From positions 1,476,485-1,540,484 of the forward strand of contig NC_134027.1 in the NCBI RefSeq assembly GCF_964204645.1: 64,000 nucleotides of DNA. Direction: 5' to 3'. The translations under genes and the position numbers were made by a program. The notes under the pieces are model-generated. The model searched no databases. It worked only from the letters and a program-made list of their open reading frames with translations, and was not told the origin of the DNA. This document shows, piece by piece, positions 1-64,000 of the stretch; within the stretch, counting starts at the first letter, position 1; each line of letters begins with the position of its first letter. Source of the DNA: Tubulanus polymorphus (Eukaryota; Nemertea; Palaeonemertea; Tubulaniformes; Tubulanidae).

Positions 1-235
1 ACCTAGGGTTAGGGATTGATTGGCTGCTAGGTTAATGATGTCACAGGCAGAAGCTACATGTCACAGGTGGTCAGGTTACCTAGGGTTAGGGTTTGATTGG
101 CTGCTAGGTTTATGATGTCACAGGCAGAAGCTACATGTCACAGGTGGTCAGGTGACCTAGGGTTAGGGATTGATTGGCTGCTAAGGTTATGATGTCACAG
201 GTTATGGAGAATATGAACAAGACTGGTGACACCTA
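1..235. repeat. Tandem array of a roughly 75-bp CCTAGGGTTAGGG-containing unit
   Basis: About three copies of a unit that joins a CTAGGGTTAGGG block, a GATTGGCTGCTAGG block and a block GATGTCACAGG...CACAGGTGGTCAGG. The array is cut by the left edge. The same unit, in reverse orientation, forms another array near 34.0-34.25 kb, and degenerate pieces lie near 11.66-11.85 kb, so this is a dispersed satellite-like family. It contains TTAGGG but is not a telomere array. Confidence 0.8.
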
Positions 236-1000
236 AATGAACATTGGATCAAAAGGGATTAAATTATGGACGCGAAAACAAAATGAACAATCATTAATAA
301 TAGGTGGAGCTAGGTAAATGACATTTCAACCAGGAGCTGTGAGCTGTAGTTATCAACACTGCTTTCATGCATCAAGTTAAGTCCTATCATTTATTTTTAT
401 GTATCATTATCCTAGAGACATGATACAACCGAAACCACTATCGCTGAATCAATGAATCAGTTTCATAGAAATAACTGACGGAATTTTTAATAAAATGATC
501 TGCTAGCCCCCGGCGGCGGGGCATCAGTCGATATCTATAAATCTATAAACCAGTCCTTCTCAGCCTTCTCTTCTACACTCACATCAATACACAACTAACA
601 ACCAGAAAGACAGTTTCCATGATGGTTTTCAGTCAATTTTCCAATCACTATTTTGTGAATTTTGTCATCCTTGTCAGTTTCTAGGGCCAAAAAAAATAAA
701 CTAACAGGTCATAGACCTAGCTAATCCAATGACAATTCATAGACCTAGTTTAGGCAAAGAACCTCAGTCTAACCTCAGTTAAGGTCACTTATATGTGTCA
801 CTTAACATAATTGAGGATTATGGTTAGGTTAGGTATGTAACAGTTTAAGGGACACCAAAACTGTAGGCGCTGATTATAAATTAATCCTAGTAGTCTATAG
901 ATATTCAAGCCGGCTACCATAGTAGCGTCAATCCATAAATTGAAAAGTGAAATGATTTTCCCCTGCGGCTGGGATAGTAATCTATAATACATAAGCTTAC
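236..1000. other. Gene-less stretch
   Basis: AT-rich sequence with no supported gene on either strand. The only longer open frame (about 800-990, minus) has no family resemblance and no splice context. I see no strong repeat apart from the array to its left. Confidence 0.5.
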
Positions 1001-1086
1001 CTGGATCTAGGTCTGATATGAATATAATCTTTTAGACGGCGCTGGGCTGTACCTGTCGTACTGCACGCGTGTGTTTCTAGAAGCAT
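1001..1086 (-). CDS. Possible short alternative first exon (28 codons, phase-2 donor)
   Basis: On the minus strand an ATG at 1086 opens 28 codons (beginning MLLETHACSTTG) that end at a good donor, CCAG then GTAAGC, after the second base of a codon. An in-frame TAA lies two codons upstream of the ATG. The donor phase is the same as in the other candidate first exons further right, which is the main reason to list it. The peptide is short and resembles nothing I know, so a chance open frame is quite possible. Confidence 0.3.
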
Positions 1087-3875
1087 TACTTAATTATTCT
1101 CAGCGATTGACGACGAAATGATGAAAATATTCCTCACGAAAACTCATTGATTCCTCCAAAAACTGCATGTGAACTCAAATTAATGGCATAGATATATTCG
1201 CATTCTTAAACCGCTGAGCGGCTACAATCTGTTAAATGACACAGTCTCGTCCTGACAATAATCCTTATCAGAGACAAACTATTTTTAGAAATTCAAAGAA
1301 TCCTCGAGTTGTTACTCATAAATCTCTTCTGGAACGCGCTTAAATTGTTTAGCGAGACGAACTAAAAACTTATATCGGCGCTGTGTACGATAACTTTCGA
1401 AATCCTTTTTAGAAAGTTTCGTTTGAATTTCACCGAATTGTTTAATAATTCGAGATGAATCAAACACATTATAACTTTACAATCGACTCGATTCACACAC
1501 AATTAAACTTTACGTATCAGCAAAAATTAATTCCTTTCGAAAATTTCTCGAAATCGTTCGTTATTTATTATTGAAATACGTCGTGGAAAATAATCCGTTT
1601 TGAAAGTCTTTACGCGTCGTTTAGTAATCGGTGAAAATGATCCGTTAAGATGAACACCGTAACGTGGTCGAGATGATTACAAATAATCCGTTTTGAGAAA
1701 AATTAATCCGAGGATTAACGAGAATGAGTTAATTACAACTTCACATCATTTACAACAGCGAGTTGAGAGGATTGAAGCGTTATTCTCAATGAGGACGAGA
1801 GAGAGAGAGAGAGAGAGAGAACAGACAGACACACTGATCTGAACTGCAGTACTCCTGTATACGCTCAGTGGTGGCGGCACTGACTACTGACGACGACCAA
1901 TAACCAGTCAATACACTGTAGCATATATCTAAACGTCATCTATCTCGAGAAAAAAAAAATCTATCGCATCAGATTTACGAAATCACTTCTGCGAAACGAC
2001 CGAGCATTTCTCAGCTAGCTTCTTTAAAACGTTACGCTTGTCGGATATTACTAATTTGACATTTTCTGCACGGGCCTAAATTGATCAAGCGCTATTTTTA
2101 GAAATTCGATAGTATTTCAAGGATTTTAGGAGAGAGAAAAGAATTGAACGCTACATCTAACAGATACAGTGTATATAAATCATCAAACACAGGCCAGTAA
2201 TACCGCCCTTCTCTAAATTCCATTCCAGAGAGGATTTTAAAATCTAATTTTTGTTTAAGTGCCGCAAGGGACTCGCAATTAAAAATCGCAATAACCTTTT
2301 TTTAAAATCGGACACAAATTCTACGAATTTAACTTGAAACGACTAAAAATAGAACAATCAGTATTTGAAATATGATCTATTGTGATGAGAGACTGAAATA
2401 GATGAATGGGGGAAAGATAGGTAGATCATAGATAGGTAGATCATAGGTGTGGCTAGAAATGATCAGTTTAGAATCTATTTCTGCTTTTAACCTTGTTTAA
2501 TCAAATGTCGCCGTTTGATTCAGGCGTAAACAACCTAAAAATCAACCTTTAAAAAGATGCCCACCCTAAATTCAAAGGAAACCTACAACGCTGCTGCGGC
2601 AATAGAGGATTCCACTTATCAGGATCCACTAGGAGGCAATGGTCATTACTTGGTCACGTTCAATTTCTTCCACATTTCAGTTAAAATTGAATAAACTTTC
2701 CACACTAGCGCCACCTAATTGATACTCAATTACTAGTTAGGCAGACTTCACACTAGCGACACCAAGTGGATTCTTAGTTAACTAAACTAACCTTGCAGCC
2801 ACATAGGACCGGTAGGTTATTATTTTTAAATCACAGTATCGAAAAGTTTGCCAATGATTTGTATTGATGCGAATAAAATATGATGTTGGGAGAATCATTT
2901 GTGCAGTGAATTCTCAGAAGAATTTCTCCCCGTCTGTTGACGTGATTCTGATTGAGTAATGATCAGTGTTGTATGAATGCTAGTTAACTCTCTGATTACT
3001 GGTTCTAATCATTTGTCTGGTAATCATTAAAAACAGCACGAAACTAGGTTCTATATAATTACACTTTACTGTGAATCTCTCCCAGGGGTCGCTTGAAGAT
3101 CAGTCTAATCTAAATACCAAATTTGAGACCGTTTTTGGAGTTAGTCTCAGGGTCAACAGGGTCTAAGTTAAATTTTTGGTTTAGTTGCTCATTCATATTT
3201 TTGATAAGTTCTTCATGAAATATTTTAGCGTTTTAAAGTTTTTATTGTTTCACAAAATTCTCAAACTTCAGTTTTAAGCTATGAATTATAATTCTATAAC
3301 AGTTTATGAAGTTGTTGCCAAATCTTTGATCTTTTATCTTCCGTTTTATCTTGAACACTTTGTATAAACTTCGAAAAACTATCATAAATACGAAATCAAT
3401 GTTTACCGGCAAAAGAATTTGGATGCAGTATAAGTGAACTATTCTCACACTACTGACTGACTGACTGTGTTTACTGTTTACTGTAAACTGGGAAAATACC
3501 TGATAAAAACGTCGTGAATGAAGCAAAACATGTTAAAAATGAAAACTGTTGTATTTAGATCTAACAGAGATTCTAAACCGTGATACGAAGCTCTCAGCAT
3601 CAATCCTTGTTTTATGGATACCGCAAAGTTTCTCAGTCAATGGTTTTTCAGGTCTCTCACCACCTACCTATACATTAGACATTAATGGTTTAGAAACGTT
3701 GCGACAAATGGAATTTTATGTTGCCAATTATTCTAATGAAGCTATCTTCCTCCTGACTAAACTATAGCAGGTCCTACAAAAATCTGCAAAAGTCTAGTTG
3801 ACTTCAACTCCTAGATTCCCAGCTAGCACGCAATCTAGTGCGCCCTTGTAACTGTAGAGGGCGCTTCTCTCTTAC
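1087..3875. other. Gene-less stretch between candidate first exons
   Basis: AT-rich, with a GA dinucleotide run near 1797-1820 and short direct repeats near 2410-2450. Stops are frequent in all frames and I found no conserved protein. It may hold promoters or 5' UTRs of the neighbouring alternative first exons, but no site can be named from sequence alone. Confidence 0.45.
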
Positions 3876-4054
3876 CTTTGAACGCTGATTCGAGGTTCGT
3901 CTTGTTTACGTCCTCGTATCCGCGAAGATGATTTCTGTTGTTGATGATGACATCGGAATTTCATAAAATCCGGCGAAACGTAATTACACAAACGAGAACC
4001 AACGGCGTAATACGTTAACGAACGAAGATATATTCTATCCATTAACACGGCCAT
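3876..4054 (-). CDS. Candidate alternative first exon (MAVLMDRIYLRS... isoform)
   Basis: The open frame starts at ATG 4054 on the minus strand and runs about 59 codons (MAVLMDRIYLRSLTYYAV...) to a donor, CAAAG then GTAAGAG, in phase 2. The C-terminal part is basic and polar, with a short glutamine run and Arg/Lys-rich stretches (RIRGRKQDEPR). No domain is recognised, and the frame continues upstream only through a GTG. Its shared donor phase with the exons at 6911, 12126, 15101, 16943 and 25076 suggests all are spliced to one common downstream exon beyond the left edge. The product is not identified. Confidence 0.5.
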
Positions 4055-6910
4055 ATCTGAGTCCGAGACAAAACAATGCACTTCTTTTACCTCAAACCTT
4101 CTATTTTAGCGGCACAGGCTTCAAATTTACAAAAGCCTCTTTTCAATGAATCAAGATCTACATCTCAGCTAGAAATTCAGAAACATCATCCTTCTTCAAA
4201 CAGTCCAATATTTCAACAATAAATCTTCATATATCGTCTTCAAAAGATTCCTCTTATTTCGATATCATAAACTCTCTCCTTATATCCTTGAAAAACTGTT
4301 CTATATCAGCGCAGAAATGTCATCGACAGCCCCGAACCAACGCTCAACATCTCTCAATGATTCCACTGTTTCACATTTCACAAAGCTTCGCGAAAAGATT
4401 ATCAAAAATACATAACGAAACCCTGAAGAGTGTTTAACCGCGCGCAGCACAGAGGTAACCTTGTTGCTTTATCAAAGAGCTTCTCATCATTTCATAACCG
4501 TAGTAACCGCATCCGACATCTCTCTAACATCCTCGCAGCTGATCCTCATCCAGTACTCGGCCTTGATAGCGAAAAAAATCCTCTCGGGCGAAAAAATATC
4601 GGACAACAAGTTGTAGGATTAATGAAAGCGCTAATTGTGCGATTAAGAGTGTAAAGATACCCGCATGTACTGAGACGATGTTAACTCTTAACTACCAATC
4701 TGTTTTACACTCACTCCTCTGATAAATATAACTATCTACTCGATATATACCACCACCGACCCTGTTCTACCACTGCTGCGGCTGCTGTTACTAAACGGTA
4801 TTTCAGAAACTAAATTAATACTTCAGTTTCTGCTCAGTTTATCGGTAGGCAAAAATAACTCGAATATTTGTCGGACATTTTGACTCACTTTTCTCGGAAG
4901 AAGGAAAGATTTCAACAATTTTCATGGTACGAAACCTTGGCCGATTTATTAGTTTAAACCGACTGATTGCAAGACTCCATAGTTTTTCATTAAGTTTGAA
5001 TAAATTGAGTTCAAATTTCTTCATTTCCGACGTCTAAAAATGGTCCTTAACCCGAAGAAATGTATGAAATGAGCTAATACAGATCTATCTTATCACGAGT
5101 CCGGTACAGAACTAGAATCTGATTGAAGTTTAGATGCACTTCCAACTCTCTGTCTCTCGAGGAGGCAAGCGATGCGTAGAAAAATTAATGACAGGATGTT
5201 GCAGATGCAAGTGATAATCAGGATGAGAGATACAGATGTGAAGGTCAATAGGGATGAGAGTGAAGGTCAACAAACCAATTAAACAAGTTATAACAGCATT
5301 GAAAGCTTTGACAAATAATCAACTACTGAAACTGAAGAGGAATCCAGTTCCACCGAATGCAGTTCTTAAGCGAGATATAGTTCTACGGCGGAATCCACTT
5401 CCACTGTGGATTGCAGTTCCACAGGATATAGTTCTACAGCGGAATGCAGTCTGACCATGGATTGCAGTTCCACAGGGGGATATAGTTACACAGCTATCCT
5501 TTACAAAAAATTTAAGTATTGAATCATTGAAAAAATGAAAGCTAATCAGATGTGACTGATGCCAGCTACAGGGACAAGCTTTGCGACCATCAATTCATAG
5601 TGAGTTAATGTGGTTCACACTGTAATAAAACTCTCAACTGATGCGGAGTCACGGTTGACTTCCCAACGGTCGCGGAGACCGTTAAAAATAAACCCTCATC
5701 ATCCAATACAGAGATACAAACATTCTATACTCACGATTCCCAACTTCTTCGGTAATAATTCAATAAAATGTAAATTTTCTTGGCGACCGACACTTTTGTC
5801 TCCATGCCAACAACTGAGATGATTCAAAAATGAATTATCAATGAATTGAACCGTTGCGGAGGCAGGCTGCTGCGGCAAGTGAGGGCGATGAGCGGAGATA
5901 TCAACATCGAAATCACTAGAGTCTTTGTGTTCGAAGCAGAGGAAAGAGTGTGAGAGAGGAGAGTCAGAAAAATGTAAATTAATCATAAAATAACAAGAAA
6001 TTCTTATCAATTAACTGAAGGAGGGGTGAGAGGGGTGCGAGGAGATGTTGAAATGATGCTGTAATTGGTACCGAAATAATTCTTCAATACAAAGAATGGA
6101 AATCATGAGCAATTATACAAAATACAAGAAGCTGATGTCAGTGCTACGAGCTTTCATCATATGAGCTTAGAAGGTTTGACCGTACAACTGTGAACACCAG
6201 GACCCAGTTGCATACTCGAGACTTAACTCCAATTTGGTATTATATTACTAGTCTTGCATTGTTAGATTGTCTATAACTAAGATGGTCTTAGACTAGTCTT
6301 ATACCAAATCTGTAACTGGCCCGAGCAGTACGAGTCTTAGATTTGAATCTAAGTTCATTCTTATTTTGTAGACAATCTAACCAGTCTAGGACTGGTACCT
6401 CTAGCACTAATGACTTCCTATAATAATAAATCTAATGAAAGATTCCGAAATAAAGACCGTTTTTATACGATTATTGAATAATATTTTCTGTAGCCAATAA
6501 CAACGACCGCATCTCGCTTCAATGATAGAAAGTATTATCAGAAATCAATACATCATTAGTAAACTCCACGATGACCTCGACATATCGATACAGTCAGTCA
6601 GTGTGTACTGCATTACACGAAGCACTTATACGCCATCTATCAGCAAACTGCGTCACTAACAAAGTACATCAAGATATCGATAACATTTCCTATAATTCTC
6701 TGAGGCAGAAGTTATTGATATCGATTATCTTAAATTCAGTAACAGGACTCCATGACTCTAGAGTCCTGGGCCCAGTTCCACAGTTGTGAGTTGGTGTTAA
6801 CTCTGAGTTAAAGTTAGTTCATTTTCAATGAGTTAACTCAGAGTTAAATCTTATCTCAGAACTGTGGAACTGGACCCTGTATGATAAACACCTAGATTCA
6901 GGTTTCTTAC
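4055..6910. other. Gene-less stretch with short repeats
   Basis: It contains a degenerate short repeat near 5330-5480 built on GTTCCAC and ATATAGTTCTAC motifs. It also holds a foldback-like element near 6190-6320 with CAGGACCCAGTTGCATAC at one end and TGTAACTGGCCC at the other. No supported exon was found. Confidence 0.45.
6772..6880. mobile_element. Small foldback element (MITE-like)
   Basis: The left end GGCCCAGTTCCACAGTT is mirrored by AACTGTGGAACTGGACC at the right end. The interior is also palindromic, with GTTAACTCTGAGTTAA against TTAACTCAGAGTTAA. Pieces of the same end motif (TGTGGAACTGG) recur all over the window, for example near 29.76, 37.62, 42.88 and 63.15-63.38 kb. This fits a high-copy non-autonomous foldback family. 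Confidence 0.65.
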
Positions 6911-7381
6911 CTGTAAAACTGTGATGTATAAGTTGCATTACGTCCTTGTGTACGACTAATATAGGTATTAAATGTACTACGATAAAATCCCGTTTTACTG
7001 AAACCAGGTTTAACTATGCCTTGTTTAGAGTGGATGGGACTTCTTAAACCGGGTCTGGATGGGTCAGTTCTATGTAGTAGTCCCGGTTTCCTACGAGATA
7101 AACCCTGATTAAACAGTCTCGGTTTTAATGGATGAGTTTTCCCTAGCTCCGGTTTATTCAATCGATTCGATGATCCGAGTTTAAGTAATCCCGGTTCGGA
7201 TCTATTTAACCACGGTTTATAATGTCGTAAAGCTACGTATTTAGTGGTTTTATAAACGGGTTGCGGGATCAGAGTCGGACGGAACACGGTCTGCGACCGG
7301 TACAACGTACCGCGATAAACCGGCACCGGGATCAACGACGCTCGGAACTTTAATCCAGACTCAGCTCCACGTCCGCCGCCC

Positions 7382-7455
<74 letters not shown>

Positions 7456-7704
7456 CGACACGAACAGGTCGTCTTTAGCGTACGCACATTCTGGAAGCGC
7501 CACCGGTTTCGATTTAGTCGAGAAATGAAAACTGCGACGTTCATCCGTCTGTCGGTTAAAATCCAAACATTCGCTAACAACTCGTCGACGCCATTGTTTA
7601 CCTCCTCCTCCTCTTCCTCCTCCTCCTCCTCCTCCTCTTCTTCTTCCTCCTCCGTCGCTGTGCCGTAATTTCACCGCTGACGATGACAGTTTTTCACACG
7701 TCAT
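6911..7704 (-). CDS. Candidate alternative first exon with polyglutamine and Gly/Arg-rich segments
   Basis: The minus-strand ATG at 7704 opens 264 codons ending at TTTACAG then GTAAG, phase 2. In order the peptide shows an N-terminal Gly/Arg-rich segment (residues about 18-40), a run of about 23 glutamines encoded by pure CAG (7384-7452), a second Gly/Arg patch, then a basic region rich in Pro, Tyr and Lys. That last region carries repeated motifs of the form IPxPVYR/K and KPGL/KPGF. No folded domain is evident and it looks intrinsically disordered. It is far larger than the other candidate first exons. It probably encodes the unique N-terminus of one isoform of a gene continuing to the left. 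The gene is not identified. Confidence 0.6.
7384..7452 (-). repeat. Uninterrupted (CAG)23 coding for polyglutamine
   Basis: Twenty-three perfect CTG units on the plus strand, read as CAG on the coding strand, inside the exon at 6911-7704. There are no CAA interruptions. Confidence 0.95.
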
Positions 7705-10700
7705 TTTGTCGAAACGAGGAGGAAATATTGTTTATAACGCGTTTAAATGTACATAGAGATATAGAGACAGACAGACACAGTGCCTGGGATATACATAATC
7801 TAATCTCAAATTCACCGCCGCTAAAAAAAGTTAAACACCGACAACAAATTCACAATCTGCTGCATCAAAAACCAGAGTCGAGAGTCAGGAACTGAGAATC
7901 ACTGTTGACAAATAAAAGTCCTTCCTCAATCTCTCTATGCTATGTATATAATAATGTACCGTACAACAGGCTCTAGTAGGAAAGAGTCTCATTGACCTAT
8001 TTACATTTGTTTATAGCTTTTTATCAAATTTGTTTCCAAATATGGTTTCTGTGTTAAGAGCTTCATATTATGTATGTTGACGTTTTATGCAACTGTCAAA
8101 ACCAGTGATAAGATAGCAGCGCGGCTGTTTAATAGTTGACAAGTTTAAAGAGTACAGTAAAAAATCTATATTAGCTCCAACACTGCAGTTGTTTATTTCC
8201 AAAACGTGTTCGCGCTGTCCAATGGAACTGAACAAATCTGTCCGTGTAAATTCCAAAAAATGTCCTTTTTGAAATGAAAACCGAAATGATCCATTTGTTG
8301 AAACCGGTGAACAATTTGAATTTTTTTTTAGATATTCCCTCATTTTGTAAATGATACAAATAAAGCTGAAATGTTGCTTTCCATTTTCACTGCATTTATA
8401 AACGCATAAAATGTTATAGTTCAGAAATAATGCGTCCTTTCTTTTGAAATATTCCTAAACATGAATGAAACGGCACACGGTGTCAGTCAGTAGTGAGGAG
8501 TGAATGAGAATTCATTCTGTTACTCAGTTTTAGTAACTCGTGAGTGATAAGAAAGAGAGGGTATTATTCCTATTGATTAAGAATGATTCACTGAGTTTCC
8601 TCGCGTGTCCTCGCAGTGACACTCGCAGCACGACACAATAAAGATGATGATAGTTGCAGCAACAGATGTTTATAAAACTGATGAGTCACCGAGTGACATC
8701 GCGAGACAGATTGTTTCTGATCCCGCTGCTGAAAACATCCGCACAAACTTCATTCATCATCGACAGAAATCATTATTCAATTCATACTTCAATCTATCCG
8801 AGCAATCCCTGAGCAATTCCTCATCTACGGAATTTAGCTAGAGGAGGATGCAGCAAATGTTTGTCTGCCTCTCCTCATAGATGCTCAACAAACTGACCCA
8901 ACGGTTATTGTTCCTCCGCTATTGCAAGTAGATTCAATTTTTTCTGAACTTAAATACCCAGAACGAAACCCGACAGTTCTAGTCCAGTTACACAGTTCCC
9001 AAATTGTGTTAATCCTCAAGTGTTAGATAGTAGAAAGCGGCGCAAGCAGCGGTCTATCTGAGTAAAGTTTTATGGATGATTTGAAGATTGTCTGATCTCA
9101 CACACTAGTAGTAACTGCGAGAGTAGAGTAAGAGATTGTGTGAGCAGCTGAGAATGGATTGAATATCTATCAGGTGCAATATTGAGTAATAGTGTAAAAC
9201 AATACCAGCTCTTTTGGGTTTCATAGGCTGCGTCTGAAATTCTACGATTCATTTTCAAAAGTTTTGAAAATGGCTCGTAGAATTAAGAAGTTTCCAGTTT
9301 CTAGGCGCCATTTTGTGGTCTCTCGAGGTCCCCATTGTTGCGATGATTTGCGCTCATTTTCAAAACATAAGTTTAGATTGAATATCATATAGTTCTGCAG
9401 CCCCTTGCTCGACGAAATCAATTTATACACCATTTTAAAGGAAATGAAATGCAGATATTTGCTGGCGATTCTTGGAACTTTTGTACGCAACAATTGATAA
9501 CAGTGACGATGTGAAACCAAGGACCGCATATCTTAACCGCCCGTAAAAGAAACCACAATATCTATTAATTTTGAAATATCTAAGTATCTCTTGAAGCTAT
9601 ATTTCCAATTCTTTATTAGCACGGAATGTCACTCTTAGCGTATATGATGATATAGTGGGTTCTCCTTCAAATTAAGTTCTACTTTCTAATTCAAAAACTA
9701 ATCTTCATCTCTATGGTTTAAGCCGTAGACATGCGGGCCGTCACGTAGAAACCTTTAAAACCGTATCGTCACTGAGTGAAGAGATCGAGTAAAGACACTG
9801 CCGTATGTGGAGTGCTACATTTTAATGCACTTAAATCTAGATAGTTAAACCGGACGTTGCGTCTCAAGTCTAGACCCTGAGACTAGTATTTAGTTGTTTA
9901 AGAGCTAAGCCTTGACATGCCCTGAATGATGATGTCATCGGGTTTGAATACCTGATGAGGTAGAATGATACATCGGGTTCCAATGCTGTCTGGTGAAGAT
10001 GAACCCAGACACTTAATATATAGCAACATCATTACACACATAATCTTATCACATCTAACAAAAACAGACAATGAAAATAAAACATCATATTAAATATAAG
10101 AAGCACCAACAAAAGTTACATCCAGCCATTTCAGTAAGATAGATACAAAAAAGACGGAATCCATAATTAAAAAGCCATTTTCTAACAGGAGATAAAATAT
10201 AAAATACCTGTTATTAGTGACAGTAAATCTGACCATTATTCTAAAGATTAGAGTGGCGTGATAGAGATAGTAGTCATCGCGCTGATAGTCACCGGTGTCG
10301 CGAGTAGCTGCTGCTGCCGGTACCCAGACACCAGAGACTGCTGCTGCTGCTGCTGCTGCTGCCTGCTTCACATATAATAAATACACACATTGATTGCTAC
10401 TAGACACTTACGTCAGAATATAAATCAGTCTCGATGTTAATGAGAAATAACAACACAGACCACACAGGACACCTCATACAAGACTGACTGACCACTGAGT
10501 GACCATTACCTCACCGGCCTCACCGACCTCACCGACCCCTGATGAATTCAAAAATCATTTGAAGCTTGTCATCACTGGATTAACATATTCTATAGTTTGA
10601 GTTCCCAGCACTGGTCTAGGTGTCATACTTTGCTAAGCCATAGTCTATTATCAACTGCAGAACTGGGCTCAAATTCTAATAAAGGAAATGAACATTTTGC

Positions 10701-12125
10701 TTCCTCTTCTTCTCGATGATTAACATTGTATTTTTTTGTAAAAAAATCAACTTCAAAAGTCAGAGAATTCAGAAAGGTCATTTCTTAAGCATGAAACTGA
10801 AAGGAAACATTTCCTATGTTGATGGTTCAGTAACTTTACCAAATCTATATAAGTTTATAAGAGTAAGAGTCCTACTGCTGACAGACTGCAGACCAAAGCT
10901 CTGATCGATGAAGCAAATAAATAGCTGCTTACATTACGGTATATTAAAACAAGCCTCAATCAAAATACTACACGCGTATATTATGGTTATATGATGAAAA
11001 GGTGATTAAATTCTTAGAAAACGTTGTAGTAAGATTCCGCGCAAATATGACGACGAGCATTCCGAGAATCCTCATCAAACATTGGCTTGTTTTGAATGTT
11101 AGTTGATCTGTCTGCTAGTAGATGGCAGCACTGACTAGCAGATGTCGGGATTGATCTGTAATGAGTTCCGTGATAGCTGCTTATCAAATCTTTATACGAG
11201 CAAATGATCTGAATAAATCATTTGACCTAAATAAATCATTTGACAGGTAACCTTAAATCAATCTTGAACAGGACAGGAGAAATTTAACAGAAATGATATT
11301 TCCCTGACCCTTGAACAAAAATTCCCTGATTAAGTTATGAGATATCCTCACTGGGAACTATTTCTTCAGAGGAAGTTTTTATGCCACACATCACCAGCAA
11401 GAACAACTAGACACCAAAAATTCAAATTCTTTGATTTTCTAGGAAAAATATTCAGAATTCCTTGATAAATTTTGACTTGAAGGAACCCTGGGATAAGAGT
11501 AGGTGAATGGTTTTAGTGCAACAAGGGACTAATGTAAAAAGAGGGTCCAGAATCCAGAACCCTGCTCTTTAGGAGATACAACTAATGCAAGAAAAAATTT
11601 CATGCAATCCCCTGAGCTTCAACCCCTTTATAGTCCTGACCTGACATAGGCCCTCCTATGAGCTAGTGTAAAAGCAATCTGGATTGGTCAGTCAGCTCTA
11701 GTCTCTGATTGGTCAACATGAAGTGGTCTGCTAACCCTAGGGTTATTGTGATTGGCTTATCCTAGGTATCCACAGTGACCTAGTAGTCTGCTAGGGTTAC
11801 TGTGATTGGCTGACCCTAGTAGCTTGTCACTGATTGGTGAGTGACTGAATATTGAGCTCTTAAGACACAATACTTCAAACAGCCAGTTGTAAAGAGCTAA
11901 TTGAGGGCCCCATTCAACATTCAAACAGTTCATGTGGGCTGCTATTCTAAATGTATTCAACTTATGAATACTTTATATATGCTGATATGTATTCTAAATT
12001 CTATATATGTGAAGTTATTTCACTTCTAATTGAATAAAATCTTTAAATCGAAATGTGATTGGACTTAATCACTGTTACTGGTCCCAGTAGATGAAACCGA
12101 CCCTGGCAAGCTATTCTTCACTTAC
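7705..12125. other. Gene-less stretch
   Basis: No supported exon. It holds a short CTG/CAG run near 10335-10363, a degenerate piece of the GGTTAGG satellite family near 11.66-11.85 kb, and AT-rich sequence elsewhere. A strong-looking minus-strand donor (CTGAC then GTAAGT, near 10408-10414) has no ATG in a matching frame. It could end a non-coding 5' exon. Confidence 0.45.
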
Positions 12126-12364
12126 TCTTTGAAAGATGCTCTCGCGATAATAATCTCTTCTACCGATGATCTATCATCATCATCATCATCATCATCTTCA
12201 TCGCTTGTATCCTCATCGTCCTCGTCATCGCAAACGTCCGGTCCGCCGTGGGCAGTAGAAACGCCCGGAGTCGGTACGTGGAGCACGGTACCTCGCGAGG
12301 CTACGCGCCCGCGGGCTAACGGACAAATCACCCGGCGAACACTCGAATATAAACAACTCCACAT
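12126..12364 (-). CDS. Candidate alternative first exon with poly-aspartate tail
   Basis: ATG 12364 on the minus strand opens 79 codons (MWSCLYSSVRRVICPLAR...) ending at TTTCAAAGA then GTAAGTG, phase 2. An in-frame stop lies upstream with no intervening ATG. The N-terminal third is basic with several cysteines. The C-terminal half is strongly acidic, with an Asp/Glu-rich stretch that includes eight consecutive Asp encoded by a GAT repeat. It is locally GC-rich (about 12230-12320) against AT-rich flanks, as a promoter-proximal exon might be. No known domain; same phase as the other candidate first exons. Confidence 0.55.
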
Positions 12365-15100
12365 CAGCTCCTCATTCAGCAGCAAGTTCTCTAACACTAT
12401 ATAATATTCATATTAAATAGCTGCAGAATATAACGGACGACGTAATTTCAGCATTTAAACTACAAAACAGCAGGTGAAGAGAGAGAGTCGTATACATACA
12501 CACAGTGAACAGATACCAGACTGTCTATATCCTCAACACACTGAAACCAGGTCAAAATCAAACTGTCATTTTTTCCTTTTTCCTTCTTAGCGTCGATTGT
12601 TTTTTCATCGTAGAGAAACTATTTCAAGACGATGAATCTAAAAGTTTCACCGCGGGTCACACGTGCATGCGCTGACATACTGAACCGGGTCTGGTATCCG
12701 AACCAATCCAACCCAGTTACTGCGAGACCAAAATGTCCGAGTTGTAAAACTGTAAACCTGTCCATGGTCCCAGGTAATAATGAATTAACGGTTAACATTT
12801 ACATATATATGATCGCGGACCGTCACGTCTCTCAGTATACAGAGAGGAAGGATTCATTCGTGTAGATTGTTTTTGAGAAACAGCACCTGGTCTCAACTAC
12901 ACTACACAGTCTATAATATACGCAATACTGTAGCACCAGGAGAGCTAGTTCGCAGCAGTAGTACATATAGGTACGATTTCATTGAACCATGAGAACCGCG
13001 ATGTTCAATCAGTCGTTTTACAAGCTGACCTCGCTTTAAATCCCGTGCAGTCAATCGCATAATCCTGTGGACATTTATATTTTTCGAATCATGATGTGAT
13101 ATTAATATTAGAACTGATCAGTTAAACAATGGTTTTAATTTGATACATCCACGGCGCACATCGAGGTCCGATGGCGCGCAACGCGGTCCGATTGATAAAA
13201 TCGATTTATTCCCCTCTCGAGACTGACTGGAACTGTTATACAGACACGTCCGTATATTCCACCTGTTTCACTGGTAAAGCATTCACAGACTGTTCACAAA
13301 CAAACCTAAAAAATCACCTCAACTCGTTCTCAACGTTCCGACGCAGCTAATTATTGATTTTTAATGATTTATTCTATGTATCGTTCAGCTCATATTTCAT
13401 TGAAACCTCTCACAACACTGGACGCCATAATTAATAACTCGACATCAGCTTCAACGCTAAACTAACCAAATCAAAAACATTTATCACTATGAAAACTATC
13501 AGTCTCGTAATAGAGATCAAATCATACTTCGATAATGATAAACACAGTCACAATAACCAGATATCAACTAATAACAGAACTATAATCCAGTGGTCTATAG
13601 TAGAGAATACTGATGATACTCCTTAATCCATCAACTACTATTAGTAGTAGCTACTTGATATGAGGAATTCTGAAAAACTTGAAATATCCAGTAGACTTTG
13701 ACCATACAGATCCAAGCAGAAGATCTAGCTGTATTCATCAGAGTCTGTACTGGTACAGTACTGTATCCTACTCTATACCAGGTATATCTTCATCGTGTTG
13801 ATTCTTTATACAAAATCACCTTCATAACTCGTCCACCTCGCATTCTATACTTATAACACTCTAGTTATTCAATCCATCTCAACTTCTCACACGCAGAAAC
13901 TCGCACCTGTAGCTGTTCTGCTAAAATGTATTCACGCATTTTTGGTTTTTGATTTTTTTACAGCCCAATACCTGGTTTCTAAATCCTAGAGTTTAAATCT
14001 TTGAGTTAGCAATTTTCTAAGAAGATTTTTTCACACATTGCATTCAAATACACTCAACTTCACTAGTACGGTCCATATGTCAATACCTCGAAGTATCTGA
14101 CTGGCGTTCTCTTCTGCTGTGTAATAAATGTGCATTTCATGCAAACTCTCAGATAAAACTTCGAAGACATCTTCCAAGGTAAATAGCTTCAAGTTTAGAA
14201 GCTCTACAGGGATGCGTGCGTTCTCCTGACTCTAGATCTTACTAATCCCAGAATGTATAGAATTCTACTGCAAACATCTGTTTTAGTAATTAGTTCTCTA
14301 CTGCACCTGTGACTACCAGATTTTTTTCTCTAAATTGCATACGATATTTAAAATACTAAATTCATCAAATCTGCGCTCGTGCAATTCTAAACTCAACACG
14401 ATATCAAATTTTTTTTTCTAAACCTGTAACTAGAATTTTTTTTCTAACTCGAATTTTTTATTATCAGAGAATGCTGAACAGTATTAGACAGTCAAACTCC
14501 TGGGGCCGGTTGCATAGTCATGGCTTAGGCTTAAGACTAGTCTAAGGCCAACTTTGTTCTATAGCCAATCTAACAACTTAAGAACAATCTTAAGATTTAA
14601 GACCACTTTTGGACTTAAGTCACGACTGTGCAACTGGCCCCTGAGCTTCTGTCACAGAAACAAAGTGGGCGCCCCAACCCCGTAGTTAACCTACGTACCG
14701 CCGGGTTAACCAATACCTCAGACATCACTTATAATATACCACCAACCACTCATCACCTCTTCTCATATTCAAAACAAACCGATGTTTACTTCAAAAACGA
14801 CGATTTTTCCTTAGAAAAATATCCATCATCTCGAGTTAAAAGATACACATGATATGAATAGTCATTACTTAAAAATCGTCTTAAGCTGAAAACCGAAAAT
14901 TTGTAGTTTGTAATAGAATTTTCAATGTCCTTAAATCTTTCAGCTTTTGATAGAGGGAAAATATGTAGTTTCAAATAAATTTTGCAATGTCCTTAATATT
15001 CTGCTTTTTCTAATCGTGGGTTCTGTATATTCTAGTGTTTATTTGTAGAATATACTGAATTCTACCGGTTTAAAATATAAAATCCAACAATAAAACTCAC
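12365..15100. other. Gene-less stretch
   Basis: AT-rich with no supported gene. A foldback element lies at about 14503-14642: GGGGCCGGTTGCATAGTCATG at the left mirrors CACGACTGTGCAACTGGCCCC at the right, with TTAAGACTAGTCTAAG and related motifs inside. It belongs to the same family as the elements at 29778-30542 and 33674-33812. Confidence 0.5.
14503..14642. mobile_element. Foldback MITE, GGCCGGTTGCATAGTCATGG-ended family
   Basis: Terminal inverted repeats pair GGCCGGTTGCATAGTCATG with GACTGTGCAACTGGCCC, with several internal copies of CTTAAG and GGTCTTA-like motifs. Related copies lie at 29778-30542 (interrupted) and 33674-33812. Degenerate ones are near 6190-6320, 44290-44460 and 60055-60125. 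Confidence 0.7.
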
Positions 15101-15537
15101 CACGGAACTAATATATCGTTGTAACCGAGGTAACATTCATCGGCGAATTCAAACGAATCTTCAAACGCTTCGTTAACGAAACCCTCGGAAACATTCTCGA
15201 CCCGAACGTCCTCGGTAAATTCACAAATCGCTTCTTCAAATACGTCGATCTCGTCGAGGACCGCCGTTTCGAAATCACAGCCGTCGTCATCGGTTACGAC
15301 GAAATCATTTCCATAGAATTCCGGAACGATTTCGTAATCGCGACTGGTCGCGTCGCTGTGGGTCGCATCGGAGACGCAGGTCACGAGTGGAGCCTCATCC
15401 GATACGGTCCAGTTCTCGTCTCCGGACTCGGACGTCGGGTAGAGCAGCGCTGCCGGGTTTAAAAACCGTCGCAACGCGTGAGCCGTACATAATACACAGT
15501 TACACCAGAACGATCGAATAAACCGAACGAGGAACAT
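15101..15537 (-). CDS. Candidate alternative first exon (acidic, MFLVRFIRSFWCN... isoform)
   Basis: The minus-strand ATG at 15537 opens 145 codons to a donor TTCCGTG then GTGAGT, phase 2. The start is hydrophobic and basic with cysteines (MFLVRFIRSFWCNCVLC), which might attach to membrane or be acylated. The rest is strongly acidic, with many Glu, Asp, Phe and Val in motifs like FEDSFEFADE. No family is recognised. Codon use is coherent (many CG-ending codons unlike the AT-rich flanks), which supports real coding sequence. It shares donor phase with the neighbouring candidate exons and probably joins the same off-window body. Confidence 0.6.
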
Positions 15538-16942
15538 TGTCTTCTGTTGACTCCGGTGACAACAGGGGTAGGTTTACTGGGAATCACAGCGATACCACTG
15601 CTTATATATATATATATATATACAGCACCTCGGATAATTCTTAATTACAGCAGAATACACAGTAATTAAACCATCATCATTCATTAACCTACACACGCAC
15701 TGTACCACCACCAGTGAGTGCTGCTGTAAAACCTGTTGAATACAGCTACATTTTCGCAGATAAACATCAAACAAAGGCTGAAAACCTATAACTGAGTCAA
15801 AAGAGCTGACGTGAGGTCATAACGATAAAAATCGAAACTTAATCCAGTCGCATCTAAAACGACGCGAAGCCGCAATAAACATCTCACAGTCTCAGTATAA
15901 TATAAATCTGTTCACTCGTGGTTCGACCATCTCAATTATCTCTTAATCCGTTTATATCCGATAACTATCCACAACTCGCGAAATTTAGAAAAATATCGTT
16001 CAAACCGTTCGAAGTTCGAGAAAACGATTTTAAAATCCGTTGTTGATCGTGAAACGTTGCGTGCGCCCGTGCGCCCGCGTGCGTGTGTGTGTGGGTATAG
16101 TGAAGTACGATGTGCTGCAGCGAATTAAACCTACGCCACAACAACAACAAGAGAGGAATCGACTACAGAAACATCTCTCACTGAGCGAGAATGAGAGAGA
16201 GAGAGGTCTCTGATCTTAAAGTCAAATTCACCTCTACAACAAACCTGTTAAACAATATATACTACAGATCTGCATATGCATAATATATAGATATTTATAA
16301 GAGCTGTTTATTATTAACTGCACAGGTTTGTTGTATGTATATATATATATATGTAGGGTAACTGTGCCACTATAGGTTACCCTACCACACTCAGCCCTGT
16401 ACTGCCGCTATTATGTTGTCAAACAAAAATTAATTACCGATTCCGCGTAATCTGAAATCATAATAATTGTCAATGACGCGTGCTCCAAGAAGGCCTGCGT
16501 AAAGTGAATTCAGAAAAGAGAACACCTGACTGTCAGTAAACCGACGAGTTTCACCGCAGATAAAGGCCTATCAGTCATACACGCGTTCAATCAATGATTA
16601 TTGCTTTTTCTAAATAATGACAGGATTTGAATTGAAAAATGGTTGATATTCAGAAACGCAAGCTGTCTCCGCCCGGCGAGTGAGGTCACCAGCACCAGTA
16701 CAAAATCTTATCAATATGATTTACAATTAAAATTAACCCTTTCCATTCGAGGTCTAAAAACAATTTATAGATACTTAAAACAAGGTTTAACTATGTAAGC
16801 AAAATTAATGGTAAATGCGCACATTTATCACATGTATACGTTAACATGTACATGTAACAAACATGAACATGTTACAGGTAACAAACATGAACATGTTACA
16901 GGTAACAAACATGAACATGTTACAGATGCTGCTGTCTCTTAC
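15538..16942. other. Gene-less stretch with microsatellites
   Basis: TA dinucleotide runs near 15603-15621 and 16338-16352, a GTGTGTG run near 16081-16092, and a 26-bp unit containing AACATGAACATGTTACAGGT repeated about three times near 16855-16925. No supported exon. Confidence 0.5.
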
Positions 16943-17118
16943 CTCTTAGGTCTATCTGATGTCTGTTTACTACCGGACTGACGACTGAGCCCGCCGGCGG
17001 CCCGACTGACACCGCCCGCGGCCGGGCGAACGTGGGCAGGCCCTCGGGCTCGATGCGGCCGACGGAATATCCCTTTCAGATAGAAATAACAACGCAATTT
17101 TCGCGCCACTTTTTTCAT
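16943..17118 (-). CDS. Candidate alternative first exon (basic, MKKVARKLRCYFYLKG... isoform)
   Basis: ATG 17118 on the minus strand opens 58 codons ending at CCTAAGAG then GTAAGAG, phase 2, with an in-frame TGA four codons upstream of the ATG. The peptide is very basic (start MKKVARKLRCYFYLKGIFRR) and then Ala/Gly/Arg-rich, ending SDRPK. The exon is GC-rich (about 16985-17060) in an AT-rich setting. It is below 60 codons and easily missed. It resembles no family I know, but it shares the donor phase of the other candidates. Confidence 0.5.
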
Positions 17119-19169
17119 AGTTTTAGCTCAGAACGTACGTTTCTTCGTCCGAACGGGTTTTTATATCCTCGCAATCGTATTTGTGTTGATAAACCCGCGG
17201 CACGGCTACAACCCGGAGGGGAACAGAGACTGACGACATACTGGATGCATATTTCAGTCACGCATCAACGTCCAACGCAGAACGCTCTACAACAACATCA
17301 CAAACTGATGACAAACATCGCAAGTAACTCACGTACTTTAAAAACCTGAATCTGAAGTTCCGATCGTTTCTAGTTTTGGTCATGGACAAAACATGAACAC
17401 AGTTTATTGAAAGTTCACAGCCCAGGCAGCGGTAAACTTATATAAATCCAGAACAATGGTCATATACAGGACACGCGGTTGACGCTCATATAGTTTTTAC
17501 TGATTGACACACTTTCAGACAATCTGTCGATACGGGAAACGCTTCAGAAGAGACTTCACTGTCTCAAGCAAGCCTATCTGCACTCCTTAATGTGATGGCT
17601 CATTTACACCGTCATATCCTGGTGACAGCTAGTTTAACTGTCATTACGTAAACTGTCATATCCTAATGACAGCGAAAAACTGTCCATATCTGACAGTGAT
17701 AAAACCTAGCGTATAAACGGCATCATAAACATCCCTTACTTGATGATGTTGAAATGTCACATGTTCAAACATCAGCAGCGGCAGCAGCAGCAGCAGAGTT
17801 TACCATCATATCACGCAATGAACGACCGAGTGAATTAAACAAACTGGCTCTAATTACAGTAAAACAGTATGAAAGACGTCACACGACGACAACCAGTGAA
17901 CAGAAAGAGAGAGAGAGAGAGGAATTTAATTATCCAACGCAACTTGTATCATAACCAAAAACAAATCAATTCCACACTACTACAGCTTCCGCAGATAGCT
18001 ACCAGATAGCTAACAGCCCCGAGACAGAGCTACTGGATCGGTGAAGAAATGAGAGCTATCGAACTACACAGCTACCTGTCGACTACCAGTGATGAGACAC
18101 GCTAACTCCCAGTAAGGAGACATGATAGCAGCTACCAGTCAGTCAGAAGAGAATTTAACACTTCATACCATAGCATACAACGATGAGAAGACATCGATGG
18201 GTTTAGAGTTACACACACCGGACACCTCTCACCGGACTACACTCAAACACCTCTTACAACATCAATAGATTATTCATATTGTCTCTAATGATAATCCAGT
18301 GTCTTACAGGTTTCAATATCAGATGCGATGTTCAATATCCGTCGAGTAATCAGGTTTACCACCGGGGTACGACGAGAGTAGAGAACTCCCATTTACCATC
18401 GCGGTATAATGGGGGTCCGTTTCATAGTTCTCAATATAGATTACGCTTAAATCAATTCTGAACTCGTGACTGCAGAACTGGTCCCCGAAATTCCATATCG
18501 ACACAACTAGATACAGTTCACTGTCATTACCCCAACGAGACACAGTTTACTATAACTGTAAAATTCTGCTAAATCTCGAAATGATATGCCTCGAGTTATA
18601 ATGAAGAATTGATTAAACTCAATTCTTGATTCAACTCAGTCTGATATCGCGCGATAAGTCACGTTAAAACCGATAATTTTTTAAAAGTCATCGCGAGCGA
18701 GTAGTGAACGTTATGACGCGACGAGAGTAAAGTCATCGTAAACTCTGTGAGGAAGAAATAATTGATTTTTCACTGTCTGTTATCAGCACGTCTCGTCCTG
18801 CACCGAGTCGTTATTTCTAACCCTCACAAGAATTCAGTATACACATGAAGTTTAACCCTCGTCTAACCACATACTTTAAAGACTCGAACACAACGCGAAT
18901 AAGAATCGAGAGAATGTCGCGTAGTTGTGACCGCTCCCAAAAACCATTAGTATCATTGACTGACGTCAACGCTACAAATTACACTGATCAAAACTAAAAC
19001 GACTGTGAGTGAGAGAGAGAGCTGCGACTGGTGATCAGATCAGATCACGCGCTGCACCGGAGAGAGGTAAACACACATAACCACCACCGTCATAGCTGTA
19101 TACATAGTTTATACCCATACATCAAACAACCCCCCCCCCACAAAACAATTACTATAAATCATTCAGATT

Positions 19170-19322
19170 CACAGAGACTGAGAGGGAGAGAGAGAGGGAG
19201 GTGTGAGGGGAAGGGGGAAGAGAGGGAGATAGAGGAGCGAGCAGAGAGAGCAGAGAGGGAGATAGGAGAGAGGGAGATAGGAGAGAGCAGAGAGAGAGGG
19301 AGAGAGGAGAGAGAAAGGAGAG
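19170..19322. repeat. GA-rich simple sequence
   Basis: An imperfect purine run of GAGAGA, GGGAGA and GAGCAGA blocks on the plus strand. Open frames across it are low-complexity artefacts. Confidence 0.85.
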
Positions 19323-19468
19323 TTCTATGAAAATCCCATCAAATCCCACAATGCGAATATAAAACACTGGCACGCTGTCCAAAAATCCCAACAAATTCCG
19401 GGGAATTAGGAACTCTTTCTTCTTGGGTATTGAAGTTTTACTCAAATGACATCATTTCCAATGATTAC

Positions 19469-19712
19469 TGATACTCGGGTCCTGATGATACCCGGGTCCT
19501 GATGATACCCGGATCCTGATGATACCCGGATCCTGATGATACCCGGATCCTGATGATACCCGGATCCTGATGACACCCGGATCCTGATGATACAAAGATC
19601 CTGATGATACCCGGGTCCTGATGATACCCGGATCCTGATGATACCCGGGTCCTGATGATACCCGGATCCTGATGATACCCGGATCCTGATGATAACTGGG
19701 TCCTGATGATAC
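19469..19712. repeat. 17-bp minisatellite, about 14 copies
   Basis: The unit is CCTGATGATACCCGGRT, with a few variants such as GATACAAAGAT and GATAACTGGGT. It reads open on the minus strand because of the repeat, not because of a gene. Confidence 0.9.
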
Positions 19713-22551
19713 CAGTAACAGCAGATTTCAATTCAACCAGTAATTACCGAATATATGAAACGTGGTGTTAAGGCACACATCAGTATCACCCACTAACACC
19801 TGCGCACACCTGCTCCAGTCTCATTGTTTAATCAATTTACAGATATCCATTTGAAGATTAAAATGCTACTGAATTTGTCAATGATCCGATCTAGTCGCCA
19901 TCAGCTGCTGCCGGAATTACCTTCTTCAACTGAATTAAGCGTCTAGCTAAATCGACTAGATATTGACTGCATCCACCCTCTCTCTATCTCTCTCTCTCTA
20001 TCCTGATAACATTATTGAAGTAAGCATCTAATCCTGAGCGAGACCGGTCGATACCTGTCTATACTAGAGCCAACTAGTATCCCGTCTTAGCAACAACAAC
20101 CTAAACTCATTCATTCCCAAAAAAAAAAACCATTGAAAACTGAATGTCAATTTTTTAGAAACCAAATGTCGAACACTATTAGCTAGTTTAGCCCCTGTTT
20201 TGATGAATTCTCTTCCAAGGCCTACGGTATATGATGAAGCCTAGTCAGTCTCTATATACCACCAACTGTGCTCTAAGATAAATTCATTTTCATTATCAAT
20301 ATTTTTATCTCGTCGCGACGACCTATAGATGGCGTGTTAGCATGATGGGTATTATCAAATTCACTTTTACAGCTACTGCTCACAATAATAATCGCACAAA
20401 CGTCACTAGAGTTTTCCACGGCATGAAGATAATATTGCAATTAGGTTTTTTATGGAATAATAATAGCGAGTGGACACGATGCAGTCTGATCGGTCAATTT
20501 ATCTCACGGAAATCATCTATTTCCGGAGGTGGACCTCGACGTAAATCATACAAAAATATCGCATATACATCATCATGTCATCGTGAAAGGGAGGGAGAGA
20601 TGAAGGGAGAGATGGGGGAGAGATGGGGGGAGAGATGGCACGAAAGAAATAGAACGTAATGTCATCAGATCATGGCTCAATAATGAACTATGATTAACCA
20701 GTTCACTGTACACCACACGCTACCCTAATCACAGATACGACTAGAATTCAAATAACTACGTTTTAAGAGATTTGATCGATCGGATTCAGACCACATCAAC
20801 CCTTTAAACCCTATTCAATTATTAAACTGACACAACTGTGGAAAAACTGGGTCCAGATTCAAAATAAACCCCGCACAACTTCGGAACTGGATTCAGAGAA
20901 CTGTGTATTCAGAGAACTGTGGATTTAGAGTCATTCTACTACAGTGGAACCCGGGATTTAAAGGGTTAACAGTAATCAAAGTAAAACCCGCTGTCATTTT
21001 TCTCAGCGCGCACAGTGAAACCTGCTGCTGCTGCTGCTGCTGTCATCGCTGGTAACTTTACATCTATTCTTGCACATTACACAGCGACAGACTATCTTTT
21101 TGCATGCGTCATTGCCATTATACATGGGAAGAGAGAGAGAGAGAGTAGAGGAGAGAGTAAAGAGGAGAGAGGAATGGCAAACAGTCACGAATACTGGTTA
21201 AAAAACCAAAAGCTTTTATGCTGCTAGATAATGAGGTCCAGTCTTTTTGATGGAGTAGAAAAGACAATAATTTTCACGTATGAAAATAAAAACCAACACT
21301 TAAAAAGAGACTCGGCCAAAACCATTGAATCGACTAAAATCTAGACACGAGATTCAATGTTCATATATCGATGTCAAGATGAGGAGAATACCGCTTTCAA
21401 AAAATGTTCGATCGAAAATGAATGAACTGAATGTTTGACAATTAGAGATGAGACGAGAATGTGATGAATTAGATGAGAATTTATCGGATTCACACAGTTT
21501 GATTGATTGATGACCCGTGCAGAGATGGATGTGATTTCAGGTTGAATTTGACCAAACTAAATCATCAGCCACAGCATCAAAACAGTGCTGCCACCTGATA
21601 ATAAACTACTAAACTATCATTCAACATAATGATAGTTCTATGATTGATTATGTATGTGCTTATAGTCAATGATGCAATTGTCCATATATTTGTAATAGGA
21701 CCGTTCTCCATTAGGGGATCACTTGGAAACCCAGGTACTGTGGCCCTATAATAGCACAAGAAAAGTATCCACTACTATGCATCAGATACAGATAAATCCT
21801 GCTTTATCGTCGCTTCACAAGGGTTTGAATCCATCATCTGGTAAGTTTAGTCAAACAGTCAGTCAGTCGATCTGAATCATTGTTGAAATTCATTTTTTTT
21901 TTCATTACAAAGTGTTAGATAGATACAAGGTAATGGAATAAACATGTATCGACTAAACTACAAGTGAACATCACCACAAACAGGCCCCTTCTTCAATCCC
22001 CCGACCTACACTAACATTCTTCACAAGTCTAAACTATAACTCAATAATGTACTTTCTACATGAATACCGCAATCATGAAATTTTCAGGAATGCCTTTTAA
22101 AAAAGTCTCATTTTTACCTATTATAGGCTGGCTAATGCTGGTAGTGTAGGATAGCTGGCACCAGCCGAGCAGAAAACTGATTCACTAACTACCCATAATT
22201 TGACTAGTTGTACATATAGAAATAAAGACTATGAAATCCAGCGAAGCAAAAACTCTCAAGGCCCTATAGTGATAACCCAATAGGTAATGCTAATTCATTT
22301 TCAATTCTGTAGAAATTCTCAAAAATTTGTATTTTCATCATGTAAAATTACAGAAAAAGCAAGCAGTGTAGACTACAGCGCATACTGAGAATAACTCATC
22401 ATCTTCACTCAACGCTTAGAATTCAATATCTCTGATCAAATATGAGACAGATATTTGTTGAGAAAAATAACACCGCGTGTATTCTTCATGTGTAGCAGAA
22501 TAATTCATATCTCAGTCTACGCAAATACAAATTTGAGGCTGATAATCGCGC

Positions 22552-23197
22552 CTCAACACATGGACTATCCGATAGATCGGGCCCCAACACATGGACTATC
22601 CGATAGATCGGGCCTCAACACATGGACTATCCGATAGATCGGGCCCCAACACATGGACTATCCGATAGATCGGGCCCCAACACATGGACTATCCGATAGA
22701 TCGGGCCTCAACACATGGACTATCCGATAGATCGGGCCTCAACACATGGACTATCCGATAGATCGGGCCTCAACACATGGACTATCCGATAGATCGGGCC
22801 CCAACACATGGACTATCCGATAGATCGGGCCTCAACACATGGACTATCCGATAGATCGGGCCCCAACACATGGACTATCCGATAGATCGGGGCCCAACAC
22901 ATGGACTATCCGATAGATCGGGCCCCAACACATGGACTATCCGATAGATCGGGCCCCAACACATGGACTATCCGATAGATCGGGCCCAAACACATGGACT
23001 ATCCGATAGATCGGGCCCCAACACATGGACTATCCGATAGATCGGGCCCCAACACATGGACTATCCGATAGATCGGGCCCCAACACATGGACTATCCGAT
23101 AGATCGGGCCCCAACACATGGACTATCCGATAGATCGGGCCCAAACACATGGACTATCCGATAGATCGGGCCCAAACACATGGACTATCCGATAGTT
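22552..23197. repeat. 31-bp minisatellite, about 21 copies
   Basis: The unit begins ACACATGGACTATCCGATAG and continues ATCGGGCCYCA. Copies differ mostly at one or two bases after GGGCC. Each unit contains the short palindrome CCGATAGATCGG. Unit spacing is constant and there are no spacers, so this is a satellite array and not a CRISPR. Confidence 0.95.
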
Positions 23198-24431
23198 GAT
23201 GACAAACTGTGAACAGCAGTAAATCTCACTTTCAATCAGTAATATATGACACAATTATACGTCTTACATTCACGTGAATTTCCCAATAGAACAATAACAC
23301 AGAAAAACTGATAATAATAATACAGCAGCCCGAATAGAGAACGTTTTGTTGTTGAAGAAATGATGAGAATTTATCATTTCCTTGAAAAATAATATAAAGA
23401 TATTAATGAGTCTCGTGACAGACAGATAGAGCTCAGTTTCATTCTCATCACATCTGTTCATTTCATCAATCCATCAATTAATGAATAATGGTTGAAAAAC
23501 GAGGCGTGTTAATAATATTCATATCACTCTATCAGACCTATAGACTTTATATATATATATAGTGTGATAACATATCAATGAATCATCTATTCCTGCTGAC
23601 CTGGGGAGAAGTGACACCCGAACACAAGGCTAAACAACTGCTTTCCTAAACTGACAATAAAAACAGACATAAGAAGTGGCAATTTTTTGAAACGATAATT
23701 CGCCGTAACCTCGATCTATTGGAGAATTTTCAAACGAGATTAAATGTGTACTTTTATCGGTAACCATTTATTCTAGTATATGTTTTGTTTGCCCGTTTGC
23801 TTTATCTGCGGTTTTTTCCCTACATGAAACGCTTCCTCTGAGCATTATAAGGATTGAAATGCTTTATGTTTTATAAAATGAAGTTAATGGTAAAACCCTA
23901 CCCGGTATTCAGGACAGGGTTCAGGACAGGGTTCCGTCATCTCAATTACTTCAACTGGATTGAAGAGTCTCTACGAATTGGTCATTCCTGGTTATAAGTA
24001 GTTGTTTTCAGGGGAGAAATCCTCAAATTTCAAGGAAGTGTCTGCATCACTTTCGTGTCTAATTTACTTTAGACTACTTCCCAAATCATCGGTACCGCTT
24101 ATCTAGGTAAACTGATAATTCAGTGGTTTTGTAAGGAATTTATAATTTTGAAAACACAACAGGGTGAATTGTTCATCTATCAAAATAGATACAGACAACA
24201 AAAATATCTCGAAGTGTGAAATTCCCAAACGAGATTCAACTATTTACTTGAAATTAGTCTAGTTTCTAAATTGTTAACAGGTTAAAATAACAGTGAAATC
24301 TTCAAACAGTTTGCACCATCAGTGCCGCCCGTTGATACAGAGAACATGTTTTCATTTATAAAACAGTTGATGAAAACAGTGTTTATCACAAATAGTTTTA
24401 GAACACAAATAGAAATTTCAACCTTAGTAGT

Positions 24432-24575
24432 ACTGTGCTGTGCTGTACTTCAAACACCTTATAACAGTAGCCACAGTGGTACTGTGCTGTACTTCAAACA
24501 CCTTATAACAGTAGCCACAGTGGTACTGTGCTGTACTTCAAACACCTTATAACAGTAGCCACAGTGGTACTGTAA
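24432..24575. repeat. 44-bp tandem repeat, three copies
   Basis: The unit starts TACTGTGCTGTACTTCAAAC and continues with ACCTTATAACAGTAGCCACAGTGG. The last copy is diverged. Confidence 0.9.
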
Positions 24576-25075
24576 TGTATTTCAAACACACTTTCATTCA
24601 TTCAACAAAACCCATATAGCACAACAGAACCCTCTGTTCCATAGCATCAATTGTTTAATTCGGAACAATGGAACCCGGTTCTACATCTAACATTCAAGGT
24701 TTTTCGTCGGTTAGATTACCTTTCCCGAGATAAAAAAACAAAAATTTCAACCCTACCACTGGTATTCAACTCAAATACTGGTATTCTTTGAAACAGACCC
24801 TGTAGTACTATCATGGATGGTTGATGTCGCAGATTCCTCAGTTGCAAATGATTTAAATTTATTGTGTGTTACATTTATGAATCTTTCATCTAACTTCATT
24901 TTCAAAACATTTTCCAGATATTTATGAAGAATGCCAAGCATTGGTCCACCACCATCCAGTGTGAGTGAGTGAGTCTGGAGTGATGAAAATCTTCGACTGC
25001 ATCAATATCAATCTTCTCAATCGAAGCCAAATAAAATAAAGCTCTCTAAATGAATGTTGTTCAGTTGATATTTAC

Positions 25076-25330
25076 CTCTGAGGTCTCTCTGGGTGTTTTT
25101 TATCGTTGTTAGATGACGATCCTGATATGTTATTACTGTTAGGTTTAGATTCGGCAGCGGCTTGTCGTATTTTCCCAGCTCGATTCGCCTTCAATCTGCG
25201 CTGTTTTCGGGCCTGAATCGCTAAAACTGAAACACAAAAATATCCAATTCACCTGCTCCAATAATCCGCTTAATCGTCTCTTATCGAAATCGTCGGATTT
25301 GACGAGAAATTTACCTTTTTTCGAACTCAT
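25076..25330 (-). CDS. Candidate alternative 5' end in two coding exons (MSSKKVLAIQARKQRRL...)
   Basis: Exon 1 (25315-25330) is ATG plus 13 nt ending at AAAAAAG then GTAAAT. Exon 2 (25076-25226) follows a good acceptor, TTGTGTTTCAG. Joined, they stay in frame and give MSSKKVLAIQARKQRRLKAN, then a basic stretch and a Ser/Asn-rich tail ending HPERPQ, to a donor CAGAG then GTAAAT in phase 2. The phase equals that of the other candidate first exons, so this is likely the most distal start of the same gene. The basic helix-like start is suggestive but no family can be named. SF3B3 begins its 3' end only about 1 kb to the right, on the same strand. Confidence 0.6.
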
Positions 25331-26345
25331 TTCGTCGATTTAAATGAAATTTATCCGGGATTTTTTGTCGACATGCGTTCATACAGCTCCACCTAGTGAG
25401 TGTATCGCGAATTCAGTAGTCTGTTACAAGAGGACGCCACCTCGTGGTATGTAATTTTCTTCGACACGGGTACTTTGGGTTCGAATCCCGACATAAATCG
25501 GATTGCACACACATGCATAGGCCTCGCATGAGTAATAATAATCCATAGCAAATTAAATTATATTCTCGGATTTTCAGACCATTAACTACATCCATCAATC
25601 AATGTTCCTCGCGAAGTAGTTTGCACTTGCCTCAGATTTCATTAGAGCGATAAATTTCAATTGTTATATTCATCGTACTATGACAGGCTAATTGACAATG
25701 CATTGATGATCACTTGTTGGTATCAACGCTACGAATGCCAACAGATCTGTTACCGATGACGGCAGCAAGTCAAAAAGTGGAACTTTTCAGCACTCAAAAC
25801 ATTTTTTTTAAACTAGTGTATGTACAAATGAGACATTAACCAAAATTATCCTGAAGAGAAGCGCTTTAGAAGACTTGCGACAGACCACGTCACCAAAATT
25901 TAAGACAGACGACTCATAGGCTACATCTTGAAATTCATTTATTCATTACAAAAAATATCAATAAGGAATGAAATAGCTTACATAATTCTTTATCTACAAA
26001 TCAACCCATTTACAAAGTGAAGATGACACGACACGGAAAACTTTTGGGACGATAGATGAAAATAAGTCCCCCATTCGTAGTTTGGGACTGAAGTTACTTT
26101 CAATGAAATCTAGCTGCTTGATGCTGCTCTTAATTTTCATTCATTTTTTTTCCTATTTTACATCTAAACATGATACATTATAATAATAATAATAATAGAC
26201 AATACAAATAAAATATGAATAATTATTACTGTACAGATGATATTTACAAAGAAAATGCATGTTTTTTTTTTCCAATTCAAGGCGATTTCTCAATTTTCAC
26301 CGAAGATCTCCAAAGTTCTGACGCCATTTCTTATTCGTTGCGTTT
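25331..26345. other. Space between the MSSKK exon and the SF3B3 stop codon
   Basis: Probably holds the SF3B3 3' UTR (minus strand). A minus-strand AATAAA lies near 25936-25942. A GGGTTCGAATCCCG block at 25477-25490 resembles a tRNA B box, but I could not fold a tRNA around it. Confidence 0.45.
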
Positions 26346-29300
26346 CTAGAACGCGTAGCGAGTTCGAATATCTTCAAGTTTTTTCGATACCTGTAGAAAT
26401 AAAAGACTTATGAATTAAATTCTGCCAAGTTCCATTAAGTTCATTATCTAGGTTTCTTCAATGGGTAACACAAAAAATCTCAACTGAAACAGATATGAGC
26501 TGTAGTGTCTTACCTCACTAGGAGTTCTGTCTAACTCATCGGAAACTGTTTTCTGTTTACTCGAATCCATTGATGCAAACATCTCACACAAATCACCATC
26601 AATGACATTCTAAAAACAAGAATTAACAAACTTTAGAACAAATCTCTGAATATCCCATTCATTTCTTCCCCGAAGCGGTTTCAGATTTCAGATAACTAGG
26701 CTCTGAAACCGGTTTAAAAACCGTAATTGGATTTTTTTCCAAAAGATCTTCATGATTTTTACCTTGATGGGGAAATAGTAAGATCGATATGAAAGATGGT
26801 CTCGTCCGCACAACGGAGGATGTTCGGATCTCATGTGCATTTCTAAATGTTGGAAAAAATCATGATCCTGAAAATAAACGAAGAAAAGCTGAATCATTAT
26901 CCGCTCGATAAAGTCTTTAATTCCCCCGAAATCTGAAAATGTGGATCAGCGATTTCATAGTTATAATCATTCACAGTCAGGTGAAACACGGAAACAAATC
27001 ATCATTTCCATATCATTAACAAACGCAAAACTTTAACAGGCAAAAGTGAGTTTAAAATCAATTCATTTCGGATGATTTGACTTCAAACTCAGAACTTAAG
27101 AACTGCAGAATTAATCAACACTTCCGTACCTCATGAGAAATAAACGGAACGAGCATTCCTACAGCGCCGGAGAGAGTAGTATAAACCAGTGATTCCGAAC
27201 CGCCGGGGATTAACGTCGCTCTCTGTAGAGACGTCACTAGTTCGCCGACATTGAAGGAAGCGACAGTATCAGCTTTCTGAGACGCTCCGTTTAAAACACC
27301 TCGATCCCATAGTGCTTTATTACCGGTCGGGTCTTCATCGACGTCATCTGTGACGTCAGGAGGCAGACGGATCTATAAATGGATCAATACACAAACACAT
27401 GAGACAAGTATTGATTTGTTTTAGGCAGGGTGGCGCCACTTTCCACCAATTTTACAAAATCCTTGAGATTTCCTAATTTTCTTATGTTAATTTTTCTATG
27501 TTTTTTGCAAAAGGTGTCAAATTCCTTGAGTTGTCCCCGATTTTTTTGATTCCCTGAGTCTACTTGGTGAGAAACCACCCTGCGAGACTTCAAGCTGAAG
27601 AGTTGATTTGAATAAGGGTCATTCCACCCAGTTATTATCAAATGAATCACGTCTCAATAAGAAAACTTTCATAATCCTAATTCTAAGTGGATCAGTTCTT
27701 GGTGAGTAGTTAAAATACAATCATAGCTTCAACGAGCTCTTTTTAACTATATCATCATTTCCACTAATCGATTTTTTTCAAACCAAACCAAACGCACCAT
27801 ATTATATATATATATTCAACTACTTACGATCGAAACGTTGCCGAATTTATCAGCTCCAGCCATCGTGCCGTAATCCAACATGGCCGCGCACGTAATCCAC
27901 CGAGGGTTTGTATCATCAGCGAACGCGATTAACTGATTCTCCTGACGTTTATAACGGATGAAATGAAAACTCTCCTGAACGTCGCTGACTACGATTCGAT
28001 GACCCATCGTTTGAATTCCAACGATGTAATTCGGCAGATGCTGCAATAAAATAAACATACAACGAGCTTTATTCAAATATCTAGACTTTAATCATCTAAA
28101 TTATCTTTAGGTAAATCTACGATAGATTGGTTCTTTATGAACCATATCACTTCCATATTTCAAAGTACACTTAAGTAATAAATTAAGTAGTCATTAACTA
28201 ATATCATCTGTAAAGTGGATCAGGACACAGTTTCACAAAAAGGATTAAGGCCTAAATCGATTTAAGATAAACTGAATTAACGAAGAAATCAAACCGATTT
28301 AAGAGTTAAACTTTTTTTGTGAAACTGGGCCCTGCGCAATAATTGTAAGCAATCAGAGCTTTAATGCAGATCATATAGTTTGTAATCACTTCCCCCTTAC
28401 AATTTAGACTAGGTGGTCATTCACTGCCATAATTTACCAAAAATTATATATTTCAAGTGGATAAAACAGTTGTAATCCTCATTCTAAGTGGATCAGTTCT
28501 TGGTGAGTAGTTAAAATACAATCATAGCTTCAAGAGCTCTTTTTAACTATGTCATCATTTCCACTTATTCCATCGAACCTCACAACACCCATGCTACGTA
28601 AATAAACCCTTCTAAGAACAATCTCAATTCACTTGAATTGTCATCTTATAATTTGGATAAGTGGTCAAAATAACAATCACTGGGACTTATTTTAAACTTC
28701 AACCTCTACAATTTCATTCATGAACAACCTCGAAATAAATCTACCTTATTTTCACATTTGCGCAGTAATTTCTTCTTCCCGAGGTCGTAGATTCGTAGGT
28801 ATTTACCGGCTCCGACGAGGACTCGACCCTGGAACGGCGCGATCGCCCCCGGCATTTCATCGACCGCCGTTTTATGAAGGAAGTGTAGTTTTTCGCCCGT
28901 GTTTATGAGTTGATACACGTAGAGGTATCCGCCCGGGCAGTGACGAGGATTCAATACGAGATCCTTCACCGTGCCGATTATAACGAACTGATCATCACCG
29001 CGATTAGCAAACTTCACCAGAGCAATGCTGCAATAATAAATCACATAGTAGATTAATGTTTACATATTTTTCACAAGATGATAATGAATTGAAGCTTGAA
29101 CCCAAAATCCTGAAGACATATTGAGAGTAGTAAATACCTGTGAGCCGCTTCATTCTGTTCCAGATGAACTCTATCCAGAGTTTCTCCCGATATCGGGTTT
29201 ATAATACGGATTATCGAAGCCCACATTCCCTGACCGGCTTTAGGCGCCCCGAACGTGTTCTCCGGCAGATTCTCGTTCAGAAACGCGGCTGCCATTTCAG

Positions 29301-32300
29301 CGGCCAGTTCCTGTTCTTCCTCTCCAGCTGCTTCTACCATTTCCTGAGCAAAAGAAAAACGCAATAAATTCAACGTAACAATTGGCAGAGGTTTGTTTCA
29401 TGCCTCACGGGTATCTAATGAAAACATTTCTGACTTTTCAACGCACTGACTGACCTCAGCCATCTGTTGTTTCCTCTGTAGTTTAGTAGCGTCTGTGTAG
29501 GTGTTATGATCTGTTTCAATCATGATTAGATTACTGGATTCGGGATGTATAACGAATCTACGTGGGGTATACTGTAACGGAGTCGACACCTGATTAAACA
29601 CAGCTCCCAGTTTCTCTAACGCTAAAATCCTGTGAAATACAGACAAATATGTTAAATCATTTGTAGAAACAGAAGGGTCAAAGGTTTCTGGACCGATTAC
29701 AAAAGTTCCATGTTAACTCATTGATAATTAACTCATGTTAATTCAAACCCTTACACGAATCTGTGGAACTGGATCCCGGGGCCGGGTTCCATAGTCATGA
29801 CTTACCATATTTTTCGGCCAATAAGCCGATTTTCTAGCCTCAGATTTTTACCCAAAATATCGTGATCGGCTTATTGGGCAGATACGATCTGACATAAAAA
29901 ATCACTTCCCGATCTATGCCACTCTAATGCTCTCAATGATCGTCAAAATCAAGAAAAGTGGTCGATATTTATTTGAGGTAATTATTTACTACCAATTATA
30001 ATCTATTTTGAACTATTTTATTTTTACTTTGATTGTTCCATCACCGCACAGCGGCAATGGTATACATTTATATAACCCGCGAGTTCATCGTACTACCACG
30101 TGTCAGTTCATACATTAGTATATATGCAAATCAGCATTGAGCCGCGTACTGCGTGTATGGCTGTGTGTATAGTAATCTGCTGAGTGAGTCTATATATAGC
30201 AGTCACTCGGCGATGATAGTATACACAGCACTCTCACACATCGACGGGCGCTACTGTCAGCCTCTTAAATCGTCAATTAAGACGAACTAATTGACAAATC
30301 AGTGAATTAAAATCTCTGATGAAGGGCCTCGGCTTATTGGGCGAAGCTTTATGAAATCCATGTATTTTAGGCTAAAAAACTGCCCTCGGCTTATTGGCCG
30401 AGCCGGCTTATTGGCCGGAAAATACGGTAAGTCCAAAATTGGTCTTAAATCTTAAAGAATGATAGCTGTTAGATTAGCAATAGAACTAAGTTGGTCTTAG
30501 ACTGGTCTTAAGTCTAAGCCATGACTATAGAACCGGCCCCTGGAGTTAAAATATCTCAAAACAGCTGTCACTCCAGAATACAGATAGATCGACTCTTACC
30601 TGAGCGTATTGGTTGATATAGCGACGATACCCTCCGGACATTGCTCCGACGCGAATCCAGACGCGTACTCCAGAGTTTCGTACGACAGCGGAGTCAAATG
30701 GAATCGATTCTGATACGTGTAACTTAACCACGTACGACTCGACATCGCTAAAACCTGTAAAATAAAACATGATAAACAACTGAAAATACTTCAGTGGATC
30801 AGACCGATGGTAATATATCAATCATAGCTTCAATGCTCCTCATATATTGTCTAATCACTTCCACATCATTTCATTATGAATTGATAGTTATTAATTAACT
30901 AGTCAATCACTGCTATAATCTGCCAAAAATTAATTCAAAATACTCTAATGATGTTGTTTAAGTGGATAAAATTATCATAATAATCCTAATTCTTAGTGGA
31001 TCAGTTCTTGGTGAGTAGTTAAAATACAATCATAGCTTTGATGAGCTCTTTTAACTGTATCATCATTTCCACTTATCCTCTTAATCCTTTAATCAAAGCA
31101 CTAACCCCACAACACCCGCCGATCTACGTAAAGAAGACCACCTTAAGAGCAGCTTTAATTCACTTGAATTATGATCTTATAATTTGTGGCTTATTTTCAC
31201 ATTTACAGCTGATAATATTAAATAACTTTAATGAAGCCTGTCTCTGACAGCTTTATACGATAATCTTTTGATATTCTATTTGATGTATAGTTAATATAAC
31301 TTACAGCTTCTGAACCTTGCATCGTGATACGGAACAGTTTAACGGGTCTGGAGCCGAGATATCGAGTTCTTGTGTCCGATAATTCACCGGTTACATTGTC
31401 TAAAACAGTTCTCAACAGTACTCCATTCTACAAATACACAATACAACACATCAATTTAACTAAACTATCTTATATTACGCCCCAGTTTAACTGCACCCAG
31501 TTACCAACTCCAAAGTCAACAAGTTCAAACTCAAAACAGTAGAACTGGGTTCAGCTCGATGGTTTTGAGTTTAGAACTGGATTGTTCCCCTCTCAATAAT
31601 TACTGCTTACCTGAAGACCGATATTGAGGAATAAACCTCCGAGGATATTAACCTCGCCGGATTCTTCCTTCGAGTCGGAGTTACCCATCTCGACGACGCA
31701 CAGCGATTCAGGTGGCGCCGGTAGAGCCTGCATACTCAACGGCGACAAACAATCCTATATTCAACAAACACAACATTCGATCATTTAACAGAAGATTTCG
31801 ATGAGATCTCTTATTCTAATTCAATTCATGTATTCAGAATTTCAAGGATTTATCTAATTAAAACAAACTATGTCATCTTGCCAGTTTCACAATCCAAGAC
31901 TAGGTTTAAAACCATTAACTAGCTCTAAAACCATTAACTAGCTCAAACCCCAATTGGTAACATAGAAGGGATAAGTTCCTGCGGGTAGGGATAAGTACTT
32001 ACAGCAGGGTCTAATGATATAATTCTGACAGTATTATCTGATAAACCGACTGCTAAAAATCTCGATCTTTGTTCACCAGGTGGAACTCGACCTAAAGCCA
32101 TACAAATCACATCCGTTGACATTTCTTTACGCTCGGTATATTCATTCAGTTGACCAGTCTAAAAATAGAACAAACAATATTCAGTTGACCAGTCTAAAAA
32201 TAGAACAAACAATATTCAGTTGACCAGTCTAAAGATAGAACAAACAATATTCAGTTGACCAATCTTAAAATAGAACAAACAATATTCAGTTGACCAGTCT

Positions 32301-35300
32301 AAAAATAGAACAAACAATATTCAGTTGACCAGTCTAAAAATAGAACAAACAATATTCAGTTGACCAGTCATCACATTCCAAGTGGGAAAATCCAAACCTA
32401 ATTGTTGATGGATCAGAAACGTTTATGTTTTAATCAATTTTGAAACTCAGGTGAAACACGGAAAGTAACATCATTTCCATCACACAAAAAACTAAAGACG
32501 ACGAAATAGATATTTCTACCCACAAGAGAAACAACGCCTTAGTAGTTTATAATACTTGACCTTAATCATCTTCATCAAATAACTCTAAACAACTCTGTAG
32601 TGGAGTAAATTGATGGATCAGAAATAATGTCAAATCTAGAATAATCTATGGAAGAAACATCTTCTCGCAATGTAATAATCATTTAGTTATCAATAAATGA
32701 ACAGTTTTATCTTCAAATCGCAATTTTTCGATATGAAAACTGATGGATCAGTTTGACTTAAATGTTGTAATCAATTGTGACAATCAGGTGAAACACGGAA
32801 AGTAACATCATTTCCATCAGAAAAAAATATTTCAAATCAAAAATGGTTTGTAACCCTTGGGTAGAAAAATCTTAAAAACCCTTGCGTTTACAGGCAATTT
32901 AAGCCCTTTCAAAAAAGTCAAAAGAAAATATTTTTAACCCTTTCAGTGCGTCTACACCGCAATGCGGTGTATAAATCAGTGATAGATTATGTTAGTACAC
33001 TGCACTGCAGTGTATTGATGTAATTAGTGATTATCTCTCTTGAAAAATGGCAGCACCTGTCAAACATAGTGAAATACTAGTAACTAATGATACACCGCGC
33101 CGCGGTGTAGACGCACTATAGTGGTATTCCCGTTATTCAACACACTAGGGTGGAATTTCTTAAAATTTTCAAATTATCTCCAGCACTATAGGCTATTAAT
33201 GAGTCAGCAGTGAAAGGGTTTAGTACTTTCAGATATGTCCGGGAACCATATTGACACAGACAGGAATCAAGTATAAAGTGAAGTACATACCGGATCCATT
33301 TCGAAGTAGACTAACTCTCCACCGGTTAAAGCGATCACTACTTGTCTCTGATTAACGGCACATTTAACGATGGTTTTTTTACCGGGTGTCTTCCATTCAT
33401 TGACTCGTTTATCCGAACGAATATGACGAATTCCATCGGGATAAATCTACAATAATAAAATTACATTTACATGTTACATCATCTCCGGTACCACGCGATA
33501 GTTTAAACATCATTCATCTAAAATATCGGTAAATATCAAATAATTTTCAAAATGGATGGATCAGAAACGTTAATGTTTTAATCAATTTTCAGGTGAAACA
33601 CGGAAAGTAACATCATTTCCATCACATGTTCAGCGCTAACACAATCACTGATGCAGCCAAAATCTAACACCAGGGCCCAGTTGCACAGTCATGGCTTAAG
33701 TCCAAAAGTGGTCATAAATCTTAAGACTGTTCTTAATTTATTAGATTGGCTATCGAACTAAGTTGGTCTTAGACTGGTCTTAATGCTAAACCATTACTAT
33801 GCAATCGGCCTCTGGTCTAAAGAAATGCTGACACTTACAAAACATAACCCCATAGATAACTAAATCCTCGTACTAATGTCATCATCCTGGCTCTACAATT
33901 TATCAGTGATTCTGAATCCTGTATTCAATTTCCCCAAAACAGTCACTTCAATTCAATCCAATGTTTATTTTAAGTGTCAACAGCCCCTCATTCATATATT
34001 CCATAACCTGCTGACTTGTGACATCATAACCCTAGCCAGCCAATCAGAAACCCTAACCCTAGGTCACCTGACCACCTGTGACATCATAACCTCAGCAGCC
34101 AATCACAACCTAACCCTAGGTCACCTGACCACATGTGACATCTTCAGCAGCCAATCACAACCTAACCTTAGGTAATCTGACCACATGTGACATGAAACCC
34201 TCGTAGCCAATCACAGATGACTAGACCACATGTGACATGTAGTCAATGATCTGACCACTGGCCTATGACAGACAGTCAAACACTCAGTGAAGGCAATAAA
34301 ACTTGTGACATACAGATATTGTGGTTGACTCTAAATCAGTCCTGTTGAGCTTATAATTCACTCAGAGAAAATTTTCATGAATTTTGAAAAATAGAATCAT
34401 CATTTTTAGAGTCATAAGTGGCAAGACAAATCACTTATTTTACTGGATTCAATAAAGATTAATCATATATGATTTTTTAATCGAAAGTGGCACGGCTCTC
34501 ACAAATTTCAGTCCCCGATACATAAATGATAAACATACACAGACAGATACAGACCTGAACGAGAGCGTCATCGCCGAGCTGTGAACAAGAGAGGGTCGGC
34601 GTCGTACCGAGGAATCCTGAATCTGTCACCTCTTCAACTGTTTCACCGATTGATAAAACCAACGTAGCATTTACGAATGACACGATAATATAAGCATCGA
34701 ATTCCTCTACAATGATAAAATACATTAGCAATAAAACATGGGTTCTTCTATAAACGATTATTCAAATTCCAAAATTAAACCAAGTTTCTGTCCGTAACTG
34801 TGTGCATTCTGTTCACACAACGAACTGCGGTTTCTATCCATCAACCGACTGAGTTGAGATACATTCGGACACAATTCGTAGGGGTTTTCACTTATGGATA
34901 AGACTGCTAAACAAGAACCCCTGCTGCAACACGGATGAGCATTGGCTTAACAAGGACTGCTGACAAAACCCTCTCTTCAACTCAAAAGAGTTTCCCCCTG
35001 GCCTCCCCATCCAAAGTAAAATTCTGGTGCAAATATATCGTTATCAATATATTTCCCAATCATTCGAGTGCACGGAGTATATAGTTCTTCAGTTTGTCAC
35101 TAGGTGGCTGTAAGAACAATCTACATTCATTAGTAAATAGAAAGCGTAAAATGTGCAGAAAACAAAAAAATATATCTTAAAACTGGATTGTTTATCGAGT
35201 AGTTTATTTATTGCCTTGCCTGTTAGGAGTTGAATGACTGTTTACAAGGATTCATCATCACGCACCGAGGTGTAGAGTCTGAAATGAGAAATAAAGGCAC

Positions 35301-38300
35301 GGTGATGGACTGTACCAAACACCGGCTCTGTGTATATTAGTGTTGGTTCTATTGGTTTTACTGAAATACAACGTATACAACACAAACTATTGGACACCAG
35401 GACCCAGTAACAGTTCATCAACACATCATAATAAATTGGATTTTATTCTAGTATTGAGATTTTATGCAGACCGCAAACGAATTGTTCACATATATATCAT
35501 ATTGTCAACCATTTATGACTTTTAACAATCAACATCAGTTAGCCGCACAAGCAAGATATGCTCAGTAACCTCACATACAAAAACCTCCATTGACTACCGT
35601 GGATCTGAGTCCTGTCTGTCCTCGCGTTATCCGTTTATCATGTACCAAAGAAATAATCATTTAGAAATTTTGCACATTTAGAAAGTCATGAATAATCTGT
35701 ACATAATAAATGGATGATAAGCGCTGAAGTCTTGAGTATTATCAAATAAAACCTTTCACGTGAACATCAGTTTTTACGACTAATGACAATTTCCACTGTG
35801 AAAAGATTTGATTGAACACCCTTGATAGAATATGAAATAGTCAGCAGTGAAATTCAAATAGCATAATCTAAAACATTTCTTGATTTTTGGCATTTCTAGG
35901 ATTCATGATGTGGTTGTTAAAAGTGCCTAATAGTAAACCTGAACATGTCTGACTTATCCATACCCTATCATAAATATATATTTTTGTAATAATATGAGTT
36001 TTTTCATCATCCTGAAAGTGAGAAAAAGACTTTAAGCAGCTACAGCAGCAGCAACAGATGCTGCAGGCTTTATTAGTTTCATCAATATGAACAATTTTGT
36101 AGAATGCGTAAATAATGAAAGCACAGTTTATCAGATCAATGTCTCCTAATCAGCCCTGTTGAGCTTATGTAACACTCATTGATAAATCATGTTTACAGTA
36201 AAAATATTTTCATCATTTTAGGAGACATTTCAAAATGTAATAAAAACCCTGAATTTAAAAAATAAATAAACCTATGAATTACCTTCGACATTTCTCTTTA
36301 CGGTCCAAACAGCATTCGGATTACCGGGCAATTCTGATTTAGCCATTTCGGATACCTGCGAAAAAAATAAAATATATTATCACAACGCGATCTCATAATT
36401 AATCACATTGATTATCTACTCAAATATGCTCTTGTTATATCAGTCCTGTTGAGCTTGTTTTGCATTCATAGAATTCATGCAAATATGAAGTTGATCATCA
36501 TTTATAAAAGAGCCACGATTGAAACACGGGTTACAATTTTCTTATTCCGGAAGCTATCGAGGTTTAATGATTTTACCTCTAATCCATGACGCAGGACTCT
36601 TAACGTAGATCTGGGTCCGCGACCACAAAGCGCGTATAACTGTGGTGTATCTTCATTAGCGAGATCAGCAATCTATAAAACACAGACACAAATCTACTGA
36701 ATATTCTACAAGCAGAATATATTCTAAAACAATTTTTCTACTGTTAGTGAAAAGTTGACTCTAAATCAGTCCTGTTGAGCTTAAAATTCACTCAGAGAAA
36801 ATGTTCATGAATTTTGAAAAATAGAATCATCTTTTTCCGAGTTAAAGGGCATCACTCCAATTTTGATTTGCTTATTTTCGTTTGGAAAAGTCTGAATCAT
36901 ACAGAAACAGTAATAAAATGTTTTACCTGACAGTGAAGTACAGGAGACAGGCTGTCCATTTCATCAACGATGACCAGATTTTTAAGAGGACGCGGCGCAA
37001 AGAAAAACGTGTCTCCTTCTTCTAAAGGCATCGCGCTGTTAAACTCTGGTTCTTCATCATCATCACCGAGATGAGCAATCTGATACAAATAACTGAAATA
37101 ACAAATTACGAATTAATAGCTAGAAAAACATCTTAAACATCACAATATGCTCTCCTCAGTTTATGGACAGATTGTTTTTAAAGTAGACTCCATTTCTCTC
37201 CGGGACAACCACTGAATTCAGTTGGAGAGGTATGAATCATAGAGTGACGCGTTACTTACTGATTTCCGAATTCCGACGCGACAAACAGGAAACCGGTTTT
37301 TAAAACGCACATTGAACTAGCGACGGGGACCGTATCGAAGTATTTCAGGTGTATTTCCGTCACCATATCCTCGTCGGTTTCTAACGTGATTTTAAATATG
37401 TCGCCTTGCTCCGTTTGAGCCAGGAAGAAAAACATCGACTAAAATTAGAGAATAAAATCTTTTCGATGATTTTTACGATGATCGAAATTTCGATGATGAA
37501 GAATGATTTCGAGAATTTACGTAAAATCTTTGATGGTTTACAGAATATTTCACTGATCTTTTCAGATTTCATTCATCTTAAATGATTGAACAGATTCACT
37601 GGTTTAAGAACTTGAAGTCTGTGGAACTGGATCCAGTTCATTGCTTGAAATTAACTCCAATTGTCTCAGACATGTCGATCATCATCATTATATACAGGAA
37701 CAGTTTTTTATACCTTAGTTTTATGAGTGGCACAAGTGACGAAGATCATTCCTCGTTCGGGATCGTCTAAATCATTTCTGCGTCGAGGAATCGGACAGCG
37801 AATATCCGGCTGATCTCCCAGATTCTTATACGTGATGTAATTCTCTGAACAAATTAAAACTCCACTTGGGCCTTCGTTACCACCGGGCACTGAATCAAAT
37901 ACAAAACAATGAATTCAGACGCATGAGGCTCCTTCAACAGGGATTTAAGCCTTATTTGAGAAAATGTATTCATTAATTCATTTATTCTGATGGTTTTGCC
38001 ACTCTCTAGGACGGTTTATAAGTACTCACCGGCAATGAGGAAATTAGCGTGTTCCTCTAAATGTTCGGAGTATTTCCTAACAACGTGATTCAAACCGAGA
38101 TCCAACTCGTAGTATGTTAACATCTGCTGTGTTTTAATACCGGCCTCACCGCTCGGATCACTATCAGCCTCCTGAAATATACAACATCAATTCAACTCAT
38201 CGAATAACTCATCAATTTCTCTCTCTTCAAGAGACAGTTTCAGAATAGATATTTATTTACCTCGTAGTCAATTTCCAGACAAGCGAATGTCGGGTTTTCA

Positions 38301-39494
38301 AATCCTACGTCAACTCCGACCATGTGATAAACTAACGTGTTCGATTTATGAGCTTCTAACGGTGATGAAATAGTTAAACGAGCTTGAGCATCTCTGTTTA
38401 ATATATACACCAACTTCTGCTTCTCAACGGCACCTGAATGAACATTACAACTAACACTTGTTTATATACTTAAACAGGTAGCGATCTAGACCACCATCGG
38501 ATACTGATCATTATAGTGTGGATGATCGGGTTTTTAAAGTGCGTTTATAAAATGTCTAACATCTGGTGTTTGTACTTAATTCTCAATTTTCAATGTTTTC
38601 GATGAAATTTTTGAAAATCGGAAGAATCAAATGCGTGAGAAGAGGCAGGTCAAAGGCTGGGATTGATAGGTCGGGCAACTTTTCAAATCATTAATACTTA
38701 TTAGCACTCAAACCAGAATAAAGTAAGTTTAGTTTAGATTGTACTTACCAACCATAACAGCCCGACCTTTAGGATCGACGGCAAGATATTGTCCGGGTAC
38801 GATCCTACGGCAACCACTTTTACCGAACGTTTCCTGGTGAACTTTCTCGAAGATATTTTTCGAGGGAATATATTCGAGAATGACGATTCTTCCAGAATCA
38901 GAACCAACGACGACATAATCTACAAAATACCAGACACACGATTAATATCACATCAGTTTCAGGAACTGGTTCATTCTCGGAAGGAGAGTTTAAACCAGCG
39001 CTCTTGTTATATCAGTCCTGTTGAGCTTGTTTTGCATTCATAGAATTCATGCAAATATGAAGTTGATCATCATTTATAGAAGAGCCACGATTCAGATTAT
39101 AATACTTTTATTCCAGAGGCGCAGTAAAGCTGGATAATTCTTTTGAAGGAATCAAGAATTCTTACAAAACAATAATTTCACAAAGTTTTCAATCTTTTTA
39201 GAATATTCTACTATATTAATTTTCCTATTTCAGTTCAATAAATTTTTCAGTTACCACGCTATACGTACCTTTACTGCCACCTGTGAGTCTGAACGGCATC
39301 AACGCGCGAATAACCCCGAACACTTCCACCGAGAGCAGCGTGTAAACCTTCCCCGTGTTCGGATCCGGTCGCAACAATTCGATGATTTTGCCCTTAGAAA
39401 CGACGACCTCTTGTTGCTTCGTACCGGAGAAATTACCATGAACGGCGATCGTAATTCCGGTCGCCCGCTGCAACGTCAAATTATAAAGAAACAT
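26346..39494 (-). CDS. SF3B3: SF3B3 (SAP130), splicing factor 3B subunit 3
   Basis: Core subunit of the SF3b part of the U2 snRNP. It is a WD40-type triple beta-propeller scaffold that helps hold SF3B1 and SF3B5 at the branch point, in the nucleus. Start [14 protein letters not shown] at 39494; stop TAG after RTRYAF at 26346. Twenty-three coding exons: 39269-39494, 38749-38919, 38261-38433, 38030-38171, 37714-37889, 37260-37438, 36927-37092, 36577-36672, 36283-36355, 34555-34706, 33291-33446, 32003-32158, 31611-31754, 31305-31427, 30600-30754, 29455-29629, 29138-29343, 28745-29027, 27828-28040, 27130-27372, 26763-26867, 26514-26609, 26346-26390. All use GT-AG and the phases agree. Together they encode 1217 residues, the length I recall for human SF3B3. 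Hallmarks include [43 protein letters not shown] and [14 protein letters not shown]. The introns host 13 C/D snoRNA-like sequences. Identity is very secure. Confidence 0.98.
26938..27012 (-). ncRNA. Box C/D snoRNA-like, family B copy 1
   Basis: In the SF3B3 intron before the exon at 26763-26867. Minus strand shows box C (ATGATGA), D' (CTGA), C'-like (ATGATTA) and D (CTGA), with ends closing as ATGTGGATCAG on the plus strand against CCATAT. The stretch before D' (TTTCCGTGTTTCAC) is complementary to the conserved 28S segment TGAAACACGGA. The 3' end lies about 70 nt upstream of the acceptor, a typical intronic snoRNA spacing. Confidence 0.8.
27426..27586. mobile_element. Small terminal-inverted-repeat element
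   Basis: Ends GCAGGGTGGCGCC and GAAACCACCCTGC are inverted copies of each other around CAGGGTGG. The interior repeats TCCTTGAG/TTCCTTGAG-type motifs. It sits in an SF3B3 intron and has no coding capacity. CAGGG-type ends recall hAT-like miniature elements, but I cannot confirm the superfamily. Confidence 0.5.
27686..27765 (-). ncRNA. Box C/D snoRNA-like, family A copy 1
   Basis: Minus-strand order: terminal stem AGTGG, box C ATGATGA, internal GTTGAAG then ATGATTG (D'/C'-like), guide ACTACTCACCAAGAA, box D CTGA, closing stem CCACT. It lies in the SF3B3 intron between the exons at 27828-28040 and 27130-27372. The guide pairs over about 8-9 nt with the 28S sequence UCUUGGUG, so the target is tentative. 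Confidence 0.8.
28225..28335. mobile_element. Foldback element with CACAGTTTCACAAAAA ends
   Basis: The left end CACAGTTTCACAAAAAGGATTAA is mirrored by TTAAACTTTTTTTGTGAAACTGGG at the right, with CGATTTAAG-type inverted motifs inside. It lies in an SF3B3 intron. A related copy lies in a COG4 intron near 40990-41110. Confidence 0.6.
28488..28565 (-). ncRNA. Box C/D snoRNA-like, family A copy 2
   Basis: Near-identical to the family A copy at 27686-27765: AGTGG/CCACT terminal stem, box C ATGATGA, the same guide CTACTCACCAAGAA, and box D CTGA on the host strand. It sits in the SF3B3 intron between exons 28745-29027 and 27828-28040. The flanking AATCCTCATTCTAAGTGGATC is also shared, so the copy includes some intron flank. 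Confidence 0.8.
29778..30542. mobile_element. Foldback MITE split by a nested insertion
   Basis: The left part (29778-29804) carries GGGGCCGGGTTCCATAGTCATG. The right part (30428-30542) runs from TAAGTCCAAAATTGGTC to AGCCATGACTATAGAACCGG followed by CCCC. The two pieces form one member of the 14503-14642 family once the sequence between them (29805-30427) is removed, as the terminal inverted repeat and the GACTTAAGTCC core then restore. It lies in an SF3B3 intron. Confidence 0.75.
29805..30427. mobile_element. Mariner/pogo-like non-autonomous element inserted at TA
   Basis: About 623 bp flanked by TA on each side (29803-29804 and 30428-30429). The ends are inverted copies of CCRTATTTTYCGGCCAATAA, extending to AAGCCG. 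The interior repeats the CGGCTTATTGG motif several times (near 29867, 30329, 30385 and 30402) and has no transposase frame. TA duplication and the end sequence point to the Tc1/mariner/pogo group. Confidence 0.75.
30794..30864 (-). ncRNA. Box C/D snoRNA-like, family A variant with a different guide
   Basis: Shares the GTGG/CCAC stem and the internal TTGAAGCTATGATTG block with family A. Box C is weaker (GTGATTA), and the guide before box D (CTGA) is TATTACCATCGGT. This pairs with the conserved 18S-type segment CGAUGGUAG. It lies in the same SF3B3 intron as the copy at 30995-31073, about 40 nt from the acceptor. It looks like a duplicated snoRNA that acquired another target. Confidence 0.6.
30995..31073 (-). 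ncRNA. Box C/D snoRNA-like, family A copy 3
   Basis: Same AGTGG terminal stem, box C ATGATGA, guide CTACTCACCAAGAA and box D CTGA as the copies at 27686 and 28488. Sits in the SF3B3 intron between exons 31305-31427 and 30600-30754. Confidence 0.78.
32146..32369 (-). repeat. 35-bp tandem repeat that duplicates a 3' splice site of SF3B3
   Basis: The real exon begins at 32158 (minus strand) after TCTATTTTTAG. The 35-bp unit, made of TTGTTTGTTCTATTTTTAG plus the first 12-18 nt of the exon (ACTGGTCAACTGAAT), is repeated upstream about six times. The farthest copy is truncated. At least four extra copies keep an intact pyrimidine-rich stretch and AG. Confidence 0.92.
32407..32482 (-). ncRNA. Box C/D snoRNA-like, family B copy 2
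   Basis: Minus strand: GTGATGG stem, box C-like ATGATGT, guide TTTCCGTGTTTCAC before D' CTGA, then box D CTGA and the ATCCATCA closing stem. In the SF3B3 intron between exons 33291-33446 and 32003-32158. The D' guide pairs with 28S TGAAACACGGA. Confidence 0.75.
32741..32819 (-). ncRNA. Box C/D snoRNA-like, family B copy 3
   Basis: Same order as the copy at 32407 and in the same intron: ATGATGT, CCGTGTTTCACCTGA, then CAAACTGATCCATCA. The D-box guide arm has diverged (AAGTCAAA) from that of the other copies. Confidence 0.72.
32938..33218. mobile_element. PiggyBac-like miniature element
   Basis: Starts CCCTTTCAGTGCGTC just after TTAA and ends GCAGTGAAAGGG just before TTTA, a likely decayed TTAA. 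The subterminal palindromes CACCGCAATGCGGTG and CACCGCGCCGCGGTG face each other. CCC ends with TTAA targets fit piggyBac. It has no coding frame and lies in an SF3B3 intron. Confidence 0.65.
33555..33625 (-). ncRNA. Box C/D snoRNA-like, family B copy 4
   Basis: GTGATGG stem, box C-like ATGATGT, the CCGTGTTTCAC guide before D' CTGA, then TTTCTGATCCATC as box D and closing stem. In the SF3B3 intron between exons 34555-34706 and 33291-33446, about 108 nt from the acceptor. Slightly shorter than copy 2 in the middle. Confidence 0.75.
33674..33812. mobile_element. Foldback MITE, GGGCCCAGTTGCACAGTCATGG-ended family
   Basis: GCCCAGTTGCACAGTCATGG at the left mirrors CCATTACTATGCAATCGGCC at the right, with GGTCTTAGACTGGTCTTAA motifs inside. 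Same family as 14503-14642. In an SF3B3 intron. Confidence 0.7.
34010..34255. repeat. Inverted array of the GGTTAGG satellite family
   Basis: Three to four copies of a unit reading CCTAACCCTAGGTCACCTGA, then CCACNTGTGACAT and a CAGCCAATCA block. It is the reverse complement of the array at 1-235 and the copies are more diverged. Inside an SF3B3 intron. Confidence 0.85.
34327..34413 (-). ncRNA. Box C/D snoRNA, SNORD111-like, copy 1
   Basis: Minus strand: GACTCTA stem, box C ATGATGA, guide AAGCTCAACAGGA, box D CTGA, closing TAGAGTC. The guide is complementary to the 28S segment CCUGUUGAGCUU. The fifth base before box D pairs with G, the position expected to be 2'-O-methylated. In the SF3B3 intron between exons 34555-34706 and 33291-33446, with no acceptor close by. 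Confidence 0.85.
36139..36229 (-). ncRNA. Box C/D snoRNA, SNORD111-like, copy 2
   Basis: A perfect 12-bp terminal stem (AATGTCTCCTAA against TTAGGAGACATT), box C ATGATGA, guide AAGCTCAACAGGG and box D CTGA on the host strand. In the long SF3B3 intron between exons 36283-36355 and 34555-34706. The stem differs from the other copies while the guide is kept, which indicates selection on the guide. Confidence 0.85.
36428..36513 (-). ncRNA. Box C/D snoRNA, SNORD111-like, copy 3
   Basis: GCTCTT terminal stem, box C ATGATGA, guide AACAAGCTCAACAGGA, box D CTGA. In the SF3B3 intron between exons 36577-36672 and 36283-36355, about 72 nt from the acceptor. Almost identical to the copy at 39000-39085, so one derives from the other recently. 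Confidence 0.87.
36757..36843 (-). ncRNA. Box C/D snoRNA, SNORD111-like, copy 4 (weakened box C)
   Basis: Close relative of the copy at 34327, with guide AAGCTCAACAGGA and box D CTGA, about 84 nt from the acceptor. Box C reads AGATGATT rather than ATGATGA, and the terminal stem is poorer, so it may be decaying. SF3B3 intron between exons 36927-37092 and 36577-36672. Confidence 0.7.
39000..39085 (-). ncRNA. Box C/D snoRNA, SNORD111-like, copy 5
   Basis: In the first coding intron of SF3B3, about 80 nt from the acceptor at 38919. GCTCTT stem, box C ATGATGA, guide AACAAGCTCAACAGGA, box D CTGA. The guide pairs with 13 nt of the 28S segment CCUGUUGAGCUUG. Confidence 0.88.
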
Positions 39495-40009
39495 CTTTGT
39501 TTCCTTACAACAACCCTACAGAGATAAACAGAAATAAACAGAGATAAACAGAAATAAACAGAGATAAAACAATTGTTAGATTTGTGCTGCTTTCTGGTAT
39601 TTCAATGTGGTGCGATAACGCTGAAGATGGGGTACGAGATAACGTATCATTGTTATAAGGCAAGGTCGAATACGGAGAGGATAATCCTGTAAATTTCACT
39701 TATTAGACCCAAAAATCCTAATTTATGAGACTATAAAATTATCGGGTATAAAAATATGTATTTGAAACCGATTAAATGATGCGGCTTAATCTCACCGGTT
39801 AAGGGATGACGGCAGATTTTGTTGAGTAGGTTTCAGCGACAGTAAGCGGCGAGAGGGAGGAAGCGCCGGAGAAAGCGGTGGAAAGAAATACACGTACTCG
39901 ATGTAATAGTTTTGAATGGACTGGTTGCCATGGCGCAGGGAACCAGTCTTTACAGAGAGGGTGACAGATTTGTTACAGCGACAGCGAAGCAACTTTTCGA
40001 AAAAGAAAG
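39495..40009. promoter_or_regulatory. Shared head-to-head promoter region of SF3B3 and COG4
   Basis: About 515 bp between the two start codons, which point away from each other. The right half is GC-richer (39830-39900). No TATA box is evident. A short AAACAGAGATAAACAGAAAT repeat lies near 39516-39568. Two essential housekeeping genes with this spacing normally share a bidirectional promoter; that is inference. Confidence 0.65.
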
Positions 40010-45046
<5,037 letters not shown>

Positions 45047-45508
45047 CTTTGGTCCAGCCAGTTTAGATTGTACAAAATACTAGTTTTAATGTAATATATG
45101 TAAATCATAAATAAATAAATTATTCAAAATATATGAAATAAGGAATCAAGACTTTTGTTTTATGTCTCAGAATATTTGGGTCTTCTCCTATGCTTTAGCT
45201 GCTTGACCACTAATTTCATATTCCTTGCTTGTCTTGACGATGGTCTGATTAAAGCTCTAAAATCTAAACACATCAAAGAGTTAAGCCTATAATATGAGAC
45301 ATTTTGAAATTAGATTTTCTAAACCATGAACAAATTTCACTGTTTTTCATTAGTTTCTATTGTATCAAAATAAAATATGAGTTTTATTGATCCGTATATT
45401 AGTGCATACCCAGTAATGCCAAATCCGCGTATTAGCGTTTGATAGATAGACGGCGCTTTGCTTGATTATCGGTGATTTTGGGGCCGAATTTCAGTAGATC
45501 TTGTCGAG
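45047..45508. other. Short intergenic gap, COG4 3' UTR and DNM1L promoter
   Basis: The COG4 poly(A) signal sits near 45110, and the DNM1L start codon is about 460 bp downstream of the COG4 stop. A GC-richer patch near 45455-45490 may be the DNM1L promoter or 5' UTR. No other feature is seen. Confidence 0.5.
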
Positions 45509-51284
<5,776 letters not shown>

Positions 51285-53644
51285 TATGTTTATCATCGAT
51301 GAAAACTACTTGTTATACGCATTAAACTGTTTAAATACACCAAAAACATTTCTGCATGAAAAATAGTTGCAAAAGTGGCAGAAAATATGATTCACGAAAT
51401 TGAAAACAAAAAACTTAAATTCTAAGCTGAAAATTGTTTTTGCGGGGATATTTGTAAATCGGCACTGTAGAATTGTAAAAGGCCACACAGATTGTTGTTG
51501 TGCTTCTTTAGTGTTTTTGCGACATAACAAAACAATTCATGGGAAACTATTATGATACGACAGAAAGAGGCATTTCAACTTCCAATTAATGTAGCTCATA
51601 AATAGCTCAGTGAATTATTATTCATATTTGTCAATGTAGAACTCTCCTCTATCTCGTAATAATTCAACTAAATTCATTGTCACTGAGTTCAGATTTTCTT
51701 GCTGGAAATGTAAATGTTAGATTGAGAAGAACAGTTTTTTTCTGTGATACTGCGTTTTTTTATAGATGTATCTGATTAAATAGTTTGTGTGTTGTATTTT
51801 CGTACTGTATATAAAATACTGAAAACCAAAAACCAATTTCAATGTTACCCACGAGAAAATCTATCTATGTTTTTGCTGCAGTCTTTGATTGAAAATTGAC
51901 TATGATTTTGACACTTTGAAATGGACAACTGTGGAACTAGTTTACAGATGAGTAAAGTTCGAGAGGCTAGTGATAGAAGTGTAGGTTCTCTACTGAAAGC
52001 AGACAGCCAATAGATGTTTGGGGAATCATTTGGCCAATCAAAATTCTCAATCACACTTGGTAATTATCTCTATTAGTCAATCAATCAAACTGTGAGAGTA
52101 AGAGATTGAAATTGAAGTTGGTAAAGATACCTTAGAGTTTAGAAAATAATGCAATAGGGATAGTGTTCAATTCCTTATTTACATTGTTTATTGAATATAT
52201 GTGCTATGATTTTGTGGTCTTTTTACAGCAAACAAAACCGAATGAAAAGCCACAAGTTCTAGTCTTTTTCATTTGACTATTTTCAGTGTGTAGGATAGTG
52301 AGAAATTTTAAACAGTTTTTTGCTGGCTGTGGTAAATATACAAGTGTGTCCTATTATACTACAGAATGAATAAATAAACTGAATGTTTGTATAATAACAA
52401 CTCATAGAAGTGTAAACTATAAAAATAAATTAAGAAATCCTGAACAGAATGTATGTCCGTGTTTTCCATCTTTCAAGCATCTAGACTTTGAATTGTCTTA
52501 CAAGTTTATCTGATTTTTTTGTCACCGCGATAAAGTATGGTTATCAAAAGCAAATCGCGCATCATTTCTGGGTAATTTCTATATGTCCCACTCCATGAAT
52601 GAAATAAGTGAAATTTATTGGTTCCGTGATGTCCGGGAAAGTGAAAACTACTACTTCGTAAAATATCCATTAAAAGATTTAATTCATGCTCCAAAAATCA
52701 TTGAGAATAAAGTTTAATTTACTTTAAAATCATTCTGTGGCATGTGAGTTGGTTAATTTACTCAATGCAAATACATTCGCTTAGCAAATAGTACTAGTAA
52801 AAAAGGCTTGAAAATCGTTTGCAAAAGTAGAATCCCTTAAATAAAGTTTGAAAATTGATACGATTTCTCGTTAAAAGCAAAGTATAGTTGAATGATGAAT
52901 GAAATTTGTTTTTCAAAAAGAATCAGTGTTCCTCGCATGCCAAAGTAGAATAGCGAGGCTCTGTTACGTATCAGCCGTTAGGTGCTGCCCCATCGAATTA
53001 CGATAGCGGATTTTCAGTGAACTAAGCTACTAAGTAGTTAGACTGGTCGCCTGTCCATTTCTGCGTCACCTAGACTGGTTACCGGTCTCTATCTTCAATT
53101 AGAGACTCGCCACCTTCGGTCTGAGTTAGGCGACTATAGTCGAACTAAACGAAACCGAATGTCTGTTGGTCGGCACAATTTTTCCTATCACTCGTCGTAA
53201 TAGTTACCGATATGAAATTGATCGATTTTCCTCTAGAAAAATGAAGCTTTCGCAGAAAATTCCAAAACAGGTTCATTCCACAAGTTCGAATTCTGAGTAT
53301 TGTCCCACTGAAGTTCTCTTCGTCAAAGAAGGCTGAAAATCGAATCTTAGTCTTAGAAGTTTTCCTCAATGTCCAAGAAAAATGGGCCTGCTGCTTTTAA
53401 GGGTTCGAATCCAGCCCGAGTTTTCCTGTGTTCACTGACGAAGCCTGCGACAGTGGGTCCGAATCAGGAATTAAAACACGATTTTCCCTTATTCCATAGA
53501 GCTTGGGGTATAAACCGGGTTTAGAATAATTATAACGAGACAAGTATAAGTATACAATATAGGTTTATTTGACGCACAAGCTTTCGCTACTAATCAGTAT
53601 TTATAGGCAGACTGACACTAATTAGAGAGAACCGCGTGAGAAGA

Positions 53645-53805
53645 GTAATTACAAATACATAATACAATACATATTACAATACATGGTACAATACATAATA
53701 CAATACATGGTACAATACATATTACAATATATGGTACAATACATAATACAATACATGGCACAATACATATTACAATACATATATTACAATACATAACTAA
53801 GTGAG
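53645..53805. repeat. Short-unit minisatellite (ACAATACATRNT-type)
   Basis: Alternating ACAATACATATT, ACAATACATGGT and ACAATACATAAT blocks of about 12-13 bp. Open frames across it are artefacts. Confidence 0.9.
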
Positions 53806-53879
53806 TTGATATATGATTAATTACAGAACAACAAAATAAGTGATGTATCAGGGATGCACAAAAAGACAAATGAAATGGC

Positions 53880-54050
53880 GCGAGATTACTTCAAAATAAA
53901 ATGGCACGAGATGAGACTTCAAAATAAAATGACGCGAGATGAGACGTCAAAATAAAATGACGCGAGATGAGACTTCAAAATGAAATGCCGCGAGATGAGA
54001 CTTCGAAAAAATGGCGCGAGATTACTTAAAAATAAAATGGCGCGTGAAAA
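53880..54050. repeat. 28-bp minisatellite, about six copies
   Basis: The unit is close to ATGACGCGAGATGAGACTTC plus AAAATAAA, with several variants, some shortened. Confidence 0.85.
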
Positions 54051-55304
54051 ATTTAATTCTATCATTTTAATGTGTAATATTATATAAGTGTATATTTGTC
54101 TATTGTTTTCTATTTGTATCACTGTTTTCTGTACGTATTTTTTTTTTTGGGGGGGGGGGGTTAATTGTTAAACCACCTAGCTCCTCTACATGTGTAAACG
54201 TTTATGTAGTTTCTATTATGTAGAAAAAAGTTGTCAAGTCCAAATCGTCAATTCCTCATCCTACCAGCGTCACGCTTAACCCACAAAATCGTGGAAGCTT
54301 CGTTTTAAGGGGAGGGGTGAGGGTGGGGGCGTTGGATAATTGTGAAATATATTCAAAATACCTAGAAGAATTAACGGTTGAAATTATTATTTTAATTGGG
54401 GGGTCAAATAACTAGTTAGAACTAACATAAATTCTATCAATTCTATTTATCTACAAGAACTATTAGACATGTCATACAAGTCGCACCTGAATCTTTTCAA
54501 GCCACTCTGTCATCATCATTCAACTTCGGGTTCGATCTTCTGTTGCCCGGGGGTCTTTTTCTTCTCACTGAAATCATGGACGTATCAACTCTAGTTGATA
54601 AGTCCACGCTGAAATATGCCCTACCTTATTCAATTCAGACCGCTCTTTTTTTTCATCAGTAGGCGAGTCTGATGTATCTTCCATGAAGCTGTAACACTGG
54701 GTACCGGTACCTGTTAATTAAACCTAACCTAACCCTAACCTAAGGTGCAACTATCTTTTCCTAAATCTAAATCTAAACATAATTTCGACCGCTAATGTTA
54801 AATAAATGTTCCACCTACCTTACAGCAACCTTGTATTAACGCGGATGAAGCAGCAATTTGAAAATGTAATCCTTTTATTTAAGAGTCAATCTTAAAGTCA
54901 TTTTTAAATTCCGTGTCCTGTTGCCAAAATCCAGTTGTATTAGTAACAAATAGTTTATCAGCTCAGCTGCGTTTGGTTACAATCTAATGAAAATTCTCTT
55001 TTTCTAAAACGTGTCCTATCTGAGCTATATCCAGCGACAGAGACTTCTTCACCGCGTAGAATTTCCAAGTGTAATGACAACTTTTAGGAGCGCCCACCAG
55101 TTTTTAACTGACCCCCTTAAAATTCGTAGCCGGTGATTGGTGGGGAATGATTTCAAAAGGTATTACAGGTAGGTCACTGGCCATTCTTGAATTGTGGTCA
55201 ATGGCATCTTTTCTTTTGAAGTTTGAAAACGCTGAGTTTATGTGACGCTGATCGGCGATTATCCGGCCGGTTGCGTTGGTCTAGGCGTCGACATGAAGCC
55301 AGCC

Positions 55305-55425
55305 TTAAGCCGGGCGTAGGTCGGCCTTGCGACGGCTTGCGATTCACTGCGACTCGAATCACTGCGACCGCCAGCGACGATCGCGTCGCGTCGCAAGGTC
55401 GACCTACGCCCGCCTTTAGGCGTCG
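55305..55425. mobile_element. GC-rich hairpin, MITE-like
   Basis: AAGCCGGGCGTAGGTCGGCC near 55308 is mirrored by GACCTACGCCCGCCTTT near 55420. The loop is rich in GCGACTGCGATTC-type repeats. GC content is much higher than the flanks. The open frame across it is a by-product of base composition. Confidence 0.65.
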
Positions 55426-55668
55426 CTTCGCGGAAGGAAGTTTAGAAAGTGTAAGGAAAAAAGTGTATTGAGTGTCAGAATATTAATAGATAGTATTTTC
55501 ACCCTCACGCAAGCCTCATGGATAGCGGAGCGGATGATCGGTTAAAAATATGCACGCCCATTCGGACAAACTGCTTTCATGGGCCACTGGTGGTAGTGTC
55601 TAATACTAAGCGAACTGCCCGAATTATGGATCGGAAAGTACGTTTATAAAGTCACTCACCAGTGATGA

Positions 55669-55852
55669 GTGGAACAAGACACCTCTAGAAAATAAACAGC
55701 TCCCACTGAGCATATCTTACAACTGAATCAGGAAATTTTTAGTTAAGGGTCGGGTAGAAATTGGAGAATTTTAGATTCCCTCTGATCTGTAAGAACCTAG
55801 TTTCAAGTAGGTCTTGGAGCACAGTTCAAGTTTTTCTCTTAAATCACAAACT
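55669..55852. repeat. Dispersed repeat copy 2 (about 180 bp)
   Basis: Second copy of the 50992-51172 sequence in the same orientation, starting GTGATGAGTGGAACAAGACA. It has one small extra block (TGGAGAAT) relative to copy 1. Confidence 0.88.
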
Positions 55853-56461
55853 GCAAGATCTCCACACGAGCAGACACTCGATAGGAAGCTTGTTTGGGAC
55901 TTAATTCCAGCAGGAGAATACAATAGGAACTTAAAGTTAGGAACTGGACTGTGTTTTAACTGGAAAGCTTAGATTAATTATAAAGATAAATAAAATTCGT
56001 TTTACTATACTAGGAAGTGGATATTTTGCCAATGCGGCATTATTTTAGTAAACGCTATTTTGCCAATGGCTATATATAATAAGATATAATAATAAAATAT
56101 AACAATAACATCATTATATTGGGTGTAGGGGTATTGGGTTCAATTGTACTTTCATATTCATTTCTGTTTTTACGTTTATAGTTAAAGAGCATATGCCATC
56201 AAAATAGACTATTGTGTAAGATTCATTTTCATATGTGATGTATTCAGTTATTTCACTAGACATTTAATGCGATATTTTATCGTTTTGGGAGAGATTTGAA
56301 TAGATAAATTCTTATCATTATATAGTTTTGCTACCGTTGTTTATGACATGATAATCGATATCAGTGAATCACTGTCGGTATATCTATATCACTACGATCA
56401 TTCTCAGGACACAATTTTTTCTTGCGCAGTGTTTAAGTCCATCATAGTAACCTCGCGAAAA

Positions 56462-57641
56462 ATGGCTGACCACGGAACCGATAATTGTAACTATTTCTTA
56501 TAATTTTGAATATCGTGCTTATATATTCAACGTCGTGCTTATATATTAATATATTTTCTATTACGGTACGTGAAACAAAAGTTGTTTCGTTCTTATTTCA
56601 GCTGTAGAAAGAAGTCTGAAGATTCGACAGATAATATCCAGCGTTGCAGCCGTTCTTGTTACTGTTGCGCAGTGTATCATTCTAGATGTGTTCATCTTTG
56701 AATTTCCACAGGTTATTCCGTGTTTTTATTTACTTTGCGTCGCGGACTTTCTTGTTGTTTTACTGCTTATTGCTGCATGCGCGATGTCCTACGTGTGCTT
56801 CATCAACAACAGAAAAGCCTCCTTCGCTAAATACGTAAAATGCACCAAATTCCTCGGATACCTACCACTAGCGAGTTTATCCTGGTTGGCATATGCTACT
56901 GTGATGATTGCGAAAATTACAATAGGGTACCAGGAATTCGCGAATTTGCTTGTACACTCCGAATCCAAATTCTATTATCCGAGCGTTTTCAAATTCGCCA
57001 TCGCTGTGTCGGCACCTATACTACTACTGATGTTCTCCTGCCATTATAATCCATCGATGTTAAAGGATGACAAAAAACACGACGAAGGAAATGAAGACAA
57101 AGGACATGACAACAAAGACGAAAATGTAAGGATCTTTGCACTTTTTACTGCGGTTATGTTTGACATTCTAGATAGCGTTGAGTTTATGGAGGTGCTTCTC
57201 GTTCGAGATTCTAATATCATTTCAAAAATGACTTTCAACCTGGAACGTTCGATTCTTGCATTTCCTCTGATTGGTTTCATTTTGCCCGTTTTGCCATTAC
57301 TCATTCTAAGCCATTCATACGTATGCATATCGGGCCAGGTGAATCAGCGGAAATGTGCAATTAAAGCAAGATTGTGGCTGCGGATCGCGCATTCATTGTG
57401 CTTTATACTGTTGATCAATATCCCGTTTTTCGTGCTTAGGGCATATTTATGGGGGGAAACGCATCTGGTCCTGTCATCGTTTGTCATGAAGAACATGATT
57501 CTGATTGTTCTCGGAGGTTATAAGGCGATCGTTGAATTGTTAAATAAACTGAAAATTAAATGTGGCACCAACAACCAATCAGACAGGACCGAATCAAGCC
57601 CACATCCTGAAAATTCCAATTTGTACGATTCAAGAGTCTAG
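56462..57641 (+). CDS. TMEM121-family multi-pass membrane protein
   Basis: Exon 1 (56462-56486, MADHGTDN plus one base) ends at a GTAACT donor. Exon 2 (56602-57641) follows TTATTTCAG. Together 354 residues. About seven or eight hydrophobic segments are seen, for example VLVTVAQCIILDVFIF, CVADFLVVLLLIAACA, PLIGFILPVLPLLILS and SLCFILLINIPFFVLRAYL. A charged Lys/Asp/Glu/His loop lies near residue 150 (DDKKHDEGNEDKGHDNK). The order and spacing of motifs around FALFTAVMFDILDSVEFMEV, the LPVLPLLILS segment and FVMKNMILIVLGGYKAIVEL resemble the TMEM121/CECR6 (hole-related) family. That assignment rests on pattern similarity remembered, not on alignment. Function is poorly known in the family; a plasma-membrane role is likely. 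AATAAA near 57989 fits a poly(A) signal. Confidence 0.7.
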
Positions 57642-58200
57642 TATGAACACGTTACGTACCACGTGTTACAGTGCGGCTCTCATGGTTTATTTGTTTGCTA
57701 AAGACATGCTTTCATCTTGATAGATTAAGTCAATTTTATTCCATATCTCACCTGCTTGATTGAAAACAAGGAATTCTTATTATATATAGGATAACAAATT
57801 TGTGTTTGTGATATTAATATTAGCCTAAAAATGAAAATGATATTATAAAAATACTCATTATATACCCCGGTATGTGTTGATTGTCCTTACTTTACAAAAC
57901 TATGCTCACTATACTGTAAATCGGCAAGTATTATCAGCCATGCCGTGATCTTTAATTCTTTTGGTATCTAAGTTCTACCATTCAATATAATAAAGTAGCT
58001 TGCTTTCGATGTACATAAGTCTTGTGTTTTTCTCCTATGAAGCCGTAGCAATCCGCTTGGCGTGCGAAGGCCATTTTACGAATGTGTCTGGGCCAAAGTC
58101 GTCTTGCATTTTCACTAGCCTCACAGGGACTTGATAGTCACTGATATCCAATATCAGTAACCAATATCATTGACCAATATTTATTTCTTTAATTATACAG
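57642..58200. other. 3' UTR and intergenic sequence after the TMEM121-like gene
   Basis: AT-rich, with a poly(A) signal near 57989. Short repeated motifs (CCAATATCA) lie near 58146-58176. No gene is seen. Confidence 0.5.
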
Positions 58201-58361
58201 GGGTATTGGAGCTGGTTATTGATATTGGTTTCACTACCGGAGTGACAATGACAGCGAAGTCCCAGGCAAAGCTAGGGCTCAATGTAGTGTGGGGCGTTTT
58301 ATCGATTTTTCTATCTGGATATTTTGAATATACAATACAGAAAGGAAATTCCATGAATTGA
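58201..58361 (+). CDS. Possible orphan coding exon (single hydrophobic segment)
   Basis: A pyrimidine-rich acceptor TTAATTATACAG is followed by an open frame of about 53 codons (GVLELVIDIGFTTGVTMTAK...) to a TGA at 58361. The frame enters in phase 1. Codon use and the pattern of hydrophobic residues (NVVWGVLSIFLSGYF) look protein-like, but there is no ATG before the acceptor. The first TMEM121-like exon also ends in phase 1, so an alternative 3' exon of that gene is possible. It could equally be the relic of a separate gene. Confidence 0.3.
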
Positions 58362-58828
58362 TTAAGATATATCTTATTTCGTTAACTTTTGGATACTCCA
58401 ATTTTCCACCCGACTGGAACTGAACATATTACGGTCCATGTGTCCGGCCTGCTACAGTGACCCTAGACTGGTTGCCTGTAACCAGTCTAGTTTACGAATT
58501 ACTTTAGTTCACAGAACTTCCGCTAGGTGACCGTACGGTGCTGCCATCAAGTTTGCGCTTAGAAAACTTCAATTATTAATGATCTTAATTTTAGGTAATT
58601 TTAAATATTTATACGGTAGAGCCATGATTAATGTCAGAAATTTAAGATGGATACATTGTGAGATCGCGACTGGCGAAAAGTGATTTCTATCAGAGACGAG
58701 CTACGGTGATTGCGAATAAGTCTCAACCGCATTGATGATGGTTTCGCTTCCGGGTTCGTGAAAAATATAGAAATCTTTGAAAAAAACCAAAAAAAAACTG
58801 GAAATAATCGTGATTTGTGAGACGTGTG
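58362..58828. other. Gap before the small membrane protein gene
   Basis: Contains a stretch (58440-58560) with GACTGGTTGCCTGT and ACCGTACGGTGCTGCCATCAAG that resembles sequence near 52970-53070, so probably another dispersed repeat. No coding exon is seen. Confidence 0.45.
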
Positions 58829-59347
58829 ATGAATGTTGTTGATGCAGCAGTCAGCAGCGATAAAGTTCACTCATACGTCGATGGAATTTTCGCTCTTTTA
58901 GATTCTTTATTGTCTCCGATCGAAGCCGAATCGACGTCGAATTCGTGGCTCGGTGGAGAATCAAGCGAGGAATCGAGATTCCAGCTGAAAATACTCTGTC
59001 TACTCGTGTTGTTACTCATTGCTAACGTGTTCGCAGCTGCGTTCGCTTGGAGTGTTTACGGTGAAAGGATATCGGATATGTTTCTATGGCCAAGTGAGTA
59101 AAAAAGTGGAAAACTTGGGCTGTGGCCAGCAGGGAGGGGCACCACCGTGGCCGTGGTGAGGGTTCTACCTTTACTGGCTCCATCCTCATCTGATCACTGT
59201 CAAACAAAAAACAACGTTTCTTTCCCATATTTGAAATGAATCCGTTTTGATTTTCCAGATGAAAGCAACGAAGAAACTTCAGAAGAGACAAATCCTGAAA
59301 ATACTACGAATAATGATATGAAAGATCAACATCTTCATAGAGAATGA
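58829..59347 (+). CDS. Small single-pass membrane protein, unknown
   Basis: Two exons, 58829-59093 (donor CCAA then GTGAGT) and 59259-59347 (acceptor TTTTCCAG), give 117 residues from MNVVDAAVSSDKVHSYVDG to QHLHRE-stop. The first 50 residues are soluble, with a possible amphipathic helix (GIFALLDSLLSPIEAE). A strong membrane segment follows at about residues 54-76 (ILCLLVLLLIANVFAAAFAW). The tail is acidic and Asn/Thr/Glu-rich (SNEETSEETNPENTTNN). There is no signal peptide at the start, so it may be a type II or signal-anchored protein. Exon lengths fit the frame. It lies 105 bp upstream of UBXN6 on the same strand, close enough that read-through or a shared regulatory region is possible. 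No family recognised. Confidence 0.65.
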
Positions 59348-59452
59348 ACTGAACATTATTATTTTGAAATTTATTTATTCAGAATTTGCCTTCAATTTTA
59401 ATTACTACAAAACCAGTTTGATTGTAGTTTAATTTCGATCACAGTTTCAATC

Positions 59453-61148
59453 ATGTCTGCGATTAAAAAGTTCTTCGAAAAGAAGAAAATGGAATTGAAA
59501 TTTAAGAAGTTGGGAACAGGGCATCGTTTAAATGAGGAATCATCGGGTAGTAATTCTATCGGCGCTACTGGTAGTTCGTCCGCTCGACCGACCTCCCCTC
59601 GACGAGCTCCGATCTCATCTGAAGCTCAAAAAGCTGCTGAAGCCGCAATGGCGCGATTGAATAAACCAACTACTAGAAAACCAGGTCAGCTTCTCACTTT
59701 CCACTGGTTTTACTTTAAATGATTTACTCTTAACTTTCTACCATTGTGCAAATATTATTGTTCATCCAACTCTCTGACCGGCCGAAAGACTCGTTTAAAA
59801 GTATGTATGCTGTATCTATGTGTGTTTGTAATTATAGTGAATTCGTTGGACGCCGAGAAACAAGCGATGCGTCGACAAATAGAAGCTGAACGTGCAGCAC
59901 ACAATAAAACAGCGGAATATTTCACAGGTCCTCGTGAGGTACGAGTCAAACTCGCTGCATAAATCGTCTTAGCTCGGACGATCATCGAGTTAGTTATAGA
60001 AATTGAATTAGAAACTTTCTTCGGTTTTTAAAATAATTAACCTAGTCGTATCTGGTCATTTTGGTTCTATTGCCAATCTAACAAATTAAGACCAGTGTTA
60101 AGATTTAAAACTACTTTTGTAATTGTAGGTTTGTAAAGACCATGCCGATGTTCTAGCCGGTGTATTCTTCAAGTGTCCGATGGTCGGTCCAGATGTTTTA
60201 CCGAAATCTGAAATGGAGGCGAAAATCAACGAATTCCTGCTGATGCAACTGAGCGAAGAACCGGAGATGGCTTCGGCGATGATGATTCATACTCTCAATA
60301 AAGACAAAGATAAAGTGAAATCGTGCGTCGATATTATTTGTAAATATTTGGATAATTTGATCGATAACGAGGGCGGCGAAAAATATTGTAAGATTCGCGT
60401 CGGTAATCGAGTATTTCAAGAGAAAGTGATCGCGTTAGAGGGAGTCGATGAGTTCATGCAGTCAGTCGGGTTTACGCGTCGTATGATCCCGAATCCGGAA
60501 ACGGAAGAGGAATTTTACGTGATTTCCGCCGAGCTGGCCGTTGACGTCGAACGTCTGTCGACGATCAAAGACGTTTTACTGGCGGCCGAACCACTCAGAC
60601 CGGAGTTAGATCGCGGATTACTTGTGTTCCGCTGCGGTGGCGCCACCGCTGCGGTTGCGCAGATCGAGCGCGTACGTCTGCCCGACGCGTTCTACGCGAT
60701 CTCAGCCGACGAGTTGAAACGTGAGCAGCAACTGCGAGCAGACGCCGTCGAGAAACTCGGCATGTTGCGAACGAAAGCGATGCGAGAACGAGACGAACAG
60801 CGCGAACTACGTCGATATCGATACACGCTCATTAGAATACGATTCCCCGATTCATTCGCGATTCAGGGGACATTCCGAGCGAATGAGAAAGCGTCGGCCG
60901 TTTTCGAGTTCGCTCGCGAGAACCTCGAGAATAGTTGGATGCCGTTTGTGTTGACGGTTTCGAGCGGACAACGAATCGACGATTCCGATTCGTCGACGTT
61001 AGCCGAGTTAGGATTAGTTCCGGCTGTCGTATTGAATTTCTCATTTGATTCAACGATTCAAGCTGAAGTCGCGTCTCAACGAGGAGCAGCAGCAGACGCT
61101 ATCGAATATCTTCGATCTGATTTAATTTCGTTGGCACAGAATTTATAG
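59453..61148 (+). CDS. UBXN6: UBXN6 (UBXD1), PUB and UBX domain p97/VCP cofactor
   Basis: Adaptor of the p97/VCP AAA ATPase, linked to endolysosomal sorting, damaged-lysosome clearance and ERAD in the family. Three exons: 59453-59684, 59838-59938, 60129-61148; 1353 nt, 450 residues (human about 441). Start MSAIKKFFEKKKMELKFKKL matches the family N-terminus, which binds the p97 N-domain region. The PUB domain spans about residues 145-230 (INEFLLMQLSEEPEMASAM, then KYCKIRVGNRVFQEKV and GFTRRMIP). The middle helices include FYAISADELKREQQLRAD and LGMLRTKAMRERDEQRELR. The UBX domain is at about 341-418 (RYTLIRIRFPDSFAIQGTF ... LAELGLVPAVVLNF). As in other UBXN6 proteins, the usual UBX FPR loop is not evident, consistent with p97 contact through PUB and the N-terminus. 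Poly(A) signal near 61673. Confidence 0.96.
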
Positions 61149-62071
61149 ATAATTATTTACACGACTTTTGAACGAAACTGAAAATGCTTTTGATTTGTGC
61201 TAGTTTGAAAACTAATATCATTTAGAGATCATAAAATACAGGAAACCTCACCTGCCTCACACAAACAACCGGGACTGGTTAAATGGATCCTAGTCTGCAA
61301 GGTTTACTGTATTTATTTATTGATTAGTGTTTGGCAGCTTTATAAAAATGCAGAATACCTGTATACCAGTTGATAGAACTCCTATTCAGTATTTGGTTGC
61401 AACTCTTGTTGAATTTGAACCAAGAATTCAATGGTTACTTAAACAGATTCAACTGTAATCTTACATTTCACGACGCATGTTTTAAAATTTTTGACTGTTT
61501 TCCTATTTGCATGATTTATCCTGCTTATAAATGCTGGTTGTCGGTTGTTTCGGTGTAAAGGCACATTTAAGTTGAATCATCCATAGTTTTGTTTGGTTAC
61601 CTCGTGAAAAATAAGTATGTGAAAAAAAGGTGTAATATATTATGATAATCATGAACTATGATTATAAATGTCAATAAATTATCTTTATTTAAATGTTAAT
61701 TCCAAGCTGTTCTGTTTTACTAGTTTTTAAGGAGGAGTCAATTAGCTTCAGTCTTTATCTCAAATTACAATCCTTCAACTGACTGGGTTGGAATAAATGA
61801 TGGTAATGAATCGGATAGGTCAACTATGAGGTGGTGTTCATTTGGTCTAATCCTTGAAATGGAACCGAGAGCCTCTGGTCTCCACTGAAATTCTCCACTT
61901 GCAAACAATGCTCTGAGGAAAGCTTTAAAAAGACTCCAACAAGGTCAAGGACTCTTGATTTCATATTAACACTTAATTTCTTACATCACACAAAATTACA
62001 ACTATGATATTGATACATAAAGGATTTCTATAACTCGGATTCTATCCCGTTGCCAGCAGCAGACAGCATCT
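61149..62071. other. UBXN6 3' UTR and convergent gap to COQ9
   Basis: UBXN6 (plus) and COQ9 (minus) converge here. The UBXN6 poly(A) signal lies near 61673. The rest is AT-rich with no gene seen. Confidence 0.5.
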
Positions 62072-64000
62072 TCATCTCTGCCAGGAATTCATTCGCAACA
62101 TATTCTGAAGCTGCAGAAACAAAACGTAAGATTTACCACTTCATTGTTTTACACTGAACAGTTCTGCATCTTTCAGAATGTCAAACTTCAACTTACCACA
62201 GTTCCAGCACTCGATAATACATCTGATAGTGAACTACAACCACCTCTCATCTGAAACATTCACATATAAAAACACCCTGAATTTGTTGTGCCTGAAGCTA
62301 TGACAGAGATTTCAAAACCTCAATTAAATCTTTCATGTATTTTCGAAACAGGAATTACACAGGGAATATACAGTAGACACCTGACATAATCTCTTCACAC
62401 AAACACCAGATTATGAATCGAATAAATTCTAACTCTAATTATCACCTCACTCATACAAAAATCATTGTTTATCAATTGATTAGAGTCAACTGTACATTAA
62501 ATTCCTTGCTTTTCCATATCTCCAGATTGAACTTGATTGAATCAACTGTGTTTTTACCTGTTGAATACACTTGCCAGCTTTCTGCACTTCATTCAGTCTA
62601 CGATCTAAAAACATCCACGTATCTTTATGACCCTCAGACGTATCTTGAGTCATGTATATTTCACTAGTTTTATACACGTATGCCAACATAGCTCTCTTCG
62701 TGTACCAGTTCATCTGAAAATATAAAGTTATATCCTGATCGTTTCATAAACTTCATTAAGTCAAAATACGTGACTCGAGCCGAGCCTACAGAATCCACAT
62801 CCGATGACGCATTTCAAAGGGTTTCACTTACATCATGTGAATTATCACCCGCATAATACCAAATATCATCGACTAACCGGGTCAGATTCCTGAGGGCAGT
62901 CGGTGAATTCTGTGGTAACGCTTGTAATCCCATAGCCTGAAATAGTTCAACATTAATTATAAAACCTGAAGTTATTTTCAATCATGAAAGAGTTTAGAAT
63001 TTATTGCCTTTATTCTACCTGAGGCCACGTGTTGATGTATGGTATAATCATTTGTAGTCGAGTTTCCAAAGCATCTTTGATAAATACTGGAACTGGTCTC
63101 TTACTGGAAAACAACATCAATCAACTTCTATTTAGTCACCCAACTGTGGAACGGAGTCCAGAGTCAAGTTTAACCCTCTCAACTGTGGAACTAGCCATGC
63201 AACTGTGGAACTGGGTCCAGATTCCCATTAAACTCACACACCTGTGGAACTGGATCCAGAGTCGCATTAAACCCAAACAACTGTGGAACTGGATCCAGAA
63301 TCAAATTAAACCCACACAACTGTGGAACTTGGTCCAGGAGTCAAAAAACCCCACACAACTGGAACTGGATCCAGAGCCAAATTAAACGCCAGTTTCCTAG
63401 CAATTGAAAGTGTAAAATTCTTACTCAGTTTTGCCAGCTTTGATCTGTTGTGTTTCTACGCTGAGAACGTCTGCTAAACGTTTGTTACAATCAGTATAGA
63501 AATAATGAACCAACTCGATTCCACCTCGAGGAAACAGACCTTGCGTTACAGCCGGTAAACCTAAATCAACCGCACCTGAAAAAAACCCGTATATCGTGAG
63601 ATAAATGCGGAACTCAAGCAAAATCAACTGATTGAAATGAATAATTTTACTTTACCTGCTCCGATAGCGTTTGAAGTCCATCCATGTTCATGCACATGAT
63701 TCACAGCAGCTTCCAGGATCTTTCCCTTCAGTTCTTCTTCGGTATAACCTTCATCCGACGAACTAGAAACAAAAGATAATTTCTTCCAATCATTCATTCA
63801 TTGAGAATGACTGGAGCAGGTGATATCAATCTTAATGAAGTCACAGTACAGTAGACTGCTTCCCCCAAGTCACATGCTTTGGATAACCATGTCTAGCACA
63901 ATTTATAACAATTTCCAAACCAACTCATCTTGATAATGACCCATCCCTCCTCGGACTACACCTTACACGATTCTTGTCCGTGACTTGTGGTTTACCTGTC
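62072..64000 (-). CDS. COQ9: COQ9, coenzyme Q biosynthesis protein (5' part missing)
   Basis: Mitochondrial lipid-binding protein of the TetR-like fold that presents ubiquinone intermediates to COQ7. Seen exons: 63996-64000 (partial), 63656-63762, 63425-63575, 63019-63103, 62832-62936, 62558-62713, 62197-62250, 62072-62110. All phases agree. Family hallmarks, in order: VNHVHEHGWTSNAIGAGA, GIELVHYFYTDCNKRLADVL, ETRLQMIIPYINTWPQAMGL, RLVDDIWYYAGDNSHD, MNWYTKRAMLAYVYKTSEIY and DTWMFLDRRLNEVQ. The end, MLRMNSWQR, is a short tail like that of vertebrates. The N-terminal mitochondrial targeting part lies beyond the right edge. A tandem TGTGGAACTGGATCCAGA-type repeat fills the intron near 63150-63390. 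Confidence 0.95.
63145..63390. repeat. Tandem TGTGGAACTGG-type repeat in a COQ9 intron
   Basis: Five or six units of about 40-60 bp built on CAACTGTGGAACTGGATCCA and a TTAAACCCACA spacer. It is the same end motif as the foldback element at 6772-6880. Confidence 0.85.

Follow-up and report, generated by a model that had tools for sequence, protein, structure and literature searches.

Seven ATG-initiated exons lie on the minus strand between positions 1001 and 25330 of the window, by which we mean the whole 64,000-nucleotide stretch of Tubulanus polymorphus DNA that was analyzed (C3:1476485-1540484 of a 267.8-Mb genome), and the question that they raise is which gene they serve. Donors of the same phase on unrelated open reading frames (ORFs) can betray a shared gene body beyond the window. 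A preliminary description of this DNA had proposed a single gene with its body to the left, and examination of 50 kb of the left flank bore this out, as the flank holds minus-strand exons of an SRPK kinase. The interval from 1001 to 25330 is very probably the 5' region of this SRPK gene, in which at least six alternative ATG-bearing terminal exons are joined to one common exon.

SRPK gene body and common acceptor

Kinase exons were found on the minus strand near C3:1459.3k, 1457.5k, 1452.1k, 1445.5k, and 1444.7k. Judged by a comparison of E values, the kinase domain that they encode is of the SRPK type, with CLK and DYRK more distant: the kinase exons through ...FFNKKG gave 8e-50 against SRPK2 and 9e-46 against SRPK1 versus 7e-11 against CLK/DYRK, and the reconstructed N-terminus gave 4e-48 against SRPK2 and 2e-46 against SRPK1. 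The first common SRPK exon (C3:1467779-1467670, minus strand; window -8705 to -8814) begins with GTCTGAACC at a distance of 8.7 kb from the left edge of the window and leads into the kinase lobe. Its second half aligns with a segment of SRPK1, and both the conserved acidic lead-in and the N-terminal lobe are present. Spacer-like exons, one reading SKNKKKKLKKKLKRQQELLEKQ... (L011:2508-2711) and one polar (L011:1174-1635), lie between the DIKPEN and ADLGNACW exons; recognized as individual exons, they may belong to a long spacer of the kind that divides the bipartite SRPK kinase domain. No second SRPK was found in the genome, where the remaining matches were weaker; the best of these, at C3:192266, was rejected as a second SRPK because it reads as a DYRK-type kinase. 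Long tandem arrays that are open in several frames also occur in the SRPK introns (L010:4082-5099, L010:7937-8922, and L011:4199-4715).

The common exon is entered at TATATTTTCAG/G TCT GAA CCT (TTTTCAG/G), which supplies one base to a split codon, and conserved SRPK sequence is read from this exon only if the preceding exon contributes two bases to the frame. Several ATG-bearing 5' exons are phase-compatible with this one acceptor. The first base of such an acceptor had been predicted to complete codons of the AGx type. When this check was run, G fitted and all seven exons read on without a stop, AG plus G giving Arg in five exons, GA plus G giving Glu in the exon at 12126, and TG plus G giving Trp in the exon at 15101.

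Seven minus-strand exons and their products

All seven donors were found where the preliminary description had placed them, in one phase and with each ORF leaving two bases. Coding exon 1 of canonical SRPK (25315..25330, minus strand) reads ATG AGT TCG AAA AAA G/GTAAAT, encodes MSSKK, and leaves one base. Exon 2 of the canonical isoform (25076..25226, minus strand; VLAIQARKQRR...) has the acceptor TTTCAG/TTTTAGCG and a donor, GAG/GTAAAT, which scored 3.7 bits with the generic metazoan matrix used for donor scoring and leaves two bases. Joined, the pair reads MSSKKVLAIQARKQRRLKANRAGK... and continues without a stop through to the common exon. We take its product, MSSKKVLAIQARK... or MSSKK-VLAIQARKQRRLKANRAGK..., to match the conserved start of vertebrate SRPK1 and SRPK2, a region that PDB constructs lack; a literature search for the SRPK N-terminal peptide found none. 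Given this presumed resemblance, the interval would be the 5' region of SRPK, and the other candidates, all of them to the left (downstream) of the canonical start, would sit inside the 5' introns of SRPK itself. Their location there is the strongest argument for their being SRPK exons.

The remaining six exons are all on the minus strand with phase 2 donors, and the net charges of the front-end products span -27 to +35. Four alternative first exons are well supported. The longest ORF in the interval is that of exon 6911..7704 (264 aa; donor CAG/GTAAGA, 7.2 bits), which encodes a basic product (net +35) with a 23-residue polyglutamine. The tract is coded by a CTG/CAG run at window 7381-7453, and CAG/CTG-rich stretches like it are present at dozens of sites genome-wide. 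Exon 15101..15537 (145 aa; donor GTG/GTGAGT, 5.8 bits) encodes a strongly acidic product (net -27) with a hydrophobic and Cys-rich start, MFLVRFIRSFWCNCVLC..., and exon 16943..17118 (58 aa; MKKVARKLRCYFYLKG...TSDRPK/AG; donor GAG/GTAAGA, 6.3 bits) encodes a strongly basic one (net +15). Exon 3876..4054 (59 aa, basic; MAVLMDRIYLRSLTYYAVG...RISVQ/AG; donor AAG/GTAAGA, 6.5 bits) was single-copy in a genome search, and for window 15101-17130 the genome holds short matches only, with no second full-length copy. Two probable alternative first exons are moderately supported. The exon at 1001..1086 (28 aa; MLLETHACSTTGTAQRRLKDYIHIRPRS/AG; donor CAG/GTAAGC) is short, and its donor, at 7.8 bits, scored highest of all seven. 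The exon at 12126..12364 (79 aa; MWSCLYSSVRRVICPLAR...DDDDDDDD...ARASFK/GA) encodes a poly-Asp product (net -12) and has a weaker donor, AGA/GTAAGT, which scored 2.4 bits despite a perfect GTAAGT because of the A at -1. Pfam searches with exons 6911, 12126, and 15101 gave no match above the cut-off, and pairwise comparison of the first exons detected no similarity beyond that of shuffled sequences when the 21 comparisons were allowed for.

Proposed interchangeable front ends and predicted promoters

SRPKs are held to be constitutively active and to be regulated largely by location. We propose that the gene is read leftwards and that each 5'-terminal exon would be spliced to the one common exon in the left flank, 8.7 kb away from the window, and all donors would then be of phase 2 because they must fit one phase 2 acceptor. 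One kinase would carry several front ends: the canonical basic MSSKKVLAIQARK, a polyglutamine-containing basic one, an acidic one with a Cys-rich start, one with poly-Asp, and a short basic type. The open frames of the six single exons were found to hold no acceptor of fitting phase; this speaks against reading them as cassette exons and argues for terminal ones. Each exon may have a promoter of its own, giving separate transcription starts. Alternative promoters are the most likely mechanism since each exon has its own ATG, the open frames hold no suitable acceptor, and the exons are spaced 2 to 8 kb apart.

UGT1A and the protocadherins have a row of tandem-duplicated first exons of one phase that are spliced to common exons, and the row described here likewise fits common exons in one phase. 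A tandem-duplicated cluster of that type was nevertheless rejected because the first exons here are not homologous to each other. Plectin has a dozen first exons, all joined to a single exon 2, which encode short isoform-specific N-termini (PMC8468861). Its layout of multiple variable first exons is the same as that seen here, although plectin is a cytolinker rather than a kinase and has no sequence relation to this gene. Multiple variable first exons are a known arrangement, and the T. polymorphus gene is of the same kind. Within the SRPK family, alternative promoters of Drosophila Srpk79D lead to two transcription and translation starts and place nonconserved N-termini on a shared kinase (PMC2759580). 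The two genes are alike in joining differing N-termini to a shared SRPK kinase; they differ in that Srpk79D has two starts whereas at least six N-terminal exons would serve the sole SRPK detected here. Human SRPK1a, a form of SRPK1 whose N-terminal domain is longer by 171 residues (PMC6624410), also shows N-terminal variation in an SRPK, but there it is an insertion through alternative splicing and there is one variant only. At least six N-termini on the only detected SRPK is more than we found described for the SRPK family. The N-terminus of Srpk79D decides whether the kinase is targeted to active zones or to perikarya (PMC2759580), and a targeting role is therefore the natural inference for the front ends here, which most likely direct the kinase to different cell compartments or tissues. 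If true, front-end swapping would show how one enzyme reaches different substrates, and alternative starts would here replace the paralogs found in vertebrates.

It is conceivable, though unlikely, that these are real SRPK exons used as alternative or mutually exclusive second exons that follow a common untranslated leader, or a small number of such leaders, a reading that opposes only the promoter step and not the exon structure. Acceptors upstream of the ATGs and outside the ORFs would allow such leaders, and no significant promoter signature was detected, as CpG upstream of the ATGs was not significantly raised. Against this, the exons are scattered across 24 kb, every one of them has an ATG and no fitting acceptor within its open frame, and the Srpk79D and plectin layouts have been described as alternative promoters or first exons (PMC2759580, PMC8468861).

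Phase agreement compared with chance

The preliminary description had put the probability of the phase agreement arising by chance at (1/3)^6. The agreement itself stands, but the figure overstated the independent evidence, as that description had itself said, and it is superseded because the enrichment over simulated sequence and the matching acceptor now carry the argument. We scanned window positions 1 to 25400 without selecting by phase, taking both strands, all three phases, and every donor above a fixed score. With a donor of at least 4 bits and an ATG-initiated ORF of at least 50 aa, there were four matches on the minus strand (3876, 6911, 15101, and 16943), all four of them in phase 2. 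When the ORF cut-off was lowered to 25 aa, the minus strand had five phase 2 matches, 1001 being added, along with one in phase 0 (at 25253, 26 aa) and one in phase 1 (at 4889, 45 aa, 4.1 bits), both at chance level. At this donor score, the plus strand of the same interval had no matches at either ORF cut-off. The exon at 12126 is absent from the scan solely because of the A at -1 of its donor.

These counts bear on whether genuine SRPK coding sequence is confined to the MSSKK pair, the other candidates being chance ORFs in a long first intron. In 300 runs of order-4 Markov simulated sequence, 0.16 phase 2 matches were expected at 50 aa or more, with a maximum of 2, compared with the four observed and none on the opposite strand; at 25 aa or more, 0.63 were expected, with a maximum of 3. 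ORFs that reach such a donor after at least 140 aa were absent from all simulated sequences, versus two observed (145 and 264 aa). For the exon at 1001, the chance expectation was 0.04 per 25 kb (donor of at least 7.5 bits, at least 25 aa, phase 2). Polyglutamine and poly-Asp tracts can lengthen ORFs through composition, which favors chance, as do the codon scores of the short exons, including 1001, which are uninformative, since so weak a bias cannot prove that they are coding. With 43 kb of the genome's coding sequence as the training set, codon-usage scoring barely separates frames here even for proven kinase exons; even so, the exon at 15101 scored above every intron sample, and that at 6911, without its polyglutamine, scored within the top 1% of intron samples. 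The phases also match an acceptor that was unseen when the exons were picked. Taken together, these results make chance ORFs a highly improbable explanation.

A long ORF before the common exon

A minus-strand ORF of 1,459 codons (C3:1468378-1472754; L009:1891-6270) lies left of the window and 0.6 kb before the common exon. It is unique in the genome, its middle is Lys/Glu-rich and coiled-coil-like, its end is His/Gln-rich, and a Pfam search with it gave no match above the cut-off. From its ATG, 1,451 codons are followed by two leftover bases at AAG/GTAGAA, and the junction with the common exon would read RLKR-SEPPRQ. This donor is weak (0.6 bits), and without its use the ORF would stop at a TAG that overlaps it. 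The ORF may supply SRPK with a further, giant N-terminus, or it may be a single-exon gene in its own right. Only tentatively do we suggest that a single SRPK gene owes its diversity to eight alternative N-termini, including a coiled-coil-like one of 1,451 residues, and not to paralogs of the vertebrate style. The reading that some of the exons are instead parts of different genes, lying on the minus strand within the SRPK intron and perhaps including one with the 1,459-codon ORF, finds some encouragement in the run of this ORF to its own stop past a weak possible donor but is very unlikely, given that the long ORF and the first exons are all in the phase that fits SRPK, that AATAAA and ATTAAA are absent from the 596 bases separating the long ORF from the common exon, that no other recognizable coding exon was found in between on the minus strand, and that the GT donor of a short exon requires a downstream acceptor, which the known one fits.

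Surroundings of the locus

Within the window, a tandem array with a 31-bp unit lies at 22421-23340, its copies about 97% identical in mid-array, and another with a 17-bp unit lies at 19418-19774, where the minus strand stays open with YHQDPGIIRIRVSSG-like repeats. The neighboring genes are on the plus strand and encode a dynamin-type GTPase (Dynamin_M, DRP1-like; 48450-48914), a CECR6/TMEM121 family protein (56574-57638), and a PUB plus UBX protein (UBXN6-like; 60129-61145). Rhodopsin-type receptors are numerous in this genome. The sign of the GC skew flips near 40 kb, roughly at the onset of the plus-strand genes.
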